This document shows positions 1 to 64,000 of a stretch of 64,000 nucleotides of DNA, one piece after another. The notes beneath the pieces were generated by a model. It was given only the letters and a program-made list of their open reading frames with translations, did not search any database and was not told the origin of the DNA. This DNA comes from Serratia nevei (lineage in GTDB: Bacteria; Pseudomonadota; Gammaproteobacteria; Enterobacterales; Enterobacteriaceae): NCBI RefSeq assembly GCF_037948395.1, contig NZ_CP149941.1, positions 55,378 to 119,377 of the forward strand. The letters are read 5' to 3'. Both the position numbers and the translations under genes were made by a program. The stretch's first letter is position 1. Each line of letters starts with the position of its first letter.

Positions 1-321
1 TACCGGGATTAAAACGAGGTCGCTAACCATCACTGCAGCAGATGAGATTGCCGAAATTGCTGCAGCGCCATCAATGATGATGAAGTCATAACCTGTGAGC
101 TGTTTCCGAACTGTGTAAACTTCCTTCTCGGAAGACGCTTCCGCCAGGTCGAACTTGCATTTATCTTCCTCATACCAGTTGGCAATACTTGCCTGTGGGT
201 CAGTATCGACTACAACTACGCGGAATCCTTGTCTCGCCAGGCAGGTTGCAACGTTGATAGACGTCGTTGTCTTCCCGACCCCCCCTTTACCATTCAAAAA
301 TGAAATAACGTTAGTTTTCAT
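1..321 (-). CDS. parA: ParA/MinD-type partition ATPase, N-terminal part (runs off left edge)
   Basis: An open frame on the - strand begins with ATG at 319-321 and has no stop before base 1, so only the first 107 residues are present. It starts [19 protein letters not shown]: a deviant Walker A motif (KGGVGKTT, about residues 12-19) typical of the ParA/Soj family. [10 protein letters not shown] (about 38-47) is the switch/A' region and FIIIDGAAA (about 80-88) is Walker B. Family members are DNA-bound ATPases that position plasmids together with a partner (ParB or a small DNA-binding protein). A partner would lie to the left, outside the window. Tandem 8-bp repeats lie directly upstream and are candidate partner or operator sites. 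The plasmid also has a separate ParM-type system at 3216. Confidence 0.92.
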
Positions 322-340
322 ACATAACCTCACTGTAGAG

Positions 341-500
341 TAATCCTGTAATCCTGTAATCCTGTAATCCTGTAATCCTGTAATCCTGTAATCCTATAGT
401 CCTCGGCGGATCTCCGATTAGAATCACATAGTTATTTGATTATGTAAATATGTAATCACATGATTTTGTAATCCTGTAATCCTGTAATCCTGTAATTCTA
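341..500. repeat. Tandem 8-bp repeats upstream of parA (possible centromere/operator)
   Basis: Six perfect head-to-tail copies of TAATCCTG plus one variant fill 341-396. A second array of three perfect copies plus a variant fills 469-500, and degenerate copies (GTAATCTTG, GATTCTG) continue to about 575. The arrays start 20 bp upstream of the parA start codon. Iterated sites beside a parA gene are usually centromere sequences and/or operators; the partner protein is not in the window, so the role is inferred from position. Confidence 0.75.
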
Positions 501-599
501 CCCTCCGCCTCTCCGTCATCTTGTAATCTTGTGATTCTGTAATCCTATGATTTTATGATTCTGTAATCTTTTAAGGCTATGGCCAAGAAACTCTGTGTT

Positions 600-837
600 G
601 CCGTTGTTTCCATTGCTGCGTCACCCATTAACTCGCCGCGCCTAACATAGCCTCGCCTTAGTCTGCGGCAAGTATTCGCTACCGCCGGCTGCTTTACCCG
701 TTCGCACTCCCTCCGCGTTGTTCCAGTCGCTTGCGCATGCGGCTTCAGCAGCCGTACCTGCCTCATCCCTTGCCGGCGTGGCTAGTTCTTGCGCTATGGC
801 GAGAAATGGGTTCTCGCCTCCATAGGGAGACAACACC
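600..837 (+). repeat. CUP-like upstream repeat, copy 1
   Basis: A diverged copy of the repeat seen best at 1640-2048. It keeps the two most conserved boxes, ACCCGTTCGCACTC at 696-709 and GTCGCTTGCGCATGCGGC at 726-743. It ends directly in front of the methylase-like gene at 838, with AGGGAG as ribosome-binding site. The arrangement resembles the conserved upstream (CUP) repeats of IncN plasmids, which carry promoters for leading-region genes. Confidence 0.7.
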
Positions 838-1608
838 GTGAACAACCAACTTTCCTTCGATGCTTTTCTGACTACTGAAGCGCCAGTGAAAAATGAATCA
901 AGAACCACGCCCAGTGAAGCCAGGAAACTATTTATCAAAACGTTCTCGTGCGTTGCTACTTACCATCGGCGCCTCGATGTTTTCCGCGACTTTATTCGGC
1001 TGGCTGCTAATGAACTTGACCTGGCACGCGTGCGATCGGAGGAGGGGAGGGAAGAGGCAATGCAGATTTGTAAACGGTATGAGGCTGCCGATTTAGAAAA
1101 GATGCAGCATTTGTTCTGTTTCCTGGTCGATGCGTTGGAAGCCGGAATGCATGACCTGTTGGGTGGAGTATTCATGGAACTGGAATTCGGCGCCGCATCA
1201 ATGGGGCAGTTTTTCACGCCGCTTGAACTTTCGCGCTTGATGGCAAGGCTGACAATCGGAGAACACGTTAACGAGCTGAAGCAGCGACCGTTTATTACGT
1301 TGGATGAGCCGGCCAGCGGATCGGGAGGGATGGTGATCGCTGTGGCCGAGCACTTGTTAACGCAGGGCTATAACCCGCAGCAGCAGTTGTATATTCGTTG
1401 TACTGATATCGATCCGATGGCCGCCGATATGTGTTTTGTACAGCTCGCATTATTGGGGTTGCCTGCAACAGTTTATACCGGCAATACCTTATCCATGAGT
1501 ATGTCGAAGGTTCGCCATACGCCGATTTATTACATTAATGGATGGGGTGAGAAACTTCGCTTGCTTGATATCGCAACTCGATTCCGAAAAGTGCTGCAAG
1601 CGGTTTAG
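838..1608 (+). CDS. N-6 adenine DNA-methylase-like protein lacking the NPPY motif
   Basis: 256 residues from a GTG start preceded by AGGGAG. The middle resembles type I HsdM/N-6 methylases: GQFFTP at residues 123-128 (HsdM usually GQFYTP), a SAM-binding motif I DEPASGSGG at 156-164 (usually DPACGSGG), and DIDP at 190-193. The protein ends soon afterwards and shows no NPPY/NPPF catalytic motif IV and no target-recognition domain. It is therefore unlikely to be a complete modification enzyme. Its place in the leading region, behind a CUP-like repeat, would suit an early anti-restriction or SAM-binding role, but that is inference. Such short methylase-like proteins are common on enterobacterial plasmids. 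Confidence 0.75.
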   Translation: MNNQLSFDAFLTTEAPVKNESRTTPSEARKLFIKTFSCVATYHRRLDVFRDFIRLAANELDLARVRSEEGREEAMQICKRYEAADLEKMQHLFCFLVDALEAGMHDLLGGVFMELEFGAASMGQFFTPLELSRLMARLTIGEHVNELKQRPFITLDEPASGSGGMVIAVAEHLLTQGYNPQQQLYIRCTDIDPMAADMCFVQLALLGLPATVYTGNTLSMSMSKVRHTPIYYINGWGEKLRLLDIATRFRKVLQAV

Positions 1609-1639
1609 TTTTAGGGAAGGGGAGACAGTTCTCCCCTTT

Positions 1640-2048
1640 TTGCTATTGGTTTCCGGCGACGTTGAGTCGCCAAAAACCAACGATCGGTCGCTTGCAGCCG
1701 GCTTCGCCGGCGCCGCTCTCACTGCCCGGCCGCTAAGGCGGCCGTTCGCTAAGGCAGCCAGGCTAAAGGCCTGGCACTTTCTGGTGTATCCCCTCAGGCC
1801 CGGCATCCGCGCAGAGAGACTGTCCCCGTGACAGACGCTGAGCCGGGGCGCCGCCGGCACAAGGGTACGCGTTGCCGGCGTCCTCACCCGTTCGCACTCC
1901 CTTCCTCCCTGCGGTCGTCAGGTCGCTTGCGCTGCGGCCTGCGGCGCCGCCCTTGTACCGTCAGCTGATACCCCGTCTCGGTCTTGTTGTCACGGCGCCA
2001 GGCTCCCCGCGCCGGCGAAAGCCAAAAGGGGAATACACCAGAAAGAAG
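1640..2048 (+). repeat. CUP-like upstream repeat, copy 2
   Basis: Bases 1691-2048 are almost identical to 6721-7078 (differences seen only in one hairpin loop near the start). Internal hairpins in order: 15-bp arms at 1646-1660/1666-1680 with loop GTTGA; GCCGGC-TTC-GCCGGC at 1697-1711; CGGCCGC/GCGGCCG near 1728-1746; GCCAGGC/GCCTGGC near 1757-1775. Then come the boxes TTCTGGTGT, GTGACAGAC, ACCCGTTCGCACTC and GGTCGCTTGCGC. It ends about 18 bp before the gene at 2066. It is likely a structured promoter/leader shared by leading-region genes. Confidence 0.85.
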
Positions 2049-2065
2049 TCGAAACGGGAAGGTTT

Positions 2066-2569
2066 ATGACGAAGTTACTGAAAGAGTTTTTGGCCGAGCT
2101 GGCCATCAGCCAGAAGGCTAACACGCTGCAGGACGAGCGTGCCGAGGACAATTTGGCCCGCATTTCATTGGCTGCAGAGGTTGTTTTGGCTTTCTTAGAG
2201 AGAGGTCCGGGTGACGAACGCGACGTAGCGACGATTTTTGTAGATTTAATGGCCGATTTATTCCACTTGGGACACCGCCTGCACATGGCTGGCTTTTATG
2301 CCGATTTTCCATTATGGCGGCAGTCTGTATTACTCACCGCCATGGGCCATTTTGACGCTGAAATTACCGAGTGTTCAGAGGTTGAGGCAAATCATCCTCA
2401 TGCGGCTTTCGCATTGCTGTCGTTCCTAAACAGTCGTAAGCAACCTGAGCAACACACCAGCGTATCGGCACGCCTACTTGCGACCGAACTGGTCATGATG
2501 AATACCCGCCTTGAATCGTTACCGAAAGCTAATGCACTGGCCGCAGTCATCGCCGAAATCTACAAGTAA
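2066..2569 (+). CDS. Leading-region protein of unknown function (167 aa)
   Basis: The ATG is preceded by GGGAAGG. The product is mainly helical by composition and acidic, without signal peptide, membrane segment or recognisable catalytic motif. It is the first gene behind CUP-like repeat copy 2 and is followed, after a short hairpin, by the gene at 2616, so the two probably form one transcription unit. The leading-region location suggests early expression in the recipient. I do not recognise the family. Confidence 0.7.
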   Translation: MTKLLKEFLAELAISQKANTLQDERAEDNLARISLAAEVVLAFLERGPGDERDVATIFVDLMADLFHLGHRLHMAGFYADFPLWRQSVLLTAMGHFDAEITECSEVEANHPHAAFALLSFLNSRKQPEQHTSVSARLLATELVMMNTRLESLPKANALAAVIAEIYK

Positions 2570-2575
2570 TCATTC

Positions 2576-2595
2576 GGGCGGTGAGCATGCCGCCC
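2576..2595 (+). other. Intergenic hairpin between paired leading-region genes
   Basis: GGGCGG (2576-2581) pairs with CCGCCC (2590-2595) around TGAGCATG. No T-tract follows. The same GGCGGTGA...GCCGCC design recurs at 9079-9096, and a related hairpin lies before 7634. It may be a processing, attenuation or translation-coupling element. Confidence 0.55.
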
Positions 2596-2615
2596 TGTTT
2601 AATTAGGGTATCAAT

Positions 2616-2957
2616 ATGAATAATAAGATTTATTTTAAGGGTAAAAAGACAATTGAGGTGATCACTCATGCGCGTCAACGCGGGTGTGATGTGCTGTTGA
2701 TCAAGGATGAGGGGGTGTATTTGATGGCGGCATCGCATGCCAAAGGAAAGCGATTACTGGCCTATGCGGAAGGGTTGGATCCGACGACCCGTGACAGTAG
2801 CGATGTGTTTGATGACGCCTGCCGATTATGTGGCGGCGACGACTTTATGGAGCGGATCCCGTCGGACGACCCGACCTTTGACCATATGCTGGAGAAACAA
2901 GGTCATCTTGAGTTTCTCATTACACAAACCGAGTTCTGTATGACGTCTGTGGGTTAA
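2616..2957 (+). CDS. Small conserved plasmid protein (113 aa), possibly DUF3085-like
   Basis: ATG at 2616, 20 bases after the hairpin at 2576-2595. The product carries a VLLIKDEGVYLM segment (about residues 25-36) and an acidic C-terminal half containing a CRLCGG motif. This reminds me of the small DUF3085 plasmid family, but the match is from memory and weak. It has no membrane segment or signal peptide. It is probably co-transcribed with the gene at 2066 and lies just upstream of the parM centromere. Confidence 0.6.
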   Translation: MNNKIYFKGKKTIEVITHARQRGCDVLLIKDEGVYLMAASHAKGKRLLAYAEGLDPTTRDSSDVFDDACRLCGGDDFMERIPSDDPTFDHMLEKQGHLEFLITQTEFCMTSVG

Positions 2958-3006
2958 AAGCAATGCCCGACTCGCATTCATGATTGTGACGCGGTGAGGA
3001 AAAACC

Positions 3007-3199
3007 CCTCTTGATACTCAATATGGGTATCAAGAGGGCCAGCTGGAGCATTCTTCAAAAATAAAGCTACTCAGTTTGATGCGTAACATAATGAACTGAT
3101 GTGATAAAAACTCGTATTGAGTATATTAATTTACTCGGAATGAGTAATTATTGCTTGATGCGATCTCTGGTTTACTTATAATGATACTCAAATTGAGTA
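3007..3199. promoter_or_regulatory. parC: parC-like centromere/operator of the ParM system
   Basis: Repeated dyads of the form TACTC-N5-GAGTA precede the actin-like gene: TACTCGGAATGAGTA (3132-3146), TACTCAAATTGAGTA (3185-3199), ACTCGTATTGAGTA (about 3110-3123), and half-matched copies at 3068 and inside an 11-bp-arm inverted repeat CCTCTTGATAC/GTATCAAGAGG (3007-3017/3027-3037). In ParMRC systems such iterons lie upstream of parM, bind the adaptor protein and double as the operon's operator. The 3007-3037 hairpin may also end transcription reading leftwards, because it is preceded by an A-run on the + strand. Confidence 0.8.
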
Positions 3200-3215
3200 A
3201 CTAAAGGGTTGTGAA

Positions 3216-4190
3216 ATGCATATTTGCTGTGATGATGGTTCTACCAATGTGAAGCTGGCCTGGTATGTGGCGGGGGATTTGCATACGACCCTATCGCCTA
3301 ATTCTTTCCGTCCAGGATGGAAAGTCGACGGCATCGGCAGCCGTCGCACGTACAACTATTCCGTTGAGGGTCTGAAGTACACCTTTGACGATGTTAGCCA
3401 GCAGGCGATCAGCACGACCAATATTGAGTATCAGTACGGTGATACCAATCTGCTCGCGGTTCACCATGCCTTGCTAAACAGTGGCATTGAGCCACAATCG
3501 GTTAAGCTGACCGTCACATTGCCAATCAGCGAGTTCTATACCGATGACTGTCAGAAAAACACAGTCAATATTCAGCGAAAAATCGACAACCTGCTTCGAC
3601 CTGTGACGTTGAATAAGGGAGAAGCTTTTACGGTGACAGCAGTTGAAGTGATGCCTGAATCCCTACCCGCGGTGTTTTCTCTCTTGGTCCAGGAGAATGT
3701 TGGGGCGCTGGAAACGTCGCTGGTTATCGATTTGGGTGGAACAACGCTTGATGCTGGGGTGATCGTCGGCCAATTCGACGATGTGACGGCGATCCACGGT
3801 AATCCTACCCTGGGTGTTTCTATAGTGACGCAGGCAGCTCTAACTGCGCTGCGTATGGCGGACAGCGATACGAGCGCCTATGTGGCGGATACGGTGATCC
3901 AACGTCGTCACGATCGGGCCTTTTTGTCACAGCTGATTAATGATGCTTCCCGGGTTGATGACGTAATCGCCGCGATAGAGCACGGCATCACTCGGCTTGG
4001 CGATCGCGTGGTGAACGAACTGGCGCGATTCCGCCACGTTAACCGGGTTTGGCTGGTAGGTGGGGGCGCTCCGCTGATAGAATCCGCAGTCAGAAAAGCC
4101 TGGAAACTGCCGGCGGAACGTATAACGTTGGTCGAAAACCCGCAAATGGCGCTGGCGAGCGAAATGGCATTGTATAAACAAGAGGGATAA
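3216..4190 (+). CDS. stbA: ParM/StbA actin-like plasmid segregation ATPase
   Basis: 324 residues, the usual ParM size. Actin-fold nucleotide motifs are visible: DDGSTNVKLAW at residues 6-16 (phosphate 1), VIDLGGTTLDAG at 170-181 (phosphate 2), and VGGGAPLI in the last sixth (adenosine motif). ParM polymerises with ATP and pushes sister plasmids apart when capped by the adaptor bound to the centromere. The centromere repeats are immediately upstream and the adaptor gene follows 2 bp downstream, so this is a complete stability cassette within the leading region. Confidence 0.93.
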   Translation: MHICCDDGSTNVKLAWYVAGDLHTTLSPNSFRPGWKVDGIGSRRTYNYSVEGLKYTFDDVSQQAISTTNIEYQYGDTNLLAVHHALLNSGIEPQSVKLTVTLPISEFYTDDCQKNTVNIQRKIDNLLRPVTLNKGEAFTVTAVEVMPESLPAVFSLLVQENVGALETSLVIDLGGTTLDAGVIVGQFDDVTAIHGNPTLGVSIVTQAALTALRMADSDTSAYVADTVIQRRHDRAFLSQLINDASRVDDVIAAIEHGITRLGDRVVNELARFRHVNRVWLVGGGAPLIESAVRKAWKLPAERITLVENPQMALASEMALYKQEG

Positions 4191-4192
4191 CC

Positions 4193-4597
4193 GTGAGCGA
4201 AAACAGCAGTGATACCCGCCGAAAATTTACCAGCTATTTGCAGCTGGACTGCGAAGCAGATCGCCAGGCTCTGAATGTGGTTGAATCCATTTCGCAGCGA
4301 GTACGCGGGGATTTTCTGCGTAATGCCATCATCACAACGGCGGCATTACATCAGCTCGATTCACGATTACCTGTTTTGTTGGCCACGATGTACAACGGCC
4401 AGTTGACCAGTGAGCAACTGGTCAACCTGGTCAGTCAAACAACCGGCTGGAAACCCGAAATGGCCGCGATCCGCGACGTGGTTATGGCGTTGTCGGGTGA
4501 TAATTGTCGATTGGTGGATCCGGTTGAACCTGTACAACAGCGTAACGAATCGGGGCCCCTGGATGAGGTTCGCAAGAAATTGGATAAATTGCTCTAA
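4193..4597 (+). CDS. stbB: StbB/ParR-like centromere-binding adaptor
   Basis: 134 residues from GTG, 2 bp after the parM-like gene. It is small, has a basic N-terminal part (DTRRKFTSYLQLD) that could be a ribbon-helix-helix, and a helical C-terminal part, as in adaptors that couple parC to ParM filaments. The assignment rests mainly on size and on the conserved parM-adaptor order. It probably also represses the operon through the dyads at 3007-3199. Confidence 0.8.
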   Translation: MSENSSDTRRKFTSYLQLDCEADRQALNVVESISQRVRGDFLRNAIITTAALHQLDSRLPVLLATMYNGQLTSEQLVNLVSQTTGWKPEMAAIRDVVMALSGDNCRLVDPVEPVQQRNESGPLDEVRKKLDKLL

Positions 4598-4599
4598 GG

Positions 4600-4677
4600 G
4601 GCAATTATTGCCGGTTTATCTGCTTTTTTATCTCATTTAGGGGGCAAAAATTGCCTGTTTTTTAAGGGGGGCAATTC
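4600..4677 (+). promoter_or_regulatory. Repeated operator GGGGCAA-N-TTGCC before the double-HTH regulator
   Basis: Three related sites lie between stbB and the next gene: GGGGCAATTATTGCC, GGGGCAAAAATTGCC and GGGGGGCAATT just before the start codon. Each is a dyad with GGCAA/TTGCC arms. They are likely operators for the downstream helix-turn-helix protein (autoregulation). A related half-matched site, GGCCAATTCTGGCC, follows that gene at about 5248. Confidence 0.6.
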
Positions 4678-5235
4678 ATGGATGTTTTTGAGTTGAGATT
4701 ATGGCGCGCCGGCCAATACTTTTCGCTGTCTGAGGTGCGTTCGCTACGCCTTGGAAGCCATTGGCGGCAAGAGGATGCCGCCAATGCTCTGGGGGTGTCA
4801 GAACGGACTTATCGGACCTATGAAAATAGTGGCGTGTCCCGAACAGCTCGCCTGGGGATCCAGACACTGATGCTGGTCCGCTTGTTTCCCGATTTGCGTC
4901 GAATGGAGCAACCGCAAATCGTTTTGCAACTGCAGGCGCTAACGCGCCATGATCAGACAACACCCCAGTCCAGGGGCGCGGTATCGCATATTATGCCTTC
5001 TGCAGGTATGAAGGCATGGCGAGGGGCGCTGGGTTGGACGCAAAAGCAGACCGCGGATTACCTTGGGGTTTCGCTTCGGACCGTCAAGAACTATGAGCAA
5101 GGGGTTTTGCCGCGTCGACTGATGTTGGCCGCACAGGCTGTTACGCTGGTAACGTTATTGCCGGTCTGGGCAACCTATCCGTCAGCCAGGTTACTGCAGG
5201 TTCTGGAGCAACTGGTTAATATTGAAGTGAAATAA
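4678..5235 (+). CDS. Tandem helix-turn-helix transcriptional regulator (StbC position)
   Basis: 185 residues; AAGGGGGG precedes the ATG. Two separate HTH units are visible, around residues 24-50 (QEDAANALGVSERTYRTYE) and around 111-138 (QKQTADYLGVSLRTVKNYE), so the protein looks like an internal duplication of a Cro/XRE-like domain. It follows stbA-stbB, the position of a third stb gene in other plasmids. The GGCAA/TTGCC dyads in its own promoter suggest autorepression; it may also control other leading-region genes. Confidence 0.75.
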   Translation: MDVFELRLWRAGQYFSLSEVRSLRLGSHWRQEDAANALGVSERTYRTYENSGVSRTARLGIQTLMLVRLFPDLRRMEQPQIVLQLQALTRHDQTTPQSRGAVSHIMPSAGMKAWRGALGWTQKQTADYLGVSLRTVKNYEQGVLPRRLMLAAQAVTLVTLLPVWATYPSARLLQVLEQLVNIEVK

Positions 5236-5339
5236 CACCCTGTTTATGGTGGCCAATTCTGGCCACTCAAAGGATCCCCGGCCTTGCCGGGGCCCCATCT
5301 TTGACTTCAACTTCTGCTGTTTGTATTTTTCCGCCCTAC

Positions 5340-5600
5340 GGGCGGGGATCTAAATGGTATGTCGTCGCCTGGGCTTACGCCGTAGCCCGAACGTAGCCGT
5401 GCCGCTGCGCATGCAAGGGTACGCGTTGCCCATATCCTCACCCGTTCGCACTCACTCTCTCCCTGCTGTCGCTCGTTCGCTTGCGCATGCGGCTTGCGGT
5501 AGCGCAGCAATGTTTCGGGGAAATCGGTCAGCGCGCCTGGGAGCATGCACGTTACAGACTGGCGTTCGAGTTGGCGGTGGAGTATTCGTACAACTGACCT
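5340..5600 (+). repeat. CUP-like upstream repeat, copy 3
   Basis: This diverged copy keeps AAGGGTACGCGTTGCC, ACCCGTTCGCACTC (5440-5453) and TTCGCTTGCGCATGCGGC (near 5475-5492). It lacks the long 5' hairpin part of copies 2 and 5. It fills most of the gap between the double-HTH gene and the toxin-antitoxin operon. Confidence 0.65.
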
Positions 5601-5615
5601 GCTGGACGATATTTT

Positions 5616-5680
5616 ATCAAAAAGACCTGTTAACAGGTCTTTTTGGTGGTATAATAAGACCTGTTAAGCGGTCTTATTAA
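5616..5680 (+). promoter_or_regulatory. Toxin-antitoxin promoter with two palindromic operators
   Basis: AGACCTGTTAACAGGTCT (about 5624-5641) is a perfect palindrome and AAGACCTGTTAAGCGGTCTT (about 5658-5677) an imperfect second copy. A TATAAT -10 box lies between them at about 5650. Paired operators around the -10 box are typical of antitoxin/toxin-complex autorepression. Confidence 0.75.
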
Positions 5681-5692
5681 GTCGAGGATACC

Positions 5693-5944
5693 ATGCCAAA
5701 TATCATTCTGAGTGACACAAGCGCGAGCATCAGCGAGCTGAAGAAAAACCCTATGGAAACCGTTGGCGCCGGCGCCGGTTTTCCGGTGGCCATACTGAAC
5801 CGCAATAAGCCAGAATTTTATTGCGTGCCGGCGGCGCTCTACGAGCAAATGCTCGATGCCCTCGATGATCAGGAGCTGGTCAAATTAGTTAATGAGCGCC
5901 GCAGCGAGGTACTGGTTGACTTCGATCTGGATCAGTTCGCATGA
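5693..5944 (+). CDS. RelB/StbD-type antitoxin
   Basis: 83 residues. The N-terminal part (ILSDTSASISELKKNPMETV) matches the YefM/Phd/StbD prevent-host-death type of DNA-binding domain, and the acidic C-terminal tail would wrap the toxin. It overlaps the toxin gene by 4 bp (ATGA), as in most type II pairs. It should bind the two palindromes upstream and repress the operon together with the toxin. The role is plasmid maintenance through post-segregational killing. Confidence 0.85.
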   Translation: MPNIILSDTSASISELKKNPMETVGAGAGFPVAILNRNKPEFYCVPAALYEQMLDALDDQELVKLVNERRSEVLVDFDLDQFA

Positions 5945-6228
5945 CGTATACGGTCAAATTTCGTGAGTCGGCTCTGAAAGAGTGGGGCAAGCTCGACAAG
6001 GCGCTGCAGCAGCAGTTCGCCAAAAAGCTGAAAAAATGCTGCGAGAACCCGCATATACCTTCGGCAAAACTACGGGGGATGCCGGGGTGTTACAAAATCA
6101 AGCTGCGCGCATCGGGTTTTCGTCTGGTTTATGAAGTGATCGACGATTGCCTGATTATCGCGGTGGTTGCCGTCGGCAAACGTGAGCGCGGCGATGTGTA
6201 CCAGTTGGCCAGCGAACGTCTGAAATGA
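5941..6228 (+). CDS. RelE/StbE-type mRNA interferase toxin
   Basis: 95 residues with the RelE layout: TVKFRESALKEWGKLDK at the N terminus, a basic middle (KKLKKCCENP), the PGCYKIKLRASGFRLVYEV strand-rich core with arginine residues used in RNA cleavage, and a C-terminal VGKRERGDVYQLASERL. RelE toxins cut mRNA in the ribosomal A site. The 4-bp overlap with the antitoxin ensures coupled translation. Confidence 0.88.
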   Translation: MTYTVKFRESALKEWGKLDKALQQQFAKKLKKCCENPHIPSAKLRGMPGCYKIKLRASGFRLVYEVIDDCLIIAVVAVGKRERGDVYQLASERLK

Positions 6229-6294
6229 AACAGGGCGCAGGCCGTAGGCTTGCGATAAATATAAAAGTCATTGGAATATAAAGGATTTATTTGA

Positions 6295-6522
6295 ATGATA
6301 GTCGCAAAACCGATCTCGAGCAAAGAACCAGACCTGTTGGTAGGAAATGAACACAAAACACTCATAATCAAGGATTTATCCGGCGTTGTACTGGCAAGCT
6401 TCAAGCCTGATGGCGCTGGCTGGACGCATGACCAATTGCTGGCCATTGATATCCACAGCATGGCGCCAGAGGGATGGGATGCCTACCTGGCTGATGATTG
6501 GATAGGCAGTTCAGAAATATAA
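6295..6522 (+). CDS. Small protein of unknown function (75 aa)
   Basis: AAAGGA lies 7-8 bp before the ATG, supporting translation. The product is soluble and acidic with no known motif. It lies 66 bp behind the RelE gene and in front of CUP-like copy 4, and may be transcribed with the toxin-antitoxin operon. I do not recognise the family. Confidence 0.55.
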   Translation: MIVAKPISSKEPDLLVGNEHKTLIIKDLSGVVLASFKPDGAGWTHDQLLAIDIHSMAPEGWDAYLADDWIGSSEI

Positions 6523-6589
6523 ACTTGCAACAAGTCGCTCTCGGAACACCTTTCTTGTAACTCTTGTGAGCTTCCTCCGGTGGCTGGCC

Positions 6590-7078
6590 GCACACGTCCA
6601 GCCATCAGCCCAACTCAACTAGCCGCCCGCCTGCGGTCGCCAAGTCTCGCCGAACCCGCGTTGCGGTTTCGGGCCAGTCGGCTATGGTCTGAAAGCCAAC
6701 TGCAAGATCAAAGACTAGCGCTTGCAGCCGGCGATGCCGGCGCCGCTCTCACTGCCCGGCCGCTAAGGCGGCCGTTCGCTAAGGCAGCCAGGCTAAAGGC
6801 CTGGCACTTTCTGGTGTATCCCCTCAGGCCCGGCATCCGCGCAGAGAGACTGTCCCCGTGACAGACGCTGAGCCGGGGCGCCGCCGGCACAAGGGTACGC
6901 GTTGCCGGCGTCCTCACCCGTTCGCACTCCCTTCCTCCCTGCGGTCGTCAGGTCGCTTGCGCTGCGGCCTGCGGCGCCGCCCTTGTACCGTCAGCTGATA
7001 CCCCGTCTCGGTCTTGTTGTCACGGCGCCAGGCTCCCCGCGCCGGCGAAAGCCAAAAGGGGAATACACCAGAAAGAAG
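6590..7078 (+). repeat. CUP-like upstream repeat, copy 4
   Basis: Bases 6721-7078 repeat 1691-2048 almost exactly. The GCCGGC/GCCGGC hairpin is kept at 6727-6732/6736-6741 although its loop changes from TTC to GAT. Upstream (6590-6720) the sequence differs from copy 2 but again contains dyads (TGGCTGG/CCAGCCA, TAGCCG/CGGCTA). The near identity over about 358 bp implies recent duplication or gene conversion and makes it a possible site of homologous deletion of 2.0-7.0 kb. Confidence 0.85.
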
Positions 7079-7117
7079 CCGTTGCGGCTTCTGAGTTACT
7101 GACTAACGGGAGTGGTT

Positions 7118-7576
7118 ATGTCAACGATCGAGCAACAGCAGCAACAACAAATGGTTTTTTATATTCCGGGAACAACGTGGCCACTGGATGTCGCAATCTG
7201 GCTGGAAGATCGCTTTGTCACGTCGTCAGGCAAAACGCTTGAACAGCTACAGCAGCGTAATCCTGCATGTATTCTGGTGTCGTATGAAGAAGCGAAGCGC
7301 GGTATGTATGAGGCCGCAAGTCTGCCTGTCCGTCGTATCAGCAAAGATGAGTACATGGACAAGTTGGAGATGTTGCCGCCGCTCGATTGGAAGTATTTTG
7401 ATGGCCACGAATCTTTCAAGATGATGGAAATGTATTGCGGGAATATTACCGATATTTTCGCCCAACTTGGCAATAGTTATTTTGCGATGCGCGATCATGT
7501 TTCGTTACCACATGCTGAGATCATGCAGCGTGTGCGTACATTTATCGATGCCGAGTCAGCGGCCGTAGCATCCTGA
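7118..7576 (+). CDS. DUF1419-like leading-region protein
   Basis: 152 residues from ATG at 7118, with CGGGAG 5 bp upstream; an in-frame GTG at 7112 is a less likely start. The N terminus has a poly-glutamine run of six. The central part (SKDEYMDKLEMLPPLDWKYF, then SFKMMEMYCGNITDIFA) resembles the DUF1419 proteins of conjugative plasmids, as I recall them. Function unknown. It lies directly behind CUP-like copy 4, so early expression in the recipient is likely. Confidence 0.7.
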   Translation: MSTIEQQQQQQMVFYIPGTTWPLDVAIWLEDRFVTSSGKTLEQLQQRNPACILVSYEEAKRGMYEAASLPVRRISKDEYMDKLEMLPPLDWKYFDGHESFKMMEMYCGNITDIFAQLGNSYFAMRDHVSLPHAEIMQRVRTFIDAESAAVAS

Positions 7577-7633
7577 ATAGTTTCCCTCGGTGTTGGCAAC
7601 GCCGGGGGATCCTCGATAAGAAGGAAATCGACA

Positions 7634-7783
7634 ATGATTATTGATGACTATATCGCGGCGATCGGTCGTAAAATTTTAGAGCAATGGCAAGAAAATAAAC
7701 CGGTAATTATTCCAGCTCTTAAAGGTTTTGAGTGGGCACAGCTGCTCCGCTACTTAGAACTAAAACGGGGCTATGCGTGTTGA
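7634..7783 (+). CDS. Small protein (49 aa) paired with the DUF1419-like gene
   Basis: A short frame starts MIIDDYIAAIGRKILEQW and ends at TGA 7781-7783, with AAGGAA 7 bp upstream. A CCTCGGTG...CGCCGGGG hairpin separates it from the preceding gene, as in the other gene pairs of the leading region, and a terminator follows at 7798. Its helical, charged composition is consistent with a real small protein. Function unknown. Confidence 0.6.
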   Translation: MIIDDYIAAIGRKILEQWQENKPVIIPALKGFEWAQLLRYLELKRGYAC

Positions 7784-7797
7784 TTCATGATATGAAC

Positions 7798-7825
7798 TGA
7801 GCCACCCAATTGGGTGGCTTTTTAT
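7798..7825 (+). terminator. Intrinsic terminator
   Basis: GAGCCACCCAATTGGGTGGCTTTTTA: a GCCACCC/GGGTGGC stem with a short AATT loop followed by a T-run. It ends the 7118-7783 unit and insulates CUP-like copy 5. Confidence 0.85.
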
Positions 7826-7829
7826 TCCG

Positions 7830-8230
7830 GCTGTCGCCTTTCAGCGGCGTCGAGCCGCTGAAAGGCGAACAAAACGCTTGCAGCGGGCTAAGCCCGCGCC
7901 GCTTTTGCAGTTTCCATCAAGATGAAAACTGTAAGGCTATCAGGCTCCGCCTGATGTTACGTTTTGGTGTTTCCATTTCCTCTTCGGTGCTTAGCGGCAT
8001 GTCTTTTGCTGTGACAGACCTTGTGCCGGGGCACCTACATCGAAAGGGTTCGCTATCGCCGGCCATCCTTGCCCGTTCGCACTCACTCAACGCAGTTTCG
8101 TTCGCTTGCGCATGCGGCCTGCGGTGTCGCCCCTGCGTTGCAGGTTTATACCCCGTCACGGTCATTGCGTCACAGCACAAGACGCGCCACTCCGGCAAAA
8201 CCGGAATAAATGGCAACACCGAAAACAGAC
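7830..8230 (+). repeat. CUP-like upstream repeat, copy 5 (structure kept, sequence changed)
   Basis: Hairpins occur in the same order as in copy 2 but with different bases: a perfect 15-bp stem 7834-7848/7854-7868 with loop GTCGA (copy 2 loop GTTGA); GCGGGC-TAA-GCCCGC at 7883-7897; CAGTTTCCATC/GATGAAAACTG at 7908-7931; ATCAGGC-TCC-GCCTGAT at 7939-7955. Then TTTTGGTGT, GTGACAGAC, GCCCGTTCGCACTC (8071-8084) and TTCGCTTGCGCATGCGGC follow. It ends before the gene at 8245. Confidence 0.85.
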
Positions 8231-8244
8231 TGAAGGGGATGAAT

Positions 8245-9066
8245 ATGAAACGACTGTATAGTGGATTTCGCCAGGCAAATGTGATCCGTAAAACTCGACC
8301 ATTAACAAATGATGAGTTATTCCGTCACGTACCAAGTGTCTTCTCTGAAGAAAAACATGCATCACGTAGCGAGCGTTATACCTACATACCAACGATTAAT
8401 TTGTTGGATAGACTCCGCGGAGAAGGTTTCCATCCATTTTCTGCTTGCCAAACAAAAGTTCGCGATGATGATAAACGTGGTCACACGCGACACATGCTAA
8501 GGCTTCGTAGAGATGGTTTCGGTCAAAATGATGAAGTTCCTGAGATTATTTTACTCAATAGTCATGATGGGAGTAGCAGCTATCAAATGATTCCGGGCAT
8601 ATTTAGATTTGTTTGTAACAACGGTTTAGTGTGCGGCGACACGTTCGGGGAAGTCCGTGTTCCTCACAAAGGAGATGTTGTTGGACGAGTGATAGATGGT
8701 GCTTATGAAGTGCTAAGTTTATTTGAAAAAGTAACGGGTTCTCGTGATGAAATGAAGGGGGTCTTTCTTGATAAAGATGAACAACATGTTTTTGCTGAAG
8801 CTGCATTAGGTTACAAATATTTTGGAGAACATCAACCAATTACCGCAGAACAGGTTCTGAGTCCGCGACGTTGGCAAGATAAGAAAGATGATTTGTGGAC
8901 GACGTTTCAACGGGTTCAAGAAAACATTATAAAAGGCGAAATACCTGGAATCAGTGCCAACGGAAAACGAAACAGAACTAGGGCAGTAAATAGCATAACT
9001 GGTGATGTAAAGCTCAATAATGCCTTGTGGAAAATGGCTGAAACAATGAAAAATTTGAAATCTTAA
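8245..9066 (+). CDS. DUF932 (YafZ/YfjQ-like) plasmid protein
   Basis: 273 residues from ATG 8245, chosen because AAGGGG (8233-8238) lies 6 bp upstream; the ATG at 8239 is too close, and the frame further upstream is the CUP-like repeat. Motifs of the DUF932/DUF945 plasmid-phage family are present: ERYTYIPTINLLDRLRGEGF, the HMLRLRR block, and the IFRFVCNNGLVCGDTFGEVRVPH block. Function unknown; family members cluster with anti-restriction and leading-region genes. Base composition is AT-richer than the preceding repeat. A DUF5983-like gene follows, a frequent pairing. Confidence 0.82.
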   Translation: MKRLYSGFRQANVIRKTRPLTNDELFRHVPSVFSEEKHASRSERYTYIPTINLLDRLRGEGFHPFSACQTKVRDDDKRGHTRHMLRLRRDGFGQNDEVPEIILLNSHDGSSSYQMIPGIFRFVCNNGLVCGDTFGEVRVPHKGDVVGRVIDGAYEVLSLFEKVTGSRDEMKGVFLDKDEQHVFAEAALGYKYFGEHQPITAEQVLSPRRWQDKKDDLWTTFQRVQENIIKGEIPGISANGKRNRTRAVNSITGDVKLNNALWKMAETMKNLKS

Positions 9067-9078
9067 GGGTAGGATTAT

Positions 9079-9096
9079 GGCGGTGATAGTGCCGCC
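9079..9096 (+). other. Intergenic hairpin before the 9111 gene
   Basis: GGCGG (9079-9083) pairs with CCGCC (9092-9096), loop TGATAGTG. It matches the hairpin at 2576-2595 in design and position between two paired genes. A 16-codon frame (ATG 9077 to TGA) runs through it and could be a leader peptide. Confidence 0.5.
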
Positions 9097-9110
9097 TGAT
9101 ATTAATAAAT

Positions 9111-9416
9111 ATGAAGCGACAAATTGAATTTAAACGATGCCTTGTTTGCAGTACAGATCACTTGACGTATGAAGATAATTTGATTTTAAGTAAAGCGAAA
9201 AGTGAGAACTGGGTTCTTGGTTATGACTACGGATTTGTTATTGATTTATGGAAAAGGCATTATTTTATTTTGCATGCAAAACGATTCGGATTATCTAAAG
9301 ATTTCAGAAAGCTTATTCTTAATCTTATAAAAAAACATGATATAGAAATGATAAAATTCGATTGCGACGCTGATGTATTAGAGGGTGTTAAACTGCATAA
9401 ATCTGATTACTGGTGA
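9111..9416 (+). CDS. DUF5983-like small plasmid protein
   Basis: 101 residues. The N terminus has the CSTDHLTYEDNLIL pattern (family: STxHLTxED), then an aromatic GYDYGFVIDLW strand, and a C-terminal MIKFDCDADVLEGVKLH block matching the family's FDxDAxxxxGLPxxxW end. Function unknown; it often accompanies DUF932 and anti-restriction genes. The Shine-Dalgarno is weak, so translation may be coupled to the upstream gene or leader frame. A strong hairpin follows. Confidence 0.65.
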   Translation: MKRQIEFKRCLVCSTDHLTYEDNLILSKAKSENWVLGYDYGFVIDLWKRHYFILHAKRFGLSKDFRKLILNLIKKHDIEMIKFDCDADVLEGVKLHKSDYW

Positions 9417-9424
9417 CCCGGTTT

Positions 9425-9457
9425 TAGCCGGTATCGGTATCGAACCGATACCGGCTA
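9425..9457. terminator. Perfect 14-bp hairpin between convergent genes
   Basis: TAGCCGGTATCGGT pairs with ACCGATACCGGCTA around ATCGA. It sits between the ends of the + strand leading region and the - strand MobC-like gene. No long T-run follows on either strand, so it may act as a weak bidirectional terminator or a transcript-stabilising stem. Confidence 0.6.
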
Positions 9458-9488
9458 ATCTAACGACATTGTGCTAAATAAAATCAAA

Positions 9489-9803
9489 TCACATTTTTTG
9501 TTGTTCTGTCGTGTTTTTGTCTTTCAACTGACCCTTTTTTTTTCTTCCTGATTTGATGGGAGTTGTGCTTTTTATAATTTCATTTATTGCTCTTTCACTA
9601 ACTACGATTTCACAGCTTTCAAGTGCTGACTTGATATCCTTTGCTGTGTACCCTTTTTGAGTAGCTAGCAATATGATCTGTTCCTTGAGTTCATCCAAAA
9701 CTTCCTTTCCGCTTAACCTCTCTTTGCTCAAGTCTGGCAAGTCTGCCAGTGATACTTTTGCCAACTCAACTTGTTCTTGACTGTATTGGTTCTTCGTAGC
9801 CAT
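9489..9803 (-). CDS. mobC: MobC-like small accessory protein next to oriT
   Basis: 104 residues, basic C terminus (SGRKKKGQLKDK). The segment SGKEVLDELKEQIILLATQKGYTAKDIKSALE (written here in part only as LKEQIILLATQKGYT) resembles the MobC-type proteins encoded divergently from the relaxase genes beside oriT in IncL/M plasmids. It probably binds DNA near oriT and aids relaxosome formation. A 15-bp palindrome GTGTCATCATGACAC (9857-9871) lies upstream and may be its operator. The family call is from memory and position. Confidence 0.55.
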   Translation of the reverse strand: MATKNQYSQEQVELAKVSLADLPDLSKERLSGKEVLDELKEQIILLATQKGYTAKDIKSALESCEIVVSERAINEIIKSTTPIKSGRKKKGQLKDKNTTEQQKM

Positions 9804-9856
9804 TTCTCTTTCCTGTGCTAGTCATCAATCAACTTGTCTATCAATAATATACGTCA

Positions 9857-9871
9857 GTGTCATCATGACAC
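9857..9871. promoter_or_regulatory. Palindromic operator between mobC-like gene and oriT
   Basis: GTGTCATCATGACAC has perfect 7-bp arms. It lies about 55 bp upstream of the MobC-like gene and 85 bp from the predicted nick site. It is probably a binding site for MobC or another relaxosome protein. Confidence 0.5.
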
Positions 9872-9939
9872 AACAGGCAAATTTGTTCTCTCATGGTGTA
9901 ATGACAATCCAGGCAAAGTAGGCCATAATACGTGAATCC

Positions 9940-10075
9940 GGTTTAAAACACGGGACAGGATATGTTTTGTAGCACCGCCTGCACGCAGTCGGCTCTACAA
10001 AACGTCCTGGTCAGGGCAGAGCCCCGACACCCCACGAGACTGTAAACTGACGAGACTGATAGGGATAACATCACC
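9940..10075. other. oriT: oriT with predicted nic site (- strand, between 9956 and 9955)
   Basis: On the - strand the sequence CATATCCTG^TCCCG (9964 to about 9951) fits the IncP/IncI-type nic consensus (ATCCTG^Y). Next to it is a 9-bp inverted repeat GTTTTGTAG (9964-9972)/CTACAAAAC (9995-10003). Then comes an imperfect dyad TCAGGGC-AGA-GCCCCGA (about 10011-10026), like the NikA-binding repeat of R64. It lies directly in front of nikA-nikB. With the nick on the - strand, DNA from 9955 towards 1 enters first and nikAB enters last. Confidence 0.82.
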
Positions 10076-10417
10076 ATGAGTAAAAGCGAGCGCCGGAACA
10101 GAACAGCCCTGCTGCCCAGCATTCGTTGCTTCCCAGAGGAAAAGTCAGTGATCCAGGAAAAGGCGACCGCGGCCGGTTTAAGTATCGGGGCGTACATGCT
10201 TAAGTGTGGCCTCGGTCGCCGAATCGATGCTCGTTGTGACGTTGAGCTCATCAATGAACTACGCCGTTTAGGCGGCCTTCAAAAACACCTTTTCAACGAG
10301 GGGAAGGGGAATGTAAGTGATGCTTTCAGTAAGCAGTATTCGGATGTGCTTATTGCGATAAAGAAAGCCATCATCGCAATCGATATGGACATGACCAATG
10401 AAGGTGATAAGGCATGA
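10076..10417 (+). CDS. nikA: NikA/MobB-like relaxosome accessory protein
   Basis: 113 residues with a basic start (SKSERRNRTALLPSIRCFPEEKSVIQEKATAAGLS in outline) typical of the ribbon-helix-helix NikA/TraJ family. These proteins bind the inverted repeat beside nic and recruit the relaxase. The gene starts immediately after oriT and overlaps the relaxase gene by 4 bp (ATGA), so the two are translated together. The oriT repeats probably also allow autoregulation. Confidence 0.87.
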   Translation: MSKSERRNRTALLPSIRCFPEEKSVIQEKATAAGLSIGAYMLKCGLGRRIDARCDVELINELRRLGGLQKHLFNEGKGNVSDAFSKQYSDVLIAIKKAIIAIDMDMTNEGDKA

Positions 10418-12342
10418 TCCCTATCGTTCCTGAGAAGCGCAGAGATGGGCGTTCCAGCTTCATTCAGTTGGTCAGTTATCTGACGCTGCGCGATGAGGAT
10501 AAGCCTGATTTACCTATCTCTCCTGAGAATCCCTATGTTCGTCCATCGCGTTCAAAAGCTGCAATCTTTGACCGCCTGGTAGGGTATCTTGATCGTAATG
10601 CTGGGGGGGATCAACAGACCCTTTTGGCTATGTTCGCAGACGGTACGCAGCAGGTTAAATCAGGCGAAGTTGTGTGTGAAACGAACTGCTTCAGTCTGGA
10701 AACGGCATCGGCGGAGATGAACGCCGTGGCTATGCAGAACACTCGCTGCGTCGACCCGGTTTATCACTGCATTCTATCGTGGCGTGAAGAGGATACTCCG
10801 ACCGATCAGCAAATTTTCGAGAGTGCACGTTATTGCATTAATCAGCTGGGAATGGCTGATCATCAGTACGTGTTTGCTGTCCACCGGGACACCGATAACG
10901 TCCATTGTCATATCGCGGTTAATCGTATCCATCCCGAGTCCTATCGTGCGGCCAACATGTATAAAGATGTCGACACACTTCACAAAGCCTGTCGTCATCT
11001 TGAGTTGGAGCATGGGTTTACACCAGATAGCGGGGCATGGAAAGTGAATGATCAGCAGCAGGTTGTTCGTAGCCAAAATGACTTCAAATCTATCCCACGT
11101 AAGGCTCGTCAGCTGGAGTATTATGCAGATTCAGAAAGCCTCTTTAGTTATGCCGTAGGTGAATGCCGTCAAGCGATCGGCGACATCATGGCAGATCCTG
11201 AACGCCTATCCTGGCTGAACCTCCATAATGAATTGAATCGTGCAGGTCTTGTGATGAAACAAAAGGGAGAAGGATTAGCCATCTACTCGATTCAGGACTC
11301 GAGCTTGCCACCTATTAAGGCTAGCAGCTTGCACCCTGATCTAACACGTTCCTGCATGGAACCGTATTTGGGCGAGTTCACTTCCACGCTTGATGTTGAT
11401 GCTGTGGCATCTCCTAAGCAGCCAGAATACGTATATGATCCGCGTTTCCACGCACGCGACCTGATGGCACGGGTTGAACGTCGCCAGGCCAGGGCCGAAG
11501 CAAGAGAAGATCTTAAAGCCCGTTATCAGGCGTACAAATTGGCATGGGTTCGACCAAAATTGGATGCTGATGTAATCAAAGCCCGGTATAGAAACTTGTC
11601 CAAACGTTTTGCCTGGCGTAAGGCTAAAGCGCGGGTCGAATTACGCGATCCGCTTCTGCGCAAACTGACGTATCACATTATCGAAGTTGAGCGAATGAAG
11701 GCTATGGCCGCATTGCGATTAGCCATTAAGGAAGAGCGACAGGCGTTCAAAGCTGCTCCAGAAAACCGACGTCTGTCATATAGAGAATGGGTTGAACAAC
11801 AGGCGTTGATGCACGATCAGGCTGCAATTGCTCAGTTGCGTGGATGGTCCTATAGATTGAAACGCTCATCCCTGACTTCGAGTGTTTCTTTGAATGGGAT
11901 CCGTTTCGCGGTCTCGGATGACAGCAAACCATTAGCCATAGACGGTTACCAGACCCGAATCATGCGAGACGGTGTGGTTCAGTATGTTCAGAATGGGGTT
12001 GTTCAATTGCAGGATCGCGGTGAGCGCATTGAGGTTGCCGATCCTCATGTTGAGGATGGACAACACATTATTACCGGGCTGGTGATAGCGCAGAGTAAAT
12101 CGGGTGAGGAGATGGTACTGGAGGGCGATCGTCAATATGTCCAACAATCTTGCGAACTTGTCTCTTGGTTTAATGAAGCGTCAGGAACTTCCCTGCCATT
12201 AACAGAAACCAGTCAAAGAACGCTTGCAGGATATGGAGCATTGCCAACCGAAAATTCCCATGGAACGACTGATGCAAGTGTTAACGAGCGGCATGAACTG
12301 GATGGTTATATCCAGCGGCCAACTGGTCCTCGTCCTCACTAA
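10414..12342 (+). CDS. nikB: MOBP relaxase (NikB/MobA-like)
   Basis: 642 residues. The N-terminal relaxase domain has the candidate catalytic tyrosine near Y22 (SYLTLRD) and the metal-binding histidine triad HRDTDNVHCH at residues 157-166. The remaining two thirds contain a charged helical region (about 350-480) rich in Arg/Lys/Glu. The enzyme nicks oriT, stays bound to the 5' end, and is carried to the recipient through TrbC and the Dot/Icm-like channel. R64 NikB is longer; the present length is nearer to MobA of IncL/M plasmids. A terminator follows. Confidence 0.93.
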   Translation: MIPIVPEKRRDGRSSFIQLVSYLTLRDEDKPDLPISPENPYVRPSRSKAAIFDRLVGYLDRNAGGDQQTLLAMFADGTQQVKSGEVVCETNCFSLETASAEMNAVAMQNTRCVDPVYHCILSWREEDTPTDQQIFESARYCINQLGMADHQYVFAVHRDTDNVHCHIAVNRIHPESYRAANMYKDVDTLHKACRHLELEHGFTPDSGAWKVNDQQQVVRSQNDFKSIPRKARQLEYYADSESLFSYAVGECRQAIGDIMADPERLSWLNLHNELNRAGLVMKQKGEGLAIYSIQDSSLPPIKASSLHPDLTRSCMEPYLGEFTSTLDVDAVASPKQPEYVYDPRFHARDLMARVERRQARAEAREDLKARYQAYKLAWVRPKLDADVIKARYRNLSKRFAWRKAKARVELRDPLLRKLTYHIIEVERMKAMAALRLAIKEERQAFKAAPENRRLSYREWVEQQALMHDQAAIAQLRGWSYRLKRSSLTSSVSLNGIRFAVSDDSKPLAIDGYQTRIMRDGVVQYVQNGVVQLQDRGERIEVADPHVEDGQHIITGLVIAQSKSGEEMVLEGDRQYVQQSCELVSWFNEASGTSLPLTETSQRTLAGYGALPTENSHGTTDASVNERHELDGYIQRPTGPRPH

Positions 12343-12351
12343 TTTTTTGAA

Positions 12352-12393
12352 AAAAAAACCGACTGCAGGCTGATAACCTGAGTCGGCTTTTTA
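12352..12393. terminator. Bidirectional terminator between nikB and the trb side
   Basis: CCGACTGCAGG-CTGATAA-CCTGAGTCGG (about 12360-12387) is a stem with one unpaired bulge, with T-rich sequence after it on the + strand (CTTTTTATT) and A-rich sequence before it (giving a T-run on the - strand). It can end both nikB and the leftward-reading trb operon. Confidence 0.85.
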
Positions 12394-12711
12394 TTAATGT
12401 AGGCGTGAGTATAACGTCTTCAGCATGGGTTGGTAGGCTTGCCAACCCTCGTCATCGTTCCCTTCAAGCTCTGTGAACATATCGATAAGGCGGTGAAAAA
12501 CGCTATCGTGCTTTTCCTCTGTAAGGATATCTGGAGCTGGGAAATGGTTGAGTAGCCTGGCAGCTTCGTCATGCAACGTTTCGATGTGAGTTTGTGATTT
12601 TTTATCTTCTGTATTCTTTAATTTCTTCTCTGCCAGGACAATCAACAGGGTGGCGCATAGTCGAACCATCTCAATGTACCCGCGTTGATAGTCCATGGTG
12701 TCTTCACTCAT
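12394..12711 (-). CDS. Hypothetical protein downstream of nuc (105 aa)
   Basis: Acidic, helical product starting MSEDTMDYQRGYIEM, with one hydrophobic stretch (LCATLLIVLA, about 18-27) too short to be a sure membrane anchor. It is the last gene of the trbA-trbB-trbC-nuc unit; 9 bp separate it from the nuc remnant and its stop abuts the terminator. I do not recognise the family. Confidence 0.6.
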   Translation of the reverse strand: MSEDTMDYQRGYIEMVRLCATLLIVLAEKKLKNTEDKKSQTHIETLHDEAARLLNHFPAPDILTEEKHDSVFHRLIDMFTELEGNDDEGWQAYQPMLKTLYSRLH

Positions 12712-12720
12712 TTTAGTGCC

Positions 12721-13049
12721 TCAATATCCTGGGATTAACGGTTGGCTTTCTTGCCAAAGTCGTTCGAGTTCTTTCTGGTATACGGCGACCAGATTGGGGT
12801 GATTGTGAATGACCAAAACGTTCTCAGCATTATCGCGATCGGCGGCAGTTAGATAGTTATAGCTGCACAGTATTATCATCGACCAACATCGGCTTATTGT
12901 GCATGATGGCGTCTTGGCCATTGCTCGTACAGAGATACCTTTGTTGGTAAGGTAAGTGGCAACGGTATATTTTGCGTTAGCTTCGGCTTCTACCACAATG
13001 CGGAAGTTTACTCCTCGGCGTTTTGCTGCAACAAGCGCTACTATTGCGG
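12721..13049 (-). pseudogene. nuc: Remnant of a Nuc-type phospholipase-D-family nuclease
   Basis: Reading from 13049, residues AAAIVALVAAKRRGVNFRIVVEAEANAKY and, at the end, NYLTAADRDNAENVLVIHNHP match the PLD-family endonuclease Nuc of conjugative plasmids. The N-terminal third is missing: a start ATG-GGT-AAA-TGC at the end of trbC runs straight into TAA. Between the conserved ends the frame is lost. The catalytic HxK part (MHNKPMLVDD) is read only in another frame, and the GS of the HKD motif is gone. At least two indels plus a 5' deletion make it non-functional. Nuc is not essential for transfer in related plasmids. Confidence 0.8.
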
Positions 13050-13063
13050 CAGCTGTTTAGCAT

Positions 13064-15244
13064 TTACCCATATCGCTCCTCGCGATGGTGTTCGGACGTA
13101 GCTAGAGCCTTGGCTATGTCCTTTGACACTCTTATTGGTTTTGGCGCCGTAGGTTGTTGTTTCCAACGTCGCTTGTGTTGCTGCAATGCCTCCCTGGCGG
13201 CTTCAAACAGTAAAATACCTCGTTGTGCTGGCGTATAACTGACGTCTGCCCGGTGATTAAGATCCAGAGATAGCGCCACTGCGCTTTGCAATACAGGGTC
13301 CATCAGGCCGTTGCAGGTTGTTTGAGATGGTGGTGATTCCAGGCGTGTTAGGATGGTTTCGACTTCTTGCACGGACGGCGGCAGCTTTTTCTTGAGCGTG
13401 GGGTTCGCATCCAACAGTTCTGCTTCTGTTGGCATATCGAGGTTCACAAACCGGTTGATACGCATTGGCAGTGCTGAAGTCATCTTATCGTCATCTTGGA
13501 TATAGATGGCATTACTTGGGATCAGCGCGCTTTTGAAAGAGATCATACCTTCGCCAGGGTTCATATCTTTCAAATCACCCAAATCGAGCCGGTCCTTTTC
13601 CCTAATGACGTTACTGCCGGCATCCTCGAAATGTGGCGTGATGAGCCCGCCTTGCTGCTCTACGGCTCCGAGTTCAGAATAGTACCCTTTACCGCCGGTA
13701 ATTCGTGCTAGTTCGAAAGTATCCTTCTCGTCCTGCAACGTCATGAACCACTTTGTCAGTAGGTTGGCGTTTACGGTCATGTACTCGCCCTTGTGCTCGG
13801 CGATGAAACGTTGGATGTCCTGTGCTGATACGATGAGCATATAGCCCAGACTGCGCATCTGGCTTGCCAGATTATCCATTCCAGGACCGAAATAGGCGCC
13901 CAGCTCGTCCATGGCGATCGGGAACGGGAAATTTCCTTTGTATTTTTTGACGATCAACACATCGTTAATCAAGCCCTCAAGCTCAAACCCCAAATCCCTG
14001 GCCATGGTCATGCGTATCGCCGAAATGTAGAGTTTGCCAATATTGGCAGCTTCACCTTTAGATAACTCCAACGCAGGAATGGTGGTGCAGAGGATGCGGT
14101 CGTTATGCAGAACGTCCTCAATATCGACGTCGCCGGCGTCAGTAGAGAAAATATGGCCGTAGAGATCGTTAAACATGGTCAGCATGCGGTTGAATTGCTG
14201 AATGAGATAGCCATGCTGGTCGTAAACGCCTTGTTCCCACTCAGAGGGGCGGCTGATAAGTTCGATTCTAAAGCCTGCCAGCGTGTTGAAGTAGTTTTCC
14301 AGCGGGTTATAAGCCTCCTGATGCCAACCATCCCTTTTGGCTTCCAGATAGAGCTCCGCCAATTTTCTCAGCGGCAGGTATTCCTGAATGACCCGTTGGG
14401 AGATCCGCCGCTTTTCGCGTTTGCACTTGTAGTAAACCGCATAGACCAGCGCGGCTAGCATTGATTTGGCCTTGTCTTGCCAGCCTTGATCGCCGCTGCC
14501 GGCAGGCGGCAACATGGATTCCATCAACTGAATGATTAACGTGGTATTGGCAGTGCCGAACAAATTTATGGTGTTAGAAGGCTGGCGCTTTTTGTCATTC
14601 AGCAGCAGCTGCAGCAGCTTATCGGAACCGCCAGTCATGAAGTTGAGGACGTAGAAATCATCCTCACGCCCAAATCGGCGTGCGAGTGACCACATGGCGA
14701 ATGCCAAGGTATTTTGTCCCTTACCATCAGAATAACAAATCCCCCGGCCCCAACAGATAGCATTGAGGAAGACTGATAACAGCGCTTCCGTTTTCCCGGA
14801 ACCTGTAGTTGCCAATAGCAACATGTGCCTCAGTGCATCATCGAGTGTCAACCACAACTCGCGTGCAAGGGCTTTGCCTCTGGCAAAACCCAGGCACATC
14901 ACACCTGCCGCGCGCTGGTACTTACGGGTTCGCACCACATAACGGAAAAATCCGCCGATGCCGTTCCGATATTTTGGCATTTCACGTTCAGTGGTCAGAT
15001 CCATGCCACCTATATCAGTAGGTAAGCGTAGCGGCATGCGAAATGGCTGATCGCCGAATAGCATTAACTGCAGTAGCGCCGCCGGCGTTGTGAGCAGCAA
15101 TGAGGCCGGAGAGTGTATAGCGAGTCCAATGGCGCCGGCGAGAGAAAGCTGAACGCCTATCGGTGAAAGTAATGCATCTTGAATGATGGTTTGGCCAAGG
15201 GGGCGCCGAACTCGACGGACATCGACTTCTACAGGCTGAGACAT
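13064..15244 (-). CDS. trbC: TrbC: DotL/IcmO-like coupling ATPase (T4CP)
   Basis: 726 residues. Two hydrophobic segments near the N terminus (about 29-65), Walker A ATTGSGKTE at 145-153, Walker B around PIAMDELGAYF (about 440), then a conserved RSLGYMLIVSAQDIQRF block. This VirD4/TraG-family ATPase sits at the inner membrane, takes up the NikB-DNA complex and feeds it into the channel. Length is close to R64 TrbC and Legionella DotL. It follows trbA and trbB in the order known for R64 and IncL/M plasmids. Confidence 0.93.
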   Translation of the reverse strand: MSQPVEVDVRRVRRPLGQTIIQDALLSPIGVQLSLAGAIGLAIHSPASLLLTTPAALLQLMLFGDQPFRMPLRLPTDIGGMDLTTEREMPKYRNGIGGFFRYVVRTRKYQRAAGVMCLGFARGKALARELWLTLDDALRHMLLLATTGSGKTEALLSVFLNAICWGRGICYSDGKGQNTLAFAMWSLARRFGREDDFYVLNFMTGGSDKLLQLLLNDKKRQPSNTINLFGTANTTLIIQLMESMLPPAGSGDQGWQDKAKSMLAALVYAVYYKCKREKRRISQRVIQEYLPLRKLAELYLEAKRDGWHQEAYNPLENYFNTLAGFRIELISRPSEWEQGVYDQHGYLIQQFNRMLTMFNDLYGHIFSTDAGDVDIEDVLHNDRILCTTIPALELSKGEAANIGKLYISAIRMTMARDLGFELEGLINDVLIVKKYKGNFPFPIAMDELGAYFGPGMDNLASQMRSLGYMLIVSAQDIQRFIAEHKGEYMTVNANLLTKWFMTLQDEKDTFELARITGGKGYYSELGAVEQQGGLITPHFEDAGSNVIREKDRLDLGDLKDMNPGEGMISFKSALIPSNAIYIQDDDKMTSALPMRINRFVNLDMPTEAELLDANPTLKKKLPPSVQEVETILTRLESPPSQTTCNGLMDPVLQSAVALSLDLNHRADVSYTPAQRGILLFEAAREALQQHKRRWKQQPTAPKPIRVSKDIAKALATSEHHREERYG

Positions 15245-15300
15245 AGGTGTTCCTGGTGGTCTATCGGTGATGGGGCCCGGAGCTGAGTCCAGGCGAACAA

Positions 15301-16245
15301 TTATGGGGTGACGATGGTTTGGCTGAGGAATGCATCTAGAGCTTCATCGCTTTTCAGGGATGACAACGGGATATAGCGTCCATCATCTGCGATCAGTGAG
15401 GGGGTGCCCGGCAAATTGTAGATGTCGAAGGCCTGATCGTTTTTGGCGATTGCCTGATTACCGGCATCACAGGTTATGTTTGATTCAGTGTTTTCACCAG
15501 GTGAAATGCCTGCATCAGCCTGGAAAAGTTGTTTCCATAATTGGCGCCGATATTGCGGTGCCTGGCAAAGCACAGGGCTCACTTGGTCGACGGTTTGCTG
15601 TTTTCCGACGAGTGTGACCGGGAAGATCTCAATATTGAGTCTTTCGGAGAGCGCTTCCAGGGCCGGCTCAATAATTTGGCAGTTGTGACATAACGGATCG
15701 GCAAAAACGTAGAGGGTACGCTGATGCCCACTGGATAGGGGAATGGTGTACTGCCCTGTTTTTGCCGCATTACGTAGTGCCTTGGCAACGGCCTGGTACT
15801 GGTCTGCTGTTACTTTCAATTCCGGCTGTGGGGTTGCAGCAACGGCATTCTCCAGCGTGTTTGGCGTAACGTGCTGCGTTAGTGGTGCTGACATATCCCT
15901 CAGTTGATTCGAATACCAGGAGCCTGCTATAGCCATGCTGAGGGCTATGGCGCTCATCATGTAACCTAATCGTTTCCAGCAGCGGCGATATGCTTGGCGT
16001 CGGTGTAGTAACGCTGCATTAATCGCGTGAAGCATCTCAGCAGCATCCTTCGTTCCACAGCCCTGTAGGATTGCCGCTGGGCCAAGGTCACGATTATCGT
16101 GCCAAATGGCGTCATCTTTTAGGTAGAAACGAGGATACGGACCGGGATCGAGTATGGCGACCACCTGGTCGTTTTCTTGTTTGTGATTAAATACGGACAA
16201 GGTTCTGCCCTGCAGTGAAGCAGTATAATTCGATTTCATTGTCAT
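15301..16245 (-). CDS. trbB: TrbB: membrane-anchored DsbC/thioredoxin-like protein
   Basis: 314 residues. One membrane segment at about 93-111 (YMMSAIALSMAIAGSWY), then a periplasmic thioredoxin fold with redox motif FADPLCHNC (CHNC at 186-189), a cis-proline loop LPGTPSLI, and extra cysteines at about 228 and 258. TrbB of I-type plasmids is a disulfide isomerase-like factor acting on cysteine-containing Tra proteins. It lies between trbA and trbC. Confidence 0.9.
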   Translation of the reverse strand: MTMKSNYTASLQGRTLSVFNHKQENDQVVAILDPGPYPRFYLKDDAIWHDNRDLGPAAILQGCGTKDAAEMLHAINAALLHRRQAYRRCWKRLGYMMSAIALSMAIAGSWYSNQLRDMSAPLTQHVTPNTLENAVAATPQPELKVTADQYQAVAKALRNAAKTGQYTIPLSSGHQRTLYVFADPLCHNCQIIEPALEALSERLNIEIFPVTLVGKQQTVDQVSPVLCQAPQYRRQLWKQLFQADAGISPGENTESNITCDAGNQAIAKNDQAFDIYNLPGTPSLIADDGRYIPLSSLKSDEALDAFLSQTIVTP

Positions 16246-16263
16246 TGGCTCTATTGTGTGGGC

Positions 16264-17595
16264 TTATCTCGCCCGAGGAATGAAGTGGGCGCGGCCTGGT
16301 TTTGGGGGGGAGGTATTCGCTCCAGGGATAGTGGCTTTCGTCTGCAGTGGTGCTGTTTCGCTGGCAGTTTTCACCGTAGTGTCCGCTAGAGGCTGCAATA
16401 TCACGATTGGAGTATCTTCATCTTCATCTTCATCGAAGACCTGTTCACTGAGGACAGAGGTATTCGTCGTGCGATTATCGATGATCAACCCGACACTGCG
16501 AAGTTCGTCCTCCAGGCCTTTAATGGCTTTATCCATCCTGTTTTCCGGCACGGGGATTGATGTGTGAAGGCGTTCCTCCATCTGAGCTACAACGGTTTCC
16601 CAGTTAGCGACTGCAATGACTCCTGCACCTTCAATAAAGGCCTTCGGGCGTCCCGTTGAGGCCAGGGTGTACCAAAGTGGCCGATCGAGACCTTTGAGCC
16701 AACGAAATCGAGCGCATGGCAGGCGCATATCCCGGTTATGTAAGGCATAAAGCGCGGTACGTGTTGTTGAATGTTGGTGAAGCCAATCTTGAGCAGCTGG
16801 TGTCTGCGTTACTTTTCCGAATGCCTTGTTGGCGAGCTGGAGTAGAGGATATCCCCTTTGTCCTTTGTCCCGCCTGCTTTTGATAAGGCATGAACGGTTC
16901 AGGCTATCGAGCAGAGCTTCAGCAGCTTTGCGATCGTTTAGAAATGCGACTAGGCCAAATATGGCAACCAGAGCTCGCTCATGGGTGCTAAAGCTGGAAA
17001 AGCTTTCTAACGGAGTGCCAAGTTGGCACTCAAACGCAGTTTGTGTTCTATGGGCATCAAGGCGATCACCAATAATCAGCTTGTGTTCAACGGCAAATTC
17101 TTCCGGCCACTGGGCGCTGCGATGTTCTGGCGGATCAACGTTCAGCAACTGTGTCTTTTTATCGCCATAGCAGAGTGCCGGTATGATGCTTGGAGAAAAG
17201 CGCGCCATGATATGGGGCAAGGAATAGACATCAATATGGCGTCGAGTCCGATTCCGCGGATGATTGCGCACCATGAGCAGTCCGCCCAAAACAATCATGG
17301 CCATCGGCACCATTAAGATCCCCGCAGTATTATTCATAACGTCGATAAACTTACCCCATGATAGTTGATTGACTTGACTGCCTGCCCAAGCAAGAAGGTT
17401 GAGCTTTTCAGCGACCTGGTTATGGAAACGAGGGTAGTCACACAGCGACCACAGTTGATAGAGCAGCCAACAGCACCCATACATTATGGGGGGTTGATAA
17501 ATCCAAAGCAGTAATGCTGCCAAAGCGGCAACGAACAGCAACATAAGCCCTTGCTCGTTACCGGCATTGGGCTGAAGTTGACTTTTGGTGTTCAT
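16264..17595 (-). CDS. trbA: TrbA: DotM/IcmP-like coupling-complex protein
   Basis: 443 residues. N-terminal membrane segments (about 16-33 and around 95-110) are followed by a cytoplasmic domain with the DotM-like stretch HERALVAIFGLVAFLNDRKAAEALLDSLNRSC (in outline; conserved ALVAIFGL core). An acidic run DEDEDEDT precedes the proline-rich, basic C terminus. DotM partners DotL (TrbC) in the type IV coupling complex. The gene opens the trbABC unit, behind a terminator at 17677-17704. Confidence 0.9.
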   Translation of the reverse strand: MNTKSQLQPNAGNEQGLMLLFVAALAALLLWIYQPPIMYGCCWLLYQLWSLCDYPRFHNQVAEKLNLLAWAGSQVNQLSWGKFIDVMNNTAGILMVPMAMIVLGGLLMVRNHPRNRTRRHIDVYSLPHIMARFSPSIIPALCYGDKKTQLLNVDPPEHRSAQWPEEFAVEHKLIIGDRLDAHRTQTAFECQLGTPLESFSSFSTHERALVAIFGLVAFLNDRKAAEALLDSLNRSCLIKSRRDKGQRGYPLLQLANKAFGKVTQTPAAQDWLHQHSTTRTALYALHNRDMRLPCARFRWLKGLDRPLWYTLASTGRPKAFIEGAGVIAVANWETVVAQMEERLHTSIPVPENRMDKAIKGLEDELRSVGLIIDNRTTNTSVLSEQVFDEDEDEDTPIVILQPLADTTVKTASETAPLQTKATIPGANTSPPKPGRAHFIPRAR

Positions 17596-17676
17596 GAATT
17601 ACTCCAATATGTTTAAACCCCGTCATAGTGAAAATGACGAGATTTAAATAAGAGGTTGCACCAAACAGGGAAGTTG

Positions 17677-17704
17677 GAAAAGAGAGAGCGCCAGGAAAGG
17701 CGCT
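17677..17704 (-). terminator. Terminator after the traY-excA end of the tra operon
   Basis: AGAGCGCC (17683-17690) pairs with GGCGCTCT (17697-17704), loop AGGAAA. Read on the - strand the stem is followed by a CTTTT tract. It lies 37 bp after the exclusion-like gene and 82 bp before trbA, so trbA-C probably have their own promoter. Confidence 0.7.
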
Positions 17705-17740
17705 CTAGACTATGAGTTGAGTTTAAATATTAAAAATGAG

Positions 17741-18319
17741 TTAATAAGCCAAGGATTTTTGTTTCACAAACTCGTTGAAAGTGTTTCCGGAGTCTTTTTC
17801 TGGCCGATAAGACGACGACAGTAAAGCATCCAACTTGCGACCAAAGTTCATGCATTTACTTTCCGTTCCTGCACTGATGCGGAAGTAGGGGAAGTAAACG
17901 TCATTAAACTTCAGTGTGAGCGAATTTCCATTGCACTCATACCCTGAAAGTTCGAGTATCGTCTTTCCTCGGTAAATGGACTCAGTAGTTGACACCAACA
18001 GTATGGTTCCGCTTCTAACATCAATACCTAAGTATTTACCTGCATCCAGGGTTTTGAGTTCATACTCTTTGGTTGGAGAAAACTCATTGCACTTGAAGGC
18101 TTCGATTGCGTTACGTGTTTTTGATTTTGATTTTTCTTGCACTTTCGCAAATGCATAAATGAACGTTACGCCAATTGCCAGGAAGATGTAAGGCCACGAT
18201 GGGTTGCTTCTTGCGTCGGATACGATAAAAAGAACCATTGAAAAGAGTAGGCAGCCTACACCAGAGGTTAAAGTAAAAAGTAAAAAGAGTGTCCTTAAGT
18301 GATTTTGGTATTTCGTCAT
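17741..18319 (-). CDS. excA: ExcA-like entry-exclusion membrane protein (by position)
   Basis: 192 residues with two N-terminal membrane segments (about 9-32 and 40-60, LFLLFTLTSGVGCLLF and IFLAIGVTFIYAFA) and a soluble C-terminal domain. It overlaps the end of traY by 4 bp, exactly where I-complex plasmids encode the exclusion protein that acts against TraY of an incoming donor. Sequence identity to known ExcA cannot be judged by eye; exclusion genes diverge fast. Its AT content is higher than that of the trb genes. Confidence 0.65.
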   Translation of the reverse strand: MTKYQNHLRTLFLLFTLTSGVGCLLFSMVLFIVSDARSNPSWPYIFLAIGVTFIYAFAKVQEKSKSKTRNAIEAFKCNEFSPTKEYELKTLDAGKYLGIDVRSGTILLVSTTESIYRGKTILELSGYECNGNSLTLKFNDVYFPYFRISAGTESKCMNFGRKLDALLSSSYRPEKDSGNTFNEFVKQKSLAY

Positions 18320-20460
18320 TTTATACCATCCCCATTTCCATTGTTGTTACTTCTCATATTAGATCTTACACCAGGAGATCTTTGTAGTCCATTTGAAAAG
18401 CCGGCAAAGATACTTTTTGTTGATTCAACCATACCACCAAGAATGCTTGCAGCTTCACGACCGCCGAGCCATGAGATGATGTAGTCAGGCATGGTCACTT
18501 GCAATCCGAATACACGGGTAACTGTAGTGGTACATATGCGAGCATAAAGAGTGAGAATACCAATTAAAGAAAATATTCCGGTAATAGAGTTTGCTTGAAC
18601 GTTCGCAATGGCAGGCCCTAGCATGAGGTTGAGTAGTGTACCCATTACGATCAACGTTATGCTTGCAAAGATAAATCCGAAAACCATTAACATTGGCCTA
18701 ATCATAACGTCAATGAGAAATATATATCCATATGCAGAGCGATGGCCCCTATCTCCTTCTGTACCGATATGAGTTGCCGCCCATAATGTACCACCAGTGA
18801 CGCCAACAAATACACTGACTATCCAGTTAGCCGCCGCTGTTAGCCAATAGATGAATGGTATAAATGGCAGGTAGATTGACAGGCTAAAACCAATTCCGAA
18901 CAACAAGAACAGAATAAAGTAAACAATCGGAGAAAGGGCATCCAACCCAGCAGCGATACCTTGAGTAGCATTACCTGAAAAGGCGCTGGCTAATTGACCC
19001 CAAAAACCTTCAGTGGAAACTGCAGCAAGAATTTTCGCACCAGTGAATATGCCTAGTGCAGCTTCGGCTCCGCCTAACGTGATATCACCAACAAATTTCA
19101 TTTTCAGCATTGGGTTCATTTGGTTTCCAGTACCAAAGTCACTGCCTAACTCTGATGTCGCGATAGCGTTCGCTAATTTCTGCATGGGGGAGTTCAAAAA
19201 ACCGACAAAAACTGCACTGGCCTCAGATGCATCTAAGGATTGCTGGGTATCTTTAGCGCTTTCTGTCCCGAGTGGAGGTACAAAAGAAGTATTTTGCTTT
19301 TGAGTTCGATATACGGTGAATACATTATTAAATAGATCGCTTACGCCAACTTCTCCAATTCCAGAACGACCAGTAATCACGGGTTTTAGCTGTACGGCAT
19401 CGTTAATTTTATTATTTGCAGTGGCAAATGTTTGATACCACGATCCGAGGGCAAGCCACCCGCTTTTCTTCAACTGAGCGGCCAATACATCAGCCAGTTC
19501 GCTGGTTTGGCCTTGAGCGTTTAGGGTTTGATTGATGCGATTTTCGTAGGCCTGTGCGGCCCTTTGGATGTCAGTTTCGGCGTCCGGGAGCGCGCCAGTC
19601 CCACTGTTCTGCTTGTTGACTAATGCCGTTACAAACTGAGCGGCGGCTGTCGACAGGTTGTTTTGCATTTCATTCATGGCGCTCCGTTGTGCGCTGATAA
19701 TGCTTTCTGTGTTTACAGGGGCAGGGAACAACCAGCCAGTGGTTTTGTCGGCGAGGCTTTCCGGCAGCCGAGCTGCGCCGCACAATGCACTCCCGTTGCC
19801 GATCTCAAAACCATCGGTCAGGGTCTTGATGCCCATTAGTGGTGTGCCAGCCTGGCCGTATTGCTGATACATGTCACGCAGTTCGGTGTTGATACTGTAC
19901 ATGCACAGGTTCATTTCATAGATGGTTCGCGCGGCACTGACAGTTTGCGGTGCCACGGGCTGTACGACTAGGCTGTAGCCGTCCTTGAGAAGATCGACCG
20001 TGCGGTCGGTTACCACGTTCGCGCTGCCAATGCCCATAACGGATGCCGCCCACAAAAATATCAGTTGAGCGATAGACCAGCCTGACACGGTTGGCACCAA
20101 GGTCATGAACCCGGCTGCTGTGCTGACGGGACCGACCATTGAGCTCCCTTGGCTGAATACTTTGCCGCGCTGGCCGGCCTTGACCAGGTGCGTGAGGGTG
20201 ACCACCAGGAACCACACCACGGCGATCGCCATGACGATACCGTTAAAAACAAAGAACAGTTCACCGACCATGCTGGTTTCGGTAGATAACGGGTTGGTGA
20301 CAACGTCACCAAAAATCATAACCAATGCCTGACGAGACAGATCATCGGTGCGTTTAGCCGCCTGCTCGATGGTGCTGAAGCTGACTGCGGAATCCGCGTG
20401 CGCGCAAAGGCAGAACAGGCCCAACAACAGGCCTGCTGCAAGTTTTCGAAAGGCATTCAT
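18316..20460 (-). CDS. traY: TraY: DotA-like inner-membrane channel protein
   Basis: 714 residues. A signal peptide (MNAFRKLAAGLLLGLFCLCAHA) is followed by hydrophobic segments near 70-95 and 130-155, a long periplasmic region (about 165-450), and a cluster of membrane segments in the last third (about 505-640), including LIGILTLYARICTTTVTRVFGL near the end. This is the DotA/TraY layout. TraY is essential for transfer and is the target of ExcA. The gene lies between traX and the exclusion gene. Confidence 0.92.
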   Translation of the reverse strand: MNAFRKLAAGLLLGLFCLCAHADSAVSFSTIEQAAKRTDDLSRQALVMIFGDVVTNPLSTETSMVGELFFVFNGIVMAIAVVWFLVVTLTHLVKAGQRGKVFSQGSSMVGPVSTAAGFMTLVPTVSGWSIAQLIFLWAASVMGIGSANVVTDRTVDLLKDGYSLVVQPVAPQTVSAARTIYEMNLCMYSINTELRDMYQQYGQAGTPLMGIKTLTDGFEIGNGSALCGAARLPESLADKTTGWLFPAPVNTESIISAQRSAMNEMQNNLSTAAAQFVTALVNKQNSGTGALPDAETDIQRAAQAYENRINQTLNAQGQTSELADVLAAQLKKSGWLALGSWYQTFATANNKINDAVQLKPVITGRSGIGEVGVSDLFNNVFTVYRTQKQNTSFVPPLGTESAKDTQQSLDASEASAVFVGFLNSPMQKLANAIATSELGSDFGTGNQMNPMLKMKFVGDITLGGAEAALGIFTGAKILAAVSTEGFWGQLASAFSGNATQGIAAGLDALSPIVYFILFLLFGIGFSLSIYLPFIPFIYWLTAAANWIVSVFVGVTGGTLWAATHIGTEGDRGHRSAYGYIFLIDVMIRPMLMVFGFIFASITLIVMGTLLNLMLGPAIANVQANSITGIFSLIGILTLYARICTTTVTRVFGLQVTMPDYIISWLGGREAASILGGMVESTKSIFAGFSNGLQRSPGVRSNMRSNNNGNGDGIK

Positions 20461-20506
20461 AAGATTTCACCAGTCGGAGTGCCTGACGTAAACAGGCAAG
20501 AGGAAG

Positions 20507-21076
20507 TTATTGGATCGGGCGTTCGTACCGTAGAAGAACTTGCCACCAGGTGTTTTCCCGCAGAAAGTCGGTCAGGCTGCCGGCTTCCTCCTTGGAAAGG
20601 CGTTGATTGCGTAATTGCCATAGCCGCCAGGTGGAAATAAACGCTTGTAGTAATGGTATCGCTGCCAAAGCGAACAGTGTAAAACACAGTGTTGCGGTCC
20701 GGATCAGCAGAGTTGGGGTAAATATCTCGCTGCCCAGAACCAGCAGAACGACCGACAAAGCGATCAGTATTGGTACTGCACCAAGAGCGAGACACAGATG
20801 CTTGCGGCGCCTGAATCTGTTTATCAAGGTGATCACAGACTCGCCGCTGGCGGCCACTGCCTCCTCAAACTGTAGCGCGGGGAGTGTCTGTTGATGTTCA
20901 ATCCGGTAGCCGTAAGTAAGCATCAGACTGCGCTTCAAGTTATTGGCGAGTGAAGGGCCAATTTTAGTCGCCGCGTAACGTAGTTCCGATAACGGTAGGA
21001 ACAGATTTGCAGTGAAATACAGTCCCTTGCTGGCGCGCTTCCAAGACGTTTTAGATTTCGGGGATTGGTCAGTCAT
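20507..21076 (-). CDS. traX: TraX: IcmV-like inner-membrane protein
   Basis: 189 residues from ATG 21076, chosen because CGGAGGGG lies just upstream; longer upstream frames overlap traW. Features: ASKGLYFTANLFLPLSELRYAATKIGPSLANNL (family-like N-terminal block, given in outline) and two central membrane segments (about 97-140). It overlaps traW by 8 bp and is followed by traY. In the R64/Legionella comparison TraX corresponds to IcmV, a weak but accepted relation. Confidence 0.82.
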   Translation of the reverse strand: MTDQSPKSKTSWKRASKGLYFTANLFLPLSELRYAATKIGPSLANNLKRSLMLTYGYRIEHQQTLPALQFEEAVAASGESVITLINRFRRRKHLCLALGAVPILIALSVVLLVLGSEIFTPTLLIRTATLCFTLFALAAIPLLQAFISTWRLWQLRNQRLSKEEAGSLTDFLRENTWWQVLLRYERPIQ

Positions 21077-22289
21077 TACGAGCCCCTCCGGCGCTGAGTT
21101 CGTGCAGCTTGGCCTGCAGTTGTGGACGATAAACCTCGTTGGCATTTAGGCCCAGTTGTTGGCCTTGCAGGACGTTGCCTTTTTGCAGCTGCTGCTTTAT
21201 CCCCAACAGCAACCAGTTTTGTTGCGCTTGCACACGGATAGATTCGCGCGCCAGGTTGTCGCCGTCCATCGCCTGCAGGTCGGTTTGATAGTCGGTGTTG
21301 GCATAGCGCCGACCTACGTCGAACTGCTCAAATTCCCGCTCCGACATCATCCCGGTACGCCTGGCTTCATCAGATGCTGTCTGGTTGAAGTAGGCGGCAG
21401 CTGATGGGGTCTGCATCACTTCTTTCAGCACCTCGCGTGTTGCTTCACTGGGTTGACTGGAGGCCACCATGGCCAACATGGGTTCGCGTGCCGCTGTGTT
21501 CACTGCTTCGTACTGCGTCATCAGGCCTATATATTGGCGGCCGGAGGCGCTTTTTACTTCGCCTTTACTGAGCTGTTTCCCGGCCGAGGCTGGAGCACTG
21601 TTAAGTGCGTAAGCCATTGCTGCGTCGGTCTGTTTCTGATCGAAGGTTAAATCAGGCGCTTTGCCTTCAGCGCCAGCACCATCGAGTAGAGACGTAAACC
21701 GCTTATCACCCCCTGGCAATTCAGATAGGCGGGTGCATACTCCCGTGCCGCCGTAAGCAGCCATATCGGTGGCATCGCAGTAATCGGCATGTACGCCTGC
21801 GGCCCGAAAGGCTGTCTGTTCTGGTGCTGGAGCCGGGGCGGTCCATCCTTGGCGGATCATGGCATTGTTGATTCCCTGGCCCCGCGACAGCGCACTTTGT
21901 CGCGCGCGAGCGCGACTTTGAACTTGTGTGACCATGCCAGAACCAGATTCAGTACACAGGCTATCCGGTATGGTATAGGTTCGGCGCGATCGCTCGAGGC
22001 GTTCGGTTTGACGAGCAAAAATATCTTGATCGCGTTGTGCTTGTGCTGCCTGTTCGATTTGCGTGGCGATCTTGCCGCCGTTTTGGTTGATGGCGGCTCC
22101 GATCTGCTGCTGTGTAGCAGCCATCCCTGTCAATGTACCGCTCATCTGCCCAAGGACCGGAACGACCTGTGTCTCAATGGGAACGCTAGAGGTTACGACA
22201 ACGGAGACAGCGTGCGCTGGAGAAGCTAATGCGGAGAGTACCAGCACGACCAGAGGGGAAAGCCTCATGGCAGGAGGGTATGATTTCAT
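21069..22289 (-). CDS. traW: TraW: IcmX-like periplasmic transfer protein
   Basis: 406 residues with a signal peptide ending near LSALASPAHA (about residue 27). The mature part is rich in Ala, Gln and Arg (coiled-coil-like about 60-110), and two cysteine-containing segments follow (SLCTESG, DYCDATD, GVCTRL). TraW of R64 corresponds to IcmX, exported to the periplasm. The position between the small 22291 gene and traX fits. Confidence 0.85.
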   Translation of the reverse strand: MKSYPPAMRLSPLVVLVLSALASPAHAVSVVVTSSVPIETQVVPVLGQMSGTLTGMAATQQQIGAAINQNGGKIATQIEQAAQAQRDQDIFARQTERLERSRRTYTIPDSLCTESGSGMVTQVQSRARARQSALSRGQGINNAMIRQGWTAPAPAPEQTAFRAAGVHADYCDATDMAAYGGTGVCTRLSELPGGDKRFTSLLDGAGAEGKAPDLTFDQKQTDAAMAYALNSAPASAGKQLSKGEVKSASGRQYIGLMTQYEAVNTAAREPMLAMVASSQPSEATREVLKEVMQTPSAAAYFNQTASDEARRTGMMSEREFEQFDVGRRYANTDYQTDLQAMDGDNLARESIRVQAQQNWLLLGIKQQLQKGNVLQGQQLGLNANEVYRPQLQAKLHELSAGGARND

Positions 22290-22290
22290 T

Positions 22291-22410
22291 TCAAAGCGTC
22301 CTCAAGAAAATACCGGCAAATAGCGCGGCCCAAAAAATAGTGTTGTAAGCGAGGATGTGGAGGTTAGGTCTGCGGAGGAAAGCACGGATATACCAGTGAT
22401 AAAGGCGCAT
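22291..22410 (-). CDS. Short membrane protein between traU and traW (39 aa)
   Basis: MRLYHWYIRAFLRRPNLHI followed by a hydrophobic C-terminal half (LAYNTIFWAALFAGIFL) and TGA at 22291-22293. AAGGAG stands 5 bp before the ATG, the gap to traU is 9 bp, and the gap to traW is 1 bp: strong operon context for such a short frame. It occupies the TraV position of I-type plasmids but is far shorter than R64 TraV. Probably a real single-pass inner-membrane component. Confidence 0.7.
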   Translation of the reverse strand: MRLYHWYIRAFLRRPNLHILAYNTIFWAALFAGIFLRTL

Positions 22411-22419
22411 GGTTGCTCC

Positions 22420-25400
22420 TTATGCTGCATCCCCCTGCACATAGCCGAGGCTTGCCAGCATGTCGTTGGCCAGTTGACGAATGGCGCCGCTTTCATCGTC
22501 ATTGCCGGCGCGCTTTTTCATCATCGCAATATGTTTTTCTGCTGAACCGCCTGGGAAGGTTTTGGCCAACAAACGTCGGGCCGTTTGGCCATCCAACGCG
22601 TCATACAGCATGTTGCGTAGAGCGCGGTTTACCGGGGTCGAGTTTAATGCCCAGAGCCGCAGTGGCCCTGCGGTGTTTTTGAGCAGCTGAGCCACGTTGC
22701 CATTGGTGGTTTGGAAAACGGCCAGAAACGTGACGCCACTTCCATCCGGCGCGGCGCCGCGGGTTGTGTTGAGCAACCTATTTAGTGTGGTACGCGGCAC
22801 CTTGAAAGTTTCCTGCAGAATAGGGAAGTCCTTAGTCCTTACCCGCATCAGGTACAGGGAGTTGGCGGATTCCAGGATTGTCTGCGGGTAATCATCCAAA
22901 TATTGCGAAGCGAACACCGTGCGGATACCGAATTTTCTTTTCTCGCGATCTTCGGTTTCGAGTGCATCCCACAAAATGTCGATACCTCTGATGTTATGCA
23001 GCTCATCGATAAAGATGAGTTTGACCTCCTGATCCAGTTGTTCGATGCGTTTTCGATGTAGTGGTACATAACGTGGATCCAGATGATTGTAGAGTTCATC
23101 CTGGTACTGTGGCAGATAGAAGTCGTTAGCGCCGGCCAGATGGCGGGCGAACTGATACATGATACCTGTCTTGATTTTACCTTCCGGAGTTTGATTGCCG
23201 GCTACGTTGTTAACGTCGACGATACGAATGCGCGTATTTGGGTTGATGGAGTACCGCGTGCGCCCCGATATCAACGGGTAATCGAACAGTGCCTGTGTCA
23301 GACAGCGTGACACATAATGCAGTAATGACTCATCCGATCCGGGACGGTTGACGTTAGCGAAGACATTGCGCATTTCCTCGCTGTTTAGCGCCCCCTGCAG
23401 GTCGTTGAGCTCAGGTACAGCTTGAGCCTGTGCTAACGCAGCCTCGGCAACGCAGCCGGCAGTGAACAGCATATCGCGGACTTCGTACCAGGTAGCGATC
23501 TCCCACCAAGCGGCATCATAGCGATTCAAACAGCCGCTTGTTTCCAGCGCGGCATCAACCTCCGGAACCAATGATGCTCCATAACGTACCGGTTCAATGT
23601 CGCTGTTCTTGCGGTACACCATCTCAATAGCGCGTGTCAGGATCTGTCTGCATGATGGGGCATCAGGTGCAGTGCCCAGCTGTGGATCGATACACAGGCT
23701 GGTCAACAGGCCGAGCAAGTAGTCACGTTCAGTGCTAATTGGGGCTTTAAGTCCAAGTTGGATATCGAACGGATTGCGGCAGAAATCTGCTGTATTACGC
23801 AGAATAATACTGGCAATTTTGTCCTTTTGTCCGTGGGGTAGGCTGTCATAGACCAGATCGTAAAAGCCCTGAGCGGTAAAGCCTTTGTCAATGAAAGCCA
23901 TAAACGGCAGATCAGTATTACCGTTAGTGAGAGCATCGAGGTGAAGGCTGTTCGCTAACAGGGATTTGCCCGAACCTGGAGGCCCTGCGAGCAACTCGGT
24001 GTGCTTTTCCTGCAATGAACTGCCCAAGCCGATCGGATAAGGCTTGCCGTCGACGGTCTGGAAAATTGCGTTGCCTTCGTTACCCCAGGGGCTCGCTGGC
24101 CGTTGCAGCGGCATCAGTTTTAACGCTTCAGACAAAGGGGGGTACATTAACGTTGGCGCGCTGAAACTAGACACCATAGGTAGAGTGTTGACCCAGGCAC
24201 GAATGGGATCGCCGAAAGTACGGGTCACTGTTGTAACACCCCAGCTCTGGATTGCTTTTTGCAGTAACGTCAGATTGCGTTTCAAACGGCTTTTGTCTGC
24301 GTCCCAGGTACTGGCGGTGATACTCATCATACAAACAGGCTCTTTCTTGTGCTGCGCCATCAACCATGAAATGGAGTCGTAAATATCTCGTAGTTTAGGG
24401 ACGAAGGCAGCAAACGACAGTAGCTGCTGCTTTTTTTCCAAAGCCTCACCGCCGCCGGGCATCAAGTCCAGACGCAAGCGCCAGGGTAGCTGCCGTGGTA
24501 CTTTGGTGAACAGCTGGGCAAAGGATTCGGGGCGCTGAGGTGCCAGCGTCATGGCCAACTGACCGTGATAGAGTCCGTCGACCTCTATAAGACTGCCGTG
24601 GGTGTCGACCTCGGTGTCGCAGAACTGGAAATTCAAGTGCGGCGCCAGGGCTGCGCTGATATCGTCGCCGCGCAATTTTCCTTGAGGGATCACGCGATCG
24701 CCTGGCAGCAGGGGGCGCCACTCTTCATGGGTACTCAGCCGCTCTATTTCATCGCGGATCACATGGCCAGCTTCATAGGCGTCAAGCAATCGAACCATCA
24801 CGCCGTCGTTGCCGTCGGCCAAATCAGTGGCCAGCTTATCGATAAATGCGTCGTGGCGCAGCTTAAGGCCTTCAAACTCGGCGTAAATCGGGTTTTGCCC
24901 GAAACGGGCTTCAGGAAGATTTTTGAATTGAGTATTCTGCCGCTGTATTTCTTCTCTACGTTCACTGAGCGGCAGAGCGCCAATGGCGGAATACACAGTA
25001 AGCCAGACTCGTTCGCGGGCGACATACGGCGTGAGTTTGACGATTTGCTCATCGACCAGGTCATCGAGAGCCAGACCAAGCTTCCGGTAGGCGCGTCGTT
25101 GCGGTTCAACGAGACGAGTGATTTCTTCGGCGCTGCGCGTTGGATCGCGTTCGAAAACGATGCTGATTTTATGACCCAGGCTTTTGAAATCGCCGGTCAA
25201 TGCATCGCGTAATTTCAGAACGAAGCGCAGGAAGCTGTCCGGCGTCGGTGTTTCATTTTCGTGCTGGGGAACTGCCTCACTGAACTCGCGAAAAGCTCCT
25301 AGGATCTCAAATGTGCTGGCATAGTCGTTAGTTTTAGTGACGTGTATGTAGGGAGCATCAAGTGAGGGGTGTCGGATTTTGTCGTCTGGTGTCAGGCCGA

Positions 25401-25494
25401 TGACGGTACGCAGGTCACAATACTGTGCGAAATCGCGGCCTAGAACATAACGGGAGAAATAAGCAAAGAGATCTTCGATTTTATCGATAATCAC
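22420..25494 (-). CDS. traU: TraU: DotO/IcmB-like secretion ATPase
   Basis: 1024 residues if started at GTG 25494, which has CGGAG 6 bp upstream and begins MIIDKIEDLFAYFSRYVLG; a further in-frame ATG at 25536 lies inside traT and lacks a ribosome site. Walker A GPPGSGKS is near residue 500 and Walker B LIFIDELHN near 828, as in VirB4/IcmB ATPases. TraU energises assembly and transfer from the cytoplasmic face of the inner membrane. Size matches R64 TraU and Legionella DotO. Confidence 0.93.
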   Translation of the reverse strand: MIIDKIEDLFAYFSRYVLGRDFAQYCDLRTVIGLTPDDKIRHPSLDAPYIHVTKTNDYASTFEILGAFREFSEAVPQHENETPTPDSFLRFVLKLRDALTGDFKSLGHKISIVFERDPTRSAEEITRLVEPQRRAYRKLGLALDDLVDEQIVKLTPYVARERVWLTVYSAIGALPLSERREEIQRQNTQFKNLPEARFGQNPIYAEFEGLKLRHDAFIDKLATDLADGNDGVMVRLLDAYEAGHVIRDEIERLSTHEEWRPLLPGDRVIPQGKLRGDDISAALAPHLNFQFCDTEVDTHGSLIEVDGLYHGQLAMTLAPQRPESFAQLFTKVPRQLPWRLRLDLMPGGGEALEKKQQLLSFAAFVPKLRDIYDSISWLMAQHKKEPVCMMSITASTWDADKSRLKRNLTLLQKAIQSWGVTTVTRTFGDPIRAWVNTLPMVSSFSAPTLMYPPLSEALKLMPLQRPASPWGNEGNAIFQTVDGKPYPIGLGSSLQEKHTELLAGPPGSGKSLLANSLHLDALTNGNTDLPFMAFIDKGFTAQGFYDLVYDSLPHGQKDKIASIILRNTADFCRNPFDIQLGLKAPISTERDYLLGLLTSLCIDPQLGTAPDAPSCRQILTRAIEMVYRKNSDIEPVRYGASLVPEVDAALETSGCLNRYDAAWWEIATWYEVRDMLFTAGCVAEAALAQAQAVPELNDLQGALNSEEMRNVFANVNRPGSDESLLHYVSRCLTQALFDYPLISGRTRYSINPNTRIRIVDVNNVAGNQTPEGKIKTGIMYQFARHLAGANDFYLPQYQDELYNHLDPRYVPLHRKRIEQLDQEVKLIFIDELHNIRGIDILWDALETEDREKRKFGIRTVFASQYLDDYPQTILESANSLYLMRVRTKDFPILQETFKVPRTTLNRLLNTTRGAAPDGSGVTFLAVFQTTNGNVAQLLKNTAGPLRLWALNSTPVNRALRNMLYDALDGQTARRLLAKTFPGGSAEKHIAMMKKRAGNDDESGAIRQLANDMLASLGYVQGDAA

Positions 25495-25496
25495 AG

Positions 25497-26162
25497 TTAA
25501 CTCCGGGACAGATAGTCGTGATAGAAAGCGCGCCACCAGGTTGTTCCCGCTTCAAGACCGTCAGTGGCCAGCCAGTCTTTTATACGTGCGGGATGTAACA
25601 CTAACGCGAGATGTTGCCAGCGCTCCGCTGCAGTTTGTCGACCTTCCTCATCCAGTCTGCTCAGAGCCTGGGCGAACGCTTGCGGGTGTGTGGTGCCCCA
25701 AGCTTGTTTGACGGGACTGTCGTGGGTTGTCAGCCAGTCCAGTAACGCTTGTGCGTCGCTGCGATATTCATCGTCGGTGGAGGATAATGCCTGCACGATA
25801 GCCCGCTGCAGATGATTTGCATCTTCCGGAGCCAAAGCAGGCAGATAAACCATCACACCCGCTTCGGCAGAAACAGAGTCGAGTTTTTGCCAGGCTTCGC
25901 AAATTGGATCTGCGACCCCCAGGTTGTCCTGGGCAGTATTCAATGGATTGGTGTCCCTAAACACGGCCCTGTTGTGTGGTGATGAATAACCGCAATAGTC
26001 ACAGCTATGACCGCCACGGCGAGCCTGATCGTCCAATGCATCGCGCTGCGCAGGTGTGAGAGCATGCCCGGTAATTCGCCGGGAGATGGAGAAAATAAGC
26101 ATGAATATTTCCAGAGATCCTGGTAGCAGGAAGGCCATCCCGAACGGGATGGCCTGGAACAA
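25497..26162 (-). CDS. traT: TraT: IcmJ/DotN-like zinc-binding coupling protein
   Basis: 221 residues. A CxxC zinc site HSCDYCGYSSPHNR (about 54-67) with a further Cys in ADPICEAWQKL matches IcmJ/DotN, a zinc-finger (HNH-fold) member of the Dot/Icm coupling complex. It is placed directly before traU, as icmJ precedes icmB in Legionella. The N terminus (MFQAIPFGMAFLLPGSLEIFM) is hydrophobic; a start at the internal ATG near 26138 is also possible. Stop and traU start are only 2 bp apart. Confidence 0.82.
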   Translation of the reverse strand: MFQAIPFGMAFLLPGSLEIFMLIFSISRRITGHALTPAQRDALDDQARRGGHSCDYCGYSSPHNRAVFRDTNPLNTAQDNLGVADPICEAWQKLDSVSAEAGVMVYLPALAPEDANHLQRAIVQALSSTDDEYRSDAQALLDWLTTHDSPVKQAWGTTHPQAFAQALSRLDEEGRQTAAERWQHLALVLHPARIKDWLATDGLEAGTTWWRAFYHDYLSRS

Positions 26163-26567
26163 TTAACCAGCAGTTACGGGCTGCATTCCCATCTGTTTCT
26201 GACTGCGGTTTGCGACCTGGTCAAGTGCCAATAATGCAGCGCCGGCTACAATTGCAATCATGATATGAGAAACTTTAATCTGAGGATTATTCTTCTTAGA
26301 GATCATCATGATAATTCCTGCAGCTATACATAGCAGGCCGATCACACCGATAGATTTAACAAACGGGTCTTTCAGGGAGGTTACTCCGTTAAGCATGGCT
26401 TCGATTGATCCAGCAAGATCATCGTCCGCATGAGCCAGCGGGGCAACGACCATACTAATCACTGCTGCCAGAATACTGGCGATATGTCGACGAAGGGCAT
26501 CGGCCACCATATAGATTTTGACTGCCGCGTGCAGGGGAGCATTTTTCAGGGATTTCAGAACGTTCAT
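26163..26567 (-). CDS. traR: TraR: IcmD/DotP-like small membrane protein
   Basis: 134 residues. A cleavable signal-like segment around 28-47 (IASILAAVISMVVAPLAHA), then two membrane helices (about 70-90 and 103-120). This is the IcmD/TraR layout; the gene follows traQ by 15 bp and ends 1 bp before traT. Inner-membrane component of unknown exact role. Confidence 0.83.
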   Translation of the reverse strand: MNVLKSLKNAPLHAAVKIYMVADALRRHIASILAAVISMVVAPLAHADDDLAGSIEAMLNGVTSLKDPFVKSIGVIGLLCIAAGIIMMISKKNNPQIKVSHIMIAIVAGAALLALDQVANRSQKQMGMQPVTAG

Positions 26568-26582
26568 TTCTACCTCGTAGTT

Positions 26583-27113
26583 TTACCAATGGATATTAAG
26601 AGTGTTTTGCAGTGCATCGAGTACACGCGGATTGGCGGCGAGCATAGTGCCGATGATCAGACGCTTTGCGCCGCTAACAACGTCATCACCGGCACTGAGC
26701 CCGGTGTGGCCGTCTTTCTGTGAACGCCGCAGGCGCAAAAGCCCCTGTAGCGCGTAAATTACGCCGACCAGTTGTAACAAGGTCAGGGTTGCGTTGATGG
26801 CCGTGGCGGCCGGGCCGTATTTTCCTTCGGAGACATAGGCGATGGCGCCAAAGGTAACGCTACCGAGCGCCATCTGGTTTGATGTAGCGTTCATCACCTG
26901 GTGAAGGGCGATAGTGGCACCGCACATCACGACAACGGTGACAATTTTGCCGGCGCCGTCTTGTACCTGCCCGCGTCGAGCTTTGCCGGCGATGCTGCTC
27001 AAGTGCATGGCCATCATGACCAACCCACCAACTAAACCGATCGCCAGTACCAGGCGAATACCGACGTCTGTCACATTGTTGACTGCGTTGGCCAGCATCT
27101 GGACCAAATCCAT
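26583..27113 (-). CDS. traQ: TraQ: IcmC/DotE-like membrane protein
   Basis: 176 residues with four predicted membrane segments (about 15-38, 50-70 in part, 95-110, 112-128). The short loop SSIAGKARRGQVQDGAGK separates the first two, as in TraQ/IcmC proteins. It lies between traP and traR in the R64 order. Inner-membrane part of the transfer apparatus. Confidence 0.83.
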   Translation of the reverse strand: MDLVQMLANAVNNVTDVGIRLVLAIGLVGGLVMMAMHLSSIAGKARRGQVQDGAGKIVTVVVMCGATIALHQVMNATSNQMALGSVTFGAIAYVSEGKYGPAATAINATLTLLQLVGVIYALQGLLRLRRSQKDGHTGLSAGDDVVSGAKRLIIGTMLAANPRVLDALQNTLNIHW

Positions 27114-27121
27114 AGCGTTCC

Positions 27122-27886
27122 TTACCGAATGGTTCCGGCGGAGGTGATCACCTCATGTTTTTCAGTATCGATACGCAGTACTGTTGCGCGCCCCAGGGAA
27201 TCGCCTGGTCGTAATGCCCAACTGCTCCCCTGATAAGTCACCCAGGCCAGGTCCGGATACAGACTGGTTATCGAGGCTCCTTTGAGGCTGTGGTTCGCGT
27301 TTGAGCGACGTGAAGCAGTATTTCCGATTGGTTTAGCGGCAGGCATAACCGCAGCAGGTTGGGGCTGTCTTACAGCTTGAGCAGCAACTTGCTGCTCAAG
27401 AGCACGCAAGCGCTGATCCAGTGATTTGAGACCTTCTCGATTATCGCGAGCGTATACCCACACGTTGTCTAGAGCTTGTGCCGTTGCCTGCTGCGCATTG
27501 TCCTCGACGTTAGTTAGCGATGCGGTTTCACCGAGAGGTTCAAGTTCGCGATCTGCTGATTCGATATGCACTCCTGCTGGGGGGGACTGGGGTGCTGCTG
27601 GCGCTGGAGTTGGCGTGGGCTGTATTGGTGTCTCTTGAGTCACGAATTGGGTGCCGCCGTTACTACGACTGGACTGTGGTGTGTTGCGTAGCACACCGTA
27701 GGTGACTATGGCTAACAGCGCGATTATTAGGGCGATCATCTGAAGACGTGTAACTTTTAAGCCCAAGGGCAATGTGATCAGCCGTGGTTCTGAAGGCTTA
27801 CGAACGATCGGAGTCTCTGCCTCGATTGGTTCATCCAGTTGCTCGTCCGGGGGCGGGTTATTCAGGTCGAAATGAGACTTAGACAT
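27122..27886 (-). CDS. traP: TraP: DotF/IcmG-like core-complex protein
   Basis: 254 residues: an acidic cytoplasmic N terminus (about 1-48), one membrane segment MIALIIALLAIVTYGVL (about 50-66), a Pro-rich linker, a coiled-coil region NREGLKSLDQRLRALEQQVA (in outline, about 145-165), and a C-terminal beta domain WVTYQGSSWALRPGDSLG. This fits DotF/TraP. The ATG overlaps the traO stop (TAATG). Confidence 0.85.
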   Translation of the reverse strand: MSKSHFDLNNPPPDEQLDEPIEAETPIVRKPSEPRLITLPLGLKVTRLQMIALIIALLAIVTYGVLRNTPQSSRSNGGTQFVTQETPIQPTPTPAPAAPQSPPAGVHIESADRELEPLGETASLTNVEDNAQQATAQALDNVWVYARDNREGLKSLDQRLRALEQQVAAQAVRQPQPAAVMPAAKPIGNTASRRSNANHSLKGASITSLYPDLAWVTYQGSSWALRPGDSLGRATVLRIDTEKHEVITSAGTIR

Positions 27887-29100
27887 TAACGCTCTCCTGC
27901 GAGGGATGTGGTAATAGCATCCCGATTGATGCGATCGCTGGCGTATACGCCTTTCATGAAATGAATCGCGATGGTTTGGTTTTTGAAGACTTTCACCTGT
28001 TTGACCGGTAACCGTGCAGCGTCGGCCGCCATCACCTGTCCGGCTTGAGTACCGATACCGCCAGCGACGGTGCCCGCGAGGGCTGAACCTTTCACCTGTC
28101 CTGTACCGCCGCTGATGGTGCCGGCATTGGTGGCAAGGATTTGGGTATTTTGCTGTTCGTACAGCTGACCGGCTTTTCCTATGCCCATGGCCAAAGCAGG
28201 CAGCAAGATACGACTGACGTAGCGATTATTGACGTCGCTGGAGACGGTAGATTGCAGGGTGTCGTCCTGCAGCGCGTAGGCATCAACCTGGTAGTCGACG
28301 CCATTAAGCGTCATTCGAGTGAAGTGGATCACGACACCATCGCCGGCCAACTGTATGCCCTTAGCGGTGAATTCTGCACCGGCCAACTGGCCGGCTGGTA
28401 TGTGGGCCAGCACCAGTGAATTGAGGTTGTCAGAATCGATGGCATTGTCGACCACCGCCGGGCGGCGAGTGTTTGGCGGCACAATGACGGCATCACCAGA
28501 TGTACGAGCTGAGGGAGGGACTTCCGAGGCGACAGTTGCCTCTCTTCCAGGCAGACTCTGCGACCACTGACTGAAAGCGTTATTGCCGGCCCCGGCTTCG
28601 TGTTCTCCTGCAGCAGGTGTCTGCCCAAAGGTGCCAGCTAACTGCATGTTGCCCGGTCGCCAGCGATCGTTGAGCAGCTTCAGATAGCTTTTTAACGCTG
28701 CTTTTTGATCCTCTTGGATGGCTCCCCCAGACTGAGGAACTGAGGTGGTGTCGGTTTCCGCGGTTGTTTTAAGGGCTACCGGCGGAGGCGGCTCATTTGG
28801 TGTTTCGATTTGCACATCACTCATGCGCAATGAAGCGATAAAACTACCATCGCTGGCAGCTGCTGCTTCTGAACCAATACGGTTACCCGTTTTGATCAGC
28901 TGCTGATATTGCGCTGTTTCCTGAGAGGTAACCGGCGCGCTATTGGCTAGGTTGTTAATAGCGTATTGCGATGGGGTCGGTGCCGGCTGGTTCAAATAGC
29001 CCCAGCCCACAAATAACAGAGCGAGTAGGCCGATGCCTCCGGATAACAGCAGGAGCAGGCTTTTTTTGCCGTCGCTCGCCGCATCTTTTTCGATGGCCAT
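27886..29100 (-). CDS. traO: TraO: DotG/IcmE-like (VirB10-type) core channel protein
   Basis: 404 residues. Membrane segment about 14-30 (LLLLLSGGIGLLALLFVGW), a long low-complexity periplasmic linker, and a C-terminal VirB10-like domain with NNRYVSRILLPALAMGIGKAG and the final VFKNQTIAIHFMKGVYASDR block. It spans both membranes in the Dot core complex. It is much shorter than Legionella DotG because it lacks the pentapeptide repeats, as expected for plasmid TraO. Confidence 0.9.
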   Translation of the reverse strand: MAIEKDAASDGKKSLLLLLSGGIGLLALLFVGWGYLNQPAPTPSQYAINNLANSAPVTSQETAQYQQLIKTGNRIGSEAAAASDGSFIASLRMSDVQIETPNEPPPPVALKTTAETDTTSVPQSGGAIQEDQKAALKSYLKLLNDRWRPGNMQLAGTFGQTPAAGEHEAGAGNNAFSQWSQSLPGREATVASEVPPSARTSGDAVIVPPNTRRPAVVDNAIDSDNLNSLVLAHIPAGQLAGAEFTAKGIQLAGDGVVIHFTRMTLNGVDYQVDAYALQDDTLQSTVSSDVNNRYVSRILLPALAMGIGKAGQLYEQQNTQILATNAGTISGGTGQVKGSALAGTVAGGIGTQAGQVMAADAARLPVKQVKVFKNQTIAIHFMKGVYASDRINRDAITTSLAGER

Positions 29101-29104
29101 AGGG

Positions 29105-30094
29105 TTACTCCAGATTGATGGTCAGTGGTGTATTGCGACCCTGTACAGAGAACACCACCTCCGGAGTGAGCGGCAGTTTCCACACATGGGTGCCGTCAGC
29201 CGCGGAAGAGGTTTCAACAAATGCATCGCGTAATTCGCTTCGTGAGCGGATATAGAGGTCGTCTCCCATCTGCCAAACGGCAGTCAACGGAACTCCGCCG
29301 CCAGTTTTGAGATGACGGGCGCCATCGGGCGGGACGCCGTCCAGAAACGCCTGCAGCGTAGGATTATCGAGGCTGATTTTCTCGCGTGCGATCGGCAGGG
29401 GTTTTGCCGATGGTCCGCGAAGAGGGAGCCTCAGGTTTAGGCTGCTGTCAGTGATCTGGGACCTGCCGGTGTTGTCCGGTTCGCCACTGGTCAGTGCTAT
29501 GACGACGGGAACCGGTAATCCCTTCAGATAGACCGTTACGCTGCCGGTGTCGTAAGCGCGCCGGGCCTGAACGGACATGGCTGGGCTGTCGGGAATGTAA
29601 TTCACCTCAAAACCAGCGTTGTTGCCATTAAGAGGTGGTGCGGCAATCGGCCACGGCGCGCCGGTTTCGTCTGTAAACGAAACAGAGCTCGGGAAATTCG
29701 GCAGGGCGCGGAGCATCGGCAATGAGGCACCTGGCGACAGGTTGACGGTCAGAGAGCTAACCCGCGGCACCGCTGTTACCGGTGAACGGCTTTCGCTGCG
29801 TTGAAGTTGGTCAAAAGTATTACGCAGGCTGTCCACCTCGCGTGGTGAGAGCGGCGCCATTTGTTTTTGGGCATAATCCAGCGCAGGCAAAGGCAGCGGT
29901 GGCGAGCCATCCTCCGGTAAGGGCGTTGTTGGCTCTGGTGTTGTTGTTACAGGGACATGTTGCGGGGCATTGACAGGTGTCACGCTCAGCGTTTGTGCCG
30001 GTTTCCAGGCGGGGGCAGGCGCTACTTCGGTTGTAGCCGCGCCTGCAGCTTGCGCCAGGGTCAACAGAAGCAAACCGGTCAGGGGGGGGTTCAT
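29105..30094 (-). CDS. traN: TraN: DotH/IcmK-like outer-membrane core protein
   Basis: 329 residues, signal peptide about 1-19 (MNPPLTGLLLLTLAQAAGA), a Pro/Thr-rich linker to about 70, then the DotH C-terminal domain with VSSLTVNLSPGASLP, VSFTDETGAPWPI and DLYIRSRSELRD. It forms the outer-membrane ring with TraH and TraI. The start region carries an 8-base G/C run (AACCCCCCCC on the coding strand), so an indel there would kill the gene. Confidence 0.9.
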   Translation of the reverse strand: MNPPLTGLLLLTLAQAAGAATTEVAPAPAWKPAQTLSVTPVNAPQHVPVTTTPEPTTPLPEDGSPPLPLPALDYAQKQMAPLSPREVDSLRNTFDQLQRSESRSPVTAVPRVSSLTVNLSPGASLPMLRALPNFPSSVSFTDETGAPWPIAAPPLNGNNAGFEVNYIPDSPAMSVQARRAYDTGSVTVYLKGLPVPVVIALTSGEPDNTGRSQITDSSLNLRLPLRGPSAKPLPIAREKISLDNPTLQAFLDGVPPDGARHLKTGGGVPLTAVWQMGDDLYIRSRSELRDAFVETSSAADGTHVWKLPLTPEVVFSVQGRNTPLTINLE

Positions 30095-30095
30095 G

Positions 30096-30767
30096 TTATT
30101 TAGCCTCGAAAGTAATGAGCTGGGACACTTCCATGCCGGTGTGTTTAAGACGGGGGTCGGTACGCTGGATAAGTAGTGACATCACAAATGACTGTTCGGG
30201 CAACGATGTCACTTGGCCGGTGAGCTTGAGTTTTATCGGATATTGGATCTTCCAGGCATAAATGCCGTTCTCGAGCGTTCCTTTGCTAACCACTACGCCG
30301 GGGGAGGTCATAATCGACATGTTCATCTTTTTGTCTTTCACCGCTGTCAAAACGTTGGAGGTGGTCAGGGCGGTGTAATAACTGCGGAACCCATCGTCTG
30401 AGAAACGAGCCTGTAGCGCATTCATTTGGCTGCGGTAATGTACAAAATCGAGCGTGAAAGCTTCTCGCAATACCTGTGCGCCAAAGTCGGTCACGTTGAT
30501 ATCGCTGTAGGCTGGTTGATCAGTGGGATAAAGCGGCGTGATCTGCCCATCCTGTGTGGCGAAATACTTCACTGGAGGATGCAAGGCGACATACGCCAGT
30601 AAAGCGATAATAAACGCGCATACGACGAGAGTGACGCTTTGCCACAAGTTAACCGCCAGAGAACGACGGGCAAAATCGGCATTGAGCTGACTGGCAATAT
30701 GCTGCGCCACGGCAGCTGCGTAAGGCGTTTCACCTGCAGACGCAGGTGGAGTAACTGGCTTTTTCAT
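30096..30767 (-). CDS. traM: TraM: DotI/IcmL-like inner-membrane protein
   Basis: 223 residues from ATG 30767 (a longer upstream frame overlaps traL and looks like chance). One membrane segment about 40-62 (LWQSVTLVVCAFIIALLAYVAL) is followed by a periplasmic NTF2-like domain with VTDFGAQVLREAFTLDFVHYRSQ (in outline) and SFVMSLLIQRTDPRLKHTGMEVSQ near the end, signatures of DotI/IcmL/TraM. The ribosome site is weak. Confidence 0.9.
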   Translation of the reverse strand: MKKPVTPPASAGETPYAAAVAQHIASQLNADFARRSLAVNLWQSVTLVVCAFIIALLAYVALHPPVKYFATQDGQITPLYPTDQPAYSDINVTDFGAQVLREAFTLDFVHYRSQMNALQARFSDDGFRSYYTALTTSNVLTAVKDKKMNMSIMTSPGVVVSKGTLENGIYAWKIQYPIKLKLTGQVTSLPEQSFVMSLLIQRTDPRLKHTGMEVSQLITFEAK

Positions 30768-30856
30768 GGTGACTGTCCACGGGTGAGCCCCGCCGCAGGG
30801 GAAAACTGGACGGGGGATCGCGTTTATGGCTGAACATCGCGCGAATGCGCGGTGGA

Positions 30857-31336
30857 TTATCGGGAGAAAATGTACCCATCGGAATTGCCACTGTTGCCGG
30901 TCGATGTTGGCGCGACGGTAGCAGGCTGGCTGTAGGTGGTTGGCGTGTAGGTTGGCGCCGCGTTCATCGAACGGGTTGTCACCAAACCGCCAGTTTGGGA
31001 CGACAGGTCGCCCCATGGGTCTATTTTACTGGGTATATAAGATTGGATCTTGTCACGTACCGCGCGGCAAACTTTGTCCTTGATGCCATTGAGGATCCCA
31101 CTGAGATCACCAAATGTCGGTACTGTTATGGCCGTGCTGATACTACCCAGGCATTGCTGCAAGCCACCGGATACTTGGTTTTCACGCTGCGACCAGGCCT
31201 CGGCAGCTTTACGATCTCGTTCATAGCCCGCTTGCGCACCCACCTGCGCGGCAGATACCGCCCGGCAGTTGGCGGCGTGCGCCGATAGAGAAACATTGCC
31301 AATTAATAATGCGACCAGGAAAAGTTGACGGATCAT
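30857..31336 (-). CDS. traL: TraL: small exported transfer protein
   Basis: 159 residues with a signal peptide (MIRQLFLVALLIGNVSLSAHA). The mature part has cysteines at CRAV, QQCLGS and KVCRAV positions and a Pro/Thr/Ser-rich tail. It occupies the TraL position between the primase gene and traM in IncL/M-type order; 8 bp separate it from the primase stop. Essential in R64 but of unknown biochemical role. Confidence 0.82.
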   Translation of the reverse strand: MIRQLFLVALLIGNVSLSAHAANCRAVSAAQVGAQAGYERDRKAAEAWSQRENQVSGGLQQCLGSISTAITVPTFGDLSGILNGIKDKVCRAVRDKIQSYIPSKIDPWGDLSSQTGGLVTTRSMNAAPTYTPTTYSQPATVAPTSTGNSGNSDGYIFSR

Positions 31337-31344
31337 GAGAGCTC

Positions 31345-32319
31345 CTATGCCCCTGGGCGAGGGAATGCGGTTGCGGGTTTGACTGTATTCTCCGGCTCGT
31401 CGTCCCGGCGCTGCGGGGTGTGCGCCGGAGGCGTGTACTCGCGCGTGAACCCCAGTTGTTTATGCAGCGCCGGCGGGCACTTTGCCGGCTCAACGAGAGG
31501 GGCATACAACCGCTCTTTTTCGCCTTTGAGATTGAACACCAAAGCGTTGCTAGCACCTTCCTCATTGTTGATGGCATTACCATGACCGATCGGTGTTAGG
31601 CCTTCAGGAGTGATAATGTTGAGCGTCAAATAGCGATGACCATTGGTATGAGTACAAAGTTTGCCGAGTACCGGGTGATATGCATCCTGATATTTCACCA
31701 TTCCCTGTACATAGTCGCCGAGCCCTTTGATCAGAAGCAATTTGAGTTGTTTCTCCGCATCCAGTGTTTTAATTAGCGCGGTGCCTGCATCCTGGGTGTG
31801 GGCCGGTAGCGGTGTAACTGTAGGACGTGTTGACGGAGGTTCGGTACCTTCCCCATTAGGTTTTAACCAGACCAGCTCTTGTTGCAGTGTTGGCATTGGA
31901 GGAATAGGTAGTTTTGCCTCGGTTGCCAGCTGGATCACCTGTTGCTGCAGTGCGTGATAATGCGTCATATCATAAGCATGCAGCGCCGCCGGCGGCACCA
32001 ACTGCTGTTCGTTCCGAACTAATAATGAGGGGTCGATAGCCGGCTTTATTTCCCAATGGTTGCGGTGCGTGGTGATCTGCTCCGTTTGTTCTACGCCGTG
32101 TTTGTCTACCACTACCTCCCCTTGTGGGTCTCGCATTTTTGCCTCTACAGTGACCTCTTTGCGGCCGAGCCAGGTTAGCTTGACGATATCGCCTTTGGCC
32201 AAGCCACTCTCCGGTACTACCCGAGACAGTTCTTTGCCCCAGACAAACTTCTCTCCGTCTGCTGTACGCAGTTTGATGTAGTAACTATTACTCTCAGAGT
32301 TATCGAAGTTGTACTTGGC
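31345..32319 (-). pseudogene. traC: 3' half of the TraC-type primase gene, cut by the transposon
   Basis: From 32314 downwards the frame continues exactly the frame that stops making sense at 45509. Joining 45509-47769 to 31345-32314 (removing the transposon and one TTGGC copy) gives one open frame of 3231 nt, 1076 residues, with no frameshift. The join reads GQA-KYNFDNSES. This half (about 323 residues) holds a small-domain stretch KGDIVKLTWLGRKEVTVEAK and a C-terminal block with a Pro-rich end. An ATG at 32418 inside the end of tnpA is in frame and could give an N-terminally altered fragment. Confidence 0.9.
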
Positions 32320-32372
32320 GGGGTCTGAAGCCCAATCGTACGAAAACGTACGCCAAGTACATTTTTTAACCA
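32320..32372 (+). repeat. Left terminal inverted repeat of the transposon
   Basis: 53 bp starting GGGGTCTGAAGCCCAATCG; it contains the symmetrical CGTACGAAAACGTACG. Mirror copy at 45456-45508. Confidence 0.93.
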
Positions 32373-32405
32373 ATGTGTCGTTTTTTATTCTCATGGCAAA
32401 GGCGA

Positions 32406-35400
32406 CTATAAAGGCCATTCATCGCTCTCTTCCGCTTTCTTAAGTGGCCTTAGCTGTCCTTTTGTTACCTGTTCCGCAAGCGTAAATGTATAGTGCCCCA
32501 GCATATTGATATGCGCATGCCGCAGTGGTGAAAGCCGGACTTCATCTTCTTCATTAATGACTTCGCCCTCATCACGTAAATGTGTCAGTGCGGCCTGCAT
32601 ATAAATGGTATTCCAGAGCACGACGGCATTGGTCACCAGCCCCAGAGCACCCAGTTGCTCCTCCTGCCCATCCTGATAGCGCTTTCTGATCTCGCCTTTC
32701 TGTCCGTGACAAATGGCTCTGGCGACAGCATGTCTGCTTTCTCCACGGTTAAGCTGGGTCAGGATGCGACGTCGGTAATCCTCATCATCAATATAATTCA
32801 GCAGGTACAGTGTCTTATTTATTTTCCCGGCTTCGATAATGGCCTGTGTTAATCCTGAAGGGCGATCGCTGCTCAGCAACGAACGAATCAAAACTGATGC
32901 ACGAATAGTCCCCAACGTCAGGGAACCGGCCATGCGCATCATGTCATCCCAGTGTTGCTCTATCTTCCGGGCATTAGCAGCATTGCGGGCGATATCATTC
33001 AGCACGCCATAATCTGCATCTTTATCCACACGCCAGAATACAGAGGCTCCTGCATCAGCCAGACGGGGAGAAAACTGATAGCCCAGCAGCCAGAAAAGAC
33101 CAAAGATCAGATCACTGGAACCGGCCGTATCTGTCATTATCTCAGTCGGGTTTAGCCCGGTTTGCTGCTCCAGTAGCCCTTCCAGCACGAAAATGGAATC
33201 CCTTAGCGTGCCTGGAACGACAACGCCATGAAATCCGGAGTACTGATCTGAAATGAAGTTGTACCAGGTTATCCCGCGACTGGAGCCAAAATATTTTCGG
33301 TTGGGGCCTGCATGTACCGTGCGTACCGGGGCAATAAACCGCATGCCGTCAGCTGAGGCAACCTCACCACCGCCCCATTTCTGAGCCAGAGGCAGAGTAG
33401 ACTGGTAATCAACCAGTCTGGCGTTTGCTTTTACCAGCGTTTCTGCCCTGAGATAATTTTGTTTGGTCCAGCTCAGACGATAACGGGTCAGTGCCGGAAT
33501 ATTGGGTCGAATAAAGGGCTCCATGCCAATATTACAGGCTTCAGCCAGCAATACCGCGCAGATACTGACCGTCAGGTCATCCATACGCGCGCCCGCCTCG
33601 CTTGCATGGGTAAATTCATCTGCAAATCCTGTATGCGCGTTAATCTCAAGAAGGAGTTCTGTCAGATCGACAACTGGCAGCAGGCTAGATATACGTTTCG
33701 AGAGTAACTTCAGCGTCTGCGGCTCATCCAGTCCGTTCAGATGAGCAATGGTCAGCTTCGTACGTTTACCGGTGAAATCCAGTGAAACAGCCTGATTATC
33801 GGCAAAATTTTTAGCGACCTGTCGATACACAGTGTCAAGCTGCCGGGTCAGTGCATTGACGGCCTCTCCGGCGTTGAGGGGATGCCCAAGGGAGCGATAT
33901 ACCTGCACTCTGTTGGTGTGCCAGTCCTGCCCCTGGAGAAGTTTAGCCCGCGGATCTCCCCAGCGCTCGCTCCGTGCGACGTAAATATCACGACGTCGCA
34001 AACTGTCCTGTAACTTATTCATAACACAAAGGGTATAGCCCTGTCGGGATAAATGCCCGTCTTTGCCATAGCAGAGTCGTTTCCAGGGGCCAGTAATTAT
34101 CGCCATTGGCGCATCATCAATATGCTGTCTCCGGGTTGACCGGATCGCCGCAAGGTAGCGTATTGCCTCCAGCGTTGCTTCACCTGCCGGAGCGGCGCTG
34201 AATTCAATATTCTCCAGCAAACAGGGAAGAAAGCGGCGGACTCTTCCATACTGTTCCACCATTTCATCGTGAAAACCGGTGTCAGAAGGTCGGGCGATGG
34301 TGTTTATAAATGCGATGGTATCGGCCAGCTTGGCCGGAGGAAATTTCCCGAATATCGTCGAGCGGATCAACTCACCGTCAACATTTTCATCCAGGAGCAC
34401 CGAGCAGATATGTGCCAATTCTAATGCTGACTTATCAAGGTCTTTCAGTGTCCGCAGTCGCTTTTTCTGCCCAATTTTTTTCGCCTCCCGGCCGATATCA
34501 GCGATAATCCCATCCAGAACGTCCAGCGCGTCATCCAGTGCCGATATTTCGCAGGAACGGACAAAGGCAACCAGCATCGCTGTTCGTCTTTCGGACGGCA
34601 TCCGGGCTATTTTGTACACTGAAATCATATCAGCATACCGGGCGAGTGCATTGAAACGCACCGGAGGAATACCGGTGAAGTCGAGATCCTGCATGCCAAA
34701 TGCTTTCAGTTTCAGGTAGCGCGCAACGGCCTGATTAAATGCCGGGCCACTGATGGCTACAGGACCTTTTCTTAATTGATCAAAACGCGAGGTGCGTACT
34801 CCGTCAGGCACCTGTAACAGTTCTTCAAATAATGAGCACTGTTCGCCTGATGCCAGCCCAGACAGGCGTGACCAGAGTCTGTCTGCTGATTTTTCACGTA
34901 TTTCGGAGATCAGGCGGGTCAGTGTGGTAACGCCTGGCAACAGTATTTTATTTTGCAGAAGCCAGCTGGTAGCCAGATCGAAAAGCAGACCCGGTCGTTC
35001 GTTGCTAAGCCAGCTGCGGGTGAACAGTAACCGGCTCAATCTGAAAGTCCATGGCCACGAAAAATCACGATAGCCATACTGGCGACGGATCAGTGCCTGA
35101 TGTTCACGCAGCGTGGTTTCTCTTCTGGAGTAGTCGGACAGAACGCCCGTATCGGATATTCCCAACTGTCGGGCAACAAACCACCGTACATTGGTCGGGA
35201 TCGCTGACAAGTCATAAGGCCATGTGCCAAGAAATCTAACGCTGCCAATCAGCAATGCCACTGCCAGACGGTTTGCCCTTCCGCGCCGGTTGTTAATGAA
35301 ATCCATATCCACTTCGTCCAGCAGAAAGAAACGAGCAAGCTGAATGTCATTAGGCTCGCCAGAGAACTGACCATAACTGGCACGTTGTTCCGCGTTTAAA

Positions 35401-35414
35401 AAATCTGCTGGCAA
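32406..35414 (-). CDS. tnpA: Tn3-family transposase TnpA
   Basis: 1002 residues, the family's usual length (about 1000). It begins with the DNA-binding half (FLNAEQRASYGQF, DEVDMDFINNRRG) and has the catalytic C-terminal half with conserved acidic blocks SDQYS (about 722), DTAG (about 761) and QEEQLGALG (about 917). Its 3' end lies 34 bp from the left inverted repeat, as usual in this family. Catalyses cointegrate formation between the 53-bp ends. No frameshift or missing block is visible, so it is probably active. Confidence 0.95.
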   Translation of the reverse strand: MPADFLNAEQRASYGQFSGEPNDIQLARFFLLDEVDMDFINNRRGRANRLAVALLIGSVRFLGTWPYDLSAIPTNVRWFVARQLGISDTGVLSDYSRRETTLREHQALIRRQYGYRDFSWPWTFRLSRLLFTRSWLSNERPGLLFDLATSWLLQNKILLPGVTTLTRLISEIREKSADRLWSRLSGLASGEQCSLFEELLQVPDGVRTSRFDQLRKGPVAISGPAFNQAVARYLKLKAFGMQDLDFTGIPPVRFNALARYADMISVYKIARMPSERRTAMLVAFVRSCEISALDDALDVLDGIIADIGREAKKIGQKKRLRTLKDLDKSALELAHICSVLLDENVDGELIRSTIFGKFPPAKLADTIAFINTIARPSDTGFHDEMVEQYGRVRRFLPCLLENIEFSAAPAGEATLEAIRYLAAIRSTRRQHIDDAPMAIITGPWKRLCYGKDGHLSRQGYTLCVMNKLQDSLRRRDIYVARSERWGDPRAKLLQGQDWHTNRVQVYRSLGHPLNAGEAVNALTRQLDTVYRQVAKNFADNQAVSLDFTGKRTKLTIAHLNGLDEPQTLKLLSKRISSLLPVVDLTELLLEINAHTGFADEFTHASEAGARMDDLTVSICAVLLAEACNIGMEPFIRPNIPALTRYRLSWTKQNYLRAETLVKANARLVDYQSTLPLAQKWGGGEVASADGMRFIAPVRTVHAGPNRKYFGSSRGITWYNFISDQYSGFHGVVVPGTLRDSIFVLEGLLEQQTGLNPTEIMTDTAGSSDLIFGLFWLLGYQFSPRLADAGASVFWRVDKDADYGVLNDIARNAANARKIEQHWDDMMRMAGSLTLGTIRASVLIRSLLSSDRPSGLTQAIIEAGKINKTLYLLNYIDDEDYRRRILTQLNRGESRHAVARAICHGQKGEIRKRYQDGQEEQLGALGLVTNAVVLWNTIYMQAALTHLRDEGEVINEEDEVRLSPLRHAHINMLGHYTFTLAEQVTKGQLRPLKKAEESDEWPL

Positions 35415-35462
35415 AAGTGCCTCCCTGGCTACGGATCACATACGAATAAATAAAATGAGATG

Positions 35463-36023
35463 TTAATCAGACTGTTTCAGATATTGATACAGCGTTTCAC
35501 GACTAATACCAAACTCGCGAGCAAGCTGGGCTTTTTTCTCACCATCCATTGCTCGCCGTCGAACTTCAATTTGTTGTTCTGAGGACAGTGATTTTTTCCG
35601 TCCACGGTAAGCTCCACGCAGCCTGGCTAAAGCGATCCCTTCGCGCTGACGTTCATGGATTAAAGAACGTTCGAACTCGGCAAAAGCCCCCATCACTGAG
35701 AGCATCAGGTTTGCCATTGGTGAATCTTCGCCAGTGAATGTCAGGCATTCTTTCACAAATTCGATACGCACTCCCTTATGGGTAAGCTTTTGTACCAGAC
35801 GGCGCAAATCATCCAGGTTACGAGCCAGCCTGTCCATACTATGAACCACCACGGTGTCGCCATCACGCACGAATGACAACAGTGCATCCAGTTCTGGCCG
35901 CTGGGTATCTTTACCCGATGCTTTATCGACGAAGACTTTATCCACTTGAGTTTGATCCAGTTGCCGTTCTGGGTTCTGGTCAAAGCTACTTACCCGGATA
36001 TAGCCAATACGTTGACCTTTCAT
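35463..36023 (-). CDS. tnpR: Tn3-family serine resolvase TnpR
   Basis: 186 residues. Catalytic serine in IRVSS (about residue 12), followed by DQNPERQLDQ; the SMDRLARNLDDL and AEFERSLIHERQREGI blocks of serine recombinases; a C-terminal HTH (KKAQLAREFGISRETLYQYL). It resolves cointegrates at res, which lies just upstream (36043-36161). Same orientation as tnpA, 48 bp apart. Confidence 0.94.
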   Translation of the reverse strand: MKGQRIGYIRVSSFDQNPERQLDQTQVDKVFVDKASGKDTQRPELDALLSFVRDGDTVVVHSMDRLARNLDDLRRLVQKLTHKGVRIEFVKECLTFTGEDSPMANLMLSVMGAFAEFERSLIHERQREGIALARLRGAYRGRKKSLSSEQQIEVRRRAMDGEKKAQLAREFGISRETLYQYLKQSD

Positions 36024-36042
36024 ACGCCTCCAATACTGAATG

Positions 36043-36161
36043 TGTCAGGAAATAATCTATGACCTTTCATTACTTGTGTCAATAAATGCACAGAGTGACT
36101 TTATTCTGACAGTTTTTCATTATCAGGCCTGACGTCAGGTTAGGGTATAGCTTAGTCTGAC
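36043..36161. promoter_or_regulatory. res: res region with three candidate resolvase subsites
   Basis: Three spaced dyads with TGTC/GTCA..TGAC arms occur: 36043-36064 (TGTCAGG...TGACC), 36077-36099 (TGTCAAT...TGAC) and 36134-36161 (GTCAG...CTGAC). Their place upstream of tnpR is standard for Tn3-type res sites. Exact subsites are not resolvable by eye. It also marks the usual point where cargo is acquired; the cargo begins directly after it. Confidence 0.65.
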
Positions 36162-36228
36162 AGAACGTTTTAGTAGTATAGGCCATCTTATAAAAGGCCA
36201 TTGCATCTACATTAATAGCGTTAATTGT

Positions 36229-37110
36229 TTAGCTTTTCAGTTCAGGCTTCGACATTGCGGACATTGCTTCGTGCAAAGTAACTTTCCCGCGAATATTTTC
36301 ATGTGTTCCTTCAAAGGAGATAAGTCCCGAGTTGAAGCCAGAAAACATTTCTACGAAAGCATCGACGGTTACTTTCGGAAAACCTTGACTTAACATGCTG
36401 GTAGACCAGTCAATATCGCTTTCTTCCATCGCAATAATGGAGCGACTCAAAAGCTGTGAAAATGCTTGCGCTGCATCCTGTGGTGAGTAGTCTTTGGGGC
36501 CATAAAGTTCGACAATGCGGTTATGCTTGGACAAGTCACACATGAGAGTTGCTGCGCAACTCCCAATGTCCAGTGCGCTGACCATGGGCAAATCACGGTC
36601 GATAGGACGAAACATCGATGGTAAAATGCCTTTATCATGAACTGGTTGTATCGACCAAGCCCAGTTCTCCATAAAATTTGCTGCACGCAATATAGTTAAT
36701 ACTCCTTTATAACGCTTGAGTTGTTGTTCAAAATCGAATGTCGTAAGTATGTTCCCGGTAGCAGTGGAATGCTGAGATCCAACTGACGATAGGGCGACCG
36801 CACGCGGAACCCTGGCAGCATTGGCCGCATCTATAAGACTCGCATGAACCTGACGTGCTTGAGCAAAGAGATCTGGTGCGAAGTAAGCCGGTGGATTCAT
36901 GAGATATACTGCCTCAACTTGATGAAAGGCCTGAGTCAGTGACGCTGTATCGCATATGTCAGCTATAACGACTTCGGCTCCCTTTTCACGCCATTGCGCA
37001 GCCTGTGCATCGTCGCGTCGAACGATCATGCGAATTGACTTTCCCGCATCCAGTAGTGCTTTGCTTAGAGCGACTCCGGTTTGACCAAATGCGCCTGTAA
37101 TGGCATACAT
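36229..37110 (-). CDS. NmrA-like NAD(P)-binding oxidoreductase/regulator
   Basis: 293 residues from ATG 37110, chosen because AAGGA precedes it. N-terminal Rossmann motif ITGAFGQTG (about 4-12), then IRMIVRRDDAQ, DICDTASL and VYLMNPPAYFAPD as in the NmrA/QOR2-type atypical short-chain dehydrogenases. Such proteins sense or use NAD(P)H or reduce quinone-like substrates. It is the last gene of the leftward block starting with the hydrolase. Substrate unknown. Confidence 0.82.
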   Translation of the reverse strand: MYAITGAFGQTGVALSKALLDAGKSIRMIVRRDDAQAAQWREKGAEVVIADICDTASLTQAFHQVEAVYLMNPPAYFAPDLFAQARQVHASLIDAANAARVPRAVALSSVGSQHSTATGNILTTFDFEQQLKRYKGVLTILRAANFMENWAWSIQPVHDKGILPSMFRPIDRDLPMVSALDIGSCAATLMCDLSKHNRIVELYGPKDYSPQDAAQAFSQLLSRSIIAMEESDIDWSTSMLSQGFPKVTVDAFVEMFSGFNSGLISFEGTHENIRGKVTLHEAMSAMSKPELKS

Positions 37111-37315
37111 ATATATTTTCCTTTTGAGTTTTATATCGGCCTTATTAGACGTAAGACCTAATAATGCGGTTGCTTGTCTAATCAAGCAACACTATGAACT
37201 GCGTGCTATTCTGGGAATCTCCAGCGGAGATGTATCAAAACTACGGCCTATTAAAATAATTTTTTAAGCTACGCAAGGCGACTGGTTTGGAACGGACCAA
37301 TGTTGGTGGGTATTA

Positions 37316-37909
37316 TCAGAGCTTCACCCGGACTATTGTTTTTCCATTCTCAATGGGCATCTTCATTACCCAATAATCTATATTATTTAGATAGCCATCA
37401 ATTTCACGCCTCTCCAGCTTACCTGCAAGAGATGTATTTGCGCAGATCATCAACCCACCAGTGCGTAGTAGATTTCTGACCTGATTGAGTACAGCGATTG
37501 ATGGTTCATATCCATCAAAGAAAACCGCATCGTATTCAGGAGAAAAATTCGCGAGCACATCAGCAAACATGCCGTGATGAACAGTAATTCTTCCAGCAAG
37601 TCCTACGGATGCAATGAGTTCCTTAGCAAGCTGGACATGTGTAGCGTCACCCTCAATGGTGTCAACATGCGCAGACTCATGGCCTTTCGCAAGACAACAT
37701 GCGGTGAAGCCAAGTGCTGTACCCAATTCGAGAATGCGTACAGCTTTATGCGACTGCACCAGATTGATTAACCCAGTACCGTCTTCAAAGGTATACGCCC
37801 CGCAACCATGACTTTTCCTGTGCGCGCGGGTTGCCTCCTGAATATCAGTCAGCTCATCATTTACGCTGAAGTTGGATTCTACATTTCTCATTCTTGTTTT
37901 GTTTGCCAA
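37316..37909 (-). CDS. Class I SAM-dependent methyltransferase (O-methyltransferase-like)
   Basis: 197 residues. SAM-binding motif I RILELGTALGFTACCLA (about 58-74), acidic residue in TIEGD (about 84-88), motif IV YDAVFFDGYEP (about 126-136), and LRTGGLMICANTS. This resembles the catechol/caffeoyl-CoA O-methyltransferase type (Methyltransf_24). Substrate unknown. It lies between the NmrA-like and SnoaL-like genes with gaps of 205 and 76 bp. Confidence 0.8.
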   Translation of the reverse strand: MANKTRMRNVESNFSVNDELTDIQEATRAHRKSHGCGAYTFEDGTGLINLVQSHKAVRILELGTALGFTACCLAKGHESAHVDTIEGDATHVQLAKELIASVGLAGRITVHHGMFADVLANFSPEYDAVFFDGYEPSIAVLNQVRNLLRTGGLMICANTSLAGKLERREIDGYLNNIDYWVMKMPIENGKTIVRVKL

Positions 37910-37985
37910 AATTTGATTGGTTATTATTCACGCTGGGGAGATTTACTAAACCTCATAGAAAATTGAAATCGCCCATTTTGAGCTA

Positions 37986-38498
37986 TTAATTTTTAAGAGG
38001 CAGGGCACCCATTTGGAACATTCCACTAAGCCAATCTTCCACGTGCCACGTCTGGACAACCTTACCATTGCACAGCTCATGAACATCTAAAGCCATGATT
38101 TGAATTGGCTTGTTTGATGGCTGAATACTGGCAAAATTACCAAGCTGAGTAGCCCGAATGGTTGACCTGACAACCACTTTATTGCCCTGAACGATGAAAT
38201 CTTCATTTGTTACGTTCAGATCTGGAAAACTCGCATAGTAATGATCCAAAGCGCCTTTCATTCCTTCTAGACCTGGCTGCTGACCTGGGGCCATGGGTAC
38301 ATCAATCCAGTCTTTTTCCAATACAACATCTAGTTGATCTTTATTTTTACTGCTAAACGCCTCATAAAAATTTTTAACCAGCGCAATTGCTTTGGCTGGC
38401 GGTAATGGAGAAGCACATTGAGTTGCCGCGTTTGCGTCGCCAAACGTCATGATCGATGTGGCCAATATAGCAGCCATAAGCAAATAAGACTTTTTCAT
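37986..38498 (-). CDS. Exported SnoaL/NTF2-like protein
   Basis: 170 residues from ATG 38498 with AAAGGA 5 bp upstream. Signal peptide MKKSYLLMAAILATSIMTF...ANA, then an NTF2-like fold: VKNFYEAFSSKNKDQLDVVLEKDW, PGLEGMKGALDHYYASFPDL, and HVEDWLSGMFQMGAL. SnoaL-type proteins include polyketide cyclases and small hydrolases; this one would act in the periplasm. It is 23 bp from the hydrolase gene, so the two are likely co-transcribed. Confidence 0.82.
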   Translation of the reverse strand: MKKSYLLMAAILATSIMTFGDANAATQCASPLPPAKAIALVKNFYEAFSSKNKDQLDVVLEKDWIDVPMAPGQQPGLEGMKGALDHYYASFPDLNVTNEDFIVQGNKVVVRSTIRATQLGNFASIQPSNKPIQIMALDVHELCNGKVVQTWHVEDWLSGMFQMGALPLKN

Positions 38499-38521
38499 GG
38501 TATTTCCTTTGAGACAGGTGG

Positions 38522-39535
38522 TTAATTTAGATGTTGTGTGAGCCATTGGGAAACCGTTGCCGCAGCAGGATCAATGACGGTCGGGTCGTCATAAAAGCGT
38601 GTATGAAATACGCCGGGCACGATAACCAGCCTCTTATCCTTTGACGCAATTTCATCAAAAACGTGTTGAGCTGCAGGGACGTTACCGTCAGACATTTCGC
38701 CATGAATCATCAAGGTCGGAATGGTGACTTTTGGCGCGTACGAATCGACATCGAAAGACCAAACTTCAGCATCACTCATGGTTGCATACCGGTTTTCCCA
38801 ACGGCTAGGTTTCAGCCATTTTTCAGTCGTCCATGGATGGTACCAGTCATAGATTGGCTTCCACGGGAGCCCTGCGGCTTTGTCCGTTTCGCTGATAACT
38901 TCGGTGTATTTAACCTCGCCTGTCTTTTTATATATTTCAAGGGCATTTTTTCCGCGTGCTATTCGATCCAATCTTGTTGGGCCACCGCCCCCAAAAAATC
39001 CATCAATATTGGCAGGATAAATGTATTGCCCCGATACTAGCGTTAATGCCTTCACCCGTGATTCATTGGATGCGACGGCCAACATTTCAGATGTTCCCTG
39101 GCAAATACCCAATAATGCCAAACGATTTACGTCGACTTCGGGTTGTTTCTCAATAAAGTCAATTGCTGTTTTAACATCCTGAATTTTGGCGCTAGGGCTC
39201 TCCAAGCGCCTTGGTTCACCGCCGCTCTCCCCGCTATAGCGTGGATCAAATATCAACGTCACATAACCGTCCCGCGCAAGTCGAGTAGCGTATTGCAATG
39301 GTGATTGTTCTTTAATCGAGCCAAAAGGTCCCAAAATAACGACGGCTGGTTTTTGGGCCGGATTGCCGGATGGGGAGAATAGCGTTCCGACAATATTAGC
39401 TCCATGACTAATAAAGTTAACTTGCCTTACTTCGTACCCACCGCTCTTGAAATTTACTGTGTCAGCCATTGCTGCGTTAGCAGTAAAAAATGCGCTGATT
39501 AATTGAGTCGTTACGGTTTTATTTAAGTTTGGCAT
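38522..39535 (-). CDS. Exported alpha/beta hydrolase with a cysteine at the nucleophile position
   Basis: 337 residues. An N-terminal export signal is likely (about 1-24, ends ANAAMA). The nucleophile elbow reads GICQGT (about 148), Cys instead of Ser as in dienelactone-hydrolase-type enzymes; FDPRYSGESGGEPR and HGEMSDGNVP (acid region) and the late VFHTRFYD (catalytic His near 311) complete the triad. Closest to the YcjY/dienelactone-hydrolase-like group. First gene of the leftward block; its start is about 75 bp from that of the divergent LysR gene. Confidence 0.8.
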   Translation of the reverse strand: MPNLNKTVTTQLISAFFTANAAMADTVNFKSGGYEVRQVNFISHGANIVGTLFSPSGNPAQKPAVVILGPFGSIKEQSPLQYATRLARDGYVTLIFDPRYSGESGGEPRRLESPSAKIQDVKTAIDFIEKQPEVDVNRLALLGICQGTSEMLAVASNESRVKALTLVSGQYIYPANIDGFFGGGGPTRLDRIARGKNALEIYKKTGEVKYTEVISETDKAAGLPWKPIYDWYHPWTTEKWLKPSRWENRYATMSDAEVWSFDVDSYAPKVTIPTLMIHGEMSDGNVPAAQHVFDEIASKDKRLVIVPGVFHTRFYDDPTVIDPAAATVSQWLTQHLN

Positions 39536-39608
39536 TGCATTACCTTTCCAGAATGATGTTGACTAGATTTTGAATTCATCCTACATTACTGAAAAGATCT
39601 ACGAATGG

Positions 39609-40562
39609 ATGTCCAGCATGCAAAAAACGGATGCAGAAGGCGCAGGAGAGCTGACTGATCTGAACCTAATGAGGTTCCTTGACGCATTGATACGGACACA
39701 AAGTGTTACTCGCAGCGGTGAGCATCTTGGGCTCAGTCAACCTGCCGCCAGTCGGACAATGTCGAAGTTACGAGCAACGTTGAATGACCCGCTACTGGTT
39801 AGGACCAGCCAAGGCTATGTACTAACCCCATTAGCGCAATCATTAGCTATCGCTGTTTCCAAGGCTCTAGCGGCCGCAAGCGATGTGTTCTCGTCAGCGA
39901 AGTTTGATCCCGCAACGAGTACTAGGACGTATCGTATGGCTACTACTGACTATGGAGCACACGTAGTTTTTCCTGAAATTGCACCCGCTTTAGAGAGTAT
40001 TTCCCCGAATATTCATCTTTTGATTTCGGCATGGAAATCAGACACACTGAACGACCTTGAGACAGGCGCTATTGATCTGGCTTTGTACGCTGACGATCAA
40101 ATTCCGGGCGATTTTCATTTTATAGATATTTTTCGTGAAACCTATGTTCTGATAGTGAAAAGTGGGCATCCCATAACAAATCAAAGTTTTGATTCACTTT
40201 CATACTTTCTGTCTGTGGTATCAAAATATAAACATGTAGTTGCTCGGTATCCAAATAGTCATATTGATTCAGGCGATGACGTATTGGCGCGTCTCGGTGC
40301 AAAAATGTCGAATCCGCGAATTTCTCTCCCTTATTTTGGTGTGGCTCCAATGATAGTAGCCGAGTCGAATCTCATCATGGCGGTCCCCAGTCGACTTGCC
40401 AAGCACTATGCAAATGCTAGTTATGGCCAGGTTGAAACTATCCCAATTCCCACAAATACAGAAGATTTCGCGTATCGCTTAATTTGGCATGAGAGAGCGC
40501 ATCGCGATCCTGGAGTTCAGTGGCTTAAAAATCACATTAAACAGGCCTTTTCATCGCGTTAG
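39609..40562 (+). CDS. LysR-type transcriptional regulator
   Basis: About 318 residues from ATG 39609 (39618 or a TTG at 39570 are alternatives). N-terminal winged HTH: LNLMRFLDALIRTQSVTRSGEHLGLSQPAASR (in outline), then a substrate-binding domain with DYGAHVVFPEIAPALE and DLALYADDQ. It is divergent from the hydrolase operon, the normal arrangement for control of that operon with an aromatic or acid effector. Its stop codon TAG lies within the Tn21-type inverted repeat (40558-40595), so the last residue(s) may have been changed when the repeat was joined. Confidence 0.9.
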   Translation: MSSMQKTDAEGAGELTDLNLMRFLDALIRTQSVTRSGEHLGLSQPAASRTMSKLRATLNDPLLVRTSQGYVLTPLAQSLAIAVSKALAAASDVFSSAKFDPATSTRTYRMATTDYGAHVVFPEIAPALESISPNIHLLISAWKSDTLNDLETGAIDLALYADDQIPGDFHFIDIFRETYVLIVKSGHPITNQSFDSLSYFLSVVSKYKHVVARYPNSHIDSGDDVLARLGAKMSNPRISLPYFGVAPMIVAESNLIMAVPSRLAKHYANASYGQVETIPIPTNTEDFAYRLIWHERAHRDPGVQWLKNHIKQAFSSR

Positions 40563-40595
40563 CGTGCTTTATTTTCCGTTTTCTGAGACGACCCC
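40558..40595 (+). repeat. Lone Tn21-type 38-bp terminal inverted repeat
   Basis: Read on the - strand it starts GGGGTCGTCTCAGAAAACGG and ends AAGCACGCTAAC, matching the Tn21-subgroup end except for the last base. The GGGG outer end is at 40595, so its element extended to the left. I found no partner copy in the window. It interrupts an IS2-like gene immediately to the right. Confidence 0.88.
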
Positions 40596-40740
40596 AGTAT
40601 CATCGGGCTGACGTTTACATCGACGATCCTGCCAGTCATCCGGACGGCGGGCTATCGCATGAAGCTGCGCACGTGAGACCCGCAAGCAGCGACTGACGAA
40701 GCTTATTCGCCATCCTCTGGTAACAAGGGTACGTGCGCTA
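40596..40740 (-). pseudogene. IS2-like (IS3 family) orfB fragment
   Basis: On the - strand the frame [17 protein letters not shown] / [20 protein letters not shown] matches the N-terminal part of the IS2 OrfB transposase. It breaks off after QPDDTG exactly where the Tn21-type repeat begins. The rest of the IS is missing, so this is a relic of an earlier insertion. Confidence 0.82.
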
Positions 40741-40966
40741 TACCGTTCATTACGCTCAGTGGATAGTAGTCTGTACAAAAAACAGGCTTGGCGTAGGATA
40801 TTTTCCGTTTTCCAAGAGGATCCTTTGTAGCTTGGCCTAGCGGAACAGAGGCTGACATAACAGCAAAAGACAGTGAAGAGCTAAATGTACCCACGACACA
40901 ATATTATTTATTAGTATCGTGGGTTGCGCCATAATTACGTGCACGTCAGTTATTAGCCAACAATTA
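40741..40966. other. Short spacer, no gene found
   Basis: Between the IS2 relic and the serine dehydratase gene. It contains ATTTTCCGTTTTCCAAGAGG (about 40798-40817), faintly similar to a Tn21-type end. No credible coding frame. Confidence 0.5.
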
Positions 40967-42538
40967 TTACAACTTTTCCCGTTTAATCATTAAACTATCT
41001 GAAATATTTATCCCTGTTTTGGTTGTACATAATCCACCCTTGCAAGTACAACGAAAATCAGCTGGCATTTTCTTTCCAATGTCATACATTGAGAGGATTG
41101 TTTCATCTAATGGTATCATCGGATTAAAACCCCATAACACCATATTAGCTGATAATGCAGCATTAGTTACCGAACTTACATTTCGACTTATACAGGGAAT
41201 TTCAGTTAATCCACCTACTGGATCACATATCAGACCAAGCATATTTTGCATAGCCATTGATGCAGCCTGAAAAGCCTGTTCAATAGTGCCTCCCAACATC
41301 TGCACAAGCCCGCCTGCGGCCATTGCGCTTGCCGAACCATTTTCGGCCTGGCAAGCGGCGACTTCCGCGCCAAAGGATGCATTATTCGAAATAAATGAAC
41401 CTATTAAACCGCTGACCAGCAAGCCCTTAATAATCTCTTCTCTTGACAAGTCCATACTCTTGCCAATGATAATTATACTTGCAGGAATGACACCGCTCGA
41501 CCCTGCTGTAGGTGCAGCTACTACGATATTATGGGCACAACTGTTTTCCATAACTGAAATCGCAGCCAGCGCAGCTTCATTTAATACCCCAGAGGGAACA
41601 ACACGGGTTTTTGCGATCGCCTCTTTCATTTCCTGTCCTTTATAAGGTAAAAAACCATATAAAGGTGTGGACGAAGGATCTGGCGGGATAGTTGAATGCC
41701 TCATAATATCATAGGTTTTCTCCGCCAGTTGCCAGACTTGCTCAGCTGTTGTATAACCTAAAGCTACTTCGTAATCCAGCGCTATCTCCCACATCAATTT
41801 TCCTGTCGCTTTGGCATAATCTAAGGCTCCAGCGGCGTCAGAAAATGGTGTAAAAGGTTTATGCTTCATTTCTACAGGCATGATTGCCGGAGCGTGTTTC
41901 AACCATATCACTACAGAACGATGGACCAGAGATAGCAAAAATTCTCGAGTGGTTTCGTCAAACGTTGAAATGGAATAGAGAATCTTGTCATCCTTTTCGC
42001 AAGATGTAATCTCAGCCTTTACACCGCGCAACATTTCAGCTACTAACGATGCTTCAGATGATGAACAGCAAATAAATATTTGCTCTCTACAGCCGTCAAT
42101 AAACACTGGAAAACCATTTAATTCGACGATCTCGAACATCCCACCGCCAGTGGAAAATGTCAGAACTGACAATTCGATTTCATCATCTGCATTATATACA
42201 TTAATCAGAGCTTCATTTGGATGGCGGGAAGATAGCTTTTGTTTGGAAAACCAAATATTTTTTCCCATATTCCGGGCTATCTCAACCGCATCCTTAACCT
42301 GAGGATTATCTGTTTTAAAGCCGATAAGCCCTCCAGTGAAGCCATAGTTTGACCCCTGACCAATATACGTTTCAGGATAAGAACCACTCTCATCAAATAT
42401 TACATTAGCTTTAATGATTTCACGCCCAAACAGTAAACGGGTTTCTAATCCAATTCTGGCGCAACCCGCTGAATGAGAGCTGGAGGGACCACACATAACT
42501 GGCCCCAGTACATCATTAAAAATACTATGAACCATCAT
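40967..42538 (-). CDS. Iron-sulfur L-serine dehydratase (single-chain SdaA/SdaB type)
   Basis: 523 residues. N-terminal beta domain with the PSSSHSAG motif (18-25), C-terminal alpha domain with AAPTAGSSGVIPA, the Cys-containing GLICDPVGGLTEIPCISRN block, and a final CTCKGGLC that could complete the cluster. These enzymes deaminate L-serine (or related amino acids) to pyruvate and ammonia with an oxygen-labile 4Fe-4S cluster in the cytoplasm. The start overlaps the stop of the transporter gene. AT-richer than the plasmid backbone. Substrate specificity is inferred. Confidence 0.88.
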   Translation of the reverse strand: MMVHSIFNDVLGPVMCGPSSSHSAGCARIGLETRLLFGREIIKANVIFDESGSYPETYIGQGSNYGFTGGLIGFKTDNPQVKDAVEIARNMGKNIWFSKQKLSSRHPNEALINVYNADDEIELSVLTFSTGGGMFEIVELNGFPVFIDGCREQIFICCSSSEASLVAEMLRGVKAEITSCEKDDKILYSISTFDETTREFLLSLVHRSVVIWLKHAPAIMPVEMKHKPFTPFSDAAGALDYAKATGKLMWEIALDYEVALGYTTAEQVWQLAEKTYDIMRHSTIPPDPSSTPLYGFLPYKGQEMKEAIAKTRVVPSGVLNEAALAAISVMENSCAHNIVVAAPTAGSSGVIPASIIIIGKSMDLSREEIIKGLLVSGLIGSFISNNASFGAEVAACQAENGSASAMAAGGLVQMLGGTIEQAFQAASMAMQNMLGLICDPVGGLTEIPCISRNVSSVTNAALSANMVLWGFNPMIPLDETILSMYDIGKKMPADFRCTCKGGLCTTKTGINISDSLMIKREKL

Positions 42539-43632
42539 GCAGCCTCTTTATTTGTGAATTTCGAAATATAGATTCGAATAAATTTAACAACCATGAGAAT
42601 AACAATAAATGAACCAACATACCCACTCATTATATAAACAGCATTAATAATGACATCGAAAGGTAATGCAATTGCACCCAGCAGAGCAATAAGGGAGACC
42701 CCCCAGATGATGAGTTTATGTTTTTTGGTACCCTCTTCAGAGAATTTAATTGCAATCACATGCAGTAACGGCGTTGAAATAGTATAGATAGCGAAGAATA
42801 TTAAAGCACCAAACGCGATACCAAGCGGAGCCCAGATCTCTTTAGCAAGGAAAAGATTAATAATCTGCTTACTGGCAACCTGGTCAATGTTTGATGTAAT
42901 GGCATACGACGCAACTACATCCAGCAATGCATAGATAATCAGGCCAATACTTTGCCCAATTACTAATGGTTTAAAATCAAATTTCGTTGCCAAATCTGCT
43001 GAAAATGCAGCTAAGAATAGAACCATCAGACCTACTAAAGAAACACCTGAGAGAAACCAGTTCGGGGCAACTTTAAGAAGCTCAAAATCGTTTGCTTCTA
43101 TACGTGTGGCGTTAATATCAACATTGCCGCCATTCATAACGAGTGTTGCTATGCTTACAATGACAACAAAAGCTGTCAGAAATGGCATTATGATACCAAG
43201 TGATTTTAGAATCGAATTAAGGCCTACAGTAACGGTACCCGCAGTTATAACTGCTGTAATGACTGCGCCAACAATGAGCGGTAAACCATATTGTTCTAAC
43301 AAGATGGAACCGCCAGCAGCGATCTCAGCAACGAACATAGTAAAACAGAATACAAGGGAAAACCATTCTATTACTTTGCCGATCATTGGCCCGCAGAAGA
43401 ATGCAAATACCTCTGTCCCTTTAGTACAACCGCCATATTTACCCGCATAGATAAAGCCGATATTGACGATAATGATGACAAAACTGAATACCAGCCCCAC
43501 TCCTACAGCGTTGTGACCGAAAGGAACGAAAAACTGTATGGTCTCCTGACCACTCATAAAGCCACCACCAATCAGGTACCCCAGACTTGATGCAATAAAT
43601 ATATATACTTGACTTAAAAAGAGTTTGTTCAT
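42535..43632 (-). CDS. YkvI-like amino-acid/solute membrane transporter
   Basis: 365 residues from ATG 43632, with AGGAGG 6 bp upstream. About ten hydrophobic helices; GYLIGGGFMSGQETIQFF at the N terminus (broken first helix) and the conserved SADLATKFDFKPLVIGQSIG region fit the YkvI/APC-LeuT-fold family. Inner membrane. Co-transcribed with the serine dehydratase (stop/start overlap), so uptake of serine or a relative is the likely job. Confidence 0.83.
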   Translation of the reverse strand: MNKLFLSQVYIFIASSLGYLIGGGFMSGQETIQFFVPFGHNAVGVGLVFSFVIIIVNIGFIYAGKYGGCTKGTEVFAFFCGPMIGKVIEWFSLVFCFTMFVAEIAAGGSILLEQYGLPLIVGAVITAVITAGTVTVGLNSILKSLGIIMPFLTAFVVIVSIATLVMNGGNVDINATRIEANDFELLKVAPNWFLSGVSLVGLMVLFLAAFSADLATKFDFKPLVIGQSIGLIIYALLDVVASYAITSNIDQVASKQIINLFLAKEIWAPLGIAFGALIFFAIYTISTPLLHVIAIKFSEEGTKKHKLIIWGVSLIALLGAIALPFDVIINAVYIMSGYVGSFIVILMVVKFIRIYISKFTNKEAA

Positions 43633-44201
43633 TAAATCCTCCTGATGCAGAGCCAAATTGCTGTAATTTAGATGTCTTAATTATTCACTATTGTAAAAAA
43701 AAATTTATTTTTTTCATGATAATGAATTTACGCTATCATGAATCCACATCTTCTACATGTGCATATATTCACTATTATGATTTTAATTTCATCTTTGTGA
43801 ATTAGATCAAGTTTACTAATGACCGACAGCTGAAGTGGAAGCAGGACACGCAGGTAAACGGGCCGATAGAGATAGCCTGCTTTTAGTTAAATATTAGAAA
43901 ATTAACGAATAATTAATTTCGAGAGGAATTCGGGAGACAGAGGCTGCCCTAGAGCAATTTCTCTTTCAGGCCGTCGTCTGTAACCCTTCTCACTATAGAC
44001 TAAGGAGTCAGGACCTGTTTGAGGTATAGGTACTCCCGGTTGGGTTTCTCTTTAACAAGCTGTTCGGTAGAGGAGTCCTAGAGAGCAAAACCGTAACTGT
44101 CGATCTTCATAAGAACAGGAGAGGCATCATATTCACGGTTGACATCTAAACAACGTCATTATGTGAACACATTTATCAAAAACTAATTAACATACCAAAA
44201 A
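43633..44201 (-). promoter_or_regulatory. Promoter region of the transporter-dehydratase operon
   Basis: 569 bp without a gene. Near the transporter start are a 9-bp-arm dyad TTCATGATA (43714-43722)/TATCATGAA (43735-43743) and two direct copies of TTCACTATTRT (about 43684 and 43769). These are candidate sites for the XRE-cupin regulator encoded upstream. From about 43850 to 44160 I see nothing recognisable. Confidence 0.5.
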
Positions 44202-44756
44202 TCAATTTTTCTTATAAAACCAGTAAGTAATACAAGTTTTATCGCCAATATTTTTAAAGGTATGCAACGTATTTTTTTTAATATATATAGCATCACCTTC
44301 ATGGATGATATATTCATTACCCATCATTTCAACGCATAAACTTCCTTGAGTGATGATGGCTATCTCATCATAATCATGCCCCCATGAGGTTCGTTCATAA
44401 TTTATCCCTTTTTCTACAGTGATACAGATACCTTCTATATCATTTTTCCCGTTATTAAGCATTTCATACTTTACTTTCCCTTTTTCAGAAAAAAAAACCT
44501 CCCTTTCATTGGCCCGGACAACAGGATTCGTATTTTCATCGTGATGAGTTAACACATCAGTAATATTTACATTTAATGCAGAACAAACTTTTTGCAACTG
44601 ATAAATGGTTGGGCTTATTATGCTTCTTTCAAGATTGCTCAGGTAACCGCTCGATAACCCACTTACAGCTGATAGCTGCTGCAAAGTCATACCTTGTTGC
44701 TTTCGAATTTCTTTTATTTTATGTCCGACATTACAATTCATAAAATCATCATTCAT
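44202..44756 (-). CDS. XRE-type regulator with C-terminal cupin domain
   Basis: 184 residues. HTH of the XRE type at about 12-64 (IRKQQGMTLQQLSAVSGLS, YLSNLERSIISP), linker, then a cupin barrel from about 110 (HDYDEIAIITQGSLCVE, EGDAIYIKKNTLHTFKNIG). This class senses small molecules such as amino acids or polyamines and usually controls a neighbouring transport/catabolism operon, here the transporter-serine dehydratase pair in the same orientation. Confidence 0.88.
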   Translation of the reverse strand: MNDDFMNCNVGHKIKEIRKQQGMTLQQLSAVSGLSSGYLSNLERSIISPTIYQLQKVCSALNVNITDVLTHHDENTNPVVRANEREVFFSEKGKVKYEMLNNGKNDIEGICITVEKGINYERTSWGHDYDEIAIITQGSLCVEMMGNEYIIHEGDAIYIKKNTLHTFKNIGDKTCITYWFYKKN

Positions 44757-45031
44757 TTACTTATTGCGCTCACCATATTCAGGATAATTGATAGAGATTA
44801 TCCTGAAATCTAATAGTGTCAAGAATATATGCTAAGAACAGAGCGCTCAGGAGTGTTACATGGAGTAAGCACTTCCAATGTTCAGTGGATTGCAGATGGG
44901 GGTGTACTCCCGCGCTATACGGTACTTTCAGTGATTTGAACTTAATCGGATAACCTAAATGCGATACCGCAAGAGCGACAACTTAAAAGCGATAGTCTCT
45001 GACGCAAAATCAATCCGTTACGAATCTAGAT
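44757..45031. other. Spacer inside the transposon, nothing recognised
   Basis: 275 bp between the XRE-cupin gene and the miniature element. A frame here continues across the inverted repeat at 45032 and is therefore not believable as a gene. Confidence 0.5.
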
Positions 45032-45391
45032 GGGGTTCTACGCCGGAACCGCCGAAATTTCCGTTACCCCAGTTTCAGCCCGGCGACCAGCACATCCAGG
45101 TCAATAATTTCATTGCTGTTCTGGAAGGTATAATGCCCGTTCAGCAAAATGTGTTGCCAGGCCACCGGCGATACCGCACCTCCAGAAGTGAAGTATCAAC
45201 TATGAAGCAATAGACGGGTCAATACCAAAATATCTATTTGGCTCAAACAAATATCGCTCTTATTTGTTAGGGAATTGTAACGGGAGAGCGAGTAAGAACC
45301 GACCGCTCATACAAGATAAACCGCAGGTTTATGGTTTTAAACGCTTAGCCCAGAGTTGACAGAAATTTCGGCGGTTCCGGCGTAGAACCCC
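45032..45391. mobile_element. 360-bp miniature Tn3-derived element (TIME-like)
   Basis: Both ends carry the same inverted repeat, GGGGTTCTACGCCGGAACC..., 30 bp identical (45032-45061 and 45362-45391). Just inside the left end, on the - strand, about 35 codons remain of another Tn3-type transposase: SPVAWQHILLNGHYTFQ ... DLDVLVAGLKLG-stop, with the stop next to the repeat as in complete elements. The rest of the transposase is deleted. Flanks TAGAT and TGTTA do not match, so there is no visible target duplication. It is non-autonomous. Confidence 0.78.
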
Positions 45392-45455
45392 TGTTACCTG
45401 ACCACTTCTTAATGCGACAGAACCATCTGTTGCAATGGCAGTGAAAGTACCGCGC

Positions 45456-45508
45456 TGGTTAAAAAATGTACTTGGCGTACGTTTTCGTACGGTTGGGCTT
45501 CAAACCCC
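45456..45508 (-). repeat. Right terminal inverted repeat of the transposon
   Basis: 53 bp, mirror of 32320-32372 with two differences. CCCC at 45505-45508 is the outer end, followed by the TTGGC target duplicate. Confidence 0.93.
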
Positions 45509-47769
45509 TTGGCCTGTCCATGATCGAGTAGTGTGCCGGTCAATCCCGCTTCGCCTTCAGCACGACTGGCATTTTGCGCCGCCTCTTGTGGCAGCGTTAC
45601 CGGTTGAAGCTCTGGCGGCAAGGCGTTTGCTGATTGCATCGAAACGGAGGATTTATTGGGTTCCGCTGCATCAGGGACAATCGCGGATATCGGTGATCCC
45701 ACCGGTGACGGTTTGTCAGCGGGGGCAGGTTCGTCGGTGAGGCGCTGCCTTGCCTCCTCAAGCATCACCTGCTGTTGGGCGTTCTTCATTTTGAGGTCGA
45801 GGTTGTATTCCGCAATCAATGTGATGGCTCGTTGTTTGAATTCGTCGCTGCCGGTGAGTTCAATACGACCACGGTACTGCTCTCGCGCAACCAACAGAGC
45901 ACTCAGGATCATGGCGTCGTTCTGGCTGGCTTGGGCAGTCGCCATCAACAAGCGATCGCCGTGGTCAACAAACGCCGCTTCGCCGGCAAAAAGATATTTC
46001 ACTGAACGACCGTCTGCTGCCATTTCATGAGTGATCTGTTGCATTAAGGCATCCAGATCTAATGGTTTCGCCGCGCGCGTCTGGCTACCAATAGGCGTCT
46101 CAATGTGGATACCGTCGACTTCTTCAGAGGATGAAGTTGGAGCCGCCTGTTCCTTTTCTACCGCAGGTCGCGGTGCCAGACGACTGGCAAAAGAAATGGG
46201 TTCCTCCGTTACGGAGTCTTCTGCCTCCGAGCTGGAGATTGTTGCAGTAGCTGCCTGTTTTACAGGTTCTTTGTGTTCTATAGATGCGGACTGCTCATCT
46301 ACAGAAGGAGGAGATGGGATAACGGTAGGGGCAATTTCTGCCGTTTTTGATATTTCTATAAGAGCCTCATTCTCCATGACGGCGTCTGCTATATGGCTGT
46401 AGTCGGTGAACTCGTTTGGCACATTGGCAGTTACGTGATCGGGCAATGCCTGATCTGATACTGATTCAGCGACGTTAGGCGTAGGTTCAGAAGGTTCATC
46501 GGTAAGCACTGGCGGAATAGCTACGGTTTCTGTGTCGTTAGCCACATGATCTGGTTCCGGGTTGGTCATCTCTGGTACGACCGGAGTATTTGGCATGGTT
46601 GCCTCTTGTTGATGAGTAGGTTTTAGCATTGCCTGCACCGGGGATAGCTGTTCGCTCAGTGCCGCCAGTCCGTGAGCAATATGCAGATCATTGAAGTCCG
46701 TTAACTCCTGCTGGCGCTCCGCCGGGCTGAACGTTGGTAATAGAACCATGCCACCGGTTAGTGCCGCGGCTTCTTCTGCTTTTTCTTTACCTGGATTACC
46801 CGGACGTTTCGGCTTAGGCAAGTCGTCATCTGCTAAAAAAATCATGGGACTATCGGGGTATTTATTTTTCAGCGCGCCAGCGACTTTAACCAGATTGCCG
46901 GAGTCGACGGTCATTACCACTGGGTGATGCAGTGCCATTGCGCCGCTGGCTGCGGTGGCGTATCCCTCTGCCATTACAATGGGGGAGCCATTCTTAAGCG
47001 TACCTCCGACGACGAAGAAACATTCCTCTTTCTGACCGTTTTTGGTCAACATCTTGGCACCGTCCGGCTTGATGGTTTGAAGAGAACGAATCTCACCGTC
47101 GACGTTGCTCAGGGGGATTTTCAGGTTACCTTGGCGATCGAGGCGCACTCCCGAAGATGCCTTGACCATTTTTCGTTGAAGATAAGGGTGATCATGGCTG
47201 GCCTGAGAGAGTTGTGCGTAAATGCGACTCTGGGTTTTAGCGACAACATTTTGTTCGTTTTTTATTTCTTCGTTACGTTTATAGCGTTCTTGAGCTGCCA
47301 GCGCTTTTTGATGCGCAAGAACGGCCGGATCGGGTTTTTCCGTAGCCAATGACCAAGTGTGCCTCATTCCTCCGTCTCTGTGGTCGGCGAACCATCCGTT
47401 AATAAAACCGTTGAGGTGACCAACATACACACCGGATTTTTTTCCCGGCTTGTCGTCCTGCATGGCAATTCGGTGTGTCTTGCCATCCATTTCCAGCATG
47501 TCTCGTCTATTAAAGACGCCACCGAGAGACTCAATAAAATCTTGAAACTCCCTTTTTGTATCACCTTGCTTTTCAGGTTTGGCCAATGTGGGATCGATAC
47601 GCCACTTAGCGAGTTTGCTGAGATCAGCCCCAGGGTTGGCATACCAGGATTTAGCTTCGCCATCGAAGGTGAGGGCATTGCTTCCATCCGGAAGTTTTCC
47701 CGCTGCGCGAAACGCTTCTTTGCGTTGTTCAACGGGGATCACCAAATAGGTGGGTTCGGTAGCTATCAT
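45509..47769 (-). pseudogene. traC: 5' half of the TraC-type primase gene, cut by the transposon
   Basis: 753 codons before the break. N-terminal DUF5710-like segment (YLVIPVEQRKEAFRAAG..., KSWYANPGADLSKLAKW), a zinc-free primase-helicase-like region, and a Toprim-type block IVMAEGYATAASGAMALHHP with FLADDD about 60 residues later. A Pro/Glu/Thr/Val-rich linker and an LPD7-like module (SVKYLFAGEAAFVDHGDRL to about 650-720) follow. Without the 3' half the frame runs 32 codons into the transposon and stops at 45409. The N-terminal catalytic part may still be made. The gene lies between traK and traL as traC does in IncL/M plasmids. Confidence 0.9.
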
Positions 47770-47782
47770 GAGGTTTCCTTAC

Positions 47783-48082
47783 TTATTCGAAAAACTTGCG
47801 ATACCACCAGGGACGGCCGGTGACTGAGGTTCCGCGGAGTAGGTGGTGGAGACGCTGAAACAACACCGTTGGGGTTAATCCGAACAGGGACAAAATTTTG
47901 TAAATGCCGAGTGCGAGTAGGCAAAACATGAAAGTCATCATGGATGGCCAAATGGCGCAAAGCAGAAACAGCAGGTACACCAGAACGGGAATGCCGAGGA
48001 TCGTTGCCTGCCGCCCGCTATCGAGCCAAGGTGAATAGTCTTTCCCACCGCTGTCGATCCAGGGGGAATTGTTTTTGCTCAT
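47783..48082 (-). CDS. traK: TraK: IcmT-like small membrane protein
   Basis: 99 residues: a polar start with WIDSGGKDYSPWLDSGRQ, two membrane helices (about 27-45 and 48-66), and a basic tail (RGTSVTGRPWWYRKFFE). It resembles IcmT, whose R64 counterpart is TraK. Overlaps traJ by 4 bp and precedes the primase gene by 13 bp. Confidence 0.87.
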   Translation of the reverse strand: MSKNNSPWIDSGGKDYSPWLDSGRQATILGIPVLVYLLFLLCAIWPSMMTFMFCLLALGIYKILSLFGLTPTVLFQRLHHLLRGTSVTGRPWWYRKFFE

Positions 48083-49239
48083 AAACCCTCCTTGTTTTTC
48101 GCAGTAAACAGCGGATAGCCCATGACCTGTTTCGCGGTCTCTTCATCAACACGCCCGGCGGTAAACAGTCGCCATGTGTGGTCAACAATGCGATGTTCCC
48201 GTGCAGCAAGTTCACCGTTAATCATTTCTGGCCAGCGCGAGTAGTGAACTTCACCTAATTTTCGGCGCCATGCTTCATCAAGCAGAACGTATTCCCGAAC
48301 CGCTTGGCGTTTACCGTCGGTGGTCGGCAGCAAACGCTGTACGATCAGGAAACGTAATGCATCGAGAAGGTCGAAGGCGACTTGCTCGCGAGCATCGGCC
48401 GGCGCCATGAGGATGCATCGAGAAAATGCATGGCCAGGAGAAAATGCGTGCAAAGTGCTGAGTGTCAGGTGACCGGACTGGGCGCACGCTACTGCTGCTT
48501 GCAAGGTCTCGAGGTCGCGAATTTCACCAACTCCGATGAGAGTCGGTGCCTGACGTAATGAGAGACGGAGCCCGTGGGCAAAACTTGGAACGTCGCGGCC
48601 GATTTCCGACTGCTGAGGTCGCAGCTGCCAGGTAGGCCCGCCGAAGAGGTATTCGACCGGATCCTCGTAGGTAACAAGCTTCCCGTGCGGATGCGTTTCT
48701 CCGTAGTGCTGATATATCGACGCCAACAGAGTGGATTTTCCGGAGCCGGTCACGCCACAAACCAAACCGAGGCCATCGAGGGGTAACAGGTTATGGCGCA
48801 AGTCGTCTTCCAATCCCAGGCTGTTCAATGGTGGGATAGAGGTTGGAATGACACGCAGCGTTACGGCCATAGCGGTATTAAGCGCGCCGATCGTAGCCTG
48901 AATGAAGTTGCTGCGAAAACGGACTCGCTCCCCGCGTTCCAGTCCGTACCGGCCAGTATTGTCCCCTTCAAGTTGTAATGGCCGATCTGCGCCTTGGCCG
49001 CTTTGCACCATGGCCTTGATATCAGGTGTATAGATACTGTCGATTAGGTGTAAGAGTTTGGTGTGATCCAGAGGGAACTGACTGGCAGTAACTTTACGGC
49101 CATAATGATCCACGATGATTTTGCTGCCACTTTGCAGATGAATATCGGAAACTTTATGGCGGTAACAATGGATGAAAAATCCACGGAGCTTGTCGGGGGA
49201 GAGTCCCCCGCTGAAGTCGAAATCGGTGAGGGGTGTCAT
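48079..49239 (-). CDS. traJ: TraJ: DotB-like hexameric ATPase
   Basis: 386 residues. Walker A GVTGSGKST (162-170), Asp box TYEDPVEYLF, Walker B-like GVGEIRDLETL and a His box GHLTLSTLHAFSPGH are all present, as in PilT/DotB ATPases. It drives the secretion channel from the cytoplasm. The length equals DotB/TraJ. It lies 11 bp after traI. Confidence 0.93.
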   Translation of the reverse strand: MTPLTDFDFSGGLSPDKLRGFFIHCYRHKVSDIHLQSGSKIIVDHYGRKVTASQFPLDHTKLLHLIDSIYTPDIKAMVQSGQGADRPLQLEGDNTGRYGLERGERVRFRSNFIQATIGALNTAMAVTLRVIPTSIPPLNSLGLEDDLRHNLLPLDGLGLVCGVTGSGKSTLLASIYQHYGETHPHGKLVTYEDPVEYLFGGPTWQLRPQQSEIGRDVPSFAHGLRLSLRQAPTLIGVGEIRDLETLQAAVACAQSGHLTLSTLHAFSPGHAFSRCILMAPADAREQVAFDLLDALRFLIVQRLLPTTDGKRQAVREYVLLDEAWRRKLGEVHYSRWPEMINGELAAREHRIVDHTWRLFTAGRVDEETAKQVMGYPLFTAKNKEGL

Positions 49240-49250
49240 CGTTGCTCCTG

Positions 49251-50039
49251 TTATTTCCCGATGTTAACCGTTGGCTTCCAGCGCTTTTTATCCAGCTCGA
49301 ATCCAGCGTGTTGTTTGAGCTCGCGGGTTCGATCGCCGATAGCCACCTTGTCGCGGGAACCCGTGACTGTCTGCAGCTGTTCACTGACGACCGGCGGGGT
49401 AATGATCCCTTGCTGCAGCAGTGTGGTGTAACGCAACATGCCTGTGTAATCGCGAGTCAGGCGGTTGAAATTGCTCTCGAGCGTGCGATCAGCACTCTCG
49501 CGCCCGTCCTGCCAACCTTTTTCTACCGCGGCGCGCCACACAGTTTCTTCATTTCCGTTCTTTGGGCGGATGTCAGTGGGAATATCAGTATTGATAGTCA
49601 ACCCAGCCAGCAAATACTGCCGCCAGGTGGGCGGATTACTGACGAACCGTTCTGGTAGCAGGATGCTGTAAGTCTTATTTGCTGTGCGAATCTGCCTGTC
49701 AGTAATGTGTGCCAACGATTCTGAAGCAACTATGACCGGCGGTAACCAACCCTGACGGCTAATCAGTGGTGCGAAGGTGTACATTCTGTTCAGTGCGTCG
49801 TTTTGGGCGTTTAAAGCTTGCTGCAGCTCCCAGGCGCGCTGCGCTTTGCCGCCGCGGAAACCCACGGTTTGCCCAGCTTCGTTCATCAACTGCCAGAGAG
49901 TGTCGTTCAATCCATGTTTATCCGGCGCCTTTGGCGACAAGTAAGCCCCGATATCTGGGGGCGGCCCCCCATCCAGAACGGCCGCACCGGCCGCTGTGCT
50001 GAGCAACCCCAGCCCGAGGGCAAGAGCGATTTTTTTCAT
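49251..50039 (-). CDS. traI: TraI: DotC-like outer-membrane core protein
   Basis: 262 residues with signal peptide MKKIALALGLGLLSTAAGAA. DotC family stretches: LNDTLWQLMNEAGQTVGFRGGKAQRAWELQ (in outline) and VWRAAVEKGWQDGRESADRTLESNFNRLTRDYTGMLRY (in outline). Legionella DotC is a lipoprotein; here no lipobox cysteine is seen. With TraH and TraN it forms the outer-membrane ring. 4-bp overlap with traH. Confidence 0.9.
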   Translation of the reverse strand: MKKIALALGLGLLSTAAGAAVLDGGPPPDIGAYLSPKAPDKHGLNDTLWQLMNEAGQTVGFRGGKAQRAWELQQALNAQNDALNRMYTFAPLISRQGWLPPVIVASESLAHITDRQIRTANKTYSILLPERFVSNPPTWRQYLLAGLTINTDIPTDIRPKNGNEETVWRAAVEKGWQDGRESADRTLESNFNRLTRDYTGMLRYTTLLQQGIITPPVVSEQLQTVTGSRDKVAIGDRTRELKQHAGFELDKKRWKPTVNIGK

Positions 50040-50494
50040 GCCGGCATTCCTTTTTTAAGGGGCAACATGAAGAACAGACGCAGCTCATGCGATTGCTGTT
50101 CAAGCTGTGCCCGCCAGTCTATTTGTGTTCGCACAAGGCGCAGTACTTGTTCGAAGGTGACGTCGCTGGCATGCAATGTGAGTGGCAACGGAAGTCGCAC
50201 GCCGGTATAGGCGAATGACAAGCCGCGCATGTGAGCCAGTTGGCTGAGTAGTTCGATGGCATCGCCATCCCAATCGACAGTAATGCGTTGTGAATTGGCG
50301 GTGATCTTGGGTGTGAATAAAACAGGTCGAACTTGATTCAACGCGTCAGATTGATAGAGCGTCGCTGTGATGTTCTGGATTGACTGCGCCGCGGGAGTGA
50401 CGGCCACTGCTGGAGTGACAATAGAGTGTGGCGTTGGAGTACAGACGCAGCCGCTTAAACCGAACAGGGCGGCGATCATAGGTAAACGTTTCAT
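50036..50494 (-). CDS. traH: TraH: DotD-like outer-membrane lipoprotein
   Basis: 152 residues. Lipobox LSGC at about 13-16 (MKRLPMIAALFGLSGC), then a DotD-type secretin-N0-like domain with ITVDWDGDAIELLSQLAHMRGLSF and VTFEQVLRLVRTQIDWRAQL. Helps insert DotH/TraN in the outer membrane. First gene of the traH-Y operon. Confidence 0.9.
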   Translation of the reverse strand: MKRLPMIAALFGLSGCVCTPTPHSIVTPAVAVTPAAQSIQNITATLYQSDALNQVRPVLFTPKITANSQRITVDWDGDAIELLSQLAHMRGLSFAYTGVRLPLPLTLHASDVTFEQVLRLVRTQIDWRAQLEQQSHELRLFFMLPLKKGMPA

Positions 50495-50756
50495 GAAAGG
50501 ATGTCCTGCGAGATATGGATTATTGGTACCTGATTACGTTGAATACACTTAGACGTTTCTTGGTGCCCGTTTGGCACCACCACAATAAATGACAGCATGT
50601 AAAAACCTCATAAGTCCATTTATTTACATGCGCACTTTAAAATTGGGTAATGAACGAACTTAGCTTGAAAATTAAATGCAAGCGATTGTTTAAAATAATG
50701 ATTGAATTAGTTTTTATTGAAATATATAATTGGTAATCAAAAAAAGAGACATTGAA
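50495..50756. promoter_or_regulatory. Divergent promoter region between traH and the acetyltransferase gene
   Basis: 262 bp, becoming very AT-rich from about 50600. Both genes start outward from here, so the promoters for traH and the acetyltransferase must lie here or upstream. I see no clear operator. Confidence 0.5.
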
Positions 50757-51263
50757 ATGTTATTTTTCTACACATCCAGTTTTTGCAAAAATATAAAAAT
50801 ATCTCGAGCTAGAGCTATCATAAACTCAAGGCTTCTATCAAATAAAAAAATAAACACTCTTCTGAAAAAATCTGGGGTTTTATTTGATGGGGATAGCGTT
50901 ATCACTCCACCTTTTTTTTATGAGTTTGGGAAAATTAAATTAGGTAGCAATGTATACATCAACGCTAGCTGTAACTTTCTTGATAACGCCAATATATCAA
51001 TTGGCGAAGATTCGCTTATAGGGCCTAACGTAACATTAACAACCGCTAATCACATCGTCGATCCCGCATTGAGGCACGCAGAAGTCATTACTGCGCCTAT
51101 TACAATTGGAAAAAACGTATGGATAGGTGCTGGTGTAGTGGTACTTCCGGGTATACACATTGGAGACAATAGCGTAATTGCAGCCAATAGTGTAGTCACA
51201 TCTAATGTCCCAGCTAACAGCTTATTCGCAGGTTCACCTGCGAAATCCAAACGAGAAATTTGA
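50757..51263 (+). CDS. Hexapeptide-repeat O-acetyltransferase (maa/LacA-like)
   Basis: 168 residues from ATG 50757 (a TTG at 50730 is in frame). The C-terminal two thirds are left-handed beta-helix hexapeptide repeats (ISIGEDSLIGPNVTL, ITIGKNVWIGAGVVVLPG, IHIGDNSVIAANSVVT) with the catalytic-type His in LTTANHIVD and the family end LFAGSPAK. The N-terminal third is unlike typical LacA and basic. Much more AT-rich than the pil and tra genes on either side and in opposite orientation: a transferred cargo gene, perhaps modifying surface sugar. It occupies the place where R64 has its shufflon and rci. Confidence 0.85.
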   Translation: MLFFYTSSFCKNIKISRARAIINSRLLSNKKINTLLKKSGVLFDGDSVITPPFFYEFGKIKLGSNVYINASCNFLDNANISIGEDSLIGPNVTLTTANHIVDPALRHAEVITAPITIGKNVWIGAGVVVLPGIHIGDNSVIAANSVVTSNVPANSLFAGSPAKSKREI

Positions 51264-51274
51264 TTGTTATATTT

Positions 51275-51300
51275 AACAGCAAGATTTCAATCTTGCTGTT
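51275..51300. terminator. Bidirectional terminator between acetyltransferase and pilV
   Basis: AACAGCAAGATT-TC-AATCTTGCTGTT, perfect 12-bp arms, between convergent genes ending at 51263 and 51315. AT-rich on both sides. Confidence 0.85.
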
Positions 51301-51314
51301 AATATTATTAAAAC

Positions 51315-52667
51315 TCAGTTATTAGCACACCAAGCAACAGCCTGAATACATGAACCTCCTGCTACTCCCCCCCCCGTATATATCTGCCATCCGTTACCGT
51401 CTTCGGTGGGCTGGTTTAGATCCGGAGCATTCCATCCATCCCCCCCCCAACGTGATAATATATATCCTCCAGAGAGAAGTTGTTTGCCTGAAGGACAATA
51501 TGCTTTTGAAAAGTTGTATCTTCCGCAAGCATCCCCCCCAGAAACCTTCTGAAAATCTTTTAATTTACCAGGTGCATTCCATACCCCATTTTTACAATAA
51601 AGTACAGTTCCAGACTCATCACGACTTAAAAGCCCATTAGGGTTACAACCCCAGCCTTCATTTGCCTTACCATCGAGTTGTAAATATTCGCCAACCGATG
51701 CCCTTCCGTCTGCTCGAATAGACCCACCTTTCAGCTGACCACCGGTATAAATACCTTTGTTATTCACCGAACGAATCCAGTCGTTGTCATCCATGTAAAA
51801 TCCGCCCCCGTGATCTTCGTTGAGCCAACCTTTACCATGTTTGGTAATAAGCCAACCGGAATTACTTCGAATATCACCATTCGAACCAATCCAACCGTTC
51901 GACCAAACGCTATCATGCGCACTCAATCTCTTGGCCGTGACTTCTTCGCTATAATTACCTGATTTGGCATTTATATTGTTCGCGTTATTCAAGTCATTGG
52001 CGCCCATATCAATCGCTGTGTGCATCTTATTAAGATCGGGACGACCGTTAACCTGGAAGCGATACAAGCGATCGTTCTCTTCAGCCCCACCTGCCAATAC
52101 GTCGGACGTCAGGTAAGCGGCCAGGTGTCCACTCTGTCCACTTAGCCCCATATTCGACAGGTTGACCTGCCAGCCACCGCCGGCACCGTTGGCAACATTG
52201 ACGGGTTCGATATACCCGCCCAAGCCAGACGTGTTCTGAGCGATATAGCGTTGGCCCTTGAACGTAATATTTTGACCGCCGGCGGTCAAAACAAAGGCGA
52301 CCAGCTTGTCGGATTGCGAAGGATTGCGTGTCACGGCAAGAATATAGGTTTGGCCGTTATTGTTGGTCAGGGAAAACCCCGCCGGCAAATACCCTTTATC
52401 GCGCAGGGTCTGGCCGGTTACCGTTACGTTGCCGCCCCCCTTTACCTGATTCAGCAACATATCGTAGTTATCTTTCACGTATCGACGGGCACCCTCGCTC
52501 ACTGTGCTCAGGTGTGTCGCGGTAACGACCCATGTTTGTTCTTCTATATAGTTCGAATATCTTTCCAGCCCAATAGGAGCGGCAATCAACACGATCGCCA
52601 GAACGATGGCCATCGAAACCAACGCGCCCCCCCGGTTAATACGAGGAGTGGCATTTTCAGCAGTCAT
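51315..52667 (-). CDS. pilV: PilV: minor pilin/tip adhesin (shufflon-type N terminus)
   Basis: 450 residues. Prepilin-like start NRGG/ALVSMAIVLAIVLIAAPIG (cleavage after the Gly pair) followed by the conserved PilV N-terminal region (SEGARRYVKDNYDMLLNQV, YLPAGFSLTN, LYRFQVNGRPDLNKM) and a C-terminal binding domain with several Cys (CNPNGLL, LYCKNG, DACGRYNF, AYCPSG, SCIQAVAWC). R64 switches the C terminus with a shufflon and the Rci recombinase; neither an rci gene nor alternative segments are seen here. Three G-runs (9, 9 and 7 bases on the coding strand) lie in the last 80 codons and could allow slippage. Confidence 0.9.
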   Translation of the reverse strand: MTAENATPRINRGGALVSMAIVLAIVLIAAPIGLERYSNYIEEQTWVVTATHLSTVSEGARRYVKDNYDMLLNQVKGGGNVTVTGQTLRDKGYLPAGFSLTNNNGQTYILAVTRNPSQSDKLVAFVLTAGGQNITFKGQRYIAQNTSGLGGYIEPVNVANGAGGGWQVNLSNMGLSGQSGHLAAYLTSDVLAGGAEENDRLYRFQVNGRPDLNKMHTAIDMGANDLNNANNINAKSGNYSEEVTAKRLSAHDSVWSNGWIGSNGDIRSNSGWLITKHGKGWLNEDHGGGFYMDDNDWIRSVNNKGIYTGGQLKGGSIRADGRASVGEYLQLDGKANEGWGCNPNGLLSRDESGTVLYCKNGVWNAPGKLKDFQKVSGGDACGRYNFSKAYCPSGKQLLSGGYILSRWGGDGWNAPDLNQPTEDGNGWQIYTGGGVAGGSCIQAVAWCANN

Positions 52668-53332
52668 AGGGCACCTGAAGAAAGCAATTGAGGAGAGCTA
52701 CCGGCTACAACTGCCAGTAACACGAATAGCCAGGGAGCATAAGGTTGAGTCTTTTTGTTCGTCAGTAATGCCCCTGCGATAAACAGCAATAATGCACATC
52801 CGCTCAGCACGCTGGCGAGCTGCCAGGGAAACCAGGCACTCAGCGCGGCGATCAAATGCACATCGCCCATGCCGAACCCTTCTTCACCCCGCAGATGCTT
52901 GGCGCCGTAGTGAAAGGCATAGAGGAACAAAAACATGCCGATACTGCCTGTAAGTGCCTCAGTCAGGGTAAGTGCACTTCCAGGCATCACGGTAAACAGC
53001 AGACCTGTCAGCCAAAAACCCGAGGTATACCGAAGCGGTAGCCAGTAATTGCGCAAATCGAGCAGTACCATGGGAATGCCCCAGGCCAGCAGCCCCAGAA
53101 TTTTGACGGTACCTAACCAGGGATGGCCCACAAGGGCCGTTGTTGCGATCAGTGCAGTACCGGTGCCGACGAAAACTATTGTGACGCCTCTGATCTGCCG
53201 CCGAGTGAGGGGCGGGCCATCATGTTCAAGCAAGAATTTTTTCGCTCGATGAACCAACGGCTGGGCGCCAATAAACAGAGTGGTGCCGGCGCATACCATC
53301 AGCAAAGAGAACTTCAGGAGATATAAAGCCAT
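52664..53332 (-). CDS. pilU: PilU: prepilin peptidase
   Basis: 222 residues, about seven membrane helices. The aspartic protease signature GFGMGDVHLIAALSAW (GxGD) is near residues 152-167 and an earlier DLRNYWLP supplies the second Asp (about 91). It cleaves the leader of PilS (and PilV) at the inner membrane; it has no N-terminal methyltransferase cysteine domain, as in R64 PilU. Starts in the stop of pilT and overlaps pilV by 4 bp. Confidence 0.9.
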   Translation of the reverse strand: MALYLLKFSLLMVCAGTTLFIGAQPLVHRAKKFLLEHDGPPLTRRQIRGVTIVFVGTGTALIATTALVGHPWLGTVKILGLLAWGIPMVLLDLRNYWLPLRYTSGFWLTGLLFTVMPGSALTLTEALTGSIGMFLFLYAFHYGAKHLRGEEGFGMGDVHLIAALSAWFPWQLASVLSGCALLLFIAGALLTNKKTQPYAPWLFVLLAVVAGSSPQLLSSGAL

Positions 53333-53817
53333 CAGGCAGCACCTCCTTTTAGTTTCATGTACATCGCATACACTTTCCGCGCGTAAATCATACGCCGCGG
53401 ACCGTTGTTATCTGCGAATCCGGCATTATAGGAGCCGAGGCATTGCCAATTTACCCCGCATTGTTTGAGGTGCTTTGCCAATATCCAGGCCCCGATCTGC
53501 ACGTTGAGACAGCTGTTGGTCAGCAAATCCTGCTCACTGCGGATGAGGCCCAGCGCACGCAGCTGGGGAATATGTCGGTCATTGATTTGCATCAGCCCGA
53601 AGTCACGGCTGGTAACACGTCCGGCTTTATCGCGATTTTTGCCAATGGCTTGAGGATTTAGGCTGCTTTCGACAGTTGCCATTGAGCGAAGTAATAACGG
53701 GTCAACTTTATAGCGTGCACCCGCCTCGTTAAAACAGAAAGCCTGTGCCGGCAACGAGAATAATAATGTCCAGCCCAGCACCTGGCAGGCCAGGGCTCGT
53801 TGAAAGGAAAACAACAT
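53332..53817 (-). CDS. pilT: PilT: lytic transglycosylase
   Basis: 161 residues, signal peptide to about residue 26 (SLPAQAF). Transglycosylase SLT fold: catalytic Glu50 in MATVESSLNPQAIG, then DFGLMQIN and LGSYNAGFADN. It opens peptidoglycan for pilus assembly. Not related to the retraction ATPase also called PilT in other systems. Follows pilS by 54 bp. Confidence 0.92.
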   Translation of the reverse strand: MLFSFQRALACQVLGWTLLFSLPAQAFCFNEAGARYKVDPLLLRSMATVESSLNPQAIGKNRDKAGRVTSRDFGLMQINDRHIPQLRALGLIRSEQDLLTNSCLNVQIGAWILAKHLKQCGVNWQCLGSYNAGFADNNGPRRMIYARKVYAMYMKLKGGAA

Positions 53818-53871
53818 GAGAATGCACTCCAGATGGAGGCCGGCAACAGAACGTTGCCGGCAGGATGGGCA

Positions 53872-54462
53872 TCAGGTGTTGCTGGTAAAGGTAAGGGTGT
53901 TCTGACCAACAGATCCTTTATCGGCAGTACATTGCGCCCCCACGGCACTGGCAGCGATCGCGCCATTCGTCGATGTGCCGTTGACCATGGTGGTAACAAC
54001 ACTCGGCGCCGCACTCAGTTTTGTGGCCAGAGTAATGCAGGCCTCCTGAGGAACGGCCGCGTAAGTCAGAGAGAAGGAGGATTTCTGCCCACCGGCCGTT
54101 GCTACGGGTTGCACAGTGACAGCGCCCCCCCACAGGTTTTGCAACTTGGCGCTACCCGAGGATTTGGTACCGACAACCGACATGTTGGCCGGCGCCCCCC
54201 CGAACTGGATCAGCGCACCGGTCATGGCGTCAGCGGCTGCAAAATTATAGATGCCGGATGTTTTCAACATGGTGCGGGTATTGGTCATTAGCTCCGCAGC
54301 ATTACTGTACTCTGTGTTGCCATCGTTACGATTAAACAGACCGCCACCTTGTGTGATAGCGACAGCCAATACAGCGAGGACAAGAACAAACCAGATCATT
54401 GCTTCAATCATAGTTATTGCCCCACGGTTGACAGCCGAGCGAGTGTTTTGTGTGAGTTCCAT
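53872..54462 (-). CDS. pilS: PilS: major type IVb prepilin of the thin pilus
   Basis: 196 residues. Prepilin leader of about 15 residues ending NRG, then AITMIEAMIWFVLVLAVLAVAI with Glu at +5. C-terminal pilin globular domain with a cysteine pair (ACITLATKL and GAQCTADKG). Two 7-base C-runs occur on the + strand within the gene. Main subunit of the thin pilus used in liquid mating. Confidence 0.92.
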   Translation of the reverse strand: MELTQNTRSAVNRGAITMIEAMIWFVLVLAVLAVAITQGGGLFNRNDGNTEYSNAAELMTNTRTMLKTSGIYNFAAADAMTGALIQFGGAPANMSVVGTKSSGSAKLQNLWGGAVTVQPVATAGGQKSSFSLTYAAVPQEACITLATKLSAAPSVVTTMVNGTSTNGAIAASAVGAQCTADKGSVGQNTLTFTSNT

Positions 54463-54498
54463 TACTATTTCCTTTAGGTATCGTAGAGAGTGGACGGT

Positions 54499-55614
54499 CT
54501 AGCGTGTGCCCACGAGGTCGTTGAGGTTTTGTGTGGCCAGGAGGATCAGGATCATGTAGCCAGCGTTGGTGCCTAATGCGATGTAAGAAAGCAAAGACGC
54601 AGTCCGCTTGATCCGGGCTACAGTTTGCACAAGCCAGGCCCGTGCAAAATTTTCAATAATGATTTCAGCGTTATCGCCGTCGGTCAGCAGGACCAGTTTG
54701 TCGATAGCACGCGAGGAGGGGAATCCGTAGCCGGCATTGCGCAACGCCAACCCGAGGTGGTCACCTTGCTTGACCTGACGCCGGGTAGCGGCCAATCGCT
54801 CATATAACCAAGGCGGTGCATAACGGCTCAGCATGTCGATGGCGTCTTCCGTCTTCACTTGAGCACGCATCAACGCACTGAAATTAAGTAAAAAACCCAC
54901 TCCCAGCACGTCGCGATAGACGCTCCAGGGCAATAGACGGTCCAAAACATGCTGCCGCACCGTTCCCGTCAAGTTCGGCATTGACCAGACGACGAAGCCA
55001 ATCAGCAGGAGTACCAGCCCACCAAGAATAATTGCATGATTGACAAAGAATTCTGAGGTGGCGCTGAGCCACCACAACGCCCCAGTCCAATTATCTCGGG
55101 CAGACAATGACTCCAGGCGGGGAAGGAAATAGACAGTGACCATCTTCATCATGGCAAACGAGATTGCCAGCAACAGCATCGGGTAAGCCAACGTGGACAC
55201 CAATGCTGATTTCATATTCGCCATGCCCTGAACCACGGTGATCGCCCGGTATAAGGCAGCAGCCAGGTTGCCGTCCTGAACGCCGGAACTGAGGATGGCG
55301 GCTTCCTGCCTGGGTATCCAGGACGCCAATCCCTGGTCGACTGACCGGCCCTGCCGCAGTGCACTGAGCATATCCTCCAGGCAATAGACCATCGGCGGGC
55401 GTTTCTTGCCGAAGCTCCCTATCATTGAATTGATGGCTTTCTCAACTTTGAGGTTGTTGTCGAGCAGGAAAGCCAGATCCTCGTAGAGCGTCAGGCGGTC
55501 AGCGGTGGAGAACGTCTTTTGCGCCAACCAGCGCCCTAGCCCTTCATTCATTCTTTCCGATGACGGCATCCTGTTCCGTAGCGCCGTCAACCGTTCGCGC
55601 AAACGGGAAATCAT
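54499..55614 (-). CDS. pilR: PilR: inner-membrane platform protein (GspF/PilC type)
   Basis: 371 residues, two GspF-like halves (TLYEDLAFLLDNNLKVEKAI and VLGVGFLLNFSALMRAQVKTEDAI, each the start of an F domain) and three membrane helices (about 145-165, 190-210, 340-362). Platform for pilin polymerisation; works with PilQ. Overlaps pilQ by 4 bp. Confidence 0.9.
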   Translation of the reverse strand: MISRLRERLTALRNRMPSSERMNEGLGRWLAQKTFSTADRLTLYEDLAFLLDNNLKVEKAINSMIGSFGKKRPPMVYCLEDMLSALRQGRSVDQGLASWIPRQEAAILSSGVQDGNLAAALYRAITVVQGMANMKSALVSTLAYPMLLLAISFAMMKMVTVYFLPRLESLSARDNWTGALWWLSATSEFFVNHAIILGGLVLLLIGFVVWSMPNLTGTVRQHVLDRLLPWSVYRDVLGVGFLLNFSALMRAQVKTEDAIDMLSRYAPPWLYERLAATRRQVKQGDHLGLALRNAGYGFPSSRAIDKLVLLTDGDNAEIIIENFARAWLVQTVARIKRTASLLSYIALGTNAGYMILILLATQNLNDLVGTR

Positions 55615-57101
55615 GATGCTGCCTCCGGGGGTAACAATGTCAGGCTGTCCTCGTCCAGTGGGCTGATATAGTCCGCATCAATCGGGTCGACCAGTCCGTC
55701 ATTGAGATAACGCATTAAGTGCTGACCGCGAGTGATACCGCCCAGCGCGTTCACCCAATAACTGCGCGCAGCCAGTTTGCCCTCATGGCGAAACAGCTCC
55801 ATGAATCTGGCATCGGGACGAATGACTTCAGCAATGACCCGCCGGCCGATTACGCCTTTGTAACAGTGCTCACACCCCTCAGGATGGCGAAATGCCAGCT
55901 TTTCGACCTGACAAAAGCGTTCAAGCAGCGCTCTTTTCTCCTCTCCCAGACATGCTCTGACCGCCTCCCAGCGTTTCTTGCAGTGAGGGCACAACAGCTG
56001 CACCAGCCGCTGCGCGATTAAGCCAATCATGACTTGAGGATCGGCCACCTGGCCCATGGGGATACCCAGAGTATCGGTCAGTCGATCAAGAATGCCGACC
56101 GCATCATTCGCATGCAGCGTGGTTTCCACCAGGTGTCCTGACTTGGCCGCCGTCAACGCAGACTTAACCGAGTTGGCATCACGAATTTCGCCGACAACCA
56201 TGGCATCAGGGTCCAGCCGTAATGCGGCAGAAATAGACCTGACCCAGGCACGGCTAACAGCGTCCGGATCGTTTTTATCGGCAATGATGGGGGTTTGTAC
56301 CGCGCCCAAAATCAATCCTTCTGGAGGGTCTTCCAGCGTCATCAGTCGTTTTCGATGCCCGGTAAACGACAGATACATTTCGCTGAATGTACGCAGGGAG
56401 GTACTTTTCCCAGAACCAGTAGGACCGGACAGGGTGATGACGCCTTCAGGGCGCGCCAGCATACGGCGAATAAGCGTTTGCTGTTCCGGTAGAAAACCCA
56501 GTTTGTCGAGCGTAGGCGGCGTTTTACCCTCATCGGGCAAAATGCGCATGACCACATACAGACCAAATTCTGCCGGTGTATGCGCATAACGCGCGCCGAA
56601 GAGCTGAAGCCCTTGCAGAAACTCTTTACGTACCCGCCCATCCTGAGCGCGATTGGGGTTAAAACTCTTCTCGGCCACATCGCACATCGACATCACTATC
56701 GTTGACGCCAGCGTCATCCCTTCCGCGCAATCCAGCGTTGTCACCGTTTCAAGATCGCCGTGCACACGAAACTGCACCACCGTCACATCATTCATCCCGA
56801 TCAGCAGATGAATATCACTGGCGCCTTTCATCTTGGCATCCTTGAAGAAGCTAATAATCTTCGCCTGTTGATCGGAATATTCGTTAGCGTTGGGGTTCTC
56901 AGTGAGCTGGCTTTGCTGCATCTCTTTCAGCTTATCGAGCTGAACCCGCTTAACCTGCAGTCTGGGGTATTGTTTGAACGCGCCGGCAATCTCTGACGTG
57001 ACGGCCAGACTGTTATTGTGTGCATCAGACACATACAGCGTCGGGGCATCAGTATTGGCCAGATCTAAATGGATATAGGTTGAACCACGTTTCTCATACA
57101 T
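55611..57101 (-). CDS. pilQ: PilQ: type IV pilus assembly ATPase (GspE/PilB type)
   Basis: 496 residues. Walker A GPTGSGKST (about 225-233), Asp box TLEDPPEGLI, Walker B MVVGEIRDANSV, His box GHLVETTLHAND, and a tetracysteine zinc site CPHCKKR...CEHCYKG (about 370-410). Cytoplasmic hexamer that powers pilus extension. The N-terminal 100 residues are variable. Confidence 0.93.
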   Translation of the reverse strand: MYEKRGSTYIHLDLANTDAPTLYVSDAHNNSLAVTSEIAGAFKQYPRLQVKRVQLDKLKEMQQSQLTENPNANEYSDQQAKIISFFKDAKMKGASDIHLLIGMNDVTVVQFRVHGDLETVTTLDCAEGMTLASTIVMSMCDVAEKSFNPNRAQDGRVRKEFLQGLQLFGARYAHTPAEFGLYVVMRILPDEGKTPPTLDKLGFLPEQQTLIRRMLARPEGVITLSGPTGSGKSTSLRTFSEMYLSFTGHRKRLMTLEDPPEGLILGAVQTPIIADKNDPDAVSRAWVRSISAALRLDPDAMVVGEIRDANSVKSALTAAKSGHLVETTLHANDAVGILDRLTDTLGIPMGQVADPQVMIGLIAQRLVQLLCPHCKKRWEAVRACLGEEKRALLERFCQVEKLAFRHPEGCEHCYKGVIGRRVIAEVIRPDARFMELFRHEGKLAARSYWVNALGGITRGQHLMRYLNDGLVDPIDADYISPLDEDSLTLLPPEAAS

Positions 57102-57106
57102 ATGGG

Positions 57107-57688
57107 TTACCCCGCAAAGGAAAGAGAGACCAGTGTTTGGTTCTTCCCGGAGACCACGACTTCATTGATGTTGATCCGTTTAACAACGAACTCCGTACCT
57201 GGGATACGATTCCCCACCTGCACCGTAACCTGATTGCCGTTGCTGAGTGCCAGCACGGCCGTGAATCCTTTACCCGCGCCGGTGATCTCCACAATCTGCG
57301 GTGGAGCAGTATCTTGCACCGCGCCCTTGACCTCGGATTTGTTGTCCTGAGAAGGTGGCGCAGGGTTGAAAGGCTGATCCAGTGCACGGTCATACCCGTT
57401 CTTTTGCAGTTCATTCAGCGCCTTGGCCCTGGCCAGCTGAGCCTCGTACAGCACTGTCTCTGCCTGGATGGCTTCCAGTTGACCAAGATTTAACGCTCGC
57501 CCAGCCTCCGCGCGCGCAAACGTGGTCGGCAGAGGAAGATCCGCTGTCGCGGGTGACTTCACCGACGGTGAAGCGGGCGGAGCCGCCGGTATGTCAGCGA
57601 CCGGCGCGGCGAAAACACCAGGTGCAATCAGCACCAGGCACAACAGGCACAACGCCCAGGGCGTTATTCTGGATTTAGCGGTTGGCAT
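57107..57688 (-). CDS. pilP: PilP: periplasmic pilus-assembly protein
   Basis: 193 residues from ATG 57688; signal peptide ending VFAAPVA (about 25-30). An Ala/Pro-rich linker, a helical segment LNLGQLEAIQAETVLYEAQLARAKALNELQ (in outline), and a C-terminal beta domain (VLALSNGNQVTVQVGNRIPG, INEVVVSGKNQ) typical of PilP/TcpD-like proteins that link the inner-membrane complex to the secretin. Overlaps pilO by 14 bp. Confidence 0.87.
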   Translation of the reverse strand: MPTAKSRITPWALCLLCLVLIAPGVFAAPVADIPAAPPASPSVKSPATADLPLPTTFARAEAGRALNLGQLEAIQAETVLYEAQLARAKALNELQKNGYDRALDQPFNPAPPSQDNKSEVKGAVQDTAPPQIVEITGAGKGFTAVLALSNGNQVTVQVGNRIPGTEFVVKRININEVVVSGKNQTLVSLSFAG

Positions 57689-58973
57689 ACAGAAGTCCCT
57701 CAATGGTGTACTCCAGACGGTTGTTTTTGAGTGTGGTCGTGATGCTGGACGCCCTTATTCCACTGCTGTTGAAGCGCGTTGGCGCAAACAACCGATCGGG
57801 CGGAATATCGGTAATGAACGTGAAACTGTAGGTACGCCACGGCAGATTTTGTACGTCGCCCTGCGTTAACTGCGTGCTTACGTCCATTTCGCTTAGGCGC
57901 AAGCGCGCATTGATACGCTGGGCATAACTGGTTAAGTGCTGAATTTGCTGGCTGCCCGGGAGAAGATCTTCGGGATGTTCAGGAGGAGAAAGTGGCACCG
58001 ATAACGCAAAAGAGGCGTCGTCTGCGCTACCGGGAATATTAAAAACGGGTTGAATATCTGAACCATAGAGCACGGGTAACCGCAAGGCAAAATCCCCTAC
58101 GGTGCCACCGTTCGGCAAGGTGTAGTGCAGAATGATTTTCCCCTGCGCATCACACGTTGCTGTATTGAAAACCCAGCCTGCAATAGAGATCTGCGCGTCT
58201 TTCCATACGCGACTGCAGGCACTGAGCATCGATGGAAACCGCGGTTGTGTAGCCCAGGGTTTTAGTGTGTCGGCCGGCGCCTGTTGTGCCATCTGTTGCC
58301 TAGCCATCAGCGCGGCCTGAGCTGCTGCTATGCGCGCATCTTCCTGGTGTTTCTCCCAGACTGAATAACCCACATACCCGGCCCCCAGGGTTACCACTGC
58401 CATGCCCCAAAGCCACAGCACCTTCGGGTCATGAGTCTGACTCAGCCGTGCCCGGCGCAAACCGACCTTGCTATCGACCAAGTCGGTGAGTGATTTATCT
58501 TCCGTGTCTTCCTCGGGAAAGAAGCCGCCAGGAGCATATATTATCCACCCCGCAGCAGGTGCTGAGGTGATCGCCAGAAAATTGGACACCGCAGTGCGTA
58601 TAGCTGTTTCATCACCCACGATATCACCGAACGGGGAAAGCATGCCGTCACTGACAGCGACGAACCAGTATTGCCCATTTGATAACGGGAAAACGCCATA
58701 ACACGCCTCTGGCAATGCCGGCAGAACCGCCAACGCCATCGATGCCATCCCGCCTCCTTTTCGGACAGCCTTGCCGGCGAGGTTGACAGTGCCCAGCAAG
58801 GTGCCTTGTGCCTGGCCGTCACCGGTTGGCAATGATGCCCAATGCGTGGCCCTGGCCTCCTTCGCACGCAAACGCATGCTGCGGCGCCCACGCAGCGGCA
58901 AATACTGCCAGTGCAACCCGGCCACAAGCCAGTCGTTCCCATTCTGCAGCGTGTAGGTAGTCTGTTGTTTCAT
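57675..58973 (-). CDS. pilO: PilO: inner-membrane pilus-assembly protein
   Basis: 432 residues. A cytoplasmic N-terminal domain (actin-like/PilM-type features not obvious), one membrane helix about 195-212 (VLWLWGMAVVTLGAGYVGYSVW), then a coiled coil (EKHQEDARIAAAQAALMARQQ) and a periplasmic domain. R64 PilO has the same size and order. 4 bp from pilN. Confidence 0.87.
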   Translation of the reverse strand: MKQQTTYTLQNGNDWLVAGLHWQYLPLRGRRSMRLRAKEARATHWASLPTGDGQAQGTLLGTVNLAGKAVRKGGGMASMALAVLPALPEACYGVFPLSNGQYWFVAVSDGMLSPFGDIVGDETAIRTAVSNFLAITSAPAAGWIIYAPGGFFPEEDTEDKSLTDLVDSKVGLRRARLSQTHDPKVLWLWGMAVVTLGAGYVGYSVWEKHQEDARIAAAQAALMARQQMAQQAPADTLKPWATQPRFPSMLSACSRVWKDAQISIAGWVFNTATCDAQGKIILHYTLPNGGTVGDFALRLPVLYGSDIQPVFNIPGSADDASFALSVPLSPPEHPEDLLPGSQQIQHLTSYAQRINARLRLSEMDVSTQLTQGDVQNLPWRTYSFTFITDIPPDRLFAPTRFNSSGIRASSITTTLKNNRLEYTIEGLLYANR

Positions 58974-58976
58974 GGC

Positions 58977-60608
58977 TTATCCCAAAATGACCGGAGTGAT
59001 AAGAATGACCAGCATGGTTTTGTTATTTTCAGCGTTTGCGCCGCCTCCGAGTCCAAAGAAGCGGAAACTGCCGACGCCCTGGCGATTTGCGGTGTTGTTG
59101 AGAGATTGGTAACCACTGAGCACCAACGTTTGCCCGGATTGCATAATGACGCGCTGGGTAAATGTTTTGAGCCGTGTTTTCATCAACTCAACTGACGTTT
59201 TTTCGCTGGTGAACGTGCGCATGGTCGGGTCATCTGACATATTGATCGCAAACTGCAGCTGCATTTTTGGCGACTGGGGCATCAGGAACGGCAGCACGGT
59301 CATGTTGAAACCGGTAGTGATCGTGGATTTGGTGATACTGCTCGATGAACCGACGTTGGCCGTGTTCTCCGTAGTGACGTTGGAGGCATAGTCCTGCTGC
59401 AGCGCAACTTGGATCGGCACCGCTGACAGGTTAGTGGTCATGCTCGAGGCCTCTGTCATTACGCTGACATTCGCCTGTTCCGACAAGGCTTTGATAAAAG
59501 CTTTGGTGCCCGCCCCTTTGCCATCAAGGATAGAAACCCCACCGTTCAACGCATCTGAGGCTGCGCCGGTAAACGCGTTGGTCAGTGACAAGCCGACGCT
59601 GCCACTGTTGAATACGGCGTTCCAGTCGATGCCGTACTGATCCTGAGTGCGTTTTTCGACGCTGTAGACCTGCACGTTGAGTACGACTTGGCGGTTGAGT
59701 TCTTTATTGCGGTCTTCCAGATAACGGCCTATCTGCTCAAGAACGCGCGGTGTATCCGTCACCGTCAGGACACCGGCGGACAAATTCATGCGACCGGTAG
59801 CGGGTGTTAACATCGACTTAATGGTATTGGTGACATCCTCGTACAGGCTTGATTTGATTTCCATCTCTGTCGCTTGCGAGGTATTGGAGTCACCGCTGAG
59901 CCCACCGCCGCTGCTGTCGCCCGTAGCCCCCATCGATGAGGTGGTACCACTCACGGTTTTGGAGCCAAAGCTCGCCTTACTGTCCATAAACATGACCGGG
60001 AACGTCCGGGTGTCGAGATAGAAAATGGCGATCCGACCCTGCTCATAACGCCATGACAGCCCAAGACGCGTAGTGACATTATCAAGCAATCCCCCCAACT
60101 CGCCCTGCCAGAACACTCCCCTGAGTGCAGCGCCACCACTGACGACCGGCGCAGCACGGGCAGATGAACCGCCCAAGGCGGCTAACGGCACCAACCCATT
60201 CGGGTCTGGCGCCGGAACAGGGCCACTTATCTGCTCAGTTTTGCCACCCGTCGGTGCCAAGATAGCCTGTGCATCAGGCGTCACCACCACAGGCAAGCGA
60301 CAACGCTTACTGATGAAAGCACTGACTTCCGCAAGTGTGATGCTCCCAGGACGATTGATGGCCACAGCGCAAGGAGGCAGCAAACTATTGCCATCAGGCT
60401 GAGCATTTAACGGGTAAGGGTTGATCCACTGAGAGGTCAAATCCCGCACCACGGAACCCTGTTTAAGGGCATGAAGATGTTTATCTACCTGATTTTCGTC
60501 TCGTGATACTCGATTATCGATCTTATCGATGCGCTCAAGCGGCGCACATGCGGAAAGCAGCAAACACAACGTTGCCGCCAACCCGGTCAAGGGGAGGTGT
60601 TTTTTCAT
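58977..60608 (-). CDS. pilN: PilN: outer-membrane secretin lipoprotein of the thin pilus
   Basis: 543 residues. Signal with lipobox LSAC (about 18-21; MKKHLPLTGLAATLCLLLSAC). N-domains from about 80, a Ser/Gly-rich stretch near 220-245, and a C-terminal secretin beta domain with VPIQVALQQDYASNV, GFNMTVLPFLMPQSPKMQLQFAINMSD (in outline) and TLVLSGYQ. Forms the outer-membrane pore for the pilus. Confidence 0.92.
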   Translation of the reverse strand: MKKHLPLTGLAATLCLLLSACAPLERIDKIDNRVSRDENQVDKHLHALKQGSVVRDLTSQWINPYPLNAQPDGNSLLPPCAVAINRPGSITLAEVSAFISKRCRLPVVVTPDAQAILAPTGGKTEQISGPVPAPDPNGLVPLAALGGSSARAAPVVSGGAALRGVFWQGELGGLLDNVTTRLGLSWRYEQGRIAIFYLDTRTFPVMFMDSKASFGSKTVSGTTSSMGATGDSSGGGLSGDSNTSQATEMEIKSSLYEDVTNTIKSMLTPATGRMNLSAGVLTVTDTPRVLEQIGRYLEDRNKELNRQVVLNVQVYSVEKRTQDQYGIDWNAVFNSGSVGLSLTNAFTGAASDALNGGVSILDGKGAGTKAFIKALSEQANVSVMTEASSMTTNLSAVPIQVALQQDYASNVTTENTANVGSSSSITKSTITTGFNMTVLPFLMPQSPKMQLQFAINMSDDPTMRTFTSEKTSVELMKTRLKTFTQRVIMQSGQTLVLSGYQSLNNTANRQGVGSFRFFGLGGGANAENNKTMLVILITPVILG

Positions 60609-60629
60609 TGTTAACCTTACGATGAGAGA

Positions 60630-61052
60630 TTAGTTGAGGTACACCAGGCTGCCGTCAGTAATGCTCGCCGGCACATTGACCTGCATGTCAGTGCCAAAGC
60701 TGTCGATAAGGCGTCTTCCGACGACTTTGCCAATCAGCGCGGAATGTCGGCTCTGCACCAACAACGCCGCCATCAGCCCAGGTTGATCTGGCTGATAGAC
60801 ATACACTCGATCAGCCTGCAAAACATTGCGCAACCCAGCAACGGACGACCAGCCGAAGGCGCTATCGGGGATCGCACCGTCTTTTTGTTCAGGATGGCTA
60901 TAGCGCCAGTCGTTTATCGCATTAAGATATTGCACCGTATTGCGCGCCTGCTGGGAAAGAGTCTGATCCTCTAGGGATACCGGAGGGACTTGCGGTGGAG
61001 GATCAAGCCAGACAATCATTCCAATGAATATGGCAAAGAGCCAATAAATCAT
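60630..61052 (-). CDS. pilM: PilM: pilus-assembly protein
   Basis: 140 residues: one N-terminal membrane helix (MIYWLFAIFIGMIVWL) and a small periplasmic domain resembling a degenerate pilin-like/PilM fold (TVQYLNAINDWRYSHPEQ, SRHSALIGKVVGRRLIDS). Position between pilL and pilN identifies it. Starts in the pilL stop (1-bp overlap). Confidence 0.85.
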   Translation of the reverse strand: MIYWLFAIFIGMIVWLDPPPQVPPVSLEDQTLSQQARNTVQYLNAINDWRYSHPEQKDGAIPDSAFGWSSVAGLRNVLQADRVYVYQPDQPGLMAALLVQSRHSALIGKVVGRRLIDSFGTDMQVNVPASITDGSLVYLN

Positions 61053-62032
61053 CAGTGCACCTCTTTATCATCTACGGAAATAACACACTGAAGAGGGCGG
61101 ATACCTGCATACAGTGGCACTTTAGCCGTTCCGTAAAGGGTAAATAGACTGTTTAGCGCATCGCGGAAGGATCCTTCGAAGTGCAATGGAGCATCAATGC
61201 GATAGTTAACAGGCGTTAGCCAGGCAACCGTCCAGTGTGTGACCCCCGGTTGGTTACATACTTCGCTGGCTGCCCAGTTAAACAGGGTATCTTTGAGCGT
61301 GTTGCCGGCATCTATTCGCCAATGTTGCTTTTGTTGTACGACAGTCGCTTTCTTGGATGTTCTGGCTGTTGGTGCTGGTGTAACCGCTTGCTTTAAATCT
61401 GCTGATTTACCGCCATTGAAGGGGTTGCGGCCGCGGGTTACAGATTGAGGTGATGCGCTTGGGGTTACTGCATTTGACTCGATCTTGGTTGCAACTTTAA
61501 ATGCGGCTGTTTTGTTTGCAATGGATACTCGGCGCATGGCCGAATCAATCAACCCCGCTTTTCCTTGCTTTTCTAACAACTGATTCAATGCATCAACCCA
61601 GATGACGCCGCCACGCCATTCCTGAGGTATTTGCTCATCAGGTTGAAGATCTTGGGAAAAGCTCAGCGCCCAACCAGCCGGCACAATTTTACGTAATGCA
61701 TCGCGCAATGACGACGCACTTCCGGCCCCCGCCAGGGGCGAAGGTGGTGGTGCATTGCCTACGAAACGTAGTGCTGTCATCGACGTGCTCAACTTCTGGC
61801 CCGCCAGCGCAGAAGGGCTCGTTGATATGCTTTGCTTACCAGGTGCTTTTGTTTGTTTTACGCGAGTCACCGCAGCCAGCTCATTTTGGGCCTGTTTTAG
61901 AGGCGACACTTGCGCTTCAATTAACGTTGTTACTAGCTGCTGGGCAGTGATCGCAGACCTTTCTGGATGGTTGTTAATAGAGCATCCGCCCAATACTGCG
62001 GGTGCTAAAACGACGGGTAGCCATTTTTTCAC
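61052..62032 (-). CDS. pilL: PilL: pilus-associated lipoprotein
   Basis: 326 residues; lipobox VLGGC at about 13-17. Middle region with a TcpQ/PilL-type domain (WALSFSQDLQPDEQIPQEWRGGVIWVDALNQLLEKQGK, given in outline) and a second copy near the C terminus (HWRIDAGNTLKDTLFNWAASE). Probably binds peptidoglycan or the secretin. First pil gene of this operon; pilI-K of R64 are absent. Confidence 0.87.
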   Translation of the reverse strand: MKKWLPVVLAPAVLGGCSINNHPERSAITAQQLVTTLIEAQVSPLKQAQNELAAVTRVKQTKAPGKQSISTSPSALAGQKLSTSMTALRFVGNAPPPSPLAGAGSASSLRDALRKIVPAGWALSFSQDLQPDEQIPQEWRGGVIWVDALNQLLEKQGKAGLIDSAMRRVSIANKTAAFKVATKIESNAVTPSASPQSVTRGRNPFNGGKSADLKQAVTPAPTARTSKKATVVQQKQHWRIDAGNTLKDTLFNWAASEVCNQPGVTHWTVAWLTPVNYRIDAPLHFEGSFRDALNSLFTLYGTAKVPLYAGIRPLQCVISVDDKEVH

Positions 62033-62044
62033 GTTTATACCTCG

Positions 62045-62302
62045 CTATGAATCGCTTCCACGCTTGTTATCTGGTTGCGGACGGCGGCCACGACGAGGTT
62101 GCTTAACCTTGTCGAGTACGCACTGAGCCAGCCGTTGACTATCGATTTGAGGGGCTAACTCAAGAATGGCGTGAAGAACGTCTCTGCAGGCTACCGGGCG
62201 TTCAAGGATCGCGGTGAGATTTACAGCCTGCTCGTTCAGCATGTTGTTATGTTTTGGCACGATGGAATAGGTCTGGCGCGTAGCCATGGCGCGTTGAGTC
62301 AT
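62045..62302 (-). CDS. Small protein between traB and pilL (85 aa)
   Basis: ATG 62302, with GAGG 6 bp upstream, is the most likely start. Helical middle (NLTAILERPVACRDVLHAILE) and a basic tail KQPRRGRRPQPDNKRG, perhaps RNA- or DNA-binding. It is 12 bp from pilL and lies after the terminator at 62333-62363, so it is the first gene reached after read-through. I do not recognise the family. Confidence 0.6.
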   Translation of the reverse strand: MTQRAMATRQTYSIVPKHNNMLNEQAVNLTAILERPVACRDVLHAILELAPQIDSQRLAQCVLDKVKQPRRGRRPQPDNKRGSDS

Positions 62303-62332
62303 CAGAGGCCTCAGTTTGAGATGCATAAGCAT

Positions 62333-62363
62333 AAAAAAAGCCCCTACAGATATCTGGAGGGGC
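62333..62363 (-). terminator. Strong intrinsic terminator between traB and the pil operon
   Basis: Read on the - strand: GCCCCTCCAGATATCTGTAGGGGC followed by seven T (A-run 62333-62339 on the + strand). The stem is a near-perfect palindrome. It lies inside what gene order suggests is one operon, directly downstream of the NusG-like traB gene. Confidence 0.88.
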
Positions 62364-62398
62364 GAAGGTGCTATCTATGGAGTGTGTAACCGTGGGGC

Positions 62399-62878
62399 TT
62401 ATTTTAGAGCGTTGATAAATGCATGGAGCATTGCGCTACGCGTCTCACCATCATGCTCATTCACGAAAGCTTGAATTTGTTGTCGCTGATGATGTGATAG
62501 ATGTGCACGCGCCGCGTGTTTCTTTCTTTGTCTGCGTTTAGATGAAAAATCTTGGACGCAGACTGGGAGCTCCATTACTTCTTCAATCGCAGCTTCGCGA
62601 ATCGGGGTTATGGCGCCGGCAAACCGTACAAGGTGGCTGATACCGGGGCAAGACTCCACTTTCGACGAGTGGATAATTTCTGGGTCAAAGCAAATAAACA
62701 TATAGCCAGGAAAAAGAGGCTCGATCACCTTTTTCTGCTGTCCAGGACGGTCAGCTCGAGGTCGGAAAGAAAACATCAGTGGGCTGAAAGCCATGATGTT
62801 GCGACGCTCGAGCATCATCTGTGCTTTGAATATATTGTCTTTGCCTGGTTTTAGCGCGGCGAGATACCAGCCTTCCAT
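62399..62878 (-). CDS. traB: TraB: NusG/RfaH-like transcription antiterminator
   Basis: 159 residues from ATG 62878 with GGGAG upstream. NGN domain: WYLAALKPGKDNIFKAQMMLERRNIMAFSP (in outline), PLFPGYMFICFDPEI and GISHLVRFAGAITPI, as in RfaH and in TraB of R64, which is needed for expression of the tra and pil genes. The C-terminal KOW region is replaced by a basic helical tail (KRRQRKKHAARAH). It should load on polymerase near its own promoter and allow read-through into the pil and tra genes. Confidence 0.88.
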   Translation of the reverse strand: MEGWYLAALKPGKDNIFKAQMMLERRNIMAFSPLMFSFRPRADRPGQQKKVIEPLFPGYMFICFDPEIIHSSKVESCPGISHLVRFAGAITPIREAAIEEVMELPVCVQDFSSKRRQRKKHAARAHLSHHQRQQIQAFVNEHDGETRSAMLHAFINALK

Positions 62879-63754
62879 GAAAGTCTCCCGTAGTACACGG
62901 TTAAGCTACAGATGATTGAATTGAACGTTAGGTGTTTGGCAGGCTCCGCCAAAATCGATCCCAAGCGGGTTCAATTGGCAGTCACTTATATTAGAGGGAT
63001 TGAGCATTTGCTGTATTCCCTTATGGCTCTTAAGCCTGGACTGCACCCGACACCAATGGCAGGGAGGTGCCGATAAGATGCTATCAGATGCAGTCCAGGC
63101 TGAAGAAAACTTGTACGGGGAACCGGAAAGCTAGTTGGCGGACTGGCTGTTCTACATGAACCGTACTAAAGTATGCTAAGAAGTGTATTGGCAAATTTTA
63201 ATTGTGTAAATACTTTTATTTGCGATCTGAAATGCTGTAAAAGCATGTCATAACAGGGCAAAAACTCTGTTTAACTCAACTTTTTGAACCATTGATCTGG
63301 AAAAGATCCTTTTTTTAGATCATTAGATCGATATGACAATTAAAACAGAATAATTAACTGCCCTAACGATTCTAACGGGTGGTGGATTTTTGCTCTGATT
63401 TTGGGTGAATTTCATCTTATGCAACATATCTTTGGGTTTAATCCTATTGACTATGCATGTTGCTTCATTTTTTTGGTGGTTGTTTGCACAGGTTATGGGA
63501 GGGAGGCTGTCTGCCAGGTATACTTAGTCACCAAAATTCGGGTTGTGCGCCCAAAAAATGATCTTCAGAGATCCTTTTGTTGCACCAGAGAAAAAATAGA
63601 GTAGTATTTGCGGATGTTTATGCTGTTTTCAGGGGCATAATTGCCTGAACAGACAAGCTTATGTATCCAATGTGTAGCTGAGGCTTCAGGTTGGGAAGGA
63701 TCGAGCATATCCGAAATGCTCAGGGAAAAGGGTTTATCGAAACCCTAAATGCAA
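62879..63754. other. Intergenic region between repA control and traB
   Basis: About 880 bp with no convincing gene. It must hold the traB promoter (leftward) and the rep mRNA promoter (rightward). Visible elements: a 13-bp inverted repeat AGCCTGGACTGCA (63033-63045)/TGCAGTCCAGGCT (63089-63101); a TTGGCGGA at 63135-63142 and its complement TCCGCCAA at 62945-62952; a TTTGGC/GCCAAA hairpin on the - strand near 62935-62955; and an AT-rich stretch 63180-63360. A 67-codon frame at 63401 has no ribosome site and no recognised similarity. Confidence 0.6.
63033..63101. other. Long-arm hairpin, possible structured RNA or leader element
   Basis: Perfect 13-bp arms (63033-63045/63089-63101) enclose 43 bases that contain smaller dyads (GATAAGATGCTATC; GACACC/GGTGCC). 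On the - strand it would lie in the 5' leader of traB. No coding frame explains it. Confidence 0.5.
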
Positions 63755-63810
63755 AAACCCCCCGAAATCTGTCATCAACTTGGCGGAAGAGTCAGATATC
63801 AGGGGGTCAA
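63755..63810 (-). ncRNA. inc: Inc antisense RNA locus / rep mRNA stem-loop I
   Basis: CCCCC..A.ATCTG (from 63758) pairs with CAGAT...GGGGG (to 63806) around the loop TTGGCGGA (63780-63787). This is the stem-loop of IncFII/IncI/IncL-M replicons whose UUGGCG loop binds the antisense RNA. The antisense RNA is read from the - strand; the rep mRNA reads +. It controls copy number and incompatibility by blocking the pseudoknot with stem-loop III. Exact RNA ends cannot be seen. Confidence 0.85.
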
Positions 63811-63843
63811 AAGCAGGCGCTGGCCTGTGAGAGATTATAACTC

Positions 63844-63897
63844 ATGCAATTTAGAAAACAACACCTGTCCGCCATAAGTTCGGGACAGGGTGGCTGA
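63844..63897 (+). CDS. Rep leader peptide (RepY/RepB-like, 17 aa)
   Basis: ATG 63844 to TGA 63895-63897, [17 protein letters not shown]. The frame runs through stem-loop III (CCTGTCC 63864-63870/GGACAGG 63883-63889) and its stop overlaps the GTG start of repA. In I-complex replicons, translation of such a leader opens this stem and lets TCCGCCA (63868-63874) pair with TGGCGGA (63781-63787) to form the activating pseudoknot. Confidence 0.8.
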
Positions 63898-64000
63898 ACA
63901 GTCTAGTAACCAATTTACTCATTATCGGCAGGTCAAGAACCCGAGTCCGGAATTTACACCGCGTCAAGGGAAGAATACGCTGCCGTTCTGTCGCAAGCTG
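63890..64000 (+). CDS. repA: RepA replication initiator, N-terminal part (runs off right edge)
   Basis: GTG 63890 opens a frame with no stop before 64000 (37 codons). It reads [20 protein letters not shown] and continues [16 protein letters not shown], matching the start of IncFII/IncI/IncL-M RepA proteins (YRQVKNPxPxFTPxxG). It initiates plasmid replication at a downstream ori, outside the window. Its start overlaps the leader peptide stop, so translation is coupled. GGGACAGG acts as ribosome site and is held in stem III. Confidence 0.88.

Follow-up and report, generated by a model that had tools for sequence, protein, structure and literature searches.

The closest described counterparts of the elements considered here are Frpo1 and Frpo2 of the F plasmid and the ssi repeats of ColIb-P9. 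In the accessible parts of two reviews (PMC8744291, PMC3874165), transcription of the ardA gene of ColIb-P9 is attributed to a promoter that is single-stranded or Frpo-like. Structured repeats upstream of establishment genes are also described for EGeRS1 of pLS20-type plasmids, in the available portion of PMC8708921. The genes of the leading region, which include anti-restriction functions, inhibitors of the SOS response and methylases, help decide the survival of an incoming plasmid.

The window, a 64,000-nt stretch of Serratia nevei DNA, contains five repeats. The best reading of the sequences is that they would belong to a divergent class of Frpo/ssi-like sites on single-stranded DNA (ssDNA), which would act as promoters or primer sites and drive leading genes. 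The argument is computational, and is based on structure, covariation, strand polarity, position and orientation, and a shared 5' module.

Five repeats in a leading region

It had originally been predicted that five + strand copies share two boxes, and they do: CCCGTTCGCACTC occurs exactly at 697, 1887, 5441, 6917 and 8072, and TCGCTTGCGC exactly at 727, 1923, 5477, 6953 and 8102, all on the + strand. The box pair has five occurrences in the whole 5.46-Mb genome (reversed control, 0), and in the same genome a covariance model, termed R1, matches exactly the five copies at E up to 0.001. The features are listed below, where z refers to the fold of the transferred strand (T-strand); copies 2 and 5 belong to the 16 elements from which R1 was built, and their R1 scores are to be read accordingly.

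638-794, minus strand: copy 1, core element on the transferred strand (R1 67.4 bits; z -7.5), with boxes at 697-709 and 727-736
838-1608, plus strand: N-6 DNA methylase gene downstream of copy 1 (Pfam N6_Mtase, E 9.1e-10)
1646-2045, minus strand: copy 2 (R1 133.3 bits; z -6.6; predicted fold), with stem 1 at 1646-1680, stem 2 at 1697-1711, stems 3-4 at 1728-1775, outer arch 1777-1794/2027-2045 and core 1828-1993
2066-2569 and 2616-2957, plus strand: genes downstream of copy 2, the former with no Pfam match and the latter DUF3085 (Pfam)
5419-5505, minus strand: copy 3, a shortened remnant whose right arm was lost at a deletion junction, ~5498-5501 (R1 47.1 bits; z -1.6)
6638-7075, minus strand: copy 4 (R1 133.3 bits; z -8.9), with a 5' module akin to ColIb-P9 ssi at 6638-6692, stem 2 at 6727-6741 and core 6858-7023
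7118-7576, plus strand: gene downstream of copy 4, with no Pfam match
7834-8226, minus strand: copy 5 (R1 132.9 bits; z -8.7), with stem 1 at 7834-7868, stem 2 at 7883-7897, stems 3-4 at 7908-7955, outer arch 7961-7980/8205-8226 and core 8011-8173
8245-9066, plus strand: DUF932 gene downstream of copy 5 (Pfam DUF932, E 2.5e-48)
9950-10003, no strand assigned: oriT-like site, with ACGGGACAGGATATG and the inverted repeat TTTTGTAG...CTACAAAAC

The leading genes downstream of the repeats thus include those for a DNA methylase and a DUF932 protein, together with others that have no Pfam match here; in relatives they include ArdA and a ParB-PsiB-PsiA operon. Between 1689 and 2048, copy 2 agrees with copy 4 at 357 of 360 positions, the three loop bases of stem 2 being the sole differences, so the two are not independent of each other. 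The 5' part of copy 4 is common to an element elsewhere in S. nevei pCUVET18-1371.2 (82.6% over 218 nt). Relative to the same plasmid (locus L015), copy 3 has been cut at ~5498-5501 by a 6.1-kb deletion, and it matches only positions 43-121 of R1.

The oriT-like site has 85% identity across 196 nt with the corresponding position in Yersinia ruckeri pYR6 (L017). Its GGGACAGGAT core is also carried by ColIb-P9, along with an adjoining 27-nt match, and the order of genes near the site is as in ColIb-P9. At a nic of the R64/RP4 type, the nick in this site is presumably made on the minus strand. From this assumed polarity the minus strand would be the one transferred, with the DNA from 9.9 kb down to 1 entering first. 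On the oriT-like site, the gene order and the assumed nic polarity, the elements lie in the leading region with the transferred strand as template. Among the relatives, leading-region position was checked on annotated plasmids, leaving aside the genome contigs L006-L014 and L057-L063.

A covarying fold and its wider family

Folded as T-strand DNA in stretches of ~485 nt, copies 1, 2, 4 and 5 have z scores of -7.5, -6.6, -8.9 and -8.7 against 30 dinucleotide shuffles each. The original prediction was that the hairpins are kept across all five copies while their sequence changes. The hairpins do recur in copies 2, 4 and 5, but in copy 3 no T-strand structure beyond chance was found (z -1.6). In copy 1, stems 1-4 are not seen in the predicted fold, although the copy nonetheless fits the whole core covariance model (638-794). 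Copies 2, 4 and 5 had been taken as the comparison set, and they do share hairpins, but copies 2 and 4 do not count as separate cases. Stem 2, with its compensatory G-C/C-G change, was recovered at ~1697-1711, 6727-6741 and 7883-7897, and stems 3 and 4 were found in copies 2 and 5. The 15-bp arms described for stem 1 of copies 2 and 5 need amending in copy 2, where only 13 of the 15 positions form Watson-Crick pairs on the + strand; the two C·A mismatches there are G·T on the minus strand.

A larger arch, which adds to the stems listed originally, closes copies 2, 4 and 5 in the predicted folds (1777-1794 with 2027-2045; 7961-7980 with ~8205-8226).

R1 was built from copies 2 and 5 plus 14 relatives, and with these additional homologues the claimed covariation persists. 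Pairing holds in 84.3% of the cells of the 16 T-strand elements, compared with 73.4% in shuffled and 33.9-40.4% in slid controls, a percentage that leans towards the consensus shape because this shape was drawn from the same 16 sequences. Less affected are the number of pairs with changes at both positions and the pairs that the two strands have in common: both positions change in 59 of the 107 pairs, against 41.6 in shuffled and 25-33 in slid controls. The covariation score is 0.330, compared with 0.153 (shuffled) and 0.073-0.101 (slid), and several consensus pairs are poorly kept, core helix 4 for instance being 68.8% paired. In a larger alignment fitted to the covariance model (A3, 93 distinct of 100 elements), 47 of 50 pairs covary, with a score of 0.413 versus 0.131 when shuffled. 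Selection on a folded nucleic acid, as first proposed, is strongly supported by this covariation.

The 16 elements (alignment A1) were taken from 45 with the stem-2 motif among 107 members found with a profile HMM; the remaining stem-2-motif elements were dropped as at least 92% identical to a kept one, and one row range (L007 4234-4580) was corrected by hand. The covariance model gives 124 matches in 34 of 38 sources, most of which had been chosen because they match the family, and the matches include two on F, one of them at L023 8492-8708, and three on ColIb-P9. The sources comprised the window plus 37 of the 63 loci, excluding own-genome or overlapping loci (L001-L005, L039-L057) as well as L009 and L012, two metagenome-assembled contigs of other phyla in which the box pattern is present but the HMM match is weak (E 0.011 and 0.33). 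Alignment A3 draws on 29 of the 38 sources, omitting L024, L033, L034 and L035, which have no model match, and the near-copies L010, L011, L026, L027 and L031, judged by eye. A scan of 295 genomes used stricter filters and also counted genomes without plasmids.

The selected strand and the proposed role

Most of the consensus pairs on the T-strand (87 of 107) also occur in the + strand consensus, and in these 87 pairs the mismatches on the transferred strand are G·T in 82 cells and A·C in 35. The G·T bias holds for cells derived from A:T (26:9) and from G:C (47:16), and recurs at 89:26 in 39 diverged elements outside model building, while all six slid controls go the opposite way. C-to-T deamination of the transferred strand was considered as sole cause of the excess and rejected, the A:T-derived wobbles being equally biased. 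In the mismatch count by fold strength, the structured group was picked by T-strand z, a choice that favours the A·C excess on the + strand; in the 29 of 57 members with a T-strand z of -4 or higher, the bias is absent (+ strand A·C 6, G·T 10). Over all 57 elements the A·C excess is 38:17 (p 0.006), where binomial p values are only indicative because the cells of related sequences are not independent.

The T-strand z lies below the + strand z in 44 of the 57 elements. The transferred strand is stably folded and is the selected one, except in the copy 3 remnant and, less clearly, in the weakly folded half of the family that has no mismatch bias. Since the transferred strand carries G·T rather than A·C, transferred ssDNA has been a stronger target of selection than a leader RNA. 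Between the two molecules originally put forward, an ssDNA promoter and a leader RNA, we favour transferred single-stranded DNA on strand polarity, the position of the oriT-like site and the shared 5' module. Covariation combined with strand polarity provides evidence for the transferred DNA strand itself as the selected molecule.

It is rather likely, in our judgement, that in copies 1, 2, 4 and 5 the transferred strand folds into control elements, which most plausibly recruit RNA polymerase for the leading genes. As the plasmid enters the recipient in single-stranded form, each element would fold on the minus strand into a long closed arch, with side hairpins in copies 2, 4 and 5, and the two boxes would pair at the conserved apex. 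The folded element would then most likely recruit host RNA polymerase, and perhaps also priming machinery, such that RNA would start on the T-strand and the downstream leading genes would be expressed before second-strand synthesis, as at Frpo/ssi. The element would be silent when double-stranded. In this way the repeats probably switch early-entry genes on at once during mating.

A consensus sigma-70 promoter is not evident in the elements: TTGACA is found on the T-strand of 2 of the 57 (6.3 expected), and TATAAT in 5 (2.5 expected). As candidate -35 and -10 boxes of the folded strand, GTGACA-17-TATCAG/TATAAG/TACAAG is present in the Serratia/Yersinia-type copies and GTGACG-17-TATAAA in copy 5; GTGACA-17-TAT(A/C)A(G/A) was rejected as a general promoter, failing outside the Serratia/Yersinia-type copies. 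A promoter scan of 1-9600 returned 7 sites in total, against 9.5 in shuffles, one of them (5301-5329) just upstream of copy 3.

A role for the structure as part of the 5' UTR in the downstream gene's mRNA is very improbable. The + strand does fold better than its shuffles (mean z -3.1) and has most consensus pairs in common with the T-strand, but the wobbles are on the wrong strand for an RNA, A·C mismatches being in excess on the RNA-like strand; the T-strand is more often the stabler; and the scan of 1-9600 gave no + strand promoter site inside, or within 1 kb upstream of, copies 1, 2, 4 and 5. Nor did any Rfam family match 1-9.6 kb at gathering score. The leader RNA was rejected on strand polarity. 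There is equally little to recommend ordinary double-stranded operator or promoter repeats such as the IncN CUPs controlled by ArdK, which similarly stand upstream of leading-region genes on R46/pKM101: R46 is matched by neither the HMM nor the covariance model, copies 1, 2, 4 and 5 have no strong + strand sigma-70 site (best 7-8/12, against 10/12 in one R46 CUP), and covariation and strand polarity would be left unexplained.

Only a little less improbable is that the repeats are cassette boundaries, kept because recombination between them reshuffles the genes of the leading region, or that the structures were selected because they help to transfer or protect the T-strand. The near-identity of copies 2 and 4, the 5' part that copy 4 shares with the L015 element and the deletion that ends in copy 3 would all suit such boundaries, but homologous recombination would preserve sequence rather than pairing with changed sequence. 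The strongest rival, though still an unlikely one, is that the folded T-strand serves for priming only, loading primosome, primase or RNA polymerase to make complementary-strand primers without driving genes. The hexamer AAGCGG, which we take to be that of primosome sites, occurs on the T-strand in 29 of the 57 elements, where 15.4 would be expected (complement, 6 against 7.7), and Frpo itself is said to prime, going by a title of Masai and Arai from 1997. The enrichment is modest, however, and the position of the hexamer varies between subtypes, while five elements (four intact) within 10 kb, upstream of genes and oriented with them, go beyond the needs of priming.

Relationship to known elements

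The label CUP-like, which had been attached to the repeats, found no support in the comparison. The CUPs of R46/pKM101 are likewise several near-identical repeats upstream of leading-region genes, but in 50 kb of IncN R46 the core HMM gave no hit at E thresholds of 10 and 1, and neither did the covariance model at a threshold of 1. Three R46 CUPs fold about equally on both strands (T-strand advantage at most 1.8 kcal/mol), and the one that was scanned has an ordinary sigma-70 promoter. Homology to IncN CUPs was therefore rejected on four grounds: the HMM, the covariance model, the fold bias and the promoter scan. EGeRS1 also consists of structured repeats upstream of genes, but is Gram-positive, and its transferred strand is reported as the non-template one in the available part of PMC8708921, hence it is not an ssDNA promoter.

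The resemblance to Frpo1 and Frpo2 of F and ssi of ColIb-P9 is closer. These too lie in the leading region, in the same orientation to oriT and upstream of leading genes, and the five Frpo/ssi sequences of F and ColIb-P9 are, like the window elements, stabler on the T-strand than on the + strand, by 11-29 kcal/mol. The stem-2 module of the window elements, GCTTGCAGC-hairpin-GCGCCGC, recurs in Frpo1, in Frpo2 and in two of the three ssi repeats of ColIb-P9. Copy 5 and Frpo1 both stand upstream of a DUF932 gene, at Frpo1 after a small gene; Frpo1 was placed on F as a 90% repeat and by the accessible part of PMC9849209. Copy 4 matches ColIb-P9 ssi at 82% over 57 nt (BLASTN, E 1.6e-5), in the 5' module only. 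With the same five sequences BLAST finds 6 of the 107 members at E < 1e-6, the best being L020_20001 (79% over 166 nt), and in the window only the short 5' match in copy 4. An HMM of the 5' module is weak alone on F and ColIb-P9 (E 0.05-0.16), and BLASTN of the upstream parts of copies 2, 4 and 5 against F, ColIb-P9 and R46 gave only a 14-nt match elsewhere in F (E 0.057).

In contrast, the apical domains are unrelated: Frpo/ssi have an AT-rich hairpin, whereas the window family has a GC-rich arch with conserved CAAGGG, GCGCAAGCG and TGCGAACGGG. Frpo1, Frpo2 and ColIb-P9 ssi gave no covariance-model match at E up to 1, and the apical part therefore differs from that of the tested promoters. 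The covariance model finds putative switches where BLAST with Frpo/ssi finds little.

Among the members that it adds are two ColIb-P9 repeats of 355 bp, one upstream of ardA and one upstream of an antirestriction gene, and a 95% relative on F. A description of these under such a structure was not found in the literature available in part to us. They have the arch plus CAAGGGTACGC core of the window family, and the ColIb-P9 copies also show its T-strand bias, but there is no adjoining stem-2 module match and the apical loop is longer. One lies directly upstream of ColIb-P9 ardA (L025 13843-14059, with ardA at 14106), a gene long reported as switched on in the recipient, which could instead be read from the distant ssi. 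It is possible, if somewhat doubtful, that the family represents a second widespread class of ssDNA gene switch on conjugative plasmids, one that has a covarying fold of its own and, at the apex, a conserved recognition motif unlike Frpo, and that has been overlooked even on F and ColIb-P9. Such a switch would be read by RNA polymerase or another factor through its shape and apex rather than consensus -35/-10 hexamers, and would exchange 5' modules with Frpo/ssi.

The five copies and the fold of the intact ones

The two sequence boxes that identify the repeats occur, as originally predicted, as five exact pairs, all on the plus strand; the 5.46-Mb genome has no others. Copies 2 and 4 are identical at 357 of 360 positions over 1689-2048, with their sole differences in the loop of stem 2, and hence the earlier comparison of copies 2, 4 and 5, all of which exist, rests on two rather than three independent copies. 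Only a remnant is left of copy 3, and the sequence around it matches a plasmid of the same species, pCUVET18-1371.2 (L015), with window 4601-5501 corresponding to L015 357-1258 and window 5498-9500 to L015 7360-11361 (99%). The 6.1 kb found in L015 and absent from the window comprises genes for an antirestriction protein, a ParB-family protein, a PsiB-family protein and PsiA.

Window 5498-5501: junction of the deletion, seen in the alignment to S. nevei pCUVET18-1371.2 (L015)

An 8-bp unit, GTAATCCT, is repeated in partly degenerate arrays within the gap before copy 1 (window 340-571). In a relative, L016, a Soj/ParA gene borders the far side of this gap, and the arrays may therefore be a partition site. 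At 5619-5678, two AAGACCTGTTAA-type palindromes and a TATAAT hexamer lie upstream of two paired genes, one Phd/YefM-like and one RelE/ParE-like, for which the palindromes are a possible autoregulatory operator.

Folding adds an outer arch to the four stems described previously. Inside this arch is a long stem-loop capped by both boxes, which pair mutually through CGCA of the first and TGCG of the second. The fold z-score of DNA from the transferred strand (T-strand), taken here as the minus strand, is -6.6 to -8.9 around copies 1, 2, 4 and 5 and -1.6 for copy 3. Sixteen T-strand elements were aligned, and pair probabilities averaged over their single-sequence folds defined a consensus shape. 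Paired cells make up 84.3% of 1686 (73.4% in shuffled and 33.9-40.4% in slid controls), both sides change in 59 of 107 pairs (41.6 shuffled; 25-33 slid), and the covariation score is 0.330 (0.153 shuffled; 0.073-0.101 slid). The covariation first seen among the copies is retained with plasmid homologues. Within the core only, 89.0% of cells are paired and 25 of 50 pairs change on both sides; among the 93 distinct of 100 aligned model matches, 47 of the 50 pairs covary, in an alignment fitted to the covariance model.

Relatives and plasmid setting

An iterated core HMM collected 99 members with E of 1e-5 or lower. On annotated plasmids of Serratia, Yersinia, Enterobacter, Citrobacter and Erwinia they lie in leading regions; others are on Cedecea and Buttiauxella contigs. 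F and ColIb-P9 have one member each, with extra weak partial matches (E 0.007-0.011), whereas the R46 locus has no match. For folding, 98 extracted records were reduced to 57 by an 85% identity cut. With an E limit of 1, the covariance model built from the core has 124 matches (123 below 2e-5; 16 are training sequences) in 34 of 38 sources, always on a single strand within each source. Two of these are on F and three on ColIb-P9, and at E up to 1 there is no match in R46 or in the relatives' loci L033, L034 and L035. The window's own genome yields exactly the five copies and nothing else. Among 295 genomes of the order, 10 carry matches, 31 in total, and the tool's grouping places nine of them in the window's own family.

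Serratia plasmids are the best plasmid matches of the window, and three of the nearest are typed MPF_I; none of the matched plasmids reaches 80% coverage of the first 12.5 kb.

63756-63879, near the window end: PK-repBA pseudoknot (Rfam RF01089, 88.8 bits)
9950-10003: oriT-like site, between mobC (minus strand) and mobA (plus strand)

The pseudoknot suggests a repBA-type replicon. The oriT-like site has 85% identity over 196 nt with the equivalent place in Yersinia ruckeri pYR6, and its core is common to the window and ColIb-P9, which have the same gene order and gene direction. Given the nick polarity that we take to apply to oriT sites of this type, transfer would presumably involve the minus strand, and the region from 9.9 kb down to 1 would enter first; its leading genes are on the plus strand.

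The strand under selection

Where one strand pairs G·T, its complement has an A·C mismatch. Across 87 pairs predicted for both strands, G·T cells outnumber A·C cells by 82 to 35 on the T-strand, the remainder being 1108 Watson-Crick, 148 other and 19 gaps. The bias is alike in A:T-derived (26:9) and G:C-derived (47:16) cells, which rules out deamination as its sole cause. In 39 diverged non-training elements the T-strand ratio is 89:26, and A·C exceeds G·T when the pairs are slid by 1-3 columns. When strand-symmetric folding was used for a further count, the ratio was 38:17 for all elements, 32:7 for the strongly folded half and 6:10, with the bias absent, for the weakly folded half. As controls, the T-strand is the more stable by 11-29 kcal/mol in five Frpo/ssi sequences, and in three R46 CUPs the two strands are within 1.8 kcal/mol of each other. 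Together, mismatch polarity and strand stability show that, for the strongly folded members at least, the transferred strand is the one under selection. The original prediction had offered either a single-stranded-DNA promoter or a leader RNA; the latter would produce the opposite mismatch bias to the G·T excess found on the T-strand and is rejected, and folded, transferred single-stranded DNA is the favoured reading for the strongly folded members.

Promoter signals and relation to Frpo and ssi

As stated in PMC8744291 and PMC3874165, ColIb-P9 ardA is transcribed from an Frpo-like or single-stranded promoter. A family member lies directly upstream of this gene (L025 13843-14059; ardA 14106), and is the best link to function, albeit an indirect one; ardA could instead be read from another start. 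The main weakness of the promoter reading is that no consensus sigma-70 promoter is evident in the elements from promoter scans and hexamer counts. The hexamer AAGCGG is present on the T-strand of 29 of the 57 elements, against 15.4 expected. It occurs at a constant offset of 103 in ten weakly folded members (L019, L017, which is pYR6, L030 and L036 being among the weakly folded loci), several of them upstream of antirestriction genes, and at a different position in the Serratia type.

In the literature searched, which mostly excluded subscription papers, no description of a covarying family or of strand polarity appeared. According to PMC11541004, BLAST searches of leading regions with five Frpo/ssi sequences, together with hexamer and fold criteria, gave thousands of Frpo-like candidates, a list that may overlap some members. 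In F, deletions show that early downstream-gene expression on entry requires Frpo1 and Frpo2 (PMC9849209).

L023 (F) 15470-16012: Frpo1, located as a 90% repeat
L023 (F) 10082-10622: Frpo2, located as a 90% repeat

The stem-2 module of the copies recurs in both F elements and in two of the three ColIb-P9 repeats. Its HMM has 91 matches and none in reversed decoys. A core lies downstream in 50 of them and is missing from 41; taken singly, the matches on F and ColIb-P9 are weak (E 0.05-0.16). The 41 module-only matches may represent other Frpo/ssi-type elements. Sites of this kind include L015 6725-6763, L034 15002, L022 11820 and L060 3742, among others, and of five that were folded, L035 22360-22770 has an AT-rich, Frpo-like apical hairpin. 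ColIb-P9 ssi is 82% identical to copy 4 over 57 nt (E 1.6e-5) and 79% identical to the Citrobacter element L020_20001 over 166 nt. However, Frpo and ssi lack the core of this family, giving no covariance-model match at E up to 1, and with the 5' module in common the elements look modular, appearing to combine an Frpo/ssi-type 5' part with a different apical domain.
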